From positions 80,991,038-81,055,037 of the forward strand of contig OV277856.1 of NCBI GenBank assembly GCA_922989275.2: DNA of 64,000 nt, written 5' to 3'. Origin of the DNA: Gari tellinella (Eukaryota > Mollusca > Bivalvia > Cardiida > Psammobiidae). Positions 1 to 64,000 of the stretch are shown here, one piece after another. The first letter of the stretch is position 1; every line of letters begins with the position of its first letter. A model generated the notes under the pieces. The model ran no database searches. It was not told the origin of the DNA and saw nothing but the letters and a program-made list of their open reading frames with translations. The translations under genes and the position numbers were made by a program.

Positions 1-220
1 GACGACCTTGACCTTGACGTGCCTCCATTCAAAATGTGCAGCCCAATGAGATACAAATACATGCCATTTATGAAGCTTTTATTTGTACTGTCTTATTTCA
101 CATTCAAATAACTCAACTATATTCACTGTGTTGCGGTGCCGGAAACACTTATATAAATACTTAATATATGCTTGCTATTAAATACCAGCCTATGTAAAAA
201 CTTTTTTTAAATTTTTTATT

Positions 221-366
221 TTTTCAAATCATGTTGAATCAAATTTCCAGATGCCGGTTTTCGACATGATTTGAATTTTTTTTTCAAATTATGTTTTTTT
301 TTCAAATCATGTCGACTGTGAAAACATAATTTAAAAAAATTGACATGATTTGAAAAAAAAATTCAA
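221..366. repeat. AT-rich inverted/direct short repeats
   Basis: Poly-A/T tracts alternate with several direct and inverted copies of a TCAAATCATGT-like motif. No coding potential. Probably a decayed palindromic repeat. Confidence 0.4.
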
Positions 367-482
367 ATTAGAATCATGCCGCTACAGTGCAGCAATATAC
401 ATGTGAAAAATGTATGTACCATGCCCGTAGGAACAGGGGAAGCACGGAGGGAGGACGACGGTGGAGAGGGTGTGTGTGTGGT

Positions 483-495
483 GGGGGGGGGGGGG
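483..495. repeat. Poly-G run (13 G)
   Basis: A GT-rich stretch runs directly into 13 consecutive G. Simple repeat; its exact length is prone to sequencing error. Confidence 0.8.
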
Positions 496-699
496 CATAA
501 TTTTGCCATTGTAGTAATTAAGCAAACTTTTTCTTTTCGTAATAACGTTGATTTTACGCAAATTTTAGCGCACAACTAATAACAAACGTTGTCAAAAGAC
601 AAAATTTCGAAACTCCACCCTACGATGTCATCCAAGACCGTATTCAATAAACACACATGCCCCAAGGCGCATCCTTGGCAATATATTCTGAATCTTTTC

Positions 700-950
700 T
701 AAGTCCAAATTAGGTCAAGGTCAATGTCAAAATGAGGTTGGGTAATATAAGTAGATTGATAAAATGGTCCAAGGCAACAACTGTATAACTATTAGAGCAT
801 GGTAGTCAGTTGTATTGACGAAAGGTAAAATCAAGTTAACCAAGAAATAGCCAATTTACAATATTCTAAGTCCAAATAAGGTCAAGGTCAAGGTCAAAAT
901 CACCGTTGGGTAATATTGGTGGATTGGATATGGTCCTAGGCAACAACCGT
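700..950. repeat. Two diverged tandem units of about 160 bp
   Basis: The segment starting CTAAGTCCAAATTAGGTCAA recurs about 160 bp later (CTAAGTCCAAATAAGGTCAA), each followed by a TTGGGTAATAT-like stretch and then a GGTCC(A/T)AGGCAACAAC motif. The unit size matches the tandem-array elements at 50-60 kb. The surrounding 500-2580 holds no gene I can support. Confidence 0.5.
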
Positions 951-2583
951 ATACATGACATACAGTATGGAAACTATAGCTAACATTTGGTACAGAGCCC
1001 AACAACAGAACCCGCCAAGTGTGTGGCTTAGCAATATATGAGGAGCTCGTCTCATTTTCTAAGTAAATGTTTGGTAACCAATGAACTTAGAGAAAATTTA
1101 AACTTTGAAATAAGAACTAATCAGTGTACAGCAGTCTTTAAAGACCCCCCAAACTTGTTAAACATGCTTTTAATGTCTGACTTTTGATTATACTCGATTT
1201 TTATTGCATTGACTCTTACTCCTGTGACCTCAGACTCTACTTCCTGTATATTGACTACAAATTGATCAAACCCCAGATACCTTTTCTACTTAGCCGCAGT
1301 TCTGGGGGTTTATTGTCATAGGGATTCTTTTCTGTCTTTTAGACCTAGATTATTCCCTCTGTCAAGAACTGAAAGGAAGGCATGTCATAGGTTTTAGTCT
1401 TATACGCTGCTTTAGAACGAATGATATTATCCGAAATCATCTTCCTGAAATCACCATCATCTCATCTCACAATCCCTCGTCAATCATCGTCGCTTTATGA
1501 CCTATTTTGTGTCGCAGTGCCATCAAACCAACAGACTGATCACAATCAAACTAATTTGCTACCCGTTAATTATTTTAATTATTAATTGATCAAATTGGGA
1601 AAGTAATGGTAGATGATCAAAGTAAAACTTTTACTTTCGCAAATGATATTGACTTACCTTTTTTTTTAATTAGCAGTAGAACATTTTACAAGTACATGTA
1701 CGTAATCTAGAGTGGATCTAGTAGGCATACATATATGTTTATAAGAAAGACCAAATGCCTTTTGCAAATGGGTCAGTAAATGGTTTTGTACACACATAAT
1801 ATAAAAAATGATTTGCAATTTACAGCTACGTGTATGTTTCACCTGTTATTTGTATCAAGCAGCTGACCATTTAAGTCACCGGCTAGTATTACTCTACCAA
1901 GCTGTAAGTACAACATTTACAATGCTTCAACATCCCCTAGAGTATTCTTATATGAGTCTATGTCACTGTTGGCAGCCATATATTGTACATGTATATACCA
2001 AATATGTAGAATAGAATGGTTCAGTATGATATGCCTTTATTTCTATACCTGGTAGTATTTCATTGTTTATATTAAGGGTGTATCAATGTCATGACTTTGG
2101 GAAATTTTTGATATTCAAGGATCCATATTGTTCAAACCTGGTGCCTGCTTTGTCTAAATTTGGTTTCTATATGTGAAAATACCACCATAGACATTAAATA
2201 AATAATGAAAACCCAAATTATCATGTTTGTTTTGTTTTGAAATAAATTTTACTGAAGCTTGTACTCTGAATGGGTAAAATTTGAAAAAAACGTCGAATTT
2301 GACATACCTTTTTCAAATCGCTGTAGCTAAAAAAAAAGGACACCACCATATATATTTATTTTCATTTTTTCATTCATCATAAACAGCTCTTCCAAAAAAA
2401 ACAATGTTAGAAAAAAAGTTTGAAAAATTGGCTTATGACATTGATACACCCTTAAGCTTTTCAATGCATGCTGATAACGTATTTCTATACAAGCTAGCCG
2501 TGCGCGCCTTATTGCACATTAGAGTGTCATATTGGTTTACGGAATCACCTGTTGTATTTTACATATCAGTTATACCACTAATA

Positions 2584-2775
2584 TTAACCCTTACACTCTC
2601 AATGACGCCTTAAAGTGCGTTTGCAAACAGTTTGGGTCATGGTCACGCGGCGTTACTATTATCGATATTCAATATGTATTAAGTTATACAACCTTAAATC
2701 TAACTTTGAAGCAGACGACACTAAAGCGGCGAAGAAGTAAAAATCTCCCGAAATAATTTGATCAAGAAAGGGTTA
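2584..2775. mobile_element. MITE family B (TTAA-flanked), truncated core
   Basis: Begins TTAACCCTTACACTCTCAATG and ends AGAAAGGGTTAA. Carries the CAAACAGTTTGGGTC left half of the family core, but the right half of the palindrome is mostly lost. TTAA plus CCC termini suggest a piggyBac-type non-autonomous element (inference). Confidence 0.65.
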
Positions 2776-3114
2776 AATCTTCTTTTATCTTCCACTAAGA
2801 CTAGACTTACTACATGTCCCACTTCTACAACTATTATAATTTACTGCTACTCCCAGTAGCTTTACAACATAATGTTGATGCATATGATAGACAAGTGCAC
2901 TTGCAAAGATAAGTCAATGAGTTTCAAACGATTGATTAGTAACAATTCTCAGATGAGCTGGCCAATTTCATTTTAAAATGCTAAAAACATATAAAAAGTG
3001 TTTTAGTAGATCTACAAATTATCAAACATCGTTTATCTAAAACAATTGTAAACCACAGGGGATTCAATTAACCACTAATGACGCATATATAAGATATTTA
3101 CGAACATATTTCTA

Positions 3115-3362
3115 TAAACCCTTTCATGATCAAATTATTCGGGATATTTTTACCCCTTCACCGCTTTATTGTCGTCTGCTTCATTATTATAATCTGCAAG
3201 ACACGTTTCAAAGTTAGATTTAAGATTGTATGACTTAATAAATATCGATAAGAGTGTCAAACAGTTTGGGTCCTGATCAGACGCCGCGTTACGCGGCGTC
3301 TGATCAGGACCCAAACTGTCTGCAAACGCGCTTTAAAGCGTCATTGAGAGTGAAAGGGTTAA
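3115..3362. mobile_element. MITE family B, full length
   Basis: Terminal inverted repeats (AAACCCTTTCATGATCAAAT and its complement with ...GAAAGGGTTAA) enclose a long perfect palindrome centred near 3295 built on CAAACAGTTTGGGTCCTGAT and ACGCCGCGT. No ORF. Same family as 4246, 6694, 8373, 11702, 21149 and 48137. Confidence 0.75.
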
Positions 3363-3790
3363 AACATACATTCAACCTATGCAAATTATGTAGACCCTGA
3401 ATACTTGCATTAGTTAAAATTGACCATGTTACACTTTCTACCTTAGAGGCGGGTTTACTCGTTATTTTCGGACAGTGTGATTATGAATAGTACATCTGTC
3501 CTATACAAACAGTTTGCAAGTTGTTTTGTCACTTTGCAATATATGTAATTAAAAATACACCCTATACAGTCATCTATTGACAGGGCCTTATATTATTAGA
3601 AATTAAAAATTTCGATTAAACGTTTCAGTGGGGAAGGAATTTTATTTTCGAACGCTTTATAACCGTGGTGATGTTTTAATATTGATGTTGAGGAGAAAAG
3701 GGTGGACTAACTCACAGTAAAGCTAGCATACAGTCAGTATCTCCTGTTTGAACGAAACGCAACGCAACGCAAACACAGTTCAATAAAATA

Positions 3791-3968
3791 TACAGTGCTC
3801 CCTTTCTCTCTACAATAACATGCAATGGGAGACAAATATTGTGTGTGTTGTTCGGAGGGAGTTGTTATAGTAGGAAAAATACATTTGTAAACAGCTTGAA
3901 TCCAGATCAGCGCTGTTGTAAGCAGGGAATCGTTGTTCGGAGGGCCGTTGTATGGAGGTAGCACTGTA
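3791..3968. mobile_element. MITE family F (TACAGTGCTCCC termini)
   Basis: Inverted termini TACAGTGCTCCCT and AGGTAGCACTGTA with internal TTGTTCGGAGGG repeats. TA flanks and CAGTG starts suggest a Tc1/mariner-pogo-type non-autonomous element. It carries a piece of the core palindrome (AGCTTGAATCCAGATCAG). Confidence 0.65.
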
Positions 3969-4245
3969 GAAATTACAACTTGCTGAAAATTTAATACATT
4001 TTAATGTAAGTATCGAACAAATTGGCATTTAACTAGAAGACAACTAACTCGGCCTCTCATCTGGCTCAAAATGGTTTGCAATGGACCCATTTTTTCTAGC
4101 CTAAGACGCGTTGTTTGGGAAATTATATCATCGATTGCACTTTATACATGTAGAGGAAAGTTGTGATTATACAATGTAAACAAAATGATAAGCGGCTGCT
4201 TACATCAGTTTTATAGAGAGCTAAAAGCCTAAAGTAGGAAGGTTA

Positions 4246-4482
4246 TTAACCCTTTTATGATCAAATTTATCATGAGTTTTTTTATCATCCCTTCACCGCC
4301 ATAATGTCGCCTGCAATAGCGTTTTAAAGTTATATTTAATGCGATACGACTGAAGAAATTTCAAAACGAGTGTCAAATAGTTTGGATCCTGAGCAGACGC
4401 AGAGTGACGCGGCGTCTGCATGATCAGGGTCTAAACTGTTTGCAAATGCGCCTTTTGACGTCATTGCTAGTGAAAGGATTTA
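4246..4482. mobile_element. MITE family B copy
   Basis: Starts TTAACCCTTTTATGATC. The core contains AGTTTGGATCCTGAGCAGAC and its inverted partner; the right terminus is degraded (GTGAAAGGATTTATAA). Confidence 0.6.
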
Positions 4483-4746
4483 TAAAACCCATTCACTTTC
4501 TGTTATTCCGAGTACAAAAGTTATTTGCAAACAGTTTGGATCCTAATCAGAAATGTCACGAAATGTCTCATCAGAATCGAAACTGTTTGATATTCATTTT
4601 AACATTTCTTAAGTCAAAATACCTAACATAAAAACAGTCGAAAATGAATTGCAGCAGATAACGTCGTGGTTGTGAAGGGTTTATAAGAGGGGTTAGTGCA
4701 AAGGCAAAATATGGTAACATGAACGCGTTTGGTTGCATATAGACCA

Positions 4747-4983
4747 GGGGCCCGTTTCATAAAACTTCGTACGACCAAAACGGTCGTAAGCAGAACTTTA
4801 AAATACATTTAATTTCTGATTTATCTATCTAATCCTGTCTTGTGCCATCTCTTTGGAATCGTCTTGAATAGACGATTCCAAAGAGATGTCACAAGACAGG
4901 ATTAGATGAAAAAATGAATAAAAATTGAGACTTTTATAATCTGTCTTACGACAACATTTTTCGTACGAAGTTTTATCCCCAGG
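4747..4983. mobile_element. MITE family G (GGGGCCCGTTTCATAAAAC termini)
   Basis: Inverted termini around GTTTCATAAAACTTCGTACGA enclose a long palindrome with arms reading AATCCTGTCTTGTG and CACAAGACAGGATTAGAT, centred near 4868. No ORF. Related copies lie at 19146 and 62305. Confidence 0.65.
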
Positions 4984-5140
4984 TGTTATGGTTATGACAT
5001 GGGTAAAATAGTTGTTATAGGCATTTTGAGGGATTATATGTGGTAGAAACAAACTGAGGTGCTAAATATACAACTTAAACAAGAAATGTGACCTGACATG
5101 TGGCTATGCTCCAAAACTGTTTTACTGACCCCAAAACAGC

Positions 5141-5174
5141 GTTGTTGTTGTTGTTGTTGTTTTCCCCCCCCCCC
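5141..5174. repeat. (GTT)n microsatellite then C-run
   Basis: Seven GTT units are followed by TT and an 11-bp C run. Confidence 0.85.
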
Positions 5175-5620
5175 TTTTTTGGTGAGACTACCACCTGTAA
5201 CATTATTCACACCACGTTTGATATACTTTGGAAGAAAAGAAATGTCCGTTTCTTTGATAAAACATTAAGTTGTGTCATTGTGATCGCTCGAGCAACCGAG
5301 ATTGCCATTCGCGGTTAAGAATTGTAGATAAAAATAAGGACAAGGCCATCATGTTACATTTGATCAACCAACATTTAATTCTATCTAGTATACCTTACAA
5401 TTTTTTATATTTTTTATAATACATGTACCTAAACGTCCACACCACGAAGTATCTTAATTTATGTTTCATCATTTTGCACAGTTTAAACTGGCCAAGTTAC
5501 GTTTGGACTTCGAAATACGTAATATGTTCAAATAGAATAGCTTCTAGTTATCTAAATTGTTTGAAAGCTATACAGGTAGAGCTGGCCTAAAGTGAATTCC
5601 AAACCACCGATATTCTAATT

Positions 5621-5869
5621 TACAGTGGAAAAGACGTTATTCTTTCCCGTTTAAACGCGAACGAAACTCACACGCAATGCAGTAAAATGGAGAAAATAAC
5701 AACTGTTAGACAATTCTGACAATTCATTTTAATATGAATGGCAAACAGTTTAGAGCCTGATCAGATGCCGGGTTACCCGGCGTCTGATCTGGCTCCAGAC
5801 TGTTTGCAAAGGAAATAATAGTTTTAGGGTAAACGCGTTTATTGGGAAAGAATAACGTTTTCTGCACTG
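5621..5869. mobile_element. MITE family E (TACAGTGGAGAAAACGTTAT termini)
   Basis: Inverted termini of about 30 bp (TACAGTGGAAAAGACGTTAT ... ATAACGTTTTCTGCACTG) flank a palindrome built on AACAGTTTAGAGCCTGATCAG with a GGGTTACCC centre. Full copies lie at 16061 and 16641. Confidence 0.75.
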
Positions 5870-6073
5870 AGCATGCATTAGAAATAGAGAACGACACAAA
5901 TAGAATATTTGATTTTAATATGCAATTTTCCTCGCCGGCTTACGTAATCAGATGCATATGAAATGATCTAATTACTCCATAACTATGACTTATTAATTTG
6001 ATAGCCTTGATGATGGACAGTTAAAAGTCTCCTCTTCGACCACTGGTGAAATGGCTTATTGATTGTATGAAAG

Positions 6074-6165
6074 ACAAGTGACAGCTTAAAGCAAGGTAAA
6101 AAAGGACAGGACGCTCCTAAAGGAGCTTTCTGTTTATACTTTCACCTGCTGTAAGCAACCCCTTG
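6074..6165. mobile_element. MITE family D core palindrome (fragment)
   Basis: Hairpin with arms GTGACAGCTTAAAGCA and TGCTGTAAGC around CTCCTAAAGGAG. The same core as in the family D copies at 9083 and 17130, but recognisable termini are missing. Confidence 0.5.
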
Positions 6166-6369
6166 CCCTGAACACATTTTGATTAATACAATTTAGTGTC
6201 CATATTTGAGGGGTTGAGCTGTGCAAATTTCAAATGATATCTTCTTGTATATCACCTTAAAATTCATTCTCGAAGGGGTTGTCACCAAACATTGATACAG
6301 TGGTTTAGGTGCATTCTCACTACGAGTAAATATCAGCTCTCATCCCTGGAAAATATGTTATTGAAATGA

Positions 6370-6602
6370 ACAGTGTTCCCTTCTCTACAACGGCCCTACA
6401 AACAACGACTCCCTCCTTACAACGACACTTTCCACTGTTCCCTTTACATGACAATTATGTCCAACTTATTTACGGCTGCAATGCGGCGTCTGATCTAGAT
6501 TCAAGCTCAGACTTAAAATAATATATACATCGTTCCCTATATCTATAACGACATCCAAGGGGAGCGTTGTTAGGAGGGAGTCATTGTAGGGAGGGAATTG
6601 GC
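6370..6602. mobile_element. MITE family F copy
   Basis: ACAGTGTTCCCTTCTCTACAA start with repeated ACAACGACTCCCTCC segments, and their inverses (GGAGGGAGTCATTGTAGGG) at the other end. Diverged and truncated. Confidence 0.5.
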
Positions 6603-6693
6603 TTACAATTGCAAACAGCTAAATATTTGTCTCGTAGCTAAAGAACATGTTCAAAACAGTTACATAAACAATAAATTACTAACTGTTGATTTG

Positions 6694-6923
6694 TTAACCC
6701 TTGAACACTAAAAGGCGCGTTTTCAAAAAGTTTGGATCCTGACGCGTAACGCTGCGTCTGATCAGGATCCAAACTGTTTTACACTCGTTTTGAAATTTCT
6801 TCAGTCATAATGCCTTAAATCTAACTTTGAAACGATATTTCAGACAACAATATTGAAGCAGACGACAATATGGTGGTGAAGGGGGTAAAAATCGCACGAT
6901 AAATTTGATTATGAAAGTGTTAA
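6694..6923. mobile_element. MITE family B copy
   Basis: TTAACCCTTGAACACTAAAA ... ATTATGAAAGTGTTAA termini; palindromic core GTTTGGATCCTGACGCGTAA with inverted partner. Confidence 0.7.
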
Positions 6924-7077
6924 CTATCACTTATATCTGACATGGTAACCTTAAACCCCGCGAAATCCAGTACATGCCGTTAAAATAAAAAAAATAAATG
7001 TAGAACCTGTTAACAGTTGTAATTATCCAAAGGTTTGAACGAACTGCTTGTATCGTACACTAATTTGTTCAAAAGGT

Positions 7078-7160
7078 GCAAACTGAATGACAAACAGAGT
7101 AGACCCTGGTCAGACTTTTCCTAGGGAACAGTCTTATCAAGGTCTACACTGTTGGTTCAG
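7078..7160. repeat. Family C-type core palindrome (fragment)
   Basis: AGAGTAGACCCTGGTCAGAC and its imperfect inverse AAGGTCTACACTGTTGG. This is the same core as the TTAACTCTTTCAACAC elements at 56.9 and 62.8 kb. Confidence 0.4.
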
Positions 7161-7252
7161 GCGTGCCTGTTCCAGTACTTAGGGTTAAAACCATACATCA
7201 ACATCTCATCATATCCCCTTACGTTACAAAAACATTCCTAACACATTCAGCC

Positions 7253-7504
7253 TTAACCATTTACTCCATATCCTGTTTCTAGTTTTGAAAATAGATGACT
7301 ACTAAAAGCAGGTTGAAAGTAAAGCAGAATGCGCCTTCAGGCGCATTCTGCTTTACTTTCAGCCTGCTTTAAGCTACCATCTCCTAGAATAAATAAAATA
7401 TTCCTTATGATACATATTCATGACTGTTTCAGTTGGAACTATTTTCTTCAGCGTAGGAATGAACTGAATGCGCTAAAAGGCGTTTCTACAAGGGAAAGGG
7501 TTAA
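7253..7504. mobile_element. MITE family A copy
   Basis: Termini CTTAACCATTTACTCCATA ... AAGGGAAAGGGTTAA. Central near-perfect palindrome of about 70 bp with arms AGCAGGTTGAAAGTAAAGCA and its complement around GCCTTCAGGC. Family A is the commonest repeat in the window. Confidence 0.75.
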
Positions 7505-7748
7505 TGTCGTGTACAAACACGTCAAACAGTGTACTTGTGAAAAGTATACGGTTGTTTTGTAATCGACTTGAGACAACAGAAAGACGAGTTGAAGTGTTAT
7601 GCCTTACACAACGTTTTTCGGCGGAGCTGACTGTTTTCTATTTCAACACACTTTTGAAGTTTCCAACATTTTCAACCAATCATATTTGATCAGATGTTTA
7701 GAATAAAGAGCACCTGTTGAAAACTGAATTGTCTGATTGGATAGTAGC

Positions 7749-7881
7749 CAGGGCTCCAGATAAAGGAAGTCTTTCAAAACTTAAAATCTTTATTTGAGTG
7801 GTAACACCATAGGGTTTGGTGCTGAAATGAGTGAGAAAATGTTAGATTTGTTCAGTTTACTCCCTCTTATCTGGAGCCCTG
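7749..7881. mobile_element. MITE family J (CAGGGCTCCAGATAA termini)
   Basis: 133-bp element with inverted ends CAGGGCTCCAGATAA and TTATCTGGAGCCCTG. A second diverged copy is at 57757, and a single end is at 37522. Confidence 0.7.
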
Positions 7882-8372
7882 GGCTACTGGTCTACCTGTG
7901 AGACACAGTGCAGTGTTTACTATACTGAGCTGATGACATCATATGCTTCTATTTTAAGATTATGACAATGTGTCTTTCTATAGATAGACAGTGGTTTGTT
8001 ATGGTTTAGTACCCATTTATTTTAATTGTAATTTACCATACATTGATAGCAATATAATAAATTGCCTCAAGTGAGTTAAACACAATTGTGTTGTTTCATC
8101 ATATATTTACAAAAGCAAGATGGTAGAACTATTACAGCAGACTGCTGTTACAAAATTGCTACAGTATCTGTATGAGGGTTAAATTATTGTTTTGCATTTC
8201 TGTGTAAGATGGAATAAAAACAGCTGACAAACAGCTGACAATTGCTGCAAAATATAGCCCGATCTAAAGCATAAACGTATGTAAATGCTCTCTGCTGTAC
8301 TTTCACCTTCAGTCTTTGAGAGACCAACTGCCTTAACAAATTAATGATTAACCTCAGATCCAGTAGTAACTG

Positions 8373-8587
8373 TTAACCCTTAGCCCGCCAAATAAATTGT
8401 CGTCTGCTATAGTTCTCGTCTGCTTCAAGTTTCAAAGTGCTTCAAAGTTGCTCAAAATTGCTGAAAATGTTGTCCGATTGTCAAAACAGCTTGGATCCGG
8501 ATGAGACGCCGAGTTCCTCGGCCTCTCATCCGGATCCAAGCTGTTTGCATATGGAGCTATAGTCGTGAGTGGCAGGCTAAGGGTTAA
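8373..8587. mobile_element. MITE family B copy
   Basis: TTAACCCTTAGCCCGCC ... GGCAGGCTAAGGGTTAA termini; palindromic core AGCTTGGATCCGGATGAGAC around GCCGAGTTCCTCGGC. Nothing supportable in 7882-8372. Confidence 0.75.
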
Positions 8588-9082
8588 TGATTGCAAAAAC
8601 TTATTCTTGGCGACTCTCAAGACCTTCAGTCTTTGATTATATGTATGTGGTCGTAGATTACTGTGCGTATCTTATTAGAAAAATATTGAGCTTAATATCC
8701 TGATTTATCATCCTATTTATTGCAATTCTTGGATAAAATCAATTCCATATACATCATTATCTTCACCACCCATTCCGCCGAATATCTTTTTTAAAGATAT
8801 TTCTTGTTTCTGTATAGTTCAACAGGTTCTTCCCTCTTAAGTCGCTACTTATCGATTAAACCATAGCATACGCCTATTAAAAATGAACAGTTTGATATAT
8901 AATAGTATGCGTTTATCTTTTAAATTGTTTCAAAGGTATCTGACATGCTCCAGCCGGCAAGCGATTTTGACGTTGTGCCACCTTAGCTTGTGCGAGGTCT
9001 ATGCAAACATTATAAAAACCCTGATTAGAAGGTTCCTGCAAGGGTCCTCTGATAAGCGTATGCACTGTTTGTCATTTCGCAA

Positions 9083-9275
9083 TACAGTAAAAACCCTCTA
9101 TTACGGCCACTAAAACGAAGGATAATTGATTGTATAAAAAAACCAGGTGACAGCTTAAAGCAATGTAACAGCCTTCTGTTTTACTGTCACCTTGCTTTAA
9201 GCAGTCACCTGTCGTTAACACCTAATTACTACATGTAACACAATGTATTTGTCGTAATAGAGAGGTTTTACTGTA
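9083..9275. mobile_element. MITE family D (TACAGTAAAAACCCTCTATT termini)
   Basis: Inverted ends TACAGTAAAAACCCTCTATT and AATAGAGAGGTTTTACTGTA give a TA-flanked CAGT start, as in pogo/Tigger-type elements (inference). The internal palindrome has arms AGGTGACAGCTTAAAGCAA and TTGCTTTAAGCAGTCACCT. Confidence 0.75.
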
Positions 9276-9537
9276 TATTGTTTAAGTAAATCCTAAAAAG
9301 TCCAAAATAAACCATACTAGTTAATGCAAAAACACAGGATTTCCTATTTTAAAAACACGTGACTGCCTAAACGCCTATTCAAAACAAAATGTTGGTGTGA
9401 TCTTTACTAAAATGGCTTTTACCCCTCAGAACGTAGCTATAGATACCAACTTTATTTTGATACCATACACGGGTACTGAGATACTGACGAAAACGAGATT
9501 TACAGTATAGGCTGCCTAAAAATGCCTATTCACTATA

Positions 9538-9856
9538 TACAGTGAAACCCCTCTAAACTGGACAAGTGTGGGGACAACAAAAACATCCGGTTTAGAGGGG
9601 TTTCCGGTTTAGAGGGTTTTTTATCCCACAGCTTATTTCTAGTATGGAAGGTAGCTAACGACTTAAAGCAGGTTGAAAGTATCATCTGCTAGAATATAGA
9701 AAATATTTCTGATGATATATGTTCATGAATGTATTTTCTTCCAAGAAGGAATAAGTCAAAGGCGTAAAAATGGGTGGGAAACGGGACCAAAGTTTTTGTC
9801 CGGTTTAGAGAGAATTCCGGTATTTAGAGGTTCCGATTTAGAGGGGTTTTACTGTA
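9538..9856. mobile_element. MITE family H carrying family A sequence
   Basis: Inverted ends TACAGTGAAACCCCTCTAAAC and TTTAGAGGGGTTTTACTGTA, with three further (C)CGGTTTAGAGGG-type subterminal copies. The interior (about 9640-9770) is recognisable family A sequence (ACTTAAAGCAGGTTGAAAGT), so one TIR family has captured or swapped another family's interior. Confidence 0.65.
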
Positions 9857-10339
9857 TATATATCCTGGTCAGTTGCCTAACAATGGACCAAACTGTTGCT
9901 GTTTTTGTTGTTCATGAAAAAGTTTAGCGTTCAAACAAAGCGATTTCAGATGCGTCATCTCATCGCCATCCGAGTTTGACAATGATCAACATCATGCTTA
10001 ATTTGGACTGAACGTTGAGGAACCAAACTGTGTGCGAATATCAGCTAAGTCATGCTTGCCACTTCAAGTTTTAACCTGTATTACAAAATATAAATTCACT
10101 CGCGATTAGCATACATGTATTGTCTAGTGACTAGTCGCAACTGTTTTAATTAAAAAATGTCATTATACGCTTTACATGTACATGTATATTACATTTGGTA
10201 TATCCACCGTATTAAAACAAATTTATGAGGCATGTTATTGGGTTTCACAATGCATATGTATTAAATTACCCAAAATAGTTCGTTTAATGGTAAATGGTTC
10301 AATATCTTGATGAATGATGATACATACAATTACATGTAT

Positions 10340-10729
10340 TTATCACATAAACTGGGAGTGTATAAAGCCTTTCAATAAACTATAGTGAAATATCAATATT
10401 TGGGCTCCGGCCCTACCTGTTCGTCTACGAGCGCTGCATGGCGCTGGGCGCCAAATGACGTCATTTGCCATGGCGTTACTGTAAACAACGTCAAGTTTTG
10501 GCGGAAAATACATATGGCGGAGAGACAAAAAACTACGGATTCAGCTCACTTAAAAGGGTTTTAAAATGTTTATGTGATAAATAGGATCTAACATTCGTGC
10601 TCATTATCTATCATTCTTAATAAACTCGTTGACTAAAACCACTATGACGCTCGCCAAGGCTCGCGTCATATTGTTTTAGTCAACTCGTTTATTAAAAATG
10701 ATAATTAATGAGCACTCATGTAAGATCCT
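10340..10729 (-). mobile_element. Element L copy 1 (TIR unit plus adjoining palindrome)
   Basis: A 240-bp unit bounded by TTATCACATAAA and TTTATGTGATAA is joined to a palindrome of about 148 bp (arms GATCTAACATTCGTGCTCAT / ATGAGCACTCATGTAAGATC). The same composite recurs inverted at 38325-38723 with near identity, including an identical 50-residue open stretch that I regard as fortuitous. Probably a non-autonomous transposon. Confidence 0.6.
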
Positions 10730-10949
10730 CTATGTTGTAAACTTCCACACGCTATATAATGTCGACTGCATATTCCGACCGGGGGAGCATGCTCCCAGGT
10801 CCCTATAGTAAGAGTGCGTACACTAATCGTAGTGGGTACGGTAGAGTAGAGAAGGGGTTAGAGATTAATGATTGGAAGGCAACCTGTCAAAACATATATA
10901 TAAAAACAATTCTAGATTAAATATCTTATGTCATTTTGAGTCGCTTTTT

Positions 10950-12598
10950 AGGGATGTAAATAATCGGTCATTTGACTATCTATACTTTCCGAGCGGTTAA
11001 CCGGTTAACCGTTCAATATTACCCGACAGTTGCGACAAAAGATCGGTTTACCCCACAGCCGTTGAAACGGAGTACAACGACCCCAATAGAAAAGTGACCC
11101 GGAGTCATTTGTTTTTAATTTAACCCCCGGTCATAGTATTTGGTTCTCCGGTAATAAAATTACGACTCCGGCACACGAAGAAAACTGACCCTTTACGAAG
11201 AATCATAACCCCTATAGAATAGCGACCTCATGTGTAAAAAGAACCATGTAGTTTAACGATATAAAGATGCTGCAATAATGATATATGTTGGGTATAACAT
11301 ACACCATAACAAGCATTCTTGCTCTCTTAGATTGAGCCTAGAGGTATAAATAATTAGTTTTCATTGAAATACATAAAACACAGCTCGAATTTTCTCATAA
11401 AAAGGACACTATTTTATCTCACTGATTTTGATCTATGATATGTTGTACAAATGTATTTAGCAATAAAGTCATCTAGTATATGCAATAGTTAATTCGGGAG
11501 TACAGTATATAAAATGACATTATGTTTGTTAATGAACAGGGTGCTATTTTTAGCCTTGACATTTATTATAACTTAAAAACATATCAAAAATGTTTTGTAA
11601 GATGTAAATTCTCTAAATTGTATCTTAATGCCTTTCGATAATTGACAAAATAAATACAACGGTCTTATTCTACAGTTGAAACTAAAGTGCTGACGACGTT
11701 TTTAACCCCTTCACTGCCTTACCCCGAGTACAGCGGTTATTTGCAAACAGTTTAAATCCTGATTAGACGCCGCGTAACGCGGCGTCTAATCAGGATTCAA
11801 ACTGTTTGACACTCATTTCAATATTTCTTAACTCAAAAAACCTAAACATTGAATTTGAGAAATCGAAGCAGACGACAAATGTTTTAACTTGATGACGTCA
11901 TGACAGTGAAGGGGTTAAAGCGTGCAATGTAGCTATGGATTGGGTCTGAACTAATCGATACACAGTTTTCAGTTTTCAAGACACGTATAAAATGTGCATG
12001 TAAGTCGTCATCTTTGAATGATCATTTGATGTGTAGAAAAAAATAAATCAATAAACTTCAAACACGAAGCCAAGTATCAAAATCCTTTTAGTGCAGGTCT
12101 TATAAATCAGATCAATGTACTTGAATAAAATTAAGGTAATCCTTTCATCTATCATAATTATAGGATAACGTGACCTGCATTTTACAGCTCATGAATATTG
12201 GCTTAACTACATAGATCTACATGTTTTTTCTACATGTAGTGATGGGTTTTCTCTGATATAGATGCTAGATCTACATGTATTTTTAAAACTATCACCGCTC
12301 ATAATGGTACCCCTGTTTAAAGCCATGGCGAGTATAAGTTTCAATAAGTGTTGCCGGTGTGTGCAAGATCGTTGAAGGATTTGCAAAAACAGAAAAAAAC
12401 CTAACTGTAATGACGTGACTGTTTATTTAATCCCCTTGTTTAATCTCGCCAATACTCTCGGGCTATCTCCTTCAGACATAAACAAATTTACGCCGACTGT
12501 GTGACAGCGAATATTTTAATATATTTTTACGATTAACCGGCTACCGTTTTTTCTAACCGATAATCGGACATTCTAACGATTAACCGTTGAAATCCCTA
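10950..12598. mobile_element. Possible 1.65-kb TIR element (AGGGAT termini)
   Basis: Ends AGGGATGTAAATAATCGG and, inverted, AGGGATTTCAACGGTTAATCG. Subterminal GGTTAACCG-type repeats occur at both ends. Such ends resemble hAT-type non-autonomous elements, but a clean 8-bp target duplication is not visible. No long ORF. A family B MITE is nested at 11702. Confidence 0.4.
11702..11918. mobile_element. MITE family B copy (well preserved)
   Basis: TTAACCCCTTCACTGCC ... CAGTGAAGGGGTTAA termini. Perfect palindrome with arms AACAGTTTAAATCCTGATTA around ACGCCGCGTAACGCGGCGT. Sister copy at 21149. Confidence 0.8.
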
Positions 12599-12884
12599 CT
12601 TTTTTACATATATTTGTGTTTGTATTATACTTGTTCGGAATGCGAGAACGCCCTCAGAACGCACCGAGACCATCTAGGCATAAAAAATCCCAGGCAGAAT
12701 GTTCCGGACCCCACTAGTAAGAGTACATACACAATTTGACTTGCGACAAATACGCCACATTTAACGATGACGACTAGTCCTAGCCCCTATACTTCAACAT
12801 GTGAAGCCCCCTAAACAAAACCTGCAGACAATCCTGATTCTGCTGCATAACGTCCCTTAACTTAAAGGCTGTAATACATATCAG

Positions 12885-13419
12885 TTAAAGGGACTCGCAA
12901 CCGGGTGGTGTACTTGTCAAAATAAAATAAAATACTCAAATAAAAGCAAATTTGTGGCATTATTTGGCTTCTGACATTAAAAAAATATGATCAGTCCAAA
13001 AAAAGTCTCAAGAATCGTCACCGAATCTTAGTTTTTTTTAGATATATTCCATCGTTTTTCAATATCGTCAGCTGACGGTTCTGTTGTTGTTGTTACTTCT
13101 CTACACGGGCTCTGACATAAACCGGAGCCGAATAATGTAGTATTAATCGCTACCAGTGAAGTACGTTAATTCGCTACCATATATATAGAGAGCGTCCGTG
13201 GTCGAGGCGGTGAAGTGTGTCCTCATTTTTCTTGTTTGTCTCCGCAATGGAGGGTCACGGGTTCGAATCCCACCAGAGCTTCTTCTTTTTGTTTTTTGGA
13301 AATGCATTTTTTAACAGAATTTATTATCCTAAACTAAATCTTACCCATTTATATAATCATTTGACATATATTTACAAATTACCATTTTTAATGCTAAATC
13401 CGGTTGCAAGCCTCTTTAA
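12885..13419 (+). mobile_element. Element K copy 1: TIR element with internal tRNA-like module
   Basis: Ends TTAAAGGGACTCGCAACCGG and (inverted) ATCCGGTTGCAAGCCTCTTTAA. The 535-bp interior contains a Pol III-type promoter (see 13195). Copy 2 lies inverted at 19260-19804 and shares the interior segments, including GATCAGTCCAAAAAAAGTCT and CTAAACTAAATCTTACCA-like stretches. No ORF. Confidence 0.7.
13195..13279 (+). other. tRNA-like (A box/B box) segment inside element K
   Basis: A-box-like TGGTCGAGGCGG at 13199 and canonical B box GGTTCGAATCC at 13260. The spacing suits a tRNA with a long variable region, but the acceptor stem is not convincingly paired. A tRNA-derived SINE head or decayed tRNA gene rather than a functional tRNA. 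Confidence 0.6.
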
Positions 13420-13462
13420 GGAGAGACGCTAAACTTCTGCAAATATTCCTGAAGCAGGTCAG

Positions 13463-13591
13463 ATTTCCCTCGGAGCAAATCCAAGTTCTCTTGGACTACC
13501 CTTCTTAGATATAGAGAGCCTAGACAACAAAAGCAGAATACCTATGTCTGACACATTTAAATCTAGAACTATATATATATTATATAGTAAC
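13463..13591 (+). other. Weak candidate exon (unassigned)
   Basis: An open stretch starts directly after CAG (GCAGGTCAG) and reads ISLGANPSSLGLPFLDIESL at its start. No strong donor in a compatible phase. Coding status very uncertain; it may belong with the exons at 13911 and 14305. Confidence 0.15.
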
Positions 13592-13910
13592 TGGTCTAGC
13601 AAAGTTGGAGGCCTTTAAATAAGATTTTTTAACCTTGCGAATTCGGTTATTTATGAAACAATACAATTAAATTGAAAACAATAAGTGGAAATCAAGCGCA
13701 TGAAAAAGCTGCCTAAAACATGTCAGAAACCACCATTTCACATTTCCAGGGGAGGCCCCCCGTTTCCCACAATCAGAAGGGGGTTACCTCCTTCCACACC
13801 CTCCCACACCCTTCCCCTCGCTTGGCACTCCATGCCGAATTGTGCGTATAATTTTTTAAAGTCTGGCTACGCCTATGTATTTCCCTCCTATCATTCAACC
13901 ATATTTAAAG

Positions 13911-14002
13911 GACAAACAGTTTCAAAATGACGAATCATTAAGACTTCTACAGAAAGTGTTAACTCAGCTGGAAAAAGAGATGGAGGGTATATATCACACT
14001 TT
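13911..14002 (+). CDS. Candidate coiled-coil exon (partial gene, unrecognised)
   Basis: After ATATTTAAAG the only open frame reads DKQFQNDESLRLLQKVLTQL and continues EKEMEGIYHT, a charged leucine-rich helix. A GTAGAA donor at 14003 would leave phase 2, which fits the next candidate exon at 14305. No family recognised. No start or stop was found, and neighbouring exons were not located. It could be chance. Confidence 0.3.
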
Positions 14003-14304
14003 GTAGAACACATTTAATGATAGTGACTATTCTCATTTGAATTATTCAATTTATTGGAAGTGGGTCAGTGTAAATCTTTATTTATCCACAGTATAGAATA
14101 TTTGGCAAAACTTACACATTTGTGTTTAACACCTAACAAAGAAGTTATTTGAGAAAAAATTAAAAACTTTTTTTTCTACCTGAAATATACCTTATTTTGT
14201 ATAAAGGTACGAAATTGGCTTTCCATCACGTTATCACCTTAACAAAGAAGCATATACAGCGGAGTTATTTGCCGATTATTTCTCACGGTACATTCTTTAT
14301 CCAG

Positions 14305-14365
14305 GGAATTAGAAAGAAGTCTCGTTGATGAATTAGAATCGTTATTTCAGCATATTTCCCTAGAG
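14305..14365 (+). CDS. Candidate coiled-coil exon 2 (partial gene)
   Basis: Flanked by TTTATCCAG acceptor and GTAAGA donor. In phase with the 13911 exon it reads ELERSLVDELESLFQHISLE, a continuous amphipathic helix. The splice sites are good and the peptide is plausible, but it is short and has no recognised homologue. Confidence 0.3.
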
Positions 14366-14680
14366 GTAAGAATTATACCCATGAAATTTAGACCTTTCCT
14401 GTAAAGGGATTTTAATAAGTGTTTTTGACGATTAATTAACACAAAACAAACTGTGAAGGCTTTTATAGACATAGACATAGACAAATTTTATTTTACGTCG
14501 GTTATTTGTAACAATATAACATAAGCCCAGAAGGGCTTTTATTCCGACAAACATATGAAAAATCAACATTAAATAACATTTGTAAAGCACATCATGCAAA
14601 CAAGTATCACATTTACATAATAAAAGCATGCACATTAAGAAAAACAAGATAAAACTGGAGATACTGTCTAGATCGTATAC

Positions 14681-14725
14681 ACCCAGATCGGGCTCACGGC
14701 AGGCACGTCGGAGCCCGATCTGGGT
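14681..14725. repeat. Perfect 15-bp palindrome
   Basis: ACCCAGATCGGGCTC and GAGCCCGATCTGGGT are separated by 15 nt. The rest of 14400-15400 holds repeat-like sequence with no supportable gene. Confidence 0.5.
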
Positions 14726-15427
14726 ATATGACCTCTACACACATAATTTGGATCACAAAAAGTCATGGACTTGGATCAGATGTCAAGTTTTTTGGCACCT
14801 GATCCATTTTCATTCCTCAAAGATAGATTTCATTAAAATTAAGAGCCTGTGAGAAAGCTGCTGATCGTGACATAAGCCTAAGATCTGCCTTAAAAAGAGT
14901 ATAAATAAAAAAAGAGCACAAAAGTGCGACAGATAAGAGAGGAGTAAAACCATTTATCCCCCCAAATCAGATTTGGAAATAACTGATCAGCAACTTACTC
15001 ATAGAACAAAAGAAACATAGAAGCACATAAAGCATATTAAAAGCTTATATTTTGTAAATACTAAAAGACTAGGCAAAACATTTTCTCACATTAGAATACA
15101 GTGCAACAACGCTATTCAAACCAATCCAGCGATTTTTTATATATCAGTGCTAATGCTTGAGGCTGAAAAACACTTTAAATCGTAGCATATTTCCACATTT
15201 AAGAATAGGTAGTTGCTTAAATTCTGCTGAGAGTTTCTTAATTCTTCTTCTTCTTGGATAGCCGTCGAATCGACGATGCTTCAGTGTCCCTGAGTCATGT
15301 GCACTTGTTTAAAGTGAGACCTGCTTTGCACGGAGACGAGCTCACTCACTCTGCCACATAAGTCCTTGGCCAGGGCATACGGAGTATGACATCTGGGTGG
15401 AGAGATGGGCTGCAGTGTCTGACATAT

Positions 15428-15521
15428 CGTTACGAGTGTCAAACAGTTTATGTGGCGTCTAATCAGGATCCAAACTGCTTGCAAACGCGTTTTCAAGCGG
15501 CAATGAGAGTGAAAGGGTAAA
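15428..15521. mobile_element. MITE family B fragment
   Basis: GAGTGTCAAACAGTTTATGT ... AGGATCCAAACTGCTTGCAA with right end GAGAGTGAAAGGGTAA. The left part is missing. Confidence 0.5.
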
Positions 15522-16060
15522 GACCTGACCTGACCTAAACAAAAAATAGGAATTTTTGGGTAACTAGACATTGACGATCAAATATTTTGATAACGTTGAA
15601 GACCATGTAAAATACACCTGCTCTTCATTTACACTGACTTTAAAAAAAGATCGACACACCGAGAAACTCGACTCTTGGAAGTTCGACACATGGAAGTTCT
15701 ACTGTAATTACATATCGATTTGATCAAAACCAATTTGTTCTCACTCGAATAACTTGAATTAATCACCAAATGAGTAACATGTAACAACATTTTTACTAAA
15801 ATGACGCCATTGTACTGTTAGAAGTTCTGAAAGATTCAAGACCCGGAAACCGCTTATCTAAAGCTTGATGCGCAACCGCGGGTTTCGATATGCACTTCCA
15901 AATTGTTAAAATATATATTTGCAGGTATCTAGATAAGAAGGAGACAACGTTTCCAACATTTTCTCATTTACGTCTAGAAGAGACCATTCTCATGAGTTGT
16001 CACAATATCTAGTTCGATGTAGACACACAGATCTCTCAGTATTTGAAATTCTCCTCCTTA

Positions 16061-16305
16061 TACAGTGGAGAAAACGTTATTCTTTGCCATTAAACGCGCT
16101 AAAACTATTATTTCCTAAGCAAACAGTTTTGAGCCAGATCAGACGCCGGGTAACCCGGCGTCTGATCAGGCTCCAAACTGTTTGTCATTCGTATAGAAGT
16201 AAATGGTCAAATTTATCAAAAAGTTATATTTTTGAACATTTTATTGAGATGCGTTTGCGTTTCGTTTGCGTTTAAACGGGAAAGAATAACGTTTTCTCTA
16301 CTGTA
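16061..16305. mobile_element. MITE family E copy
   Basis: TACAGTGGAGAAAACGTTAT ... ATAACGTTTTCTCTACTGTA termini (TA-flanked). Palindromic core CAGATCAGACGCCGGG / CCCGGCGTCTGATCAGG. Confidence 0.8.
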
Positions 16306-16640
16306 TGCAGCTATGACAAGTATTGCAAAGCCAATTTAGTACTGTAATATGTACAGGCTTATACTTATCTTTGTTTCCTACTACCATTGAGGATAGCAAT
16401 TTCTGGAAACAATGACGCTACAACAGCGCCAGATACGTATCGGTTATCAATTTAAGCACATCAAAAGTGACATAATGGGACAGGACTATATGTCATAACC
16501 ATCAGTAGAAGAGAAGGGCAGTGATCACAAAACCGACATAATCTGTTTCTGTGTCCATCTTATCGACAACTAAATTGGTACGTTCTGTCGGCTTTTGACT
16601 GACGTGGTCCATATACAACTATGTATTGCTTTCACCCTTA

Positions 16641-16890
16641 TACAGTGGAGAATCTGTTATTCTTTCCCGTTTAAACGCAAACGTACGCAAACGCAAAGCA
16701 CTAAAACGTAGAAAAGAACAATTTTTTGACAATTCTGATAATTCTTGTTTATCTTGGTGGCAAACAGTTTGGAGCCTGATCAGACGCCGGGTTACCCGGC
16801 GTCTGATCTGGCTCCGAACTGTTTGCACTGCAAATAATAGTTTTAGCGTAAACGCGTTTATTGGGAAAGAATAACAGATTCTCCTCTGTA
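16641..16890. mobile_element. MITE family E copy, variant termini
   Basis: TACAGTGGAGAATCTGTTAT ... ATAACAGATTCTCCTCTGTA. Both ends share the same AATCTG variant, so the ends have evolved or converted together. Core GGAGCCTGATCAGACGCCGG and its inverse. Confidence 0.8.
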
Positions 16891-17129
16891 AAGTTGACCG
16901 TCAATTTACTCACATTGGCAAACATCCTAATCAGACTGCGAATAAATGCACATCTAATTAGACTGTGAAGCAGTCGATGTCTGGCCAGGATCAACACTAT
17001 TTGACTGGATTATTGATATTCTTACATCTGAATGAAAACTAATGTTATCTTGTACAACATTGCAGACAACTATTTGAAACAGACGGTGTGTCGGTATGTC
17101 GACGTTTCAATCAATATTTTTGGTAGAAA

Positions 17130-17338
17130 TACAGTAAATCCTCTCTATTACGACCACTAAAACGAAGGATAGTTGATTATATAAAAGACAAGTGACAGTT
17201 TAAAGCAAGGTGACAGTGAAACAGAAAGCTCCTAAAGGAGCTTTCTGTTTAACTGTAACCTTGCTTTAAGCAGTCACCTGCCTTAAACACCCAATAATTA
17301 ACATAATTTAGTGGCCGTAATAGAGAGGTTTTACTGTA
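17130..17338. mobile_element. MITE family D copy
   Basis: TACAGTAAATCCTCTCTATT ... AATAGAGAGGTTTTACTGTA. Internal palindrome around CTCCTAAAGGAG with arms CAGTTTAAAGCAAGGTGACA and complement. Confidence 0.75.
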
Positions 17339-17664
17339 CTAGCAAAGCCAGTGATTTACAGCTTTGGAAAACTTGTGTTGTATATCTCCGATCCAACCTT
17401 CCAACTATGTACATAGGAGACGACAGTTTTGGTTTTATTTAGGCGTGTGTCCAAAACCAATTAGCCTATTACAAACAGTTTGGAGCCAAATCAGACAACC
17501 CAGTGTCCAAATGTTTTGGAAAACAAATCGCTAATATAAAACAATTTCAACAAAATGACAATTGCTTCATTTAATAGCATTAAGTTTGCGTGCGTTTATT
17601 GTCGTTTTCACAGAAAATAATCAGAAAATGTCTTCCCCGCTAGAATAGCGTCAGTGGAATAATA

Positions 17665-17810
17665 GGTCCAATGTTATAAAGCGTTTGAGCTGAGTCTGAG
17701 TAAGTTCTCAAGCATTTGATTGGTCAGATTTGAGCCTAGGCTCAAATCTGACCAATCAAATGCTTAAGAACGACTTTAGACTCAACTGAAAAACTTTATA
17801 ACCTTGGACC
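17665..17810. mobile_element. Palindromic element I (GGTCCAATGTTATAAAG ends)
   Basis: Inverted ends GGTCCAATGTTATAAAG and CTTTATAACCTTGGACC. The centre is a near-perfect palindrome with arms CATTTGATTGGTCAGATTTG and complement meeting at AGCCTAGGCT. No ORF. Confidence 0.6.
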
Positions 17811-18657
17811 ATGAACTATGGCGGGACACGGACTATTTCTAGCAGCACTGAAACAGAATTTGATAAATAGATAATTTAAGTCTGGATAGACAGGTGGGTG
17901 TGTTTTACGTTTAGCCTACTTTAACACTTTGGCTCTCGAAAACATGGTACTAAAATAAGTTTTCCTTTTAAGCGCCAATTTAACAGACAGATCTACGCAG
18001 GACTGTTCAGATTTAGAATATTTAATTTCCGTACTTGCTTAATATATCCTAGAATATCCTTGAAAGGAACTTGTATAAATGACATTTAAAAAGACTTAGT
18101 GCTTATTTATTAAAATTAATTATGATATTCTCTGTTCTTCTATTCCCATTTATGATGAAGAATTAAACGGGTCGGATAATTAACTCCAACTTGGTAGTTT
18201 AGTTATCTTCTTTTTCAACTTCCCACATAAACGTTTATTTTGAACAATAGATCAAAAGAGTTCAGAGTGTATTTTTCTATATCGACTTTGTCTTATCTTG
18301 GTGTCTTTAGCTGCTCTCAGGAATTCGACATTTCTTTATCATTCACAAATTCCGTCCCTAGCCAATACAATCGTTTATTCCTCTTTCATTGTTGAGCAGA
18401 TTACTCAGTATCTCCAGATATTGTGGATATTTCAAATAGCGGTACTTATTTCCTCATTTAATCACCTATCATGTTGTTGTCACTCATTAGAACATTAGAA
18501 TCGTCGTCTCTCCAAGACGATTCTAACGTGTGGTCCCATTGATGGCGACATTAACGAAACCCTATTAGCAATGTTCAGTTAACGCACTTTTATCTAGACA
18601 ACCGGCGTACTCAGTAGCAATGTGAGTGGTCATTGGTATCAATAGTTGATATCTTAT

Positions 18658-19022
18658 ACGGTGCTTCCTCCCTACAACGGCCCTCCCAGCAACGATTCCT
18701 TCCTTACAACAACGCTTGCCGCTGGTCCGAAAACAAGACAATTATTTCTAACCCTGTCATTGGTGCAATTACGTGTGCTGAAAAGTGTCGTCTGCTGTTT
18801 TTTTCTAAAGTAACATAATGGACATTTTAACTGAAAAAACCATAATGACGAGTGACTAATAGCTTGAATCCAGATCAGACGCCGCGTTACGCGGCGTCTG
18901 ATCTTGACTTAAGCTGTTTGTAAATGTAGCCAATGTATCTCCATATAACGACTCCCTCCAAACAACGAACACAATTGTTGTCTACCATTTGGTGTCGCTT
19001 TAAAGAGGGAGCGCTTTATTAC
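18658..19022. mobile_element. MITE family F copy with family B/E-type core
   Basis: GTGCTTCCTCCCTACAACGG start and AGAGGGAGCGCTTTAT end; CTCCCTCCAAACAACGAAC repeats. The core is the CCAGATCAGACGCCGCGTTA palindrome typical of families B and E. Confidence 0.55.
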
Positions 19023-19145
19023 ATAGATCAGACTTCTACATATAATAATAATGCAACAAGTAGTTCTATCTCACGCCATGGGAGCTATGTACATCTATTT
19101 GACCTTTTGCCTGTCGATTGCGACTCGATTATCTCATTTCTAATG

Positions 19146-19212
19146 TCTCCATCTAATCCTGTCTTGAGTCATCTCTTTTCCAAAGAGATGACACAAGACA
19201 GGATTAGATGGA
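19146..19212. repeat. Family G core palindrome
   Basis: CTCCATCTAATCCTGTCTTG and inverse CAAGACAGGATTAGATGGAG around CTCTTTTCCAAAGAG. Abuts element K copy 2. Confidence 0.55.
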
Positions 19213-19259
19213 GAAACCAATAATAATTAAGAATTTTAGAATCCGACTTACGACAGTAC

Positions 19260-19804
19260 TTAAAGCGACTCGCAACCAGATGGTGCATTAAAAATAGTAA
19301 TTTGTAAATATGTGTCAAACGCTTATATAAATGGTAAAGAATTAGTTTAGGATAAGAAATTCTGTTTAAAAAAATGTATTTCAATAAAAAAAAATATTGG
19401 TCTCTGGTGGGATTCGAACCCGGGGCCCCGGCATTGGCGGACAGAAGGCAAAATAGGGGAAACCGCTTAGACCAATGGACCACGGAACTATCCGTTTATC
19501 TCGGATCGATTTAACGTATTTCAATGTGTAGCATCGAAAGTGCATACAACTTCGTAATTCGGCTCGTGTTTATGTCTGAGCCCGTGTAGAGAAGCAACAA
19601 CAACAACTATACCGTCTACTAGTCGGTATAGAAAAACGATGGAAAATATCTAAAAATCTAAGATTCGGTGACGATTCTTGAGACTTTTTTTGGACTGATC
19701 ATATTTTTTTAATGTCAGAAGCCAAATAATGCCACAAATTTGCTTTTATTTGAGTATTTTATTTTATTTTGACAAGTATACCATCCGGTTGCGAGTCCCT
19801 TTAA
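19260..19804 (-). mobile_element. Element K copy 2: TIR element with tRNA-like module
   Basis: Ends TTAAAGCGACTCGCAACC and (inverted) CCGGTTGCGAGTCCCTTTAA. Inverted relative to copy 1 at 12885, with shared internal blocks at both sides of the tRNA-like region. 545 bp, no ORF. Confidence 0.7.
19404..19492 (-). other. tRNA-like (A box/B box) segment inside element K
   Basis: On the minus strand, an A box TGGTCTAAGCGG (19463-19474) and B box GGTTCGAATCC (19410-19420) with GCCGGGGCCCCGG between. Looks like a class II (long variable arm) tRNA-derived sequence. An intact cloverleaf is not evident. Confidence 0.6.
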
Positions 19805-21148
19805 TAAGGCGGGCTCCTGATCTGCATCTTAAATGCTTGACATGGTTTCTTCATTGTAAACGTGCATAAATCATGAGTTGGCGCACATTGTCATGAAGAG
19901 GTGTTTTATTCACTTATGGTCCAGCTATAGGCATACAATGTGATCTTCAGTGCTTCTTTCATCTTATTATAATGCGTCTAGATATTTGTGAGTCGTTAAT
20001 CTAAACCAATCAATGGCTTTCTTTCACAAACGTACACATTAGCATACAGTACAAACCCTGATGAGGCGCCGCAATGTTCCGTTGTTTCAGCAGGGTCTTC
20101 ATTGTTTGCTATTTCGTATCAAGATATCTATGATGTGGACAAACACTACTGTGTCTTTAAATGGTCCGTTAATCTATCATGAAATGAGCATGTAGCGACA
20201 GTTAACTCAATATCCCAACATAAATGGATGTTCCAACAACGACAACAGCCATTGTTTTTCGAGATAGCAGCAAAACAGTTTTTGACCAACTTCAACAAAT
20301 TAAACAAAAGGATTGTAACAGTGCGGAGCTCAAGATATGGTGAATATTTCATAATTGTGTGTCCACCTAATAACTCTATATCTAGCATTCTCATTAGCGT
20401 CCTCTCTTCCTGATGTTGGGTAGAGACGGACAGGAGAAAACGCTTGTACATGTATTTGTTTCCTTTTATCTGGAGTTTTCATCACCACCATCATCATCGT
20501 CATCCAGTTTCAACTAACCAGGCCATTGATTTATCCTCCTTACAAGGGTGAGACCTGGTTGTCTAGTCGGGAACGAAGTCTCACTCTCCATGCTTTGCGA
20601 TTTTGTGGATGTGTGTCTTGCGGTCAATTTTCACAAGGTCTTCCCAACTATTATAGCTTTGGGACCACGCTGTGTTGTGATGTTCAGGCATCTAGTTTGG
20701 GAGACTTAGCTTGAGCTGCACTCTTATCGGCGGTAGTGGGCTAAATGCACGCATACTAAAACATGCTTGTGTCGTGTGTCAGTATTAGTTTTTCGTTGCA
20801 TAGCAAATTTAATTCCTGCTTGATTGATTCTCCGTAGAACACCTACCGGGCTTGCAATTACATAATATTTCGAGAAAATAATTGATTTATAATTACATTG
20901 GTACATTCGCTCCCTGAGAGTGACAACATGTACTATGAATTTGATTAATTAGTCGGGAATACCTAATTATTCGTTCTCTTTAAAGCAAACACAAAATGAA
21001 GTGTGTTTCTTTTTCTAAAATGGAGACAGTTTATTTTAATGAGTGCAACAAATAGTTTGGAATCTGAACATGCGCCATTTTAACCTTATCATGCAGAATT
21101 TTCGTCTGCTACAAATATATCGTCTGTGCAGGAAGTCATAATATACGT
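19805..21148. other. No supportable feature
   Basis: Open stretches of 60-100 codons on both strands near 20146-20451 overlap each other and show no recognisable domain or splice context. I see no gene or clear repeat here. Confidence 0.4.
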
Positions 21149-21369
21149 TTAACCCCTTCACTGCCTTGACGTCATCAAGTTTAAACAATTGTCGTCTGCT
21201 TTGCTTTCTCAAATTCAATGTTTAGGTTTTTTGAGTAAAGAAATATTGAAATGAGTATCAAACAGTTTGAATCCTGATTAGACGCCGTGTTGCGCGGCGT
21301 CTAATCAGGATTCAAACTGTTTGCTACTATATAACCGTTGTACTCGGGGTAAGGCAGTGAAGGGGTTAA
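21149..21369. mobile_element. MITE family B copy (well preserved)
   Basis: TTAACCCCTTCACTGCC ... GGCAGTGAAGGGGTTAA; core AACAGTTTGAATCCTGATTA around CGCCGTGTTGCGCGGCG. Nearly identical to 11702-11918 but inverted. Confidence 0.8.
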
Positions 21370-21730
21370 GCGTTTTAAACATAGAAAAGTTGAGAATGAG
21401 TGGCAAGCAGTACGTAACGCGGCGTCTGATCTGTATCCAAACTGAATCAAAACTAAGTCGCGCTTAGCTTGATAAGGGTTAACAGCAACAGCATTTTTTG
21501 TGGGAAACAGATCGCTTTCCCCACTTTTAAAACTTTTGTTATGTATTGTAGCTAAAAGCACGACGATACGGACAATTTTGTGACAATTTTAGAAAACATA
21601 TTGGATCCAAATGATTCACAGAGTATCTCCGCGTCTCATCTGCATCCAAACTGTTTTACAGTCTTATGATATTTCGAAACGAGTTTGTAAGATAACACTG
21701 TTACGAGAGTCACTCACTACTAGAATATTG

Positions 21731-21985
21731 CAGGGCTGCCATTTTTCCGGATTTTCCTAAATCTCCGGATTTTTTCCCAAGTTTATGGTAGCTTAAAGCA
21801 GGCTGAAAGTAAAGCAGAATGCGCCCTAAGGCGCATTCTGATTTACGTTCAACCTGCTTTAAGTAGTCCCATGTCAATAAAACAAGAAAAAGGCTATAGG
21901 GTAAAGGTACGATTCGTAAAATCGCACTTGAAAAATGCAAATTTGGAAATCTTAGGATTTTTCATGTCAACTTATGGCAGCCCTG
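21731..21985. mobile_element. Short TIR element (CAGGGCTGCCAT) with family A core
   Basis: Perfect 12-bp inverted ends CAGGGCTGCCAT / ATGGCAGCCCTG flanked by ATATTG on both sides. The CAGGG start is typical of hAT non-autonomous elements (inference). The interior contains a family A palindrome (AGCAGGCTGAAAGTAAAGCA). Confidence 0.6.
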
Positions 21986-22168
21986 ATATTGTAAATGAAC
22001 ACTATATTGCGTGCTAAAAATTAATGCAAAACGTTGTTTATTTTCAATACCTAAACTGTATAGAAGTATAATCATGTTCACATGGGTGTCTTTGAACTGT
22101 TGATGGATGTCCGGTAAATGATCTTATCAACAGTCAACAGTTTGTATCCTATTTTAAGAAATAACTAC

Positions 22169-22331
22169 AGCATTCCCCCTCGACAACGACACCCAATGGG
22201 AGACAGAAATTGTGTGCGTTGTTCGGAGGGAATCGTTCTATATGGAGAGAAATCGGCTTACATCCGCAAACAGCTTGAATCTAGAACAGACGCCGCGAAA
22301 CGAGGCGTGTGATCTGTATTCAAACTGTTTG
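22169..22331. mobile_element. MITE family F fragment
   Basis: ATTCCCCCTCGACAACGACA ... GTTCGGAGGGAATCGTTCTA with core CAGCTTGAATCTAGAACAGA / CTGTATTCAAACTGTTTG. Confidence 0.5.
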
Positions 22332-22629
22332 ACTCTGTTTTGTTTAATTATGGAAACATAGGCTAAGTACAAACATCAAAATTGATCTATCGCAAGCGAG
22401 AATAATTGGGAACTGACTAGGTCGGTGTTTTAGTTCAAACGGTGCGCATGCATGTTTTTACTTCCTGGAGATTGTAAACAATTTTCGTGGATAAAAAGGA
22501 GGTGGAAAATTTTAATAATGATTCTTAATCTTCATCGGTAACTATCATGTTTTAATGAGTTCCCCGAATGTAATTTAGTCTTCTCCTTGGTCCCTAGGAT
22601 GTTTTAGTGATCGGCTGCATAACTCAATG

Positions 22630-22634
22630 GTTTT
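22630..22634. repeat. Target site duplication, left (GTTTT)
   Basis: GTTTT borders the element at both ends (here and 33830-33834). Five base pairs is usual for Ty3/gypsy. The next four bases (AAAG) also agree on both sides, so a 9-bp duplication with TG...CA-ended LTRs is an alternative reading. Confidence 0.75.
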
Positions 22635-22870
22635 AAAGTGTTCACATATAAAGCATCAAGAGTAACTAAGTAAACTGACTCACCCACTCTGTATATAAGT
22701 TGTCACGGCTGTACTTGACTTCTGTCTGCTTTGGCTACTGGCAATGAACTCAGTTTGCAAATGGCGCGAGAGCCTATTTATGCCGTCCCTGACCCGCGCT
22801 TCTACATAAAGTAGTACCGATTCATACGCGAAGTAGTTCCGTAGAGGTCAGGGGTTAACCAATCACAACA
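22635..22870 (-). repeat. 3' LTR (236 bp)
   Basis: Reads identical, by eye, to the LTR at 33594-33829. On the element strand it starts TGTTGTGATTGG. A TATA-like CATAAATAGG lies at 22773-22782. CCCTGACC and GGTCAGGG form an inverted pair across the U3 part. The AAAG at its + strand start could belong to the target duplication instead. Confidence 0.92.
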
Positions 22871-22889
22871 CTCCCCCCATCTTTATCTT
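22871..22889 (-). promoter_or_regulatory. Polypurine tract
   Basis: On the element strand, AAGATAAAGATGGGGGGAG directly abuts the TGTTG start of the 3' LTR, the expected place and composition for the plus-strand primer of reverse transcription. Confidence 0.85.
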
Positions 22890-23477
22890 GAAAGCCTTGC
22901 TTCGGGGTTGAGAATTACATGTTTGTCAAGACTGTATTTGTAACCATGTTGGATAGTTAAAAAGCTATCCCTTTTGCTATGAGCTAAAAGCCCAAGCCAT
23001 GGCAACCGACTGAAAGCCAGGTTAACCATCTTTATCAAGCTAAGCGATTCTGACTGAAAGCCAGGATCAGGCTTATCCAACTGAAAGCTAGGATTACCCC
23101 TGTTAAGCTTGATGTCGAACTAGGCGATTCTGACTGAAAGCCAGGATCAGGCTTATCCAACTGAAAGCTAGGATTACCCCTGTTAAGCTCGACTTTCCAG
23201 GATGATTCTTAATGTCAAAGATTGATCCGACTGCAAGCCAGGATACTACTTGACTGTTGATGTCTAAGTGACCTGATTCTGAATGTCAAGGATTGATCCG
23301 ACTGAAAGCCAGGATACTACTTGACAATTGGGTCCTAATTGATCTGATTCTGAACGTCAAGGATTGATCCGACTGAAAGCCAGGATACTACTTGACGGTT
23401 GGGGCCTTGCAGGCATTTTACAACTTAAGTAGAGCTGCAAGCTTACCTACTTAGTTGTGCCAGATGTCTAGATCACA
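22890..23477 (-). repeat. Repeat-rich 3' UTR of the retrotransposon
   Basis: Non-coding stretch between the ORF3 stop and the polypurine tract. It holds two copies (period 80 bp) of a unit ending TGTTAAGCT, then three copies (period about 70-75 bp) of a GATTGATCCGACTGAAAGCC unit. GACTGAAAGCC (GGCTTTCAGTC on the element strand) occurs exactly at 23008, 23052, 23132, 23300 and 23371, and the same 11-mer recurs inside pol and ORF3. Confidence 0.75.
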
Positions 23478-26291
23478 CTACTGCCCTTGGTACAAACGAC
23501 GAGCGTTTGCAACTGTAACCTCTAGTATACGGTCCGCAGAGGTCCCTCGGCAACGAGCAACCTCCTTAGCAACAGTCATCAGTTGCCCTGGCGACGAGGA
23601 GCGAGTGCCCATACTTGAAAAGTAGGGTGCATCGGACTCTAGAAGCAGGCGACCCTCCTCAATACTCCGTAACGCTTCCACCTGATCAGGGCTGAAAGTC
23701 CTGACTTGATTGGTGAAGCCGAAGTACGTCTCCGGATAGACCTCCCTCCAACGCCTCAGTACATACTGATTACCGCTAAAACAGTGAAGATGGATCGGAT
23801 GACGAGAGCGAACCATAAACCGCATGAAATGCAATAGAAGCAAGAAGGCTTCAGTTCCGCAATCGTCATTCAGTCCCCTACAATGAATTACCAGAACATG
23901 TCGGTCCTTAAGTAAGGGCAGAACTGCTTGCAGTAGTTCTATCTGCAAGTGCCAGTTTTGTATTAGCTCAGTGTGATCAATTCCCACCTCTCCTAAGGCT
24001 TTGACTCTAGGGTTCTCTAGAAGTTTAGCCATTTTCTCAATGCCCTTCTTGATCTGCCTTGATCCCAATTTCGCATGCCTTGGGTGAAACCCGACAGCCA
24101 CTGACACATCTTCGGGTAAGTCTGAAAGATTTCTACGAGAAGGATATGTACTGGGATCGCAGTAGACCGCCACAGAACCCACCAACTGAACTCGTTCCGC
24201 TCTATGTACGCGAACGGCAGCTAACAAATCTGTTAGCGATCCTGAAGCCGGTAATTTGCAGCTTTTCAGTGATCTGTCTAGGTGAAAGTGGCTATCAAAC
24301 GCCTTTGGTAAGACGTCCACCTCACCGACAGATGCACTGACCGCCATTGGTGTAGCAATAAATTCAGGAGCGCTAGACACAGATTCTGCCTCAACAAATT
24401 TAGGCGTTTCAGACACAGATTCGGCCTGTGGTTGGGACAAAACTTCAAGCGGACTGAAAGCCACACTTTCCATCTGATCCACAACATATACAGATTCTGC
24501 CGGCATGTGGGCTGAAACTTCAAGTGGACTGAAAGCCACACCTTCAGTCTGATCCACTGCAGAAATCTGATCCACAGCATAATCTGTTAAATCTATTTCT
24601 GGTCTTTGAAACTTGTCCATCCACTCCTGCCTCTCCTCCCTTTTCAGATTGGCAGCGATTAGACAAACAACTTTCCAATGAACGAGCACAGCAACTGAGT
24701 TGGGTGGTTGAAACATAAAGTGAGGGGGTACAGGCAATCTAAGGTGATGGCACATACCTGTCATTGCCTTGTGCTGATTTTCTGACAAACTAGACTTGTC
24801 CGGAACTGACAACATACGCTGTGCCTTTATGAAATTCAGCAATAATGTTAGGGAAGCTTGATTCCCTAACAACCATCTGGCGGCTTGTTCTAGGGCGGCC
24901 ACTCTAGATTGATTGACAATAGTGCTGTCAGTCGGCAACGCTTCCGCAAAGATGCCTGGTACATGATATGTGAATGCATGTGCTTTAGGGTAGGTAGTTG
25001 GCACAGCACACCCAGGCATCGTACAGCAGTGGTGACGACGCACTGGCAATTCAGGGTGGCTAACGACATCACGTTGCTGCTTTACTTTCTGCAGTATGTC
25101 TTGGGTTTTCTGCTTCTTAAGGACCGTGGTAGAAATTACCAAGGGCTCAAGAACAGAGAAACCCCGTTTTTGGGCTCCAACAGTCTTAGGCTGGCGACTG
25201 GGATCAAGAAGTTCAGAGGAAGCGTCCCGGCTGATCCGAACTACCCGCTCACACACCTTGGCAGCAGGAACAGTGCTGGAAGCTTTCTGTTCCCGGACCG
25301 CAGAGTTAGATTGGGATGTCTGACCCGAGCTACCGGACTTACCCCTCTTACCCTTCTTTACCACTCTTTTACCACCTTTTGACACAGTAACCTTGTGGCC
25401 AGAACTGAAAGTTTGGTGACCAACAACAGGTTCCTTGATCTTGGGGTCAGAACTGGAAGTTTGGTGACCTTTGATCCTTTTGCTGGGACCCTTGGATGTC
25501 GCTTTCCCATAGCGAACAACATCAGCCCAGGACTTGGAAGTTTGGCTGGGTCTGATTGGTTCTACCTGCTTAGAACTGGAAGCTCGTACAGGATCCGGAA
25601 CCTTGCCTGTGGGTGCAGTAACAGGTGCTGGTTTGGCAGAGTCACCAGACAGATTGGAAACCTTAACTGGAGATTGACTCGCCGGGACGGAGAGAAAACT
25701 GACACTAACCACACAAGGGCTGGAAGCCGTGGCAGTCTCTGCTTTACTCTCCCCTGTAGCAGCCTGTTTAGTGGCTAGTCTGGGTGACCTACGGGGGCTT
25801 TCTGTTTCCATGGGCTCCCCGGTGACAGAAGGAGTTTTTAACAATCTTTCCTCCTCTTCCTTGCTAATCTCCGTCCGTAGAACATGCCTTACTATTTTCG
25901 CCTCGGCAGAATCTTTGTAACGAATGTCACTCATTCCTGCCAAGGGATCATAGATTTGTTCCTTGGGCGTAGGGAGCTTAGGCATAACCCAGACATTCTC
26001 GCTGATCCAATCTCGATCAACGAGCTCGTAAGACTCCATGGTCTTGGCTGCTTCTTTCAGCCATTTTCTCCAACCTTTGTTGTTGCGAGAAGTGGTGTAC
26101 TTAACCTTTACGAGAGCCACCATGCGCAAAATAGCGGCTAACAGAGCTTGGGCTTTATCCAAGCCACCCATATATCTCTTGCACAGAGACAGTTTTTTAA
26201 TGAATGCCTCTGCAGGCTGATATACTTGGCCCCTTTTCAGATAATCATCAACTTCATCCTGGAAATCTCTCGGTTTCTTTTGGTCAGCCAT
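23478..26291 (-). CDS. ORF3: zinc-finger-like, TatD-type nuclease protein
   Basis: Predicted metal-dependent hydrolase of the TatD deoxyribonuclease family encoded by the retrotransposon. The open frame runs from 26411 (977 codons). I place the start at the ATG at 26291 (MADQKK, codon 41) because a strong 3' splice site ends 3 nt before it. Counting from 26411, a basic K/R-rich stretch lies at 346-358, a C2H2-like motif (C463, C468, H478, H483) at 460-487, duplicated VAFSPLEV peptides at 625-657, and the TatD domain at 703-977: DSHFHLD (706-712), VGFHP (773-777), GEVGID (807-812), VIHCR (841-845), HLHCFSG (874-880), LLESDAP (923-929). All metal and catalytic positions expected for TatD are present, so activity is plausible. 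It overlaps the pol end by 32 nt only in the upstream extension. Its job in the element is unknown; trimming of cDNA or host-DNA processing is speculation. Confidence 0.88.
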   Translation of the reverse strand: MADQKKPRDFQDEVDDYLKRGQVYQPAEAFIKKLSLCKRYMGGLDKAQALLAAILRMVALVKVKYTTSRNNKGWRKWLKEAAKTMESYELVDRDWISENVWVMPKLPTPKEQIYDPLAGMSDIRYKDSAEAKIVRHVLRTEISKEEEERLLKTPSVTGEPMETESPRRSPRLATKQAATGESKAETATASSPCVVSVSFLSVPASQSPVKVSNLSGDSAKPAPVTAPTGKVPDPVRASSSKQVEPIRPSQTSKSWADVVRYGKATSKGPSKRIKGHQTSSSDPKIKEPVVGHQTFSSGHKVTVSKGGKRVVKKGKRGKSGSSGQTSQSNSAVREQKASSTVPAAKVCERVVRISRDASSELLDPSRQPKTVGAQKRGFSVLEPLVISTTVLKKQKTQDILQKVKQQRDVVSHPELPVRRHHCCTMPGCAVPTTYPKAHAFTYHVPGIFAEALPTDSTIVNQSRVAALEQAARWLLGNQASLTLLLNFIKAQRMLSVPDKSSLSENQHKAMTGMCHHLRLPVPPHFMFQPPNSVAVLVHWKVVCLIAANLKREERQEWMDKFQRPEIDLTDYAVDQISAVDQTEGVAFSPLEVSAHMPAESVYVVDQMESVAFSPLEVLSQPQAESVSETPKFVEAESVSSAPEFIATPMAVSASVGEVDVLPKAFDSHFHLDRSLKSCKLPASGSLTDLLAAVRVHRAERVQLVGSVAVYCDPSTYPSRRNLSDLPEDVSVAVGFHPRHAKLGSRQIKKGIEKMAKLLENPRVKALGEVGIDHTELIQNWHLQIELLQAVLPLLKDRHVLVIHCRGLNDDCGTEAFLLLLHFMRFMVRSRHPIHLHCFSGNQYVLRRWREVYPETYFGFTNQVRTFSPDQVEALRSIEEGRLLLESDAPYFSSMGTRSSSPGQLMTVAKEVARCRGTSADRILEVTVANARRLYQGQ

Positions 26292-26312
26292 AATCTGCAA
26301 CAGAAAGCAGAA
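26292..26312 (-). promoter_or_regulatory. Probable 3' splice site for ORF3 mRNA
   Basis: Element strand: TTCTGCTTTCTGTTGCAG followed by ATT and then the MADQKK ATG. A pyrimidine-rich tract plus CAG directly before a start codon suggests a spliced subgenomic mRNA, as for env genes. Possible donors in the leader are AAG/GTACGC (33361/33360) and TTT/GTAAGA (33476/33475). Confidence 0.6.
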
Positions 26313-26379
26313 CATATTAGCACAAGCTCTTAGTTTACTGATCCTAACCAGCTTAATGCTCACCCGAATATCAGTCGTG

Positions 26380-26529
26380 TTACTTGCAAGCCCTACATTT
26401 GTACTTATCAATGTTCAATGCATCAGATGGACCAACATTGACACATGAACCGTGGTACCATTCATCACAGAAATCACACTGAATCATAAACCTACCTTTC
26501 CAGGGCTGTCTGCAGAAGCAATATACTTC
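26380..26529 (-). other. PHD finger coding segment at end of integrase
   Basis: The last 49 Pol residues form a complete PHD finger, with VYCFCRQP, FMIQCDFCDEWYHGSC and YKCRAC. The aromatic residue before the first cysteine, the FMIxCD strand and the W two residues before the histidine match the CFP1/KDM7 type that reads H3K4me3 (family knowledge). Chromatin targeting of the integrase is inferred. Confidence 0.88.
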
Positions 26530-29500
26530 CACTTCATCCGAGTCTGGAAGGGCGTCTACTTGATCAGGAGATTCCCTGTGCTTGGTCACCCAGGCCGGCA
26601 AGTTTCTGTCCTTACATGGCATCATTCTGTCATGATTCACGACCAACACTGCTTTCCGAAGCTTCACCCGGTACAAATAGGGTGTGATCTTATTAATGAT
26701 TATGGCTGGACCTTTCCAAGGAGAGCATAATTTGCGACACTTACCTTTTGTGACAGCAGTATCTAAAAGATATACTATATCACCTTCATTGTAAGGTCTC
26801 AGGAGTACCTTCAGATCATAATTTCGCTTCATTCTCTTTAATGAAGTCTTTAATGTACTCCTCGCCATGTCGTGTGCAGCCTGTATACTCTGTAGAAGAC
26901 CAGAGATATACTCACCATACCCTTCAGGTTGAACCTTTGCTCCAGGAAACATCAGCTGAGCCGGAGTATTAACTTCCCTCCCCAACATTAACATGTTAGG
27001 AGTGTAGCCCGTACTCCGGTTCACTGAAGACCTGATGGCCATAGCAATTTGCTGAACGTTCTCATCCCACTTATCTTGGGATTTGCCCAGGAAACACCTT
27101 ACCGCGTCCAGTAATGTGCGGTTGAAACGCTCAACCTGCCCATTAGAAGACGGACGGTAAGGAGTAGTCCTAGCCTTATGGATTTGCAAAGCTTTGCAAA
27201 GGGTTTCAAACAATTTGCCATCGAAATTTCTACCCTGATCAGAAAAGATTTGAAAAGGAAAACCGAACCGAGAGAAAAAGCTGTTTATCGCAGCTTTCGC
27301 GGTTTCCTCAGCTTTCTGAGTTGGTAAGGGTACGCATTCAACCCACTTGGTGAATTGGTCCACCATCATGAGGCAATGTTCATTACCTTTAGATGTTTTT
27401 GGCAATGGACCAATAAAATCTATATGCACACGTTCCATGGGTGCTCCCGCTTGGTATGCGGTAAGGGGAACCTTACCATATGCCTTGTTTTTCTTGTTTT
27501 TGTTGCAGATGTTGCAGGTCAAAACATATGCATCTACGTCCTGTGCCATACGGAACCAAAAGAATTTCTCCTTTAACTTGGCTTTAGTTCTTGCAACCCC
27601 CTGATGTCCAGATGTTGGTATATCATGGTGCAAAAGTAAAGCAGTTTCTTTGAGACTATCAGGAACCACTAAAAGCAGATCCTGATCTTCATCAGACAAC
27701 TTGTCCTTGAAGAGGACCCCATCAATAACCCGAAATAGCTCTTTATTGATCCAGTAGAACTTTGCTTCTGGACTAGAAAGAAACAGGACCCCTTCAGCTG
27801 GTGTGACCCCATTCTTTAACCAGTCCAGAATCAAACCTAGATTCTGGTCTTTACTTTGTGCGTCTTTCAGGTCATTGAAAGAGAAACCCCAACATGTCTT
27901 ATTTGAAGTGTCTGATTCACTTACTGCTTTAATGGAGCATTCACAGACGTAGTTTTCCTGAGTTACATGGTCGGTAACGATATCAAAATGAGAATCGCTA
28001 CCATGTAAACCAACAACATCTACAGACAAGATATGTTCTAGAAGGCATACTTCTGAGCGATCATTCAGGCCGTCTGAAAGACTGACACCTGAACCTTGAT
28101 CGACTTTGTCACTATTCAAGCCGTCTGAAAGACTGACACTTGAACCTGGACCTGTAGTGTCTTTATTCAGGCCGTCTGAAAGACTGACACCTGAACCTGG
28201 ACCTACAACACTTACAGAACCTGTACCTGAAGCTGTATCCGGAACATCTGAAAGATGTGTACCCGAATCTTGGCCAACCTTACCCTGGCAGCCTGAAAGA
28301 CATACACCAGAGCCTGGAAGAGTACAGTCTGCAAGTATAGCACCTGAACTCCCAATCTGACCCTCAAACTTTGTATCTGAAAGATTTATAGTCCCTTGAG
28401 GTGTGCTATTCTTGTTCCTTACATGCTTCACACCAGACAAATCTGCTAGCAACACTTTATCCATAACTACAGCTGCCCCCTGATTAGGTGCATTCCTTAT
28501 GGCCGCATTACTCCGAGGCGCCACTAAGCCCATGGTATCGTCCACATCTTCTGTGAACTTTGCCCATTGACTATCAGCCCTCACGCAGTAATGACAACCG
28601 CCGCATGGCAGATCTGTAGGTTTCAGGCCAGCTATATATGCTGAACAGGGCACTAAAGAATCGGGGATTCTGGAGAGTGCATCTGCGTTGCAATGTTTAG
28701 CACCGGCTCGGTGCTTTACTACCATATGGTATTGTGAAAGTTCCTCAATCCACCGAGCCAGCTGACCCTGTGGTTCCTTAAACCGTAGCAACCACGTTAA
28801 ACTGGAATGGTCAGTCCTTACTGTGAAAACCTTCCCTAGCAGATAATACCTGAATTGTCTGGTAAACCTTACTATTGCCAAAAGTTCTTTTCTGGTCGTG
28901 CAATAGTTCTTCTGCTCAGGAGTTAAGGAGAAACTACTGAAAGCAATAACTCGTTCAACTCCATCTTGCACCTGTAGCAATTCTGCACCTATTGCTACTT
29001 GTGAAGCATCTACATCCAAAATAAATGGATCTGTCAGATTGGGTAAAGATAATATGGGAGGCGAGGTTAGGACTTTCTTAAGAGCAGAGAAAGCTTCTTG
29101 CTCTTCCGGACCCCATTTAAACTGATTTTTGCCTGTTAATGCATACAAAGGCTTAGCCAATGCAGCAAAATCTTTGATGAAAGTCCTATGGTAATTAGCC
29201 AAACCAAGAAACCGTTCAACATCTTTTGATGATACCGGGACTGGCCATGCCGCTACGGTATCAGAGTCCTTAGACGTCATGGTCAGTTCGTTACCACTGA
29301 CATTACGACCTAGAAATTCTACTTGTTTTTGAAAGAAAACGCACTTTCTTGGCTTGAGCTTCATACCATGAATTTTGAACCTCTCCCATACTTCGACCAG
29401 ATTCTTCAAATGATCGTCAAAGTCTCGTCCCATTACCAGGACGTCGTCGAGGAATGCTAGGACCGTTTTCCACGTTAAACCTCTTAAAAGAAGGCTTACC

Positions 29501-31179
29501 ACTCTAGAGAACGTCGCAGGGGCGTTGGTTAAACCAAAGCCCATTCTAACGTGCTCAAAGAGTCCAAACTTTGTTAAAAAAGCTGTCTTTTTACGGTCTT
29601 CCTCTTTGACACGCACTTGCCAGTAGGCAGAGTTAGCGTCTAGTTTGGAAAACCAGACATTGCCTGCTAGCGTGTCAAGACAATCCTCTACTAATGGTAG
29701 GGGGAACGTATCCTTCACTGTGACATCGTTTAGAGCTCTATAATCAATGCACCATCTCACGGAGCCATCGCGCTTACGAATAAGCACAGGAGATGATGCC
29801 CATTCGGACATGGATTCTTGGATGACACCTGCATCGATCATTTTCTTGAGATGCCCTTCTTCTTCACTTGCGAAGCAAGCTGGGGTCCGGCGCATGTGCT
29901 GCTTAATAGGCTTTGCATCTCCGGTGTCAATCTCATGCTCTATGGCAGTGAAGCTACCCAGATCGAAATCAGTCTTTGCAAAGACATCACCATACTGACC
30001 TAGTTTGTCAGCAAGCTTTTGCCTTTGCTCAGCATTCAAGTGCTCTATTGAAGCCTTGAATACTCCTTGCAAATGATCTGGTAACCCTGCTTCATCTGCA
30101 TCTTTACCAGTTACAGCCTCTTCTTGCTGTAAACCTGTCACAGCTACTACTTTCGGAGCACTTTTTGGCTGACTGAAAGCCTGCCCTTTAGCTCCAGATG
30201 ACTGACTGAAAGACAAGTCACCTAAATCACTGGAATCTGAGTAACTGAAAGCCTGCTCAGACTCCAAGCCATTGTCTAGCACTGAGTGAAACTCATAAGC
30301 GCTAGCAACAACATCTGCCTTTTTCAGGCTTTTGTATCCATCTGTTGGATTTACCAAGCAGATGACGGGTTCTTCCCCAGAACCCCGGACTATACTTGGC
30401 ATGAGGATACCCTTTCTCTTAACCATATCACTGGGATCCATGTAGTAATCATTAAACTGAGTACTCATTTTACATGGAACTCGTATGGCAGAGTTTGGCG
30501 GAACCACCACTTTCCGCTTTAGTGTCACTCTGGCTAATCTGGGCTTACCATCTTTTAAAGTGGTTTCAACTGGGATGCTTTCCCCATTAATAATGAATGA
30601 ATCTGACTTCATGTCCAAAAACACACCCCAATGGTGCATTAAGTCATGACCTAACAACATCTCATCATTAATGGGTGCAACGTATAACCTTTCCCTGAAT
30701 GTCTGGGATCCCAGTTGCATTTGAATTGGTTTAATAATAAAGCCCTTTAAGACCGACTCGTGATCAGCCATTTGCATCACCACATCTTTTACTCTTTTGG
30801 GTTGTTGCTTAAGGTTTTCATAAACTCGAGTTGAAAGGATAGAGATCTCGGCACCGGAGTCAATCCTAGCCTTAACCACTTTCCCCCCAACCCTAAAATT
30901 GATGCACGAAGACCCCGCACAGACGCGGTGAATCTTCACTGCTTCATCGTGGAACACAGATTCAGACGGACTGAAAGCCTCGCCTTCCGTATGCCCCACA
31001 GCAGTGGCAGAGACTGGATTCAAACCAGACACAGGACTGAAAGCCTCAGTGACTGGCGTCAAACCCTGAACAACATTTTCCACACAAGGACTGGAAGCCC
31101 CAGTGTGGCCCATTTCTTGGTCACATTTAGCCACCTTTTCGTCAGGCTGAGGTACATGACCTTTAACCTCAGCCCTCAT
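26380..31179 (-). CDS. pol: Pol polyprotein: PR-RT-RNase H-IN with C-terminal PHD finger
   Basis: 1599 residues counted from the ATG at 31179, though translation probably enters by -1 frameshift from gag. Protease: DSG at 107-109 and LLGHD at 175-179. RT about 425-620: LDANSAYW with D514 and the FLDD box at 577-580 (F replaces the usual Y). RNase H: D722/D724, E765, D790, D833. A linker of about 230 residues with three tandem GVSLSDGLN-type repeats (997-1040) separates RNase H from integrase. Integrase: H1185, H1192, C1222, C1225 zinc site; D1254, D1314, E1350 (35 residues between the last two, the D,D35E spacing); GPY/F-like PWKGPAIIINKITPYLYRV near 1488. A C4HC3 PHD finger fills 1551-1599 (ligands C1554, C1556, C1568, C1571, H1576, C1579, C1595, C1598). 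No break or missing catalytic residue was seen. Confidence 0.95.
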   Translation of the reverse strand: MRAEVKGHVPQPDEKVAKCDQEMGHTGASSPCVENVVQGLTPVTEAFSPVSGLNPVSATAVGHTEGEAFSPSESVFHDEAVKIHRVCAGSSCINFRVGGKVVKARIDSGAEISILSTRVYENLKQQPKRVKDVVMQMADHESVLKGFIIKPIQMQLGSQTFRERLYVAPINDEMLLGHDLMHHWGVFLDMKSDSFIINGESIPVETTLKDGKPRLARVTLKRKVVVPPNSAIRVPCKMSTQFNDYYMDPSDMVKRKGILMPSIVRGSGEEPVICLVNPTDGYKSLKKADVVASAYEFHSVLDNGLESEQAFSYSDSSDLGDLSFSQSSGAKGQAFSQPKSAPKVVAVTGLQQEEAVTGKDADEAGLPDHLQGVFKASIEHLNAEQRQKLADKLGQYGDVFAKTDFDLGSFTAIEHEIDTGDAKPIKQHMRRTPACFASEEEGHLKKMIDAGVIQESMSEWASSPVLIRKRDGSVRWCIDYRALNDVTVKDTFPLPLVEDCLDTLAGNVWFSKLDANSAYWQVRVKEEDRKKTAFLTKFGLFEHVRMGFGLTNAPATFSRVVSLLLRGLTWKTVLAFLDDVLVMGRDFDDHLKNLVEVWERFKIHGMKLKPRKCVFFQKQVEFLGRNVSGNELTMTSKDSDTVAAWPVPVSSKDVERFLGLANYHRTFIKDFAALAKPLYALTGKNQFKWGPEEQEAFSALKKVLTSPPILSLPNLTDPFILDVDASQVAIGAELLQVQDGVERVIAFSSFSLTPEQKNYCTTRKELLAIVRFTRQFRYYLLGKVFTVRTDHSSLTWLLRFKEPQGQLARWIEELSQYHMVVKHRAGAKHCNADALSRIPDSLVPCSAYIAGLKPTDLPCGGCHYCVRADSQWAKFTEDVDDTMGLVAPRSNAAIRNAPNQGAAVVMDKVLLADLSGVKHVRNKNSTPQGTINLSDTKFEGQIGSSGAILADCTLPGSGVCLSGCQGKVGQDSGTHLSDVPDTASGTGSVSVVGPGSGVSLSDGLNKDTTGPGSSVSLSDGLNSDKVDQGSGVSLSDGLNDRSEVCLLEHILSVDVVGLHGSDSHFDIVTDHVTQENYVCECSIKAVSESDTSNKTCWGFSFNDLKDAQSKDQNLGLILDWLKNGVTPAEGVLFLSSPEAKFYWINKELFRVIDGVLFKDKLSDEDQDLLLVVPDSLKETALLLHHDIPTSGHQGVARTKAKLKEKFFWFRMAQDVDAYVLTCNICNKNKKNKAYGKVPLTAYQAGAPMERVHIDFIGPLPKTSKGNEHCLMMVDQFTKWVECVPLPTQKAEETAKAAINSFFSRFGFPFQIFSDQGRNFDGKLFETLCKALQIHKARTTPYRPSSNGQVERFNRTLLDAVRCFLGKSQDKWDENVQQIAMAIRSSVNRSTGYTPNMLMLGREVNTPAQLMFPGAKVQPEGYGEYISGLLQSIQAAHDMARSTLKTSLKRMKRNYDLKVLLRPYNEGDIVYLLDTAVTKGKCRKLCSPWKGPAIIINKITPYLYRVKLRKAVLVVNHDRMMPCKDRNLPAWVTKHRESPDQVDALPDSDEVEVYCFCRQPWKGRFMIQCDFCDEWYHGSCVNVGPSDALNIDKYKCRACK
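28060..28215 (-). repeat. Tandem repeats in the Pol RNase H-IN linker
   Basis: Three units of about 51-57 bp containing GTCTGAAAGACTGACAC on the + strand, in frame, encode GSGVSLSDGLN-like peptides. The repeats preserve the reading frame. Related degenerate units extend to about 28310. Confidence 0.75.
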
Positions 31180-31188
31180 TCGTTTAAA
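31144..31188 (-). promoter_or_regulatory. -1 ribosomal frameshift signal between gag and pol
   Basis: The slippery heptamer T TTA AAC (31182-31188 on the + strand as GTTTAAA) is exactly in the gag frame, three codons before and including AAC, with GAA and TGA following. After a 6-nt spacer comes a stem of 8 perfect pairs plus a G-U (31167-31175 with 31144-31152) and a 14-nt loop. Slipping back one base enters the pol frame (CGA ATG AGG). The gag stop and the pol ATG also overlap as ATGA, so reinitiation is an alternative. Confidence 0.85.
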
Positions 31189-33248
31189 TCTGGCTTTGTT
31201 TTGCCAAATTTTCCTGTCTTGTTCTTTTTAGACCAGTCATGATACCTCTCACATTCACGTTTAATATGACCTTTTTGTTTGCAAAAATAACATTGGATCT
31301 CTTCACTTGAGGTCTGTTGCCTCACAGGTTTTTGTGTCTGCAATCTTGCAGGAGCAGATAATTTTTGTATTTTCTGAGTTAATGTTTCAATACTTTTGGT
31401 CATGAGTTTCTCTAGATGTTCTAGCTTTGCTTCAACTTGAGGTTCAATGACATTTATGGCTAAATCATCCTTTGACTTTCCTTTCCGATTTGATTTAGGT
31501 TCTTCAACCACATCGGAGATGTATTGGTGATGCTTAACCGCATCCAAGGCTGTTTGCATGTCTTTTGGGGTTTTTAGACTGGCATACTTTGCAGCCTCTC
31601 TATCTGTACAGCCTTGGCTGAACTTAGCTATGGCTTCCCTTTCTGTGTGCCTTTCGGGAAGATGTCGGAATGCGGTTGTAGCCAGAGACAACACGCGGTC
31701 TGCCCAATCTTCAAGTGCCTCCTCGGGCTTTTGACGGGCCTGCTGAAACTTGGCTCTTGCCGTTTCAGTCAGCTCTTTTGCTCCAAATCTACTGTCCAAT
31801 TTCTTCATCATACGACGGTACGAGAGATTTTCTCCCGTCTGCGTCATAATGGCAAAGAAATTGAGAGCTTTACCCTCCAAACACCAGTGCAGGTAATCCC
31901 TACTTTCTTTGTCGGACCATCTCATTACAGACTTGTAACTTTCAAATTTCTGCTTCCAGGCCAACCAACAAGATTTTCCATCATATTTTAAATTCTTGGG
32001 GAGATCTCTGGGTATACCCCTATCATGACGCTTGTGGTGCCTGGAGCCACCCCTATGTCTGGCCCGACGATCATGGGATCTTGACCTTGACCTTGAAGAG
32101 TCCGAGACACTGTGTCTCGACCTTCTCCCATGTCGCCTATTCTGATGTTTGGACACCCTACGTCTATGCCGACGTTCCCGAGAACTTGAGCTAGAGCTCG
32201 AGCTTGAACTTGAGCTCCGATAAGCAGACCTATGAGATCGCCTTCGCGGACTCCATCTCGATCGTGACCTAGGCCTCGAACGCGACCTCGACTCAGAGCT
32301 TGATCGTGCAGACTTATGAGGCATGCGTCGGCGTCTATGTCCTGACCTTGATTTTGACCTTGAACGCGACCTAGACTCTGAACTAGAGTCTGAGGTTGTA
32401 TACCTAGATCTCTTATGCACTTTAGTCTTTGAAGACTTGTGAGCAGACCTTACAGACACCTTTTTACGTCTCGTCGACGAAAAACTATCACCCCTGTCAC
32501 TCCCCTGCCTGGAAGACAGATGTGAGTGACGAGCCGATGATGACCCATTGTGTCTGTGTTTAGAACCCCGTTTTTTACATCTGGAAGATGATGAGCTATC
32601 ATCACTATCATTCCCATGCCTGGAAGACATACGAGAATGATGAGCTGACGGCCTCTTGTTTTTATGTCTGTAAGACGATATGCTGTCATCACTTTCATCC
32701 CCATGCCTGGAAGACATGCGAGAACGATAAGCTGACGACTTCTTGGTTTTACGTCTGGAAGACGGTACATGGGGTTCACTTTCATATTGTGGTGGGGGGT
32801 CCTTATCCTCATACCTTACACCCTTCATTTTCTGTATAGCTATCCCTAACTTTTTCTTTTCTCTCTCATAATCACTAAGAGGCAAAGTCTCTTCTAAACG
32901 AAGAGACTTATCAGTCTGAATGTCTCCGACAGGCAACTTAAAAGATGGAACTGTTATGTTTCCACCATTTACGGCACCTCTCTGGATCCTTGCTGGCAAT
33001 GTCTCGCTTAATAATTGGCGATATTTAGCCTGCGTTTCTTTATATTCCTTTTCGATCCATTGCATATCCGAAGTAGGGGTAGATGCCCAAGTGTCAATTT
33101 GGGGTGACAGGGTTGCACCCTGTGGAGGACCAGTTTGAGCAGATATTCCCATTACAGGACGGACAGGTGACTTTGGAGAAACATCCACAGGTGGCCATGT
33201 AAAAGTCACATGCTTCAGTATCTCAGTTTCTCTAAGAAAGACTGGCAT
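31176..33248 (-). CDS. gag: Gag: SR-rich, capsid-like and CCHC zinc-knuckle protein
   Basis: 690 residues; an in-frame TAG two codons upstream of the first ATG fixes the start. Residues 1-160 are a matrix-like region ending with PPPQY (151-155), which contains a PPxY late-domain-type motif. Residues 165-410 are strongly Arg-Ser rich, with three to four repeats of about 30 residues (RMSSRHG...DD) and RSRSRS runs, like splicing-factor RS domains. A Retrotrans_gag-like capsid region spans about 415-580 (YDGKSCWLAWKQKFESY; later F/W-rich helices). A coiled stretch lies at 600-632. A CCHC knuckle (C653, C656, H661, C666) and a basic tail precede the frameshift site. Expected role: particle assembly and RNA packaging. 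RS domains of this length are uncommon in Gag. Confidence 0.92.
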   Translation of the reverse strand: MPVFLRETEILKHVTFTWPPVDVSPKSPVRPVMGISAQTGPPQGATLSPQIDTWASTPTSDMQWIEKEYKETQAKYRQLLSETLPARIQRGAVNGGNITVPSFKLPVGDIQTDKSLRLEETLPLSDYEREKKKLGIAIQKMKGVRYEDKDPPPQYESEPHVPSSRRKTKKSSAYRSRMSSRHGDESDDSISSYRHKNKRPSAHHSRMSSRHGNDSDDSSSSSRCKKRGSKHRHNGSSSARHSHLSSRQGSDRGDSFSSTRRKKVSVRSAHKSSKTKVHKRSRYTTSDSSSESRSRSRSKSRSGHRRRRMPHKSARSSSESRSRSRPRSRSRWSPRRRSHRSAYRSSSSSSSSSSSSRERRHRRRVSKHQNRRHGRRSRHSVSDSSRSRSRSHDRRARHRGGSRHHKRHDRGIPRDLPKNLKYDGKSCWLAWKQKFESYKSVMRWSDKESRDYLHWCLEGKALNFFAIMTQTGENLSYRRMMKKLDSRFGAKELTETARAKFQQARQKPEEALEDWADRVLSLATTAFRHLPERHTEREAIAKFSQGCTDREAAKYASLKTPKDMQTALDAVKHHQYISDVVEEPKSNRKGKSKDDLAINVIEPQVEAKLEHLEKLMTKSIETLTQKIQKLSAPARLQTQKPVRQQTSSEEIQCYFCKQKGHIKRECERYHDWSKKNKTGKFGKTKPDLNE

Positions 33249-33573
33249 AGGTAACTAACGGAATCTGCAAACTGTCCTAAGAGACTGACATAGGAAAATA
33301 TGAAAGACAATGCTATCAAATTCCCTAAGAAATTAATTAGCCAACGCTAATTAGGCGTACCTTGACCTTATGTTTACTTAAATGTTGAAGCAGAATAAAT
33401 AAAGCAGTGCTGCATTTAAATATCCTTTGCTGTCAACCTGTCATGACACTTTATATGTTTCTTACAAAGAAAGAACTCCCGCCGCTGACACGGAAAAAAT
33501 AAATTTTTCCGAGAATTTGTACACGCGAAAATACGTGACAAACTGGCAAGGTAGCTTTACTGTACTTTCCAAT
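33249..33573 (-). other. Retrotransposon 5' leader
   Basis: Untranslated leader between PBS and gag ATG with several short upstream ATGs and two donor-like sites (GTAAGA at 33475, GTACGC at 33360). A packaging signal would be expected here but cannot be recognised by eye. Confidence 0.6.
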
Positions 33574-33591
33574 TTTAAATCCTCGTCGCCA
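33574..33591 (-). promoter_or_regulatory. Primer binding site, tRNA-Ser(GCU) type
   Basis: Element strand begins TGGCGACGAGGAT two bases after the 5' LTR. The complement ATCCTCGTCGCCA equals the 3' end plus CCA of the conserved animal tRNA-Ser(GCU) (acceptor 3' strand CCTCGTCG). Match length 13 nt. Confidence 0.8.
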
Positions 33592-33593
33592 AT

Positions 33594-33829
33594 AAAGTGT
33601 TCACATATAAAGCATCAAGAGTAACTAAGTAAACTGACTCACCCACTCTGTATATAAGTTGTCACGGCTGTACTTGACTTCTGTCTGCTTTGGCTACTGG
33701 CAATGAACTCAGTTTGCAAATGGCGCGAGAGCCTATTTATGCCGTCCCTGACCCGCGCTTCTACATAAAGTAGTACCGATTCATACGCGAAGTAGTTCCG
33801 TAGAGGTCAGGGGTTAACCAATCACAACA
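33594..33829 (-). repeat. 5' LTR (236 bp)
   Basis: Drives transcription of the element. By-eye comparison with 22635-22870 shows no difference over 236 bp. TATA-like CATAAATAGG at 33732-33741 on the minus strand; likely transcription start about 25-30 nt downstream (lower coordinates). Confidence 0.92.
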
Positions 33830-33834
33830 GTTTT
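33830..33834. repeat. Target site duplication, right (GTTTT)
   Basis: Copy of the GTTTT at 22630-22634. Confidence 0.75.
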
Positions 33835-34224
33835 AAAGTGCGAAACAAACAAAAAAAGCTTGGAAAACATTCTTTTCCTCATAGATAAGATCGAGCTTAT
33901 TTTATTGGAAGTTTATCAGTATTGGTCAGAAGCATACATGTGATATTTTCTTGGACCCAAATAGGGAGATTGGATATTTTAATAGGGAGATTGGGGTGCC
34001 AAATAGGGAGCTTTTTTCGCGACACTTTTTTCGCGACAAAACTAGGCGCAGACGATGAAATTCCAATAATTTTATATATTTTCATAAGTTAATTACTAGA
34101 TCTAATTGCTTTTTTTTTTTTTTAAATAAGTGAATAAAGAAGTCTATAGACCACTAAGACAGAGACAATTTTCACCCAGAGATATAGTTCTTATAATACT
34201 GACATGGGCCTATTATTCTAGTAT

Positions 34225-34435
34225 TTTAGTATGGTTGTGTAAAGCTGGCTGAAAGTAAAGCAGAATACTCTTCAGGAGCATTCTGCTTCAGCAAAAGTTT
34301 AAGCCTGCTTTAAGCTAGATCTACAATCTGCTAGGATATAAGAACTATTTCCTATTATGGTTCTTATATTATTCATGACTAGTAAAGATAAAGTGGAACT
34401 ATATCTATTTTCTTGAGAGAATGAATGAATTAGTT
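34225..34435. mobile_element. MITE family A copy (diverged, nested)
   Basis: AAGCTGGCTGAAAGTAAAGC with an imperfect inverse, followed by the family's ATATTCATGACT-like and TTTTCTTGAG segments. Termini degraded. Confidence 0.5.
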
Positions 34436-34479
34436 CAAATGGTCTAGATTTCTATCTATGGAGTAGATCAAAAAAGAGT

Positions 34480-34655
34480 TAGCAACTTAACAATTTGTTA
34501 TTAATTTTGCAAACAGTATGGATCCAGATGAGACGCCGCATCATCTCATCTAGATACAAACTGTTTGACACTGATATTTTCTGAAAGAAAATGCACAAAA
34601 ATTAATTCAGAGTATTCACTATTGTTGCAGACGACAAAATCTGCAGACGACATTT
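34480..34655. mobile_element. Family B-type core (diverged, nested)
   Basis: TTTTGCAAACAGTATGGATC ... TAGATACAAACTGTTTGACA palindrome around ACGCCGCATCATCTC; termini absent. Confidence 0.45.
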
Positions 34656-35526
34656 ACTAGCGCCATAAAATGGGCGTGGTTCTAACAACAAAGTAACGCG
34701 TCTAAATTTTCTACCGCGAAAACTGATTGCAAATCAATTTTACGAGCGTAATTCGTCAAAAAATCTAACTTAATAAATATACATTTGCACAAATCGTATC
34801 TAACAAACAGAAGAATTTAGATCCAATGTTTAATTTTAATTGATTGTTAGAAAACGACGCTGGGAATACTTTTTAGACTAACAAAATATACGCAATTCTC
34901 ATAGCAAATATTAAGGCGCCCCGTCATTTTGTAACGGTAAAATTTTCGAAGTATTTTTCTGTTACGTGAATATTCAAAGTATTTTGTGGTGGGAATCAAT
35001 TCCTAAATGTTAATTCTGATTAGCTTCATCTAAAAGGGTGTGTCTGTCCAGAACTTACGGAGAATTGTCTGATTTTAATCCGGTCCGTATCGGGGACATA
35101 GCCTTCGCACCACTGCTTTTAGAAATTGTCGTTGTTAAAGTCTCCGATTCGGGGTGAACCTGTCAATCACTTTTTTGATAACCAATTAGATCTACCGGTA
35201 CTCGGCGCGTGTGGTCAAACTTTTACCCAACATTGTTATGACTCGGCCTGTCATAATAGTGCTACACTAACAAACTTATCGACGATTACGTAATGTGTTT
35301 ACACACATCAGTAGCGTTTGGCGATACGCGTGTGTAGGGATTAGCCAGAGAACTCTGAAGTCAATTTTAAGATTTTAGAGTCGGCGAACGAGATAAATGA
35401 TATAAAAGTTCAGATTGAAAAAAAAAATGAACCTGGTTAAATGAAATATCGGGAGATTTCGTCTCCCGACCGGGAGATCGTGAATAGAGGTCTATTTTCG
35501 GGAGATATCACATGTATGGTCAGAAG

Positions 35527-36866
35527 TTTATGCCAGTAAGAAGCCTTATAAATCCATCGCGTGACGTCACGGCCACACCCCTTAGTCAACAGATTTTTTT
35601 GTAATGAATTAAATCATTGGATATATTGAAAATATGACCATACATATAGGTTAAGGTAGCTGTATATGAACGATACTGCAAGCGGTTTTTTCTAATTTAT
35701 TGTCATGATTGGTGATTTTTCCCCCAATTTTATAGCTGAGGGGTGAAAATGGTACACATCCCATCAGAATATGCCAATTTACAAAAAATACGATTTTATA
35801 AGAACATTTAAAAAAAATTTCGAACAACGATATCAAAGCCATCTTTATTTGTAACTTGATTAAAATTTCCCAAAATACTCTTTATAAACATATCTAGGGA
35901 TCCGTGTCTCAGATTTTTGAAATACCGCTTCAAACCCTTGTTATGTAACATCAAAGTTTTTTTACGGTTTAAAGTCGACCACTATTACGTAATGCTTTAT
36001 AACGGACCACTTGAGCTATTTATAAAAATTCTGAGACACTGTTCCCTCGAGGAGATAATACCCTTTCATCTGCTTCAAACCGAATGAAAATCGAACCCCA
36101 ACAGCGAAAGTTAGGAGAGTTCAAAAATACCGCTCGCTTCAAATTATATAATGCCGGAAACTCCAATTAACTGACTGATGTGTCAATTAGGCTCGCGTGA
36201 CCGCCCGGTATTCAACAAAGACATTCTTTTTCAACAAATAACATGACCCAGCTGATCATCAACCATTTCGTTAAACTCCGCCCCAAATTAACAAAGCCAA
36301 TCATATAAAAATAACGATTTTGATGCGGTAAATGGTCGTAAATCACCTCTGACAGCTTCGGAATAAACCACCTATCTAGTCACGTAATCTACGCAATTGA
36401 GGCACCCAGCGGGGATTCTGACGCGTAATTTACCGGTAAAATGACCAGGAAAGCAAGAGAAAATTTGATAACTTGTAGAAAATACCTTCATCTATCAGGA
36501 TTTGTAAAAAAGTATAAAACGACTATTCTAACATTTATTTCATAAAAAGCTACCTTAAATGGTTTTATATGGAGGAAAAGTTATTTTTTCTTCTGGAATT
36601 CATTAAAAATGCACAATTTTCCTCAGAAAAGACATTTTTGCTTTATACACATTAGTCTTGAGTAGCAGCCGAAAGATAGACGGAGAAGCTACGATCTGAC
36701 ACATGCGCGTCGCGGCGCTATTCGGAATACTCGGAAATCACCGGTAATAGGACGTCCACGATAAATGGGTCAAAAGCGATATTTTACGATGAAATCTTCT
36801 TCTTCAGTATAGGCCTACTGGCCGCCTTCGTCGTGCCGAATACTCTGCCAGTTTTGTGCTACGACT
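35527..36866. other. No supportable gene; possible upstream region of the EF-hand/death gene
   Basis: Mostly unique-looking AT-rich sequence with a more CpG-containing stretch near 36,660-36,760 (ATGCGCGTCGCGGCGC). It could hold a promoter or first exon for the plus-strand gene at 39.2 kb, but I could not identify one. Confidence 0.3.
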
Positions 36867-37006
36867 CTACGACAACCTATATGGGTATTATAACATATTT
36901 GTATTGCTACGAAGGCAACTTTGCTTTGAAGACAAACATTTTTCACTATATACACTGACTTCGTAGCAATACAAATCTGTTATAATACCTATATAGGTTG
37001 TCGTAG
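36867..37006. repeat. 48-bp inverted repeat with 44-nt loop
   Basis: The arm 36867-36914 (CTACGACAACCTATATGGGT ...) is nearly the exact reverse complement of 36959-37006 (one or two differences visible). Could be a small foldback element or a cruciform. Confidence 0.7.
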
Positions 37007-37799
37007 CGATACAGTTTAACGATAATACGTAGTTAGCCCCCCGTGATCCCGGTATTATCAGAATTTCGATAAGCATTACGACTTGTTTGTCGGTGTAAGA
37101 TTTTAAAGTGATCCGTCAGTATCAGGTGCACCTCATAAGTACCTTTGTCTATATTACAATAATCTGTGAACAATTGTCAACAGGAAAAAGTTGAAGTTGA
37201 ACACAGAAATAGAAGAGGGAGGTCTTCTTCTTCTCATTTTAATGATTATAAAAATTATTTCATGCCCAAGTTCTGTGACCCAAAGATGTGGCTTCACATT
37301 ATGTACCTACCTGACTACTTCACATAATTAGCTTTTTCAATTTCAGGTAGGGAGATTCAAGCAGTGTGTCTTATAATAATTCTCAACAAAATATGGGACA
37401 ATATGCCAGTTTATTTTTTGCCCCAGAATCTCAGGCTGTTAGTAAACATACTCATCCAACCAAACCAAATTGGATAACAGCACATGCAATACATTCTGAA
37501 TGTAAGTATGAGTATTTCTACCAGGGCTCCAGATAAAAGTGAGTAACCTAAACCGGTTGTGATCAAAGCGTACGTACCATGGTCAAAGCGTACCATTTTC
37601 GACAAAGTGTACAACATAATTAGGATATATATATAACAGGGGATATTTTCAGTATGTGATAATTGATCGATTTTCTCACGTTATATACCTTTTATTTGTG
37701 TAATTAGTGTAATTAACATATATACGCCTGGATGTAGCATTCATCCAGAAAAGTTAGCAATGGTAAATAATAGTTTGGAAATAATTATTTTACCGTAAA

Positions 37800-37965
37800 C
37801 AAATGTTGTCTGCTTTTAATTTCAAATTTAGCTTTTATGTTTTTTACTTCAGAAATTTTGAAATGATATGCAGTTTGGATCCTGATAAGATTCCACCCTC
37901 TGTGGCTTCTGATCAGGATCCAAACTGTTTGAAAATAATTTTTGCACTTGTGGTAAGGCATTTTT
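37800..37965. mobile_element. MITE family B fragment
   Basis: ATGCAGTTTGGATCCTGATA ... TGATCAGGATCCAAACTGTT palindrome next to the family's TTGTCTGCTTTTAATTTCAA segment. Termini not clear. Confidence 0.5.
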
Positions 37966-38324
37966 AAAACATTTTGCATTTTGCATTGAGATTACATCAA
38001 ATACATAGTTTCAACCTCACAAGATCTGGATCTACACTACTTGTTATTCTGGATGAATTAAATGTTGACATAATTATCATTAACATGAAAATAATTATAT
38101 GAAACAACTATGAAATATATGTATTATGATGCCATCTCTAAGTTACCAATGGCAAAAAACTATAAAAAAAATTGTGAGTATTTATATGATCAGTTTCAAA
38201 TCTCTAGGAAATTGTTAGAACAATGTAGTAATATTGGGTTACTTAACAGCAGTGCAACATGTTCTAGGTAGTGTGGCTTGGCAGCATCATGGTAAGAGTG
38301 CAAGCTAAATAAGCAAGGAAATAG

Positions 38325-38723
38325 AGGATCTTACATGAGTGCTCATTAATTATCATTTTTAATAAACGAGTTGACTAAAACAATATGATGCGAGCCTTGG
38401 CGAGCGTTATATTTGTTTTAGTCAACGAGTTTATTAAGAATGATAAATAATGAGCACGAATGTTAGATCCTATTTATCACATAAACACTTTAAAAACCCT
38501 TTTAAGTGAACTGAATCCGTAGTTTTTTGTCTCTCCGCCATATGTATTTTCCGCCAAAACTTGACGTTGTTTACAGTAACGCCATGGCAAATGACGTCAT
38601 TTGGCGCCCAGCGCCATGCAGCGCTCGTAGACGAACAGGTAGGGCCGGAGCCCAAATATTGATATTTCACTATAGTTTATTGAATGGCTTTATAATACTC
38701 CCAGAGTCGGTTTTATGTGATAA
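38325..38723 (+). mobile_element. Element L copy 2 (palindrome plus TIR unit)
   Basis: Inverted near-identical copy of 10340-10729: palindrome (38325-38470) then the TTATCACATAAA ... TTTATGTGATAA unit (38473-38723). The high identity between copies 28 kb apart indicates recent movement. Confidence 0.65.
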
Positions 38724-38940
38724 TGTTATTTATATTGCGACGAGTTGCCCCGGGCAGCAAAGACTCCAAAGTCAATGCATGCTTACAGATTGTGTACATA
38801 AATTCTCAACTAAAGCTATAATTTCACCTAAAGTTCAATAGAAACAGAAGACTTTTAATTGTTTTGTTAAATACTTACATAGACGTTTTGTTTTAACATG
38901 TGCATCATGATCTACACCTGCTTGTGTAAATGAAACATAA

Positions 38941-39198
38941 TTAACTCATTACCACTTAACCACGCCTTTTTACACATCAAATTTATTCCTCCACTGAAGA
39001 AAATAGTTCCAATTTATACAGTCATGATTATGTACCTTAAGAAATAGTTTCTATATCTTAGCAGACTGTAGCTTAAAGCAGGCTGAAAGTAAAGCAGAAT
39101 GCACCTTAAGGTGCATTCTGCTTTACTTTCAACCTACTTTAAGTGGTCACTTATCTTCAATACTAGACTAAGAAACATGCTATTGGGTAATGGATTAA
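38941..39198. mobile_element. MITE family A copy
   Basis: TTAACTCATTACCACTTAAC ... TATTGGGTAATGGATTAA. Central palindrome around GCACCTTAAGGTGC. It ends 38 bp before exon 1 of the EF-hand/death gene. Confidence 0.75.
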
Positions 39199-39235
39199 AA
39201 CACCAAACTTTCATTGATCTATTCATGTTTTACAG

Positions 39236-42200
39236 TGAGTATAGCAGAGGTTGAGCGTTTGTGGGTGAGATTCCAACAGCTGGGCTGCAACAAGGATGGA
39301 GAACTTACTGAGGAAACCATCAGAAAAGCTGACTTTAGTAATGATGTGTTCATGAAAAATGTAAGCACTGAGAATTCAGTATACCTGCATGTTCAGTAAC
39401 CCTTTCCTCCATAGCCAGACATGCAGATCGTTTATATACTAGTGTGCTTAAGGCAGATTGCTGCCTTAAGCAAGATAAAGTAAAGATGATAGCTTCTAAA
39501 GGAGCTTTCTAGTTTACTTTCATCTTGCATGTAAAGAAGCTCTCGATCTTATTCATTTTTATCTTGCTTTCAGCTTTCACCTACAGGTAATAAACACCAG
39601 CAATTATTATTCAATTGTGGCACTTATATCCAGAGGAGTAGACACGTATTTCTTATTTGCTTAAGATTTTAAAATGACTATTATCTTCTATGAACTTTTG
39701 GAAAACAATTTAGATCCAGATCGGACAGCTTCTCATTAATACAGGCGGGTTTTGGCTGCTCAATACTGGATAAAAGTAATGCAGAAAGCTCCTAGCTTTC
39801 TGCATTATTTTCATTCTGCATTAAACATTTACTTGTCTCCAGTCTCTTTACATACATTTTCAATGAAGATATATGTTTGCTTATCACACATTTGACAACT
39901 TGTTTCTTCTTTTTTAGATTATGAGAAAGTATATGAGTGCTAGTTCAAGGAAAGTCACATTTGAAAATTTCCTAAGGGCATTAAAGTGGTGTGAACAGGC
40001 ATCAGTGGATGACAAAGTGAAAGGTAATTCTGATATCATCGTGTTGTTCAGGGTCCTTTTTTCTTGTGATATCCAAACCTGTTTTTCTTAGCTGCATCCA
40101 TCAGACAGATTGAATATAGTATAAATGTATGGAGGTATCAGAGTTGAGTAATCATCCAGTGTAGCTCAAAGATCTCTATAATATACAGACAGGTGACAGC
40201 TAAATCCATAAATTAAAATCCTATTGGATCTGTTTTACTGTCACTTTGCTTTAACCCTTTACCCGATAGAAGCGCCTTTTAGCGCATTTTAATTTATCCC
40301 TCCGCCAAAGAAAATAGTTCAAGATAATACAGGCATGAATATGTACAATTAGAAATATTACTTATATACTAGCAAATACTGACTTAAAGCAGGTTGAAAG
40401 TAAAGCAGAATGCGCCTTAGGGCGCATTCTGCTTTACTTTCAATCTGCTTTAAGTGGTCACTTGCCTTCAAATCTAGAAACAGGCTATGAGGTAAAGGGT
40501 TAAGCTGTCATCTGTCTTTTATAGAGTCAATTAGCCTTAGTTTTAGTGGTTGTAACAGAGATGTTTCACTGTACAGTAATCTTTCATTTTGCATTGATCA
40601 CCTGTCTGCATATTAAATCATGAACTCATGAACATCTATCATCTGAATTATTACTTTGGCTAATATAATAAGGAAAACATTCCTTACGAGAACTTTTCTG
40701 ACTCAAATCACAACCCCTATAAGAAATGATATAGACCCTGATTAGACAGCTCTTTCAGGAACTGTCTGATATGTGTCTATACTGCTGTATAAATTGTATC
40801 AATATAATGCTACCAGCAACAGAAGGGTCAAACCACTGTTTCATCCCAGGAAAAAGAGTAGAGTCTTATGTAAGACAGGTCATATGAGAAAACAGTGCAG
40901 ACCCTGATCTAAGACAGCTGATTCAAGAGCTGCTTGATCTGGAGCTACACTATTTTTGAAAAACATCAATATACATGTATGCTATTATCAGGATAAGGGT
41001 TCAATTTTGTATTAACCCATTCCCCCAAAAGTATGCCTTTTTACGCCTTTAATTTATTCCTCTAAATTACTAATGAACAAAATAGTTCCAATTTTTACTA
41101 TCACAAATAAAAATCATAATAAATATTTTCTATATTCTAGCAGATAATAGCTTAAAGCAGGCTGAAAGTAAAGCAGAATGCGCCTTAAGGCGCATTTTGC
41201 TTTACTTTTAACCTGCTTTAAGTGGTCACATATCTTCGAAACTAGAAACAAGCTATGGGGTAATGGGTTAATTCAACTAAATTTTAAAGTGTTTTTGATA
41301 TGAGGAATGTATTGAATTTTGCTGATGCTTCTTTTCTTTGCAGCCATATACCAGATGCTGAATAATGGAAACCCTGTAAATGCAGATCTGTGCACTAAAA
41401 TTCTGGAGAGAGTTTATCCTGATGACAAAGGGGTAAGTATCTGTTCACTGCAATGCAAACACTAATAGCTTTGTACAGTCAGTTACTGGACGTTTCACTA
41501 ACAACTTTTTGCTACCTTTGCCACATACAAACCTTGGCACAAGACCTTCCTGTTCACATTTGAACCCTTTGACCTTGACCTGAAAGTCCGTGTTAAGTTT
41601 CGAAATGTGCATTTAAGTTTTGAAAAGTGCTCACTTCTACTATACCCTTTGACATAAGCTTTAATTATTTGCAACACACTTGCTTTTAGACAAGACCTTT
41701 CCATCCATGTGAATACGTTGACCCCTGTGACCTTGACGTCAGACTCTGCTGTTAAGTTGTTAACTGTGACACTGGCAAGGTTTGCTGTCTTCTGACAACT
41801 CTTGCCTCTTTTGTATTTTTCCCTCTAAGCTTGTCATCGTACACCTTTTCATGTATTAACCCATTACCCCATAAATACGCCTTTTTATGCCTTTTATATA
41901 TTCATTCACTGTAGAAAATAGTTCCATATAATTCTGTGATGAATATGTCCCATACAAATATTTTCTTTTACCTAGTAGATTGTAGCTTTAAACAGGCTGA
42001 AAGTAAAGCAGAATGGGCTTTAAGTAATCATATGTTTTCAAAACTTGAAACAGGCTATGGGGTAATGGGTTAAACACAAAAAAAACAAGCTAGTCTTAAG
42101 GGTTTAAGCAATTTAAATCTTCAGACCAAAAACAGTTTCATTGGTGTTAAGATACACTGAATTGTCACAAAAATGAACAGGTTTTGTGTATTTCATATTT

Positions 42201-45200
42201 CAGGAACCAATAAAGAGAATAGTTGATGTTTTCTTCCAAGTCATGGACAGGGACAGAAAAGGTAAAGCAGAGTCCTCTATTTCAAAAATAACCAAATATG
42301 TAATATAAAACCAAAAAGAACAACAACAACAAAAAACCAGCTAATAGCATTGCAAAACAGTGTAACATGTTTGGAAACATAATGCCCTTGCAATGTTTAA
42401 CCCATTTCTCCATAGCCTGTTTCTAGTACTGAATATAGGTGACTACTTAAAGCAGGTTGAAGTAAAGCAGAATGTGCCTTAAGGCACATTCTGCTTAACT
42501 TTCAGCCTGCTTAAGCTACCCTCTGCTAGAAAATAAAAATTATTTGTTATATATATATTCATGACTGTAAAGTGGAACTATTTCCTCCAGTCTAAGAATA
42601 AATTAAAGGTGTAAAAGGACATATTTATTGGGGAAGGGGTTAACAGAGAATGCCAGTTTCCAATTAAGACTGGTCCATTTATAGATTGGCTGTTTCGAAG
42701 AAACTACAAGCTATTGTCATCACTCCGCGATGTCTGTGTCGTCATCGTTTGTCATCATCATTAGTTTTAACGTTGGTCATAATTTTTTAACTACATGTGA
42801 TACAGACTTTATATTTGCTTTGAGTACTCACATCAAACAGATATTGAGCTTGGTAAAGTTCATGTCCAACAAAGGTCAAGGTCATTTAAAAGTCATTCAG
42901 AGGTAAAATAGGGCTGGTTTAATATTGGCCAACTTTGGAACTGCATGTGATGGAGACTTTTACATTTGGTACTTAACGAATGGTACTAAGCTCTTGAGCT
43001 CAATACAAGTTGGGTGAAGTCAGACAAAGGTCAAGGTCATTTAGAGTCCCACAGTAGACATAAGGACAAAAAGTCAAGACAGACAAAGGCAATAAGAATA
43101 TCTCATTGTTCCTTCTTAATCTATTAGGATAACAAAATTGACGAGCGTTTGCACCCGCATGCGGTGCTCTCATTGGCCATTTATGTTTGTTTTGCGATAT
43201 ACATTTTTAAATGAGAAACAGTGCAGATCCTGATCAGACAGCTCCTTAACGGGCACGTGTACTCTTCATAAGTTCACTGTTTATACAGGACAAGTATACT
43301 CATGGAACCCTAGTTCAGCTTATTGACCACTGAAACTTTAAATTCCAGTTTCAATAAAACCCAAATCTACTCTTTACGGTTTTACTATAAATTGCAAAAT
43401 GACAAACAATGCAGATCTTGATCAGAGATCTCTCATGGAAGCTATCTGATCTGAGTCTACACTGTTTGCATTTGTAGCCTGGTGTTCTTATAAAGAAACA
43501 CTTGCTCCGACCAGGGTTTGAACCTGGATCGCCAGGTTCGCAGTCATTCACTCTACCACGTCGCCATAAAAGTGTGCTTGTACAGCGAGGCCGTACAAGT
43601 GATGATAAACCTGCACACTGTGACACATTGGAAAAGCAAACCATTCACAGGTGCACGATATGAATACTTGTTACCTTGTCTAGATTTCATTTGGTTAACT
43701 GCTGTTTCCTCAGAGTATATATAGCCAAAAGTACAAATCGCTTTTATCAAATTGTGTTTAAGGCAAGGGGAAAGTAAAGTAGTTTGATAAATACTGCTCT
43801 AAATTAGCAAACAGTGTAGACCCAGGTCCTATATGAGCCCTCTGATCTGGGTATACACTGTTTGCAAATGTTATGAGTATAATTTACCCATGGTGTTAAA
43901 AGAGTTAAAAGGAATACCCAGAGAATTATGTCTGGTAACAGTGGTTTTGAATCCTTTCTCTCTGCACACAAGTTGGACCTCAAATAAATAATTCTGATCC
44001 TACTCTATTCACAGGGGTTATTGATGAAGCTGCCTTTGTACTAGGTTGTAAGAAGATATACCCAGAAACCCTTCAGGGCCTACTGAATTTCCAGATCCTA
44101 CCAGATGAAATGAAACATAGACTCCATCAAAACCTACAAGAGGTAAAAGACATACAGTCAAACTTGACTTGACCTTTTTCTCCATCATCTTGACCCATTA
44201 CCCCATAGCCTGTTTCTAGATTTTAAGACAGGTGATTATTTTAAGCAGATTGAAAGTAAAGCAGAATGTGCCTTAAGACAAATTCTGTTTTACTTTCAGC
44301 CTGCTTTAAGCTACCATCTGATAGGATAAGACATTTATATTTTAATAGTAAATTAGTTATAAAGTGGAACTATTTCCCGCAGCGCAGTGAAGGAATAAAT
44401 TAAAGGCATAAAATGGTGTATTTATTTGGTAATGGCTTAAGGCACATTCTGCTTTACTTTCAGCCTGCTTTTGGCTACATTTTGGCTAATGGTTTACTTT
44501 CATGACTTTATAAAAAGAAACTATTTTCTTCAGTGGAGGAATAAATTAAATGCATATAATGGTGCTTCTATAGAGTAAAGGGTTAAGCTGAGTCACTCAA
44601 AAGAAGTGAAATAGTGATTTTAACCCTTTACCTGATAGCCTATTTCCAGTATTGATGATAGGTGACTACTTAAAGTAGGTTGAAAGTAAAGCAAAATGCG
44701 CCGTAAGGCGCATTCTGCTTTACTTTCATCCTGCTTTAAGCTATCATGTGCTTGAATATAGAAAATATTCCCTATAATGTATATTCATGACTGATTAAAT
44801 TGGAACTTTTTTCTTCAGCGGAGGAATAAATAATATCCGCTAAAAGGCGCTTCTATGGGGGAAAGGGTTAAAGACAAGTGGCAGCTTAACGCAGGACAAG
44901 GATAAAGCAGAAAATTGTCTGATTTTTTTTTTAACCCTCCTGCATCTAATTCTGAAGACAAGTGACTACTTAAATCAGGTTCAAAGTAAAGCAGGATGTG
45001 CCTTAAAGCACATTTTGCTTTACTTTCAGCCTGCTTTAAGCTACCATCTGCAAGGATATAGAAAAGATCTGTCATGGTAAATGTTCATGAGTATGACTGT
45101 ATAAATTGAAAATATTATCTTCAGTGGAATAATAAATGGAGCTAAAAGGCAATTCTATGCGGGGAAAATGTTAAGCAGTTATCTTTTCTTTAAAAGGAGC

Positions 45201-46794
45201 TGTTTAACCCATTACCCCATAGCCAGTTTCTAGTATTGAAGTAAGTGACCACTTAACCCAGGTTGAAAGTAAAGCAGAATGTGCCTGAATGCACATTCTG
45301 CTTTACTTTCAGCCTGCTTTAAGTTGTAATCTGCTAAAAGATTGATTTTTTTTCTTTAATACTTATTTATGATTGTATAAATTGAAGCTATTTTCTTCAG
45401 TGAAGGAATAAATTAAAGGAGTAAAAAGGTGTAATTATAGGGTAATGGGTTAAGGCATGGCTGCTTAACACACATTTATGAATTATCAGCTGGATACTTA
45501 TAGCTAAGGAGGAAAGGGTCAAGTTTTGTTAACAATTTTGTCTTCAGTTTCGCTCAGACAGTACCAACCCATGGTCACATGGAGGAAACGCCCCTCCTCC
45601 CCAAGCCAGACTAACCCCTGGGCGAGCCAAGCGTGTGCCACCAGAAGCTGCTCTCAGAGAGGTGGCAGAGAAGATACACAAGAGAGACTGGGCTAGAGTG
45701 GCCAACAAGCTAGGACTGTTTGGAGATGAAGTTGAGGAGATTGATAGAGCTTATCCCAACTCTCAACACAAGGTACACATATCATAACTGTCATTGTGAA
45801 ATAAACACAACCTCTAGTGGCAAGCTAGTAATTACTGAATGTCTATCAGAATGTTTCAGAATGATAATGAAGTATCTTAGCCTTTCCTTCAAAGATTGTT
45901 TTTCAGTGTTTGAGACAGATGATTACTTGAAGTTGGCTGATAGTAAAACAGAAATCTCCCAAATGGAAATTTTGCTTTACTTTCAGTCTGCTTTAAGTAA
46001 CTAATCAACCAGATGTTGGAAAGTTAACTAAATTGCTCTTTTATCGCTGGACAGGGCAAATACTGTGTCATGAACATTTTGCTCTGCATCAAGCGAACAT
46101 CTGTCTTAACATGACTCTCTGTCTTCTTTTAAATGGTCACTTGAATCGAGTCTGACTGTAGCCTCAGTTGAATTTTATATAGTCTCATGAAAAAACCAGT
46201 GTTTGCTGCCAGATATAAATTGCCAAAAAGTTTTATGTATGCAAACTGAAAAAAGAAAATTACAACCATAAGATGTACTAAACTGTCAAGTTTGGAACAC
46301 GTGGAGTAGCCCTCTAATCAGGCTCTGCATTGCTTGTCATTTAACAGTATATTGTAACAACAAACCATAAATCGTCAAATATTGACCGCAGTGCACTGAT
46401 AATTGGAAACTGGATCTCATGTGTAATATTTCATTGTACCCTAGTGACAAGTATAAGCATCCTTTACAAACATTGTACCTGTGAAGAGTACACTTGTCTT
46501 ATGTAAACAGTGTACACCCAGATCAGAGCGCTCTTTCTGGATGTTTAAAATTTTGCAGTTAAATGTAAAATACAACCCTATAAATGGTCAGAAACGGTCT
46601 AGACTTAATTGAAAATATCCATTTGAAGCTTGATGGGTCAATAAGTTGATATTAAATGTTGATTGTTTTAGGCGTACCAGATGTTGAAGCACTGGAAGGA
46701 GAGAGACGGTCATCTAGCGTACGCTGAAGTGTTAGAGAAGGCCTTACTGGAGAGTGACATGGCAGACGCTGCAATCATTATTACCAGCTACTGA
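39236..46794 (+). CDS. EF-hand and death-domain protein (3' seven exons)
   Basis: Seven exons with consistent GT-AG sites and phases: 39236-39360, 39918-40023, 41344-41432, 42204-42261, 44015-44142, 45548-45772, 46672-46794 (TGA). They join to 283 residues without a stop. The N-terminal part resembles calcineurin B/CIB-type EF-hands (EVERLWVRFQQLGCNKDGEL; VDVFFQVMDRDRKGVIDEAA), but the loops are degenerate: the first lacks the position 1 acid and the DRDRKG loop has Ala at position 12, so calcium binding is doubtful. A Pro-rich linker (NPWSHGGNAPPPQARLTPG) leads to a C-terminal death domain of about 80 residues (REVAEKIHKRDWARVANKLG; AYQMLKHWKERDG), a protein-interaction fold of apoptosis and innate immune signalling. 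The first exon starts in phase (its TG completes a codon), so an upstream exon exists but was not found. Introns are full of family A MITEs. The gene identity is not recognised. Confidence 0.85.
39445..39540. repeat. Family D-like core palindrome in intron
   Basis: AAGATGATAGCTTCTAAAGG and inverse around CTAAAGGAG. A further one at 39770-39815 has AGCTCCTAGCTTTCTGC. Confidence 0.45.
40251..40503. mobile_element. MITE family A copy (intron)
   Basis: TTAACCCTTTACCCGATAGA ... CTATGAGGTAAAGGGTTAA; palindrome around GCGCCTTAGGGCGC. Confidence 0.8.
41012..41271. mobile_element. MITE family A copy (intron)
   Basis: TTAACCCATTCCCCCAAAAG ... GCTATGGGGTAATGGGTTAA; near-perfect central palindrome. Ends about 70 bp before an exon. 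Confidence 0.8.
41856..42073. mobile_element. MITE family A copy, one palindrome arm deleted
   Basis: TTAACCCATTACCCCATAAA ... ATGGGGTAATGGGTTAA, but the right arm of the hairpin is missing. Confidence 0.75.
42397..42643. mobile_element. MITE family A copy (intron)
   Basis: TTAACCCATTTCTCCATAGC ... GGGGAAGGGGTTAA; palindrome around GTGCCTTAAGGCAC. Confidence 0.8.
42720..43080. repeat. AAAGGTCAAGGTCATTT-type tandem units
   Basis: Two diverged units of about 130 bp with AACAAAGGTCAAGGTCATTT and GACAAAGGTCAAGGTCATTT. Same style as 700-950. Confidence 0.4.
43502..43572 (-). other. tRNA-derived SINE head
   Basis: On the minus strand, an A-box-like GTGGTAGAGTGAATG and a B box GGTTCAAACCC, in tRNA spacing. 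The 5' and 3' acceptor sequences do not pair fully, so it is a tRNA-like SINE head rather than a tRNA gene. It lies in an intron, antisense. Confidence 0.65.
43795..43911. mobile_element. MITE family C fragment
   Basis: GCAAACAGTGTAGACCCAGG ... CTGGGTATACACTGTTTGCA palindrome, right end GGTGTTAAAAGAGTTAA. Confidence 0.55.
44191..44586. mobile_element. MITE family A copy plus overlapping half copy
   Basis: Full copy at about 44191-44440, then a second right half (TTAAGGCACATTCTGCTTTA ... AGTAAAGGGTTAA) sharing the junction TTAA: a tandem or recombinant pair. Confidence 0.6.
44630..44871. mobile_element. MITE family A copy (intron)
   Basis: TTAACCCTTTACCTGATAGC ... GGGGGAAAGGGTTAA with palindrome around GCGCCGTAAGGCGC. 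Confidence 0.8.
44931..45173. mobile_element. MITE family A copy (intron)
   Basis: TTAACCCTCCTGCATCTAAT ... GGGGAAAATGTTAA; palindrome around GTGCCTTAAAGCAC. Confidence 0.7.
45204..45453. mobile_element. MITE family A copy (intron)
   Basis: TTAACCCATTACCCCATAGC ... ATAGGGTAATGGGTTAA; palindrome around GTGCCTGAATGCAC. Third copy within 830 bp; ends 94 bp before exon 45548. Confidence 0.8.
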
Positions 46795-46945
46795 TTGACA
46801 CTGGAAATCTCCAGCCAAGTTGATTAGTTATAGCTGTGTCCAGACTGTAGACTGTACGGATACAGAAAACAATGACTAAAATCAAATCTCTACAGTGAAT
46901 ACTGTATTAAGTGACCACTTACTGATGTAATATGGAGACATGTAA

Positions 46946-47195
46946 CTAAACCCATTCCCCCATAAATACCACTTTTTACACATATAATTTATTCCTCTAC
47001 TGAAGAAAATAGTTCACTTTTATACAGTGATGAATATGTATCATAAGAAATATTTTCTATATCCTTGTAGATAAAAGCTTAAAGCAGGCTGAAAGTAAAG
47101 CAGAATGCACCTTAATTCTGCTTTACTTTCAACCTACTTTAAGTGATTGATCATCTTTCTTGAAAATAGAAACAGGCTATGGGATAATGGGTTAA
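46946..47195. mobile_element. MITE family A copy
   Basis: CTAAACCCATTCCCCCATAA ... CTATGGGATAATGGGTTAA; the palindrome is shortened by loss of the central GGTGC. Confidence 0.75.
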
Positions 47196-47263
47196 TGCAG
47201 GATAGAAATAATGTAGAAATATTTCTGTATTATTTTTATCATGCATTTAGCAATCACCTATAT

Positions 47264-47523
47264 TTAACCCTTTACCCCATAGCCTGTTCCTTGTATTGAT
47301 ATGTGACCAATTAAAGCATGTTAAAAGTAAAGCAGAATGCACCTTAAGGTGCATTCTGTTTTACTTTTAACCTGCTTTATGCTACCATCTGCTAGAATAT
47401 AGAAACTATTTCTTATAATACATGTTCATGACTGTAAACATAATGGTGTTATGGAGCTATTTTCTTCAGTAGAGGAATAAATTAAATGCACTAAAAGGCA
47501 CTTGTATGGGGGGAGTAGGTTGA
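47264..47523. mobile_element. MITE family A copy
   Basis: TTAACCCTTTACCCCATAGC start; palindrome around GCACCTTAAGGTGC; right end decayed (GGGGGGAGTAGGTTGA). Confidence 0.7.
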
Positions 47524-47784
47524 GATTGCCCATGAACTTTCTTTTGAGTGGTCACTTAATACAAGATTGACTGTACATCATGTGTTCAAAGTCTGTACAG
47601 AGTCTATCCAGTCATGTGCAGGTTCAAGATATGGCACCAGAAGAGTTGGTTGTAATCACTCAACACTGTCTTATCACCATGAGTGTAAACAACAGGCAAT
47701 GAAAAGTCAAGTTATCCCGTAATCTGTCAACTGCTAATTCATAACAACAGAATAGAGGAAACTTCTCACAGAGAATTGCTTACT

Positions 47785-48035
47785 TTAGCCTTTACCTCAC
47801 AAACTGTTTCTAGTTTTGAAACAGGTGATCACTTATTTAAAGCAGGTTGAAAGTAAAGCAGAATGCACCTTTGGCCGCATTCTGCTTTACTTTCAGCCTG
47901 CTTTAAGCTATCATCTGCAAGAATGTAGAAAACATTTCTGACAGTACATAAGTACTGCATAGAGAAGAACTATTCTTCTCAGTGGAGGAATACATTAAAG
48001 GTGTTAAAAGGTGTATCTATGGAGTATGTGGTTAA
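47785..48035. mobile_element. MITE family A copy
   Basis: TTAGCCTTTACCTCACAAAC ... GGAGTATGTGGTTAA; arms AGCAGGTTGAAAGTAAAGCA and complement. Confidence 0.7.
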
Positions 48036-48136
48036 TGCAGGACAGAAGTAAAGTAGAAAGCTGACTACATCGCTTTTTGTCCTAAATTAAGCAACAACTG
48101 GTCTTTGAGATCACAAAACTTCTTTTGAGCTTCCTC

Positions 48137-48370
48137 TTAACCCTTTCACTCTCAATGATGCATTAAAGTGCGTTTGCAAACAGTTTGAGTCCTGATCAGA
48201 CACAGCATAACGCGGGGTCTGATCAAGACTCAAACTGTTTGACACTCTTTTCAATACAACCATAAATCTAACTTTGAAACGTGTCATGCAGATAACTATA
48301 CTGAAGCAGACAACAATAAAGTGGTGAAGGGGTAAAAATCTCCCAAATGATTTGATCATGAAAGGGTTAA
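48137..48370. mobile_element. MITE family B copy
   Basis: TTAACCCTTTCACTCTCAAT ... TGATCATGAAAGGGTTAA; core GTTTGAGTCCTGATCAGAC and inverse. Confidence 0.75.
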
Positions 48371-48550
48371 TAACAAAATGTAGCTTACTGTGGTGCTAAC
48401 CGTTACGATTCATTTCAAATATTTGTTATTTGAATATTTTCAGTATGCTTAATTGAAATGACTTTCATTTTTAGAGGTCTCACTGTAGTAAAATTTATGT
48501 ATTTGTGTAAGAGAAATTTGCAAATAAATTGAATGAACACAAAATGCAGC

Positions 48551-49439
48551 TAAATAAGTGACAAAACTAGTCTGATGGATTGAAGTTCCTGCAAGCCCTG
48601 AGGAACTGTAGTTAATTGTCTTGTCATAGCAAGCGAGATTTTATAGAGACTGGCGCCTTCATTTGATGAAAGATTCTATCATTCACATGAACATAGATGT
48701 CTTTTGATCACATCAAAGTGAAAGAACTATGGTTTTCTCTCAACACAGATGACTGCTTAATGCAGGGCAGAAGTAAAGGAGAAAAATCCATTTTACTATT
48801 GTCCTGCATCAAGTGGTAGACTGGCTGCTAATTTTTTTAGTAGTCGCTTAACTCATTCATCCTTGAAACTTGAAATGGACAATTCCAGTTTTAAGGTCTT
48901 GTCCATTTTAACTATTTACGATCGTTGTTGTTTTTTACAATTTATCAAAATGACAAACAATTCAGACCCTGACCAGATGGCTCCTGTAGGAGTCTTCTAA
49001 TCTAAGTCTACACTGTTTGAAAAGGACAAGTGTACTCTTAACAGGTAGTTTATAAAGTGATGAATATACTTGTCACTAGGGCTCAATGCGTTACCACAAG
49101 TTTGTATATCACAATCAAGAAATAATATGAGCCATTTCTCAAGAGAAAGAAACCTTCAGACTTGTTAAACAGAATAGAGCAAGATAAGCTGTTACACTGG
49201 AAGTCAAGAGCTAGATTATCTCAATGGTACATTTTATCTCTTTGGCAACACTAAAAGTAAGTTCCAGAGTCAGTCTTTAAGATAGGTGGTAGCTTAGTAT
49301 AGGTTGAAGGAGCAGCCTTACTTTTCTCCTGCATTTAGCAGCCACTTAACCCTATGCGTGTACTACTACTAATAATAATAACGACTTTATTTTACGTGGA
49401 TAACATATTTGGAGTGTAAACCAATTTTCAATATGGTCC
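48551..49439. other. No supportable gene
   Basis: Contains only degenerate core palindromes (for example TTCAGACCCTGACCAGATGG / TCTAAGTCTACACTGTTTG near 48960-49020) and an (ACTACTAATAATAATAA) simple stretch near 49363. Confidence 0.4.
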
Positions 49440-49655
49440 ACATACTCCATAGATACACATTTTATCACCTTCAATTTATTCCGCTAGACAAGAAATTTAT
49501 ACAGAAATGAATACGTATTATAAGAAAAAGTTTCTACATTCTAGCAGCTGGTAGCTTAAAGCAGACTGAAATAAAGCACAATGTCTCATCGCCAAACTGC
49601 TTTAAGTGGTCAGCTGTCTTCAAAATTAGAAACAGACTATGGAATAATGGGTTAA
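49440..49655. mobile_element. MITE family A copy (diverged)
   Basis: Right end GACTATGGAATAATGGGTTAA; core shortened (AGCAGACTGAAATAAAGCAC / GCCAAACTGCTTTAAGTGGT). Confidence 0.55.
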
Positions 49656-50157
49656 TCAGAAAGGTTGTAAGTGCCAATATTATGGAAAATATTAACTGAC
49701 ACACCATGTAGACTTATGTCATACATGTATGTCACATCCACTACTTTTCTCATGGGGTTTATGTATGTTTGAGCTGTACCATGAGAAAACAAAACATTGC
49801 ATTGCAGTAACAGTGTAGCCTTTGAATCATTTAGTCCCAGTCTCTGATCAAGGCCTACTAATACATGTACAAACAAGTAGACAAACAAATACTGTATAGT
49901 GCTAAACATTCAACCCTGGCCAGACACTGCATCTCTGGAGAGGCAGCTGCTCTTGGTTTACACGGTTTGAAATGCAATATGTCAGGTTTTCTTATGGCAC
50001 AATTCATTTTATTCCTATCAAACATCAAACGATATACATGTATTTATAAAGCTACTTTGTTATAATATTGAAGATTTTTTGTAAAAAATAAAAACCGTTT
50101 TTGAGTTTCCTTGCATTCCTACCATTTTTTGCATAGTTATTAGTTGAGTCACACTAT

Positions 50158-50848
50158 TTAACCCATAAATATGCCTTTAATAGAGTCCTCCATCATAGAA
50201 AATAGTTCCACTTTATACAGTTGTGAATATGCCCCATTAAGTTATTTCTATATTCTACAAGAGACCCAGAGGTTCACATTTCGCTCACCTGAGGACACTG
50301 TACCATAGAATCTGACTGGGCAAGACAACATTTGGATATAGCTATGACCAGGTGCCATAATTTGATCTTGGTAGAGGACCACAATGCGAAGCTACATGTC
50401 AGATATTAATGATCTGGGCCTTACGGTTTAAGAGAAGAAGATTTTTAAAGGTTTTCCTATAACAAGAGGGCCATGGCCCTTAATTCGCTCACCTGAGGTC
50501 ATTGTGCCTTAGCTTAATAGGCAAGACAACATTTTAATATAGCTGTAAATGGAATTATCTTCCAGACAAAAAAAACATGACAAATTGGAATAACTTAAAA
50601 AAATATTGTTGGCAGAGTTATGGCCCTTATCCATGACACTTCTTCTTATCAAGCTACATGTATTTCCATATGATAATTTATTGCGCACTCTGCTTTACTT
50701 TCAACCTGCTTTAAGTTATCATCTACTAAGATATAGATACTATTTCTTATATCTTACATGTTTATGACTATATAAAGTGGAATTATTTTCTTTAGAGGAG
50801 GAATAAATTAAAGGCGTAAAAAGGCATATGTATGGGGTAATGGGTTAA
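50158..50848. mobile_element. Family A ends surrounding a Helitron-like insertion
   Basis: A family A left end (TTAACCCATAAATATGCC) stops near 50263 and an inverted family A end (TTGCGCACTCTGCTTTACTT ... GGGGTAATGGGTTAA) resumes at 50680. Between them is sequence of the GGCCCTTAATTCGCTCACCTG / AGGTTTTCCTATAA type seen at 52-54 kb. Confidence 0.5.
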
Positions 50849-50989
50849 CATCAGTAGAACTGGAGTTATCTCCAAAGACAAGAAAATATGACACTGGGAA
50901 ATATCTCAAAATTGACATTGACCTTTGTACGACATGACCCAAGTTATAAAGTTTCTAACTTTAACAAAGTTATGGCTAAGATTAAAGTT

Positions 50990-51075
50990 GTGGACTGACA
51001 GACAAACAAATGGACAAACAGACAAAAAAGCAGACAGACAAAAACAATATGCCCCCAACTGCAGGGGCATAAAAA
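50990..51075. repeat. GACAGACAAACAAATGGACA simple-repeat tail
   Basis: GACA-rich tail followed by ATGCCCCCAACTGCAGGGGC hairpin and AT. Such a tail-plus-hairpin end recurs in the 52.0 kb element (ACGGACAGACGGACAGACG). Confidence 0.5.
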
Positions 51076-51479
51076 ATGTAGCAGACAACTCCATATGCTA
51101 CTGTTATAGTGACCCTCAGCTGACCTGAGTTCAGTTATGTAACTCTGCCAGTAGGAAATTTGGCTAGGGTCTAACTCTTATTATGCTGAATTGCTGTCTG
51201 CTATACATATTTTGAATATTAAACATATGTATAAATATGGCAAAAGACATAATTACATAACTGTCAGTGGATCACTTCCAGACCCTGTTTCTCTAAGTAT
51301 GAAACAGACTAAACCATTTATAAACTTTAGCAGACAACATGTTCAGCTAAGACCATCAGTTCAGTGGCTGAGGTCAAATACTGGGTAGAATTAGCAACTG
51401 CTCTGAAGGCTTACCTTTACCAGACTGAAATGATATCTGCTTAAAACCTACTGTATGCGAAAAGTGACAAAAAAAAGAA

Positions 51480-51600
51480 TTTAGAACATGTTCAGTTGGT
51501 AAATGAGTACCAATAGTTTGGATCCAAATTAGATGCAGCATTATGTTGCATCTGATCTGGATCCAAAATGTTTGCAAATATTGGCTATTTGCCCTTAGTA
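51480..51600. repeat. Family B-type core (diverged)
   Basis: AATAGTTTGGATCCAAATTAG / TCTGATCTGGATCCAAAATG around ATGCAGCATTATGTTGCAT; termini not seen. Confidence 0.4.
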
Positions 51601-51779
51601 TATTAAGAGTAACTCAGGTAAAATACAGTTCTGCTTTTGCTTCATCAAAAATACTGTAAAACCTGCCTAGAGCAGCACTTAAACTGTGCAGGGTGGCGTC
51701 AAGTGTGATCCTAGGGATTTCATTTTAACAAACTATAGAGAGATCGACCAGGAGATTCTACTGTAAAAATATCAAAGCT

Positions 51780-52060
51780 TAGGGCCTAGTAGTATTTAGC
51801 AAGAAGATTTTTTAAAATTTTTTGCTTTTTTGCTTTTTCAAGCAGAGTTTTTGCTTTATCTCTTTCATTTAGACAACTTCTGTAGAGAAGCATCCAAGGA
51901 ACATCATGAGCAGTTTGAATCCGCCCTACAATCCCCGGGTTCAGAGGAGATGTCGTTTGAAGTAAAAGTGAACGGACAGACGGACAGACGGACAGACGTA
52001 CTACGGACAATGAGCGGTCACAATAGCTCACCTTGAGCCTTCGGCTCAGGTGAGCTAAAA
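51780..52060 (+). mobile_element. Helitron/Helentron-like 3' end
   Basis: GACAGACGGACAGACG-type tail, then a terminal hairpin TCACCTTGAGCC TTCG GGCTCAGGTGA ending GCTAA. A hairpin just before a CTRR-type end is a Helitron-class hallmark. Confidence 0.5.
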
Positions 52061-54480
52061 ACTGATAAGCCCGTGGGTGGGGCCAATTTTTGCCCGGGGT
52101 CATAATTTGAACACACTTGGTAGAGAACCACAAGGCAAAGCTATATGTCAAATATTAAGAATCTGGGCCTTACAGTTTCAGAGTAGAATATTTTTAAAGG
52201 TTTTCCTATATAAGTCTATGTAAAACTGATAAGCCCCGGGACGGGGCCAAATTTAATCAAGGGGTCATAATTTGAACAATCTTGGTAGAGTACCATAGGG
52301 CAAAGCTACATGTCAAAAATAAATGATCTTGGCCTTACGGTTTCAGAGAAGAAGATTTTTAAAGGTTTTCCTATGAAAAACTAATAGGCCCGAGGGCGTG
52401 GCAATTTTTGGCCCGGTGTCATATCAAAATTGGACCCCCGTAAAAAATGGACCTGGGTCCAAATTTGATAGCGAAATATGGACCCGCATGTCCATATTTC
52501 GCTATCAAATTTGGACCCCCCTGTAAAAAATGGACCCCCCCCATGCAAAAATTTAGAATGATAAAAAAACATAATAAAAAGTTAAGAAACAAGAAACCAA
52601 TGAATATTTTAACCCATTACCCAATAAATATGCCTGTTAACATATTAAATGTATTCCTACATTAAAGAAAATAATTCCAATTTATTCAGTCACAAACATT
52701 TACTGTATAGGAAATATTTTATGTATACTAGAAGATGGTAGCTTAACCAATTACCCAATAAATATGCCTTTTTATGCCCTTAATTTATTCTTCCACTGAA
52801 GAAAGTAGTTCCATTTTGTACAATGTATTCCTACATTGAAGAAAATAATTCCATTTTATACAGTCACAAACATTTACTGTATAGGAAATATTTTATGTAT
52901 CCTAGAAGATGGTAGCGGCGGGAAGTTAACCCATTACCCAATAAATATGCCTTTTTACGCCCTTAATTTATTCTTCCACTGAAGAAAGTAGTTCCATTTT
53001 GTACAATGTATTCCTACATTGTAGAAAATAATTCCAACCATAAGTCATTTGATTTGAAATTATTTCAATTGGAGACGTAAACGTAACAAGTAATGGAAAA
53101 GAGTTAAAGTTGATGTGTACATCAAATTACTAATAGTTCGGTGTTGAAAAGGGAGGGGGGGTCCAATTTTTACGCCATCAAATTTGGAACCCCCCTCTCA
53201 AACTGAAATTATTTGCAGCGCATAGTAACCTCAGATTAGGGGAAAAACATCACTAAAACAAAACAACTAATGGAAAAGAATTAAAATTGATGTGTAAATC
53301 AAATGACTTGTGGTTGGGTGTTGAAAAGGGAGGGGGGTCCATTTTTTACGCCATCAAATTTGGACCCCCCTCTCCAACTGAAATAATTTGCAGCGCATAA
53401 TAACTTCAGGAAAGAAGTAAAACATTACTTAAATAAAACAACTAATGGAAAAGAATTAAAGTTGATGTGAAAATCAAATGACTTATGGTTGGGTGTTGCC
53501 AAGGGAGGGGGGATCCAATTTTTTTTTCTTATTTTATCTAAAAAATTTTATGGGCATAACAACCTCAGGATAGGAGTAATCAATATTTTGCATTAGGGAG
53601 AAGCATTACCAACTTTTGAGGGGGGTCCAAAATTTACAGGGGGGGTCCATATTTCGCTATCAAAAATGGACCCGCTGGTCCATTTTTTACGGGGGTCCAA
53701 ATTTGATCTGACACCGGGGGTCATAATTTGAACAATCTTGGTAGAGGACCACAAGGCAAAGCTATATGTCAAATATTAAAGATCTAGGCCATACAGTTTA
53801 AGAGAAGAAGATTTTTAAAGGTTTTCCTATATAAGTCTATGTAAAACTGATAAGCCCCGGGGCGGGGCCAATTTTGATCCAGGGGTTATAATTTGAACAA
53901 CTTTGGTAGAGGACTTTAAGGCAAAGCTACATGTCAAATATAAATGATCTAGGCCTTACAGTTTCAGAGAAGAAGATTTTTAAAGGTTTTCCTATGAAAA
54001 ACTGATAAGCCCGAGGGCGGGCCATTTTTGGCCCGGGGGTCATAATTTGAACAATCTTGGTAGAGGACCACAAGGCAAAGCTATATGTCAAATATTAAAG
54101 ATCTGGGCCTTACAGTTTCAGAGAAGAAGATTTTTAAAGGTTTTCCTATATAAGTCTATGTAAAACTGATAAGCCCCGGGGCGGGGCCAATTTTGACCAA
54201 GGGTCATAATTTGAACAATCTTGGTAGAGGACCATATGGCAAAGCTACATGTCACATATTAATGATCTAGGCCATACAGTTTCTGAGAAGAAGATTTTTA
54301 AAGGTTTTCCTAAGACAAACTGATAAGCCCCAGGGCGGGGCCATTTTTGACCCCAGGGTCAAATTTTGAACAATCTTGGTAGAAGGTAATGATACATACC
54401 AAATATCAAAGGTCTGGGCCTTTTGGTTTCTGAGAAGAAGATTTTTTAAGATTTTCTTATGCATTAAAAGTTGTCTATAG
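52058..54480. repeat. Tandem array of about 165-bp units, interrupted
   Basis: Units contain ACTGATAAGCCCCGGGGCGG, GGTCATAATTTGAACAATCT, TGGTAGAGGACCACAAGGCA and AAGATTTTTAAAGGTTTTCC. That last block recurs near 52192, 52356, 53813, 53980, 54132 and 54293. The array is split by an insertion at 52412-53718. Confidence 0.75.
52412..53718. mobile_element. 1.3-kb TIR insertion inside the tandem array
   Basis: Inverted ends of about 40 bp: CCGGTGTCATATCAAAATTG then GACCCCCGTAAAAAATGGAC, mirrored at 53677-53718. Internal blocks repeat (AGGGAGGGGGGTCCAATTT units about 170 bp apart near 53140-53520), and family A fragments are nested at 52610-53050. No ORF. Confidence 0.65.
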
Positions 54481-54559
54481 GGTCATGTTAGAAAATCTGG
54501 TCCAAAAGCAAGGGGAATAACTCTAGCCAAAACTTTGAACAAGATTTTGTTCCCCCTCG

Positions 54560-54696
54560 TCACTGATGCTTCTGTCAACGTTTGGTTGAAATCGGGTCAG
54601 TGGTTTCTGAGGAGATGTTGTTTGAAAATGTGGCCGGACGCCGGACGAAGAGCGGTCACAATAGCTCATCCTGAGCTGAAGGCTCAGGTGAGCTAA
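54560..54696 (+). mobile_element. Helitron/Helentron-like 3' end of the tandem-array element
   Basis: GCCGGACGCCGGACGAAGAG tail, then hairpin TCCTGAGC TGAA GGCTCAGG and TGAGCTAA terminus. Same end as at 52060. Confidence 0.55.
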
Positions 54697-54830
54697 TAAA
54701 TGGCAGCTTAAAGCAGGCTGAAAGCAAAGCAGAATGCACAATAAGGCGCATTCTGCTTAATTTCAACCTGCTTTAAGTGGTCACCTGTCTTCAAAACTAG
54801 AAACAGGCTATGGGGTAATTGGTTTATCAC
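54697..54830. mobile_element. MITE family A fragment
   Basis: CAGCTTAAAGCAGGCTGAAA ... AGGCTATGGGGTAATTGGTTTA; the left end was lost to the abutting Helitron-like element. Confidence 0.6.
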
Positions 54831-54879
54831 ATTGATGGCCACTTCAAGCATGATGAAACTAATTCAGAAAGAAACCTCA

Positions 54880-55035
54880 ACTCTTTACCCCATAGCCTGT
54901 TTATAGTTTTTATTAAAGACTGGTGACCACTTAAAGCAGTCTGCTTTAAGCTACAATCAGCTAGTTCTTATGGTGCATATTAAGAACTGTATAAAGAGGA
55001 TCTTTTTTCTATGATGGAGGAATAAAGTAAAGCGA
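54880..55035. mobile_element. MITE family A fragment with deleted core
   Basis: ACTCTTTACCCCATAGCCTG start, with core reduced to AAAGCAGTCTGCTTTAAGCT. Confidence 0.55.
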
Positions 55036-55070
55036 GTGGCAGCTTAATTATACAATTCTTATGAAAAGTA

Positions 55071-56127
55071 CAAGAGGGCCTGAAGGCCCTGATATCACTC
55101 ACCTGTTGTACTGAAGCTTGATAGGTTTACCTTTCTGTTTCATCCGTTTTAATCTAAATCCATTCAAATTTGTAGTATAGCATGTAAACAATTTTGGAAT
55201 ACAACCTCATAAGGCAGATAACTAGAGCCTAAACAATACTGAAATGAAGCCTTTTCTATCATTTCAAAGTATATCAAGGGCAGATAACTATTGCCACAAT
55301 GATTAGATTTCAACAATAATTGCACTCCTTTGAGAACTTATAGGTATATACTTTGTGTGCAAGTAAAATCAAAATCCATTGAAAACTGTAGTTGCAAGAG
55401 TGTAAACGCTGTTCAATATGGCATTTTCAGCAATTCAAGGGCAGACCACTCTTGACCTATTAATCTGATTTCAACCATAATAACATTTAATTGAACTCTT
55501 ATGGTCTTATACAATCTGAGCACGTTTGAAAAAGACTGGATAAAAATTGTTGCCTCTAGAGTGTAAACACCCTTAAATACGACATTTTCAGCAATTCAAA
55601 GGTAGATAACTCTCAACCTATTGGTCCAATTTCAACCATAATCGAACTCATATGAACTCTTATGGTCATATACAATCTGAGCAAGTTTGAGATAGATTGG
55701 ATAAAAATTGTGGCCTCTAGAGTGTAAACACCCTTAAATATGACATTTTCAGCAATTCAAAGGTAGACAACTCTCGACTTATTAGTCTGATTTCAACCAA
55801 AATCAAACTCATCTGAACTCTTATGGTCTTATACAATCTGAGCAAGTTTGAGATAGATTGGATAAAAATTGTGGCCTCTAGAGTGTAAACACCCTTAAAT
55901 ATGGCATTTTCAGCAATTCAAGGGTAGATTACTCTTGACCTATTGGTCCAATTTCAACCATAATCAAACTCATCCGAACTCTTATGGTAATCTACAATCT
56001 GAGCAAGTTTGAGAAAGATTGGATAAATATTGTGGGCTCTAGAGTGTAAACACTAAAATTGTTAACGACGGACGCCTGACATTCAAGTATTGCAAAAGCT
56101 CACCCTGAGCTAGCTCAGGTGAGCTAA
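55071..56127 (+). mobile_element. Helitron/Helentron-like element with about 160-bp tandem core
   Basis: Starts CAAGAGGGCCTGAAGGCCCT and ends in hairpin CACCCTGAGCTAGCTCAGGT with GAGCTAA. The interior repeats a unit of about 160 bp (AGAGTGTAAACACCCTTAAA at about 55559, 55719, 55879, partial at 55398 and 56042). Layout resembles oyster 'pearl' elements (from memory). No coding region. Confidence 0.6.
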
Positions 56128-56519
56128 AAAAGCTCCTGTACGAGTTTTCTGTTTTACCCTTGTAATGCATTAAACAGTCATCTGTCTAGCAAGCAGTGTA
56201 GATCCAGATCAAAGTTTCTCTCTGATCAGGTTCTGCACTATTTGTTACACTATTTAATACTTCGATGACAAATCCCTGAAAAGTAAATAGGCCATTTATC
56301 GGAGAACAGAAGGGTCCATTTTAAAATTCAGCAAGGTATGGGTTAAGAAAGAAATTCAACCCTAGCAGCCAGTATGTATACTCTTCATATTCAAACAGTG
56401 TTACACCTGTGAAGGTTACACTTGTCCTATGCTAACAGTGTAGATCTATATCAGAGGGCTCCTGAAGTTCAGGGTTTGCACTATTGGTCATTTGCAATAA
56501 ATTGTTAAAAACAACTCTA

Positions 56520-56595
56520 AATAGTTCAAAATGAACTAACAACTCTAAATAGTTCAAAATGAACTAACAACTCTATATAGTTCAAAATGAACTAC
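56520..56595. repeat. Short tandem repeat, about 31-bp period
   Basis: Three near-identical copies of ACTCTA(A/T)ATAGTTCAAAATG followed by AACTA. Confidence 0.75.
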
Positions 56596-56909
56596 ACTTA
56601 CTTGGAAACTGGAATTATTTATTAAAATATTATTGGGTGAATGGATTAACAAATTTAGAAGTATTCATGATTAAATTTCGTAACTTCAAGTTATAAGTTA
56701 AAAGGGCCAGGGGCATAGTTCACAGACCCCACTTCAGCAATACAGGGCTTTGTTTATAATCACCAAACAAGTGTTTTTGTTTGTGTATGTATTTTTTATT
56801 GTACAAAACAAAGTATACGTAACAAGTTAGCATTATGTAGCAGAGCTCCAGGTATTGGCAGTACATTATCCAATACCAACATCTTTATTTCTCAAACAAA
56901 CAATACCAC

Positions 56910-57151
56910 TTAACTCTTTCAACACTATATACCTGTTTAAATATACTCATTACATTTACAAACAGTGTAGACCCAGATCAGAGGGCTCCTATAGGAGCCC
57001 TCTGATCAGGGTCTGCACTGTTTGCTAAATTACAACAGTATTTATTCAACTACCAAGAATTCAATTTAGACTGGTCCATGTTTTGGTAACTAAAAAGATC
57101 CACAAGGGAACCTTATAACCCACATTAGTTACTTATTGTTGAGAGAGTTAA
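56910..57151. mobile_element. MITE family C (TTAACTCTTTCAACACTA termini)
   Basis: TTAACTCTTTCAACACTATA ... ATTGTTGAGAGAGTTAA; perfect palindrome AGACCCAGATCAGAGGGCTC around CTATAG. Confidence 0.75.
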
Positions 57152-57246
57152 CTACTCATTAGAAATATCTCATAGTAGTCATGACATGTGGTTTGGTGGA
57201 GACATGAAGAAAACCATATTCGGAATTTCAATTTACTCACTCTAAC

Positions 57247-57331
57247 CTGGAGCTCTGTGGAGTTGTTTACAATCTCTAGCAACAATGTAACAAAGAAACG
57301 CCAGCACCAACACACACCATACAATATCACT
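57247..57331 (-). CDS. Weak candidate exon with membrane segment
   Basis: Minus strand, after GTAGTTTTTAG, an open stretch reads SDIVWCVLVLAFLCYIVARD and ends at CAG/GTTAGA. The peptide is strongly hydrophobic and faintly recalls the first membrane segment of SLC44 choline-transporter-like proteins, but the residues that follow do not match. Probably chance. Confidence 0.12.
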
Positions 57332-57469
57332 CTAAAAACTACAGTCAACTTCTATTATGTGTGACCTCACAAAAAAGTAAACAATACCTTAAATACAGAT
57401 GGCAGCTTAATGCAGCACAAAAATAGAAGCTTTCTACTCTACTGTTGTACTGCATTGGGCAATTATGTC

Positions 57470-57690
57470 TAAACCCTTTACCCCATAGTCTATTTCTAGT
57501 TTTGAAGTCAAGTGAGCACCTAAGGCAGATTGAAAGTAAAGAAGAGTTTGTCTTCATTCTACTTTAGGCTACCATTTGCTAGGATATAAAAATATTTCTT
57601 AATTACATATTCATGACTGTATAAAGTGAAACAATTATCTTCAGTGTAGGAATTAAATAAATGGGTAAACAGAAGTAATTATGGAGAAGT
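57470..57690. mobile_element. MITE family A copy (decayed)
   Basis: TAAACCCTTTACCCCATAGT start; AGATTGAAAGTAAAGAAGAG with a shortened inverse arm. Confidence 0.5.
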
Positions 57691-57756
57691 TCTATGCTTC
57701 TTCAAACAATGGATACTTAATTCCATCTAAGTTCTGAAAAATATCAGCTCCATAAA

Positions 57757-57945
57757 GGGCTCCAGAGAAGGGGAGTATTTCAAAAAACTAAAATCTTTAT
57801 TTCTTTTAATCCTATGGTGTCACTTCTCCATAGAATCATCACAACAAGGTGGTTCTAATGTCAGAGTAGTAACACCATAGGATGCTGACATGAATGAGAA
57901 AAATGTTGGATTTGTTGAGTTTACTCTCTCTTATCTGGAGCTCTG
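57757..57945. mobile_element. MITE family J copy (diverged)
   Basis: GGGCTCCAGAGAAGGGGAGT ... TCTCTTATCTGGAGCTCT; internal AACTAAAATCTTTATTT and GTAACACCATAGGATG match the 7749 copy. Confidence 0.6.
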
Positions 57946-58068
57946 AGTGGCATACCATTGAGAGCCAAATGAGTTTTGTAGTACATGAACAGTCAAATTT
58001 GTATAAAATGCCCTTATATTGTAGAAGCACAGTGATCTGTAAGGACAAGTGACTGCTAAATGCATGGT

Positions 58069-58314
58069 TTAACCCTCATAGCCTGTTTATAGTTTTGAAG
58101 ACAGGTGACCATTTAAAGCAGGTTGAAAGTAAAGCAGAATGTGCCTTAAGGCACATTCTGCTTTACTTTCAGCCTGCTTTAAGCTAAAATCTGCAAGGCT
58201 ATATAAAATATTTGTAATGGTAATTGTTCATGAGGGTATAAACTGGAACTATTTTCTTCAGCGGAGGAATAAATTAAATATGCTAAAAATCGCTTCTATG
58301 GGGGAATGGGTTAA
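58069..58314. mobile_element. MITE family A copy
   Basis: TTAACCCTCATAGCCTGTTT ... GGGGGAATGGGTTAA; palindrome around GTGCCTTAAGGCAC. Confidence 0.8.
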
Positions 58315-58496
58315 GTACTACAGAACAGTTCTGTTCCATATATTAAATACTTGTACAAGTCAACTCTTATGTTCTATTCACTACATTATCACACAGTCCT
58401 TCCTCCATATTAGCACCAAAAATGTATACCGAGTGTGTTTAATGCAGACAGTAGCTTATAGCAAGGAGCATTCTGCTTTACTTTCATCTTGCTATA

Positions 58497-58800
58497 ACTC
58501 TTTGAACCCTAGTCCCGCATATAGACGTCCTTTTCAAACAGTGTACATGTGAATGGTACACATTTCCTATGCAAACAGTGAAGACCCAGATCAGAGGGCT
58601 CCAAAAGGAGCCCTCTGATCAGGGTCTTCACTGTTTGTCACAATGCCAAACATTGACAAAAACAACCATTAAAATTCAGAAATGGACTAGACACATATTT
58701 TTATGACACATATTCATGACTTTACAAAATTGATTTATTTTCTTCAGTGGAGGAAAATATTAAAGGTGTAAAAAGGCATATTTATGGGGTAATGGGTTAA
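58497..58800. mobile_element. Chimeric MITE: family C core with family A right end
   Basis: The core AAACAGTGAAGACCCAGATC ... AGGGTCTTCACTGTTTGTCA (family C type) is followed by the family A right half (ATTTATGGGGTAATGGGTTAA). Confidence 0.5.
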
Positions 58801-59515
58801 GCTGTAACCTGTTTTGAAACATCAATGACTGTGTTTTTGATTAGTCACAATATCTAGACTTTTCTTTCATAGTATCACTGTGTACATTGGGACACTTACA
58901 ATGACAAATTATACAAACAGAATAGTAAACAGAGACAGATAATTAACCAACACTACATTGGACCATAAAATAACGAATCAAAATAAAATATACTGTATAA
59001 CCCGTTTAAAGGTCCACTTTGTAAAGTCCCACAATCTTATCAAGGTTTTAGTGTTTAATTCTAAGCAAAGCAGTATTACCATGGTAAACAGTTGGTTCAA
59101 ATCACATAATTTCTTAGCATAACACTGTATTACCTTTTCAAACAGTAAGATCTCATCAAGATCGAAAACTGTTTGACACTCTGACCCTATTTTAAAAGAT
59201 TGTTTGAAAATTCTTAATTTACAAAGAAACAGATGACAAATATTCGTTTTGCATTCAAAGAGTTAAAGTTTTTTGTTAAATTCTTTGTTTTTGGATTATC
59301 TTTTTATCTATATTTAAAGGGGGACATTTATTAGAAGGGGTGCGTTTAAATGGGGTATACAGCATCGTGAGTACGAGTTTGAACGTAAATGAGTAAGAAT
59401 AAGTACCAACAGACTATATCCATACACAGTGAAAGCTGTGTTAGTGATCAACTCAATTCAGCTATTGCCTTGAGCAGCCATGAATACAAATTTATAAATG
59501 CAAGTCCTAGAGAAA
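58801..59515. other. No supportable gene
   Basis: Low-complexity and diverged repeat sequence; one degraded core palindrome near 59138-59178. No ORF or splice-flanked exon recognised. Confidence 0.4.
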
Positions 59516-60482
59516 AACGAGAGCACCTCAAACGGGTGCTGGACGCTCGACTTTCATATACTTGAGATGGCTACATTTTCCAAACTTAAAGAATGTGTAT
59601 GGGTGCCCTATTGATCATAGAAGTTTGTAAGCAACAACAACTTTAACATAATTGGACAGGCTGCATTCCAATTTAAGTAAACTATAAGTCAAAACAAGGA
59701 CAATATCTTTTTAAGAGTTTTAATATATTGGAAGTTTGAAATTAATAACTTTCTACAGTTACTGAATAATTTCATATACAAATTCTTAGTCAAACAAGGG
59801 CAGTAACTCTGCAATGACAAATCCCATGGTTATCTGCCTTGTTGAAATGTGATGCCCTTTTGAAACTGAACAAGTATTCAAATTTCAAGTTAATACCTAT
59901 GGTAGTTATTGAGAAATCTAATTAAATTCTAAAAAGTCAATACCAAAGGGCAATAACTCTGGAATAACAAAACCCAGGGTTACCTGCCCTCTTGTAATGA
60001 GTTGTCCTTTTGATACTTAACAAGTATTTAAAGTTTCAAGTGGATATCTTTGATAGTTATTGAGATATGTTAATTTATAATTTTTAAGTAAATAAAACAA
60101 GGGCAATAACTCTGAAATGACAAATTCCAGGACACCTGCCTTGTTGTTATGAGTTGCCCTTTTGATACTGAACAACTATTCCAAGTTTCAAATGGATATC
60201 TTTGATAGTTATTGAGATATGTTAATTTATAATTTTTAAGTAAATAAAACAAGGGCAATAACTCTGAAATGACAAATCCCAGGGTTACCTGCCTTGTTGT
60301 TATGAGTTGCCCTTTTGATACTGAACAACTATTCCAAGTTTCAAATGGATACCTTTGATAGTTATTGAGAAATGGACTCTTACAAAAACCTTAAGCAAAA
60401 AACTTAACCGACGCAGACGCTGACACAGACGCAGATGACAGGGTGACGACAATAGCTCGACTTTTCGAAAAAGTCAAGCTAA
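59516..60482 (+). mobile_element. Helitron/Helentron-like element with about 150-bp tandem core
   Basis: Starts ACGAGAGCACCTCAAACGGG and ends CTCGACTTTTCGAAAAAGTC AAGCTAA (hairpin plus CTAA). The interior repeats CAAGGGCAATAACTCTG-type units near 59803, 59945, 60099 and 60249. The ACGCAGACGCTGACACAGAC tail precedes the hairpin. Confidence 0.6.
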
Positions 60483-60486
60483 TAAC

Positions 60487-60704
60487 TTAATTCTATCAAC
60501 ACTAAGTAACCCATGTGGGTTATTAGGTTCCCTTGTTGATATTTTGGTTACCAAAACATGAACCAGCCTACTTGGAATTCTGGGCAGTTGAATAAATACT
60601 GCCCTAAATAAGCAAACAGTGTAGACCCTGATCAGAGGGCTCCTATACACTGTTTGCAAACGTAATGAGTATATTTTCAACAGGTCTGTGGTGTTGAAAG
60701 TGTT
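60487..60704. mobile_element. MITE family C copy
   Basis: AATTCTATCAACACTAAGTA ... TGTGGTGTTGAAAGTGTTTA; the right arm of the core is partly deleted. Confidence 0.55.
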
Positions 60705-60990
60705 TATGCAGGACAAAAGTTATTCAGCGCTTACTGCATTACTTATGTCTTGAATTATGCAGTTATCTCCCTGAACAGGTCTCATAATATAATATAGGAT
60801 TGTCTTAAGAAACTTTTTACCTTAAAATATACATGTAGTAGGCAGGCATCTACTTTAAATGTCTAGAAGTACACGTTATTAATAACATAGTCCAAACTGA
60901 ATATATGATACTATAAATCCACTCAAAAGAGGAATTTCAAGATGAAATCAAGACAAAATCATTGAGGAAAGCTTTATGAAGTATTCTGTT

Positions 60991-61219
60991 TTAACCCTTT
61001 ACCTCATAGCCTTTTTTTGAAGGCAGGTGACCACTTAAAGCAGGCTGTAAGTAAAACTGATTGTTTAAGGTACACTCTGATTTACTTTCTGCCTGCTTTT
61101 AGCTACCATGATCAAGGATATAGGAGAAAATGGTTCCTATTCATAACTGTGTATAAAGTTGAACTTTTTTCCTCAGTGGAGGAATAAATTAAAGGCATAT
61201 TTATGGAGTGATGGGTTAA
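60991..61219. mobile_element. MITE family A copy
   Basis: TTAACCCTTTACCTCATAGC ... ATGGAGTGATGGGTTAA; central palindrome diverged. Confidence 0.7.
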
Positions 61220-61267
61220 CTTTGTCTGCAATAAGCAATATTCTTTCTTTTCAGACCACCATGTTTC

Positions 61268-61504
61268 TTAACCCATTACCCCATAAATTTGCCTTTTAAC
61301 GCCTCCTATTTATTACTCCACTGAAGAAAATTGTTGGAATTTTTACAGTCAAGAATATGTACCATAAGAAATATTTTCTTTATCCAAGCAGGTATTAGCT
61401 TAAAGCAGGCTGAAAGTAAAAAGGCGCATTCTGCTTTTCTTTCAACCTGCTTTAACTGCTCATCTATCTTCAAAACTAGAAACAGGCTATGGGTAACGGG
61501 TTAA
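61268..61504. mobile_element. MITE family A copy, shortened core
   Basis: TTAACCCATTACCCCATAAA ... GGCTATGGGTAACGGGTTAA; the left arm of the core has lost AGCAGAATGC. Confidence 0.75.
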
Positions 61505-61549
61505 ATGAGTGACGTCTATTAACAGATTTACTGTATGTCATTCTGCCTA

Positions 61550-61693
61550 TTAACCCATTAACTCATAAGCGATAAACAATTATCAATGCTTATCTCAATA
61601 CATGCTAGTGGATTAAAATGTGTCAAAATGAGTCAGAATGAGAATATTGTGCAATGCATCAATATGAGTCAGTATGGCTATAAAATGGGTTAA
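61550..61693. mobile_element. Small TTAA-flanked MITE
   Basis: 144 bp, TTAACCCATTAACTCATAAG ... GCTATAAAATGGGTTAA; GTGTCAAAATGAGTCAGAATG repeats inside. Confidence 0.55.
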
Positions 61694-61775
61694 ATTACAA
61701 ATGTATTTAACTCAGACATGACATGGGAGTATTTCTTTAATCATGGATATTCAGCTATCACAGTCAAAACATGTC

Positions 61776-61949
61776 TTAACCCTTTGTATGCTGATTGTTT
61801 CAGCTAGTCAGCAGTTGATTTTAGGGCTGTTTTAAGAAACTATGTTAGGAAAATAAAATTAAAACAAACAGTGAAGACCCTGATCATACGGCTTCCTCTG
61901 GCCAGTGTCTTCACTATTAGCAAATAGTTTCAATCATAGAAAGTGTTAA
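61776..61949. mobile_element. Family C-like MITE (diverged)
   Basis: TTAACCCTTTGTATGCTGAT start, core AACAGTGAAGACCCTGATCA / CCAGTGTCTTCACTATTAGC, end AGAAAGTGTTAA. Confidence 0.5.
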
Positions 61950-62304
61950 CGCTCTAAATATATTATTTATCTACATAAACTTCAACCCTTATCCTGTTAT
62001 AAGCCAGACCCAACTCTCTCCTCCATATTCATCAGAAAAAATCATCTATTTCAAACTAATAAAGCATTGTACTTCTGTTGGCAGATGGATCCTTAAAGCA
62101 AGATGAAAATAAAAGCCCAAAGCTCCTGTGGGAGCTTTCTGATTTACTATCATCTTGATTTTCGCTGCAACCTGCATTTAAATTGCCAGGGAATCCTCAT
62201 TCAAGTGCATATACTTATTAGGACAGAGTATTTAAGAGCAACTCTGGAGGAAAGAGTTAAGTGGTATTTTCAAACAGTTTGAATCCACATCATTAAGACA
62301 ACCA

Positions 62305-62546
62305 GGGGCCTGTTCAATAAAAATTTGTATGACAAATGTTGTCTTAAGTCCGATTATAAAAGTCTTACTTATTATCTATTTCTTCATCTAATCCTGTCTT
62401 ATGAAATCTCTTTGGAATCTTCTTTTTAAGATGATTCCAACGAGATGTCACAAGACAGGATAAGATAGAGAAATAAGAAATTAAATGTAATTTAAAGTTT
62501 TGACTTGCAACTGTTTTTGTTGTACAAAATTTTACAAAACAGCCCC
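62305..62546. mobile_element. MITE family G copy
   Basis: GGGGCCTGTTCAATAAAAAT ... AAAATTTTACAAAACAGCCCC with palindrome arms AATCCTGTCTTATGAAATCT / GATGTCACAAGACAGGAT. Confidence 0.65.
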
Positions 62547-62823
62547 AAGAAATGTTGTGATTGACCAGTATCCATATTTGTCACCTATTTCAGGTGTCTA
62601 TGGTAAAACAGAAAGACAGAAAAACATGATTTTTACAATAAATAAATTTTATACAATTTTGCAGCAATTTCAACAGGATGTGGGTTGATTAAAAGAGTTT
62701 GGCACAAGAACAGAGGATTCTACCGTTTAGTAGAATCAGAGGGACTGGTACATAAAAATCTAATAGATATTATATATTATAAAATGTGAGTATTTATACA
62801 TTTCATCTGCAGTGGAGCATGGT

Positions 62824-63066
62824 TTAACTCTTTCAACACTAATTAACTCTTGTGGGTTATCATATTCCATTGTGGATCATTTAAGTTACCAAAACATAAA
62901 CCAGTCTACATGGAATTCTGGGTAGTTTGATAAATACTGGTCTAAATTATCAAACAGTGTAGACTCAGATCAAAGGGATCCTATAGGAGCCCTCTGATCT
63001 GGGTCTACACTGTTTGCAAATGTGATGAGTATAGTTTAAATAGGTCCATGGTGTTGAAAGAGTTAA
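62824..63066. mobile_element. MITE family C copy
   Basis: TTAACTCTTTCAACACTAAT ... GGTGTTGAAAGAGTTAA; core AGTGTAGACTCAGATCAAAG around CCTATAGGA. Confidence 0.8.
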
Positions 63067-63404
63067 ATTTTAAAAGTCCATAAATCATGTTAAGAATTAT
63101 TGACAATGTAAAAGAGTTATAGTGATCAGTGTTGTAAAATGAGCAGACAATGTACTAAGGCCATTTCATTTTGTGCAAAAATTAGAACCAACACTAAGAC
63201 TCGAGAAAAGAGCTAACAAACTAATGTCTGTCTGACACTATTAATGATGCTTACCAACCTCTTAAAGGTTAAAACTAGTATTGATGACAACAGTTGAAAA
63301 CCTTTGCTGGTAATAAGCCCCTGAATATATTTGATCAATTTCTTTCATAGAGTTTTTGTTTCTTACATGCTCATATAACAATAAAGTTCTGCTATTACTT
63401 ATGA

Positions 63405-63490
63405 CAGCTTAAAGCAATATGAAAGTGAAGCAGAAAGCTCCTATTGGAGCTTTCTGCTCCACTTTCATCATGCTTTTGGTAGCTACCTTG
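63405..63490. repeat. Family D-like core palindrome
   Basis: CAGCTTAAAGCAATATGAAAG ... CTTTCATCATGCTTTTGGTAG around CTCCTATTGGAG. The rest to 64000 has one more family C core (63615-63685) and a TACAGTAAAACTTCTGT end at the window edge. Confidence 0.45.
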
Positions 63491-64000
63491 ACTTGAACAT
63501 CTGTAGTTCACATTAGATAGTGGCACATTACAAGCATTATTCACCATACAGAATGGAAGACAAAAATGTTTAACAAATCTCCAAAATAACCCATTCTGTG
63601 CTGTTAAACCATGTACCATACAGTGTAGACTCTGATCAAAGGACTCCTTAAAGAAACCTCTGATCAGGGTCTTCACTGTTTGTTTATATTTCATTTTTCT
63701 TCCTTATTTTCTATAATATTAACATAAACTTGTCACTTTTCAAGAGTGAAATAGCCCATGTGAAAAAGTATGCACAGAATGGCTAAAAAGATAGTAAAAC
63801 TCTGGCATATACTTGGACGAGCGCAAGCACTTCTATACCATCTGACAAGTTTATTATCATAGTTCATAGCTAACCAATGATGATACTTTATTTTTAGCAA
63901 TGGCAGTTTTAATTGAGCTATACATAATTAGCAATATTATGCATATATCATACACAGTACAGACATATCAACTGACACTCCTGTACAGTAAAACTTCTGT

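What the first reader, a model, noticed from the sequence alone, without database searches (positions are those of the whole stretch)
23478..26291. LTR retrotransposon encodes a TatD-type nuclease as a third ORF
Seen: an intact long ORF inside the LTRs, after pol, ends in a domain with all TatD hallmarks in order (DSHFHLD, VGFHP, GEVGID, VIHCR, HLHCFSG, ESDAP). Known: TatD enzymes are metal-dependent 3'-5' DNA/RNA exonucleases or AP endonucleases. TATDN2-like proteins are annotated in many copies in mollusc and cnidarian genomes (recollection). Inference: those multi-copy genes may be retroelement ORF3s, and the element may use a nuclease for cDNA trimming, host RNA decay or defence evasion.
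Basis: partly seen in the sequence, partly recalled or inferred. Interest (0 to 1): 0.88.

Follow-up and report, generated by a model that had tools for sequence, protein, structure and literature searches.

The report
Retrotransposon lineage carrying a TatD nuclease
A lineage of virus-like jumping genes in this animal genome (probably a bivalve) carries, besides its usual genes, a third gene for a TatD-type nuclease that selection keeps intact, so some animal genes filed as 'TATDN2-like' probably belong to mobile elements.

Summary
Window 22634-33829 (minus strand) is an LTR retrotransposon of Ty3/gypsy gene order: identical 237-nt LTRs, 4-bp target duplication, gag, pol ending in a PHD finger, and a separate 937-aa ORF3 whose C-terminal part is a TatD nuclease (PF01026, E 7e-35) with its metal ligands kept.

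It is not a one-off. In the same genome 16 full-length ORF3 copies are 97-100% alike. In genome-wide (capped) lists, 95 of 150 TatD matches lie 1.2-5 kb downstream of a related integrase, none in the wrong order; 99 of 109 integrase matches are followed by TatD/ORF3. Five families looked at closely have LTR repeats, a splice-acceptor-like site before ORF3, and agreeing pol and TatD trees. Within the window's family the TatD domain is under purifying selection (22 synonymous, 7 nonsynonymous variants).

ORF3 has two further conserved domains unknown to Pfam. Its TatD domain is sister to animal TATDN2. The substrate is unknown; my guess is a nuclear nuclease acting on RNA or RNA:DNA hybrids.

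Closest precedent: DEDDy-exonuclease ORF3s of bdelloid LTR elements. Three pol-less derivatives with lost catalytic residues may be host exaptations.

The parts
22634..22870 (-). 3' LTR (element sense is the minus strand)
   Evidence: 237 nt, 100% identical to 33593-33829
33593..33829 (-). 5' LTR
22630..22633 (.). target site duplication gttt, one side
   Evidence: letters checked; a 4-bp duplication also fits families C, D and E
33830..33833 (.). target site duplication gttt, other side
   Evidence: letters checked
33579..33592 (-). primer binding site TTGGCGACGAGGAT directly after the 5' LTR
   Evidence: the 12-mer TTGGCGACGAGG also follows the family B LTR. That it fits a serine tRNA end is recalled, not tested
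22871..22881 (-). polypurine tract GATGGGGGGAG directly before the 3' LTR
31176..33254 (-). gag open frame (692 aa): PNMA-like capsid match, CCHC knuckle (just under its cut-off), long SR-rich stretch
26380..31227 (-). pol open frame (1615 aa): protease, RT, RNase H, integrase, PHD finger
26386..26520 (-). PHD finger at the end of pol
   Evidence: PF00628 E 1.3e-7; letters
26295..26325 (-). splice-acceptor-like site (pyrimidine tract and CAG), 3 nt before the ORF3 ATG
23478..26291 (-). ORF3, 937 aa
25962..26264 (-). ORF3 N-terminal helical domain, residues 10-110, no Pfam match
   Evidence: model pLDDT 86-98 by block; N-terminal profile found in 45 of 140 proteins; Pfam found only TatD in this protein
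24567..25034 (-). ORF3 central domain, residues 420-575: C2H2-like finger (C423 C428 H438 H443) plus helices, no Pfam match
   Evidence: conserved columns; profile found in 82 of 140 proteins; model
23487..24299 (-). TatD nuclease domain, residues 665-935
23035..23415 (-). 78-nt and 71-nt tandem repeats in the 3' non-coding part
   Evidence: the 3' LTR end lies 71 nt nearer or farther in different copies

Best explanation
The ORF is the third gene of a lineage of Ty3/gypsy-type LTR retrotransposons. It makes a three-domain protein: a helical N-terminal domain, a C2H2-like finger with helices, and a TatD nuclease. A TATDN2-related gene was most likely taken up once by an ancestor of the lineage and has been inherited together with pol since. 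Shown: the linkage to pol and LTRs, the many copies and families, the kept active site, purifying selection within the window's family, agreeing pol and TatD trees. Inferred: it is translated from a spliced mRNA, as env genes are, and acts as a metal-dependent nuclease in trans. Mechanism I think most likely (about 0.4): the finger and N-terminal domain bring the nuclease, in the nucleus, to RNA or RNA:DNA hybrids (intermediates of the element, or host R-loop or silencing structures), much as human TATDN2 is reported to act on R-loops, and this helps new copies to be completed or weakens host control.
For: LTRs, TSD, gag, pol. 16 full-length copies at 97-100%, each followed by the LTR, 13 of 16 with a 3' flank unlike the others. 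Integrase upstream of 95 of 150 TatD matches, none in wrong order or orientation nearby; TatD/ORF3 after 99 of 109 integrase matches. Read directly: family A 22 of 22 insertion places fetched, families B-E 4 of 4 plus 14 of 14, other families 10 of 13. HxH, E, H, H, D kept in 16 of 16 family A copies and in all 13 other pol-linked families whose domain is in one frame. Selection, 14 copies: TatD 22 syn/7 nonsyn (binomial p 5e-9), residues 1-140 5/1, linkers 12/24 (p 0.24); TatD against linkers Fisher p 0.001. Pol and TatD trees of five families have the same shape. Acceptor-like site before the ATG in 5 of 5 families. ORF3 clade 98/90, TATDN2 clade 100/98, both together 100/99 against bacterial TatDs. 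TATDN2 as R-loop RNase: passages of PMC12709183.
Against: No transcript, splice junction or enzyme activity was seen. 55 of 150 TatD matches have no listed integrase within 5 kb; the integrase list held only 108 scored of 2203 candidates, so many are untested rather than negative, but 3 of 13 read directly were pol-less. Pol already has an RNase H, so a second hybrid nuclease is not plainly needed. The acceptor-like sites of families B and C are only moderately rare (0.141 and 0.078 of windows; crude home-made score). The AU test did not reject a tree with TATDN2 inside the ORF3s (p 0.087), and the lower ORF3 branches are weak, so one capture is favoured, not proved. The selection test treats variants as independent. 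TatD enzymes of both classes act on DNA (PMC10085689, passages), so the substrate is open.
Confidence: 0.85

Rival explanations
1. ORF3 is a DNA-end enzyme of the element: its TatD domain trims 3' ends or incises abasic sites in cDNA or at integration gaps, not RNA.
For: Human TATDN1 and TATDN3 and three E. coli TatDs have 3' exonuclease and AP endonuclease activity on DNA (PMC10085689, passages). The ORF3 domain has the class II HxH motif shared by TATDN3. Structure matches are DNases by name.
Against: The sequence tree groups ORF3 with TATDN2, reported as an RNase. ORF3 lies in its own frame with an acceptor-like site, which suggests it is not made as part of the pol polyprotein that copies cDNA.
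Confidence: 0.25
2. ORF3 acts against the host: it destroys small-RNA precursors, antisense or innate-immune nucleic acids that restrain the element.
For: Separate gene, probable separate mRNA, rapid protein divergence: TatD identity 34-47% between families where RT-RNase H identity is 65-75%, as in proteins in conflict with a host. Three pol-less derivatives with lost catalytic residues.
Against: Fast divergence is also seen in loosely constrained accessory genes; within family A the TatD domain is conserved, not positively selected. No target known.
Confidence: 0.25
3. ORF3 is a passenger: a captured TATDN2-like gene with no use to the element.
For: For the bdelloid ORF3s the authors found no significant departure from neutrality (PMC5408684, passage).
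Against: TatD 22 syn/7 nonsyn and residues 1-140 5/1 while linkers are near neutral; catalytic residues kept over families with only 34-47% TatD identity; present after 99 of 109 related integrases.
Confidence: 0.05
4. The TatD genes are ordinary host TATDN2 genes, and the retroelement sits beside them by chance or picked one up once.
For: Many such proteins are named TATDN2 or TatD in databases.
Against: 95 of 150 TatD matches share one order and orientation with pol and none the reverse; 16 near-identical copies, each followed by the LTR and with pol upstream; the proteins named TATDN2 from vertebrates lack the two ORF3 domains.
Confidence: 0.02

Closest known systems
Enzymatic ORF3s of bdelloid rotifer LTR retrotransposons (Vesta, Juno; DEDDy exonuclease or GDSL esterase), PMC5408684 (abstract and passages seen)
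   Same: A third ORF after pol codes for a nuclease; the paper says ORF3s of LTR retrotransposons are typically expressed from spliced messages; catalytic residues largely kept; function unknown.
   Different: Different nuclease fold (DEDDy/RNase D-like against TatD TIM barrel), different host group, two further ORF3 domains here, co-inheritance with pol and measurable purifying selection here, whereas the bdelloid ORF3s were reported as swapped between element classes and near neutral.
Animal TATDN2 (vertebrate P0063, P0064, P0067; arthropod and Elysia homologues P0054, P0055, P0060, P0062)
   Same: Closest cellular TatD domain in the tree; class II HxH active site; long disordered N-terminal part.
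   Different: About 27-33% identity to the window's domain; no match to the ORF3 N-terminal or central domain in these 7 proteins; not element-borne as far as known (recalled).
Ty3/gypsy (Metaviridae) LTR retrotransposons
   Same: LTRs, PBS, PPT, gag with CCHC, pol in the order protease-RT-RNase H-integrase.
   Different: PHD finger at the end of pol and a TatD ORF3 in place of env.
Retroviral-type env ORF3 (errantiviruses and the like; recalled)
   Same: Position between pol and the 3' LTR and acceptor-like site before the ATG.
   Different: No env family in Pfam for ORF3; the product is a predicted nuclease.

Membership tests
Ty3/gypsy LTR retrotransposon | Long terminal repeats with target duplication | tested here: met
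   237 nt identical, gttt on both sides
Ty3/gypsy LTR retrotransposon | pol order protease-RT-RNase H-integrase | tested here: met
   Pfam coordinates within pol 110-198, 483-642, 705-833, 1188-1359
Ty3/gypsy LTR retrotransposon | gag with nucleocapsid knuckle | tested here: met
   PNMA 1.9e-8 over its cut-off; zf-CCHC 19.4 bits, just under its cut-off of 20.8
Ty3/gypsy LTR retrotransposon | Which clade (e.g. Mag lineage) | not tested
   No reference elements were at hand
TatD nuclease family | PF01026 above its cut-off | tested here: met
   121 bits against 27
TatD nuclease family | TatD fold | tested here: met
   Model and Foldseek against PDB; the 17 best matches are TatD-family entries or annotated hydrolases of that fold
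TatD nuclease family | Metal ligands HxH, E, H, H, D (HxH as class II motif from PMC10085689; the other positions recalled and aligned) | tested here: met
   H668, H670, E768, H803, H836, D887
TatD nuclease family | Nuclease activity | not testable with these tools
   Needs an assay
TATDN2 orthologue | Inside the TATDN2 clade | tested here: not met
   ORF3s form a sister clade (98/90) to TATDN2 (100/98); AU test of one alternative p 0.087, not decisive
TATDN2 orthologue | N-terminal region like that of TATDN2 | tested here: not met
   ORF3 N-terminal and central profiles absent from 7 TATDN2-type proteins; but P0113, which joins the TATDN2 clade, has a weak central-domain match (2e-4)
Bdelloid-type DEDDy ORF3 | DEDDy exonuclease domain | tested here: not met
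   Pfam finds only TatD in ORF3
env-type spliced ORF3 | 3' splice site directly before the ORF | tested here: inconclusive
   Acceptor-like sites in 5 of 5 families by a crude score; no RNA data, no donor assigned

The most novel reading that the evidence does not exclude
The host has at least three times turned an ORF3 of this lineage into a gene of its own after the catalytic residues were lost. Such dead copies, still holding the finger and the TatD shell, would compete with the element's ORF3 for its target and so restrain the element. Seen: three long open frames (907, 1615 and 608 aa in the pieces read) with the central domain, several catalytic residues lost, no pol in 8.0-9.1 kb upstream of the TatD domain, at three separate places in the ORF3 tree. 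Not seen: expression, orthologues, or any restriction; decaying copies are the plain alternative, above all for the 907-aa one, which is close to an active-looking family.
Probability: 0.15. Interest if true: 0.85.

Novelty: new variant of a known kind. Interest (0 to 1): 0.72.

Why it matters
If right, a TatD nuclease is a lasting, selected gene of a retrotransposon lineage, the second kind of nuclease known as an ORF3 of LTR elements after the bdelloid DEDDy type. It would explain why TATDN2-like genes appear in many copies in mollusc annotations, would warn against counting them as host gene expansions or, in symbiont MAGs, as bacterial genes, and would make a question testable: what does an LTR retrotransposon gain from a nuclease besides RNase H and integrase? 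The dead, pol-less derivatives offer a place to look for exapted host genes.

Tried and rejected
Chance ORF or mere motif match: rejected. One-off capture: rejected for this genome. Readthrough from pol as the only route to ORF3: not excluded; by the coordinates the gag-pol step is a -1 shift and the pol-ORF3 step is not, so I prefer splicing. Relatives in IMG/VR viral contigs: 39 stretches fitted a pattern, none was a relative. Relatives in GTDB contigs: 1 locus, 26% identical, a MAG contig from a seawater sample by its title (L040), not followed. Direct search for prior reports: TatD with retrotransposon and LTR (4 papers), with gypsy (3 papers), with transposable element (27 papers, 25 listed), TATDN2 alone (69 papers, 40 listed), TATDN2 with gene family and bivalve terms (loose match, none of the 12 listed holds TATDN2), nuclease third ORF, PHD finger with integrase. 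From the listings and the few passages opened none describes a TatD ORF in a retroelement; the library lacks most subscription papers and Repbase reports.

Results that failed or were dropped: one search used a wrong frame for family C and is replaced. In one search the TatD region of L033 was mislocated; only its L057-L064 comparison is used (TatD dN/dS 0.16, central domain 0.38). The tree holds 72 of 119 full-length domains, chosen by hand; for I dropped 10 rows (mostly long branches) and added 13; L068 was left out (broken frame). One search leaves out L008 and L009 (tandem copies of L007) and skips stop codons (one lies in the TatD domain, residue 742); one search uses 10 of the 16 copies. 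My note gives other upstream lengths for the pol-less loci; 8.0-9.1 kb is the recount.
Full report
What is in the window. On the minus strand, 22634-33829 is one LTR retrotransposon. The two LTRs are 237 nt and identical. They are flanked by gttt on both sides, followed by a primer binding site and preceded by a polypurine tract. Three open frames fill the inside: gag (31176-33254), pol (26380-31227) and ORF3 (23478-26291); they are the only three frames of 180 aa or more (stop to stop) in the 64-kb window. Pfam gives a PNMA capsid match and a sub-threshold CCHC knuckle in gag; aspartic protease, RT, RNase H, integrase and a C-terminal PHD finger in pol; and only TatD_DNase in ORF3, at residues 665-935, E 7.1e-35. 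Solved relatives by sequence are TatD DNases. An AlphaFold model of ORF3 (39-row alignment) has three confident parts, residues 10-110, 420-575 and 660-937, separated by disorder; by Foldseek its best PDB matches are TatD structures. The middle part begins with two short strands and a helix carrying C423, C428, H438 and H443, a C2H2-like finger.

It is a multi-copy gene of the element. In the 1.6-Gb genome that holds the window, ORF3 has 16 full-length copies at 97-100% identity, 14 without stops, besides fragments and more distant relatives (only 49 of 568 candidates were scored). Each of the 16 has pol immediately upstream and the LTR downstream. Thirteen have a 3' flank unlike the others; the other three (L003, L008, L009) run into a second LTR, as in tandem copies. 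Counting the broken copies that were fetched, 22 of 22 family A insertion places have pol; one further fragment (C3:31933723) was not fetched.

It is a lineage, not one family. Four divergent families (B-E; TatD 34-47% identical to each other and to A) have pol upstream in the four copies read at length and in 14 of 14 further copies. LTR repeats were found for C (242 nt, 99.6%), D (270 nt, 100%) and E (297 nt, 100%), with 4-bp duplications, and for B over the 59 nt that fell inside the fetched stretch (100%). A and B share one primer-site 12-mer, C, D and E another. A Pfam search of the genome scored 150 TatD matches of 213 candidates, all above the cut-off. A search with the last 380 residues of the window's pol gave 109 matches, 108 scored of 2203 candidates. 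Of the 150 TatD matches 95 have one of these integrases 0-5 kb upstream on the same strand (gap 1188-4997 nt, median 1633), and none has one nearby in another order or orientation; of the 109 integrases 99 have TatD or ORF3 within 5 kb downstream. Fourteen further TatD places outside A-E were read: 10 have integrase upstream; three (L064, L065, L066) do not; one (L067, on a 44-kb contig) looks bacterial and groups with bacterial TatDs.

It is under selection. Among 14 non-redundant family A copies the TatD domain shows 22 synonymous and 7 nonsynonymous variants where neutrality expects 3.2 nonsynonymous for each synonymous (p 5e-9); residues 1-140 show 5 and 1 (p 0.002); the two linkers 12 and 24 (p 0.24); the central domain 6 and 8. 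The end of pol, in 10 copies, shows 19 and 6. Metal-ligand positions 668, 670, 768, 803, 836 and 887 are kept in 16 of 16 family A copies and in families B-E and L055-L063, 13 of 13; in L068 they are kept but split by a frame break; position 834, not a ligand, is Q in L055 and L059.

How it may be expressed. In 5 of 5 families a pyrimidine tract and CAG stand 1-3 nt (A, B, C, E) or 40 nt (D) before the ORF3 ATG. By a crude score such a site or better occurs in 0.007, 0.141, 0.078, 0.010 and 0.010 of 70-nt windows of the respective stretch. This suggests a spliced mRNA; it is not proof, and I assigned no donor.

Origin. The N-terminal and central domains are not in Pfam. Among 140 proteins (5 from this genome, 135 found by search) 44 have both plus TatD, 38 the central domain and TatD, 1 the N-terminal domain and TatD, 57 TatD alone; many of the last are short pieces. 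The seven TATDN2-type proteins (three vertebrates, Elysia, spider, crayfish, ostracod) have TatD alone. In the tree ORF3-type domains form one clade (60 rows, 98/90), TATDN2 another (8 rows, 100/98, including P0113 with a weak central-domain match), both together stand apart from bacterial TatDs (100/99). Rows named TATDN2 or YcfH-like from Mizuhopecten and Mercenaria, and rows from Lingula, Pecten, Dreissena, Pinctada, Saccostrea, Ruditapes and Tegillarca, fall in the ORF3 clade. Several rows of the ORF3 clade have no known context. Holding TATDN2 together with the main ORF3 group, without the lowest branch (which includes the pol-linked L055), is not rejected (p 0.087), so a single capture is favoured but two captures or a TATDN2 derived from an ORF3 remain open. 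RT-RNase H and TatD trees of families A-E have the same shape, ((A,B),(E,(C,D))), with 100/100 and 96/95 for the main split and 73/77 and 76/84 for (C,D).

Function. Human TATDN1 and TATDN3 act on DNA (PMC10085689, passages); [quoted passage not shown] the original paper was not read). As ORF3 is nearest to TATDN2, has a finger and basic linkers, and seems to be made apart from pol, I favour a nuclear role on RNA or RNA:DNA hybrids, at about 0.4. This is inference.

Comparison. The nearest precedent is the DEDDy and GDSL ORF3s of bdelloid LTR elements (PMC5408684, abstract and passages). Here the fold, host group, extra domains, selection and long co-inheritance with pol differ. I found no report of a TatD ORF in a retroelement in the searches listed in Tried and rejected. 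In the giant squid genome paper a 'TATDN2' and transposon-like genes are drawn among the non-Hox genes of the Hox cluster (figure legend, PMC6962438), which fits but was not tested.

Exaptation lead. L064, L065 and L066 have the central domain and long open frames, no pol match in 8.0-9.1 kb upstream of the TatD domain and several lost catalytic residues (L064: Y at 670, Q at 803, Q at 836; L065: Y at 668, G at 768, S at 887; L066: HxH missing, R at 803, A at 836). They sit at three places in the tree. L064 against L057 gives a TatD dN/dS of 0.16, but this averages over both branches.

Noticed in passing
window 23009-31046 (+ strand matches): The 11-mer ACTGAAAGCCA (one mismatch allowed) occurs 16 times in the window against 1.6 expected, all on the + strand and all inside the element: 8 in the 3' non-coding part, 2 in an ORF3 linker, 6 in the pol frame. 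The 9-mer core is absent from the family B-E stretches. Unexplained.
   Followed up: partly
window 26386-26520; pol ends of families A-E: A PHD finger ends pol and its residues are conserved at the pol ends of families B, D and E and of copies of B and C; in the L055 type the integrase profile match stops before it. It may guide integration.
   Followed up: partly
window 31176-33254: gag carries a long SR-rich stretch, like splicing factors.
   Followed up: no
L003, L008, L009: Family A copies followed directly by a second LTR and internal sequence (tandem copies; on C19 three copies spaced 11,988 nt).
   Followed up: partly
P0068, P0083, P0086, P0042: 'TatD family hydrolase' proteins of Thiodiazotropha and Sedimenticola MAGs are ORF3-type (66% to the window for P0068), so these MAG contigs probably carry host-animal DNA.
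   Followed up: partly
L067 (G000:C59:14500-18500): A 44-kb contig of the assembly carries a bacterial-type TatD, possibly a contaminant.
   Followed up: partly
L064, L065, L066: Pol-less ORF3 relatives with long open frames and lost catalytic residues; exaptation or decay.
   Followed up: partly
P0057, P0056, P0058, P0053, P0119; L055: A lower branch of ORF3-type TatDs, with a weak or undetected central domain; L055 is pol-linked, so an older or separate TatD-bearing gypsy group may exist.
   Followed up: partly
window 16119-22331 and 12885-19804: Six 66-nt palindromic repeats and long inverted repeats (153 nt arms, 98% complementary, 6.6 kb apart) beside the element.
   Followed up: no
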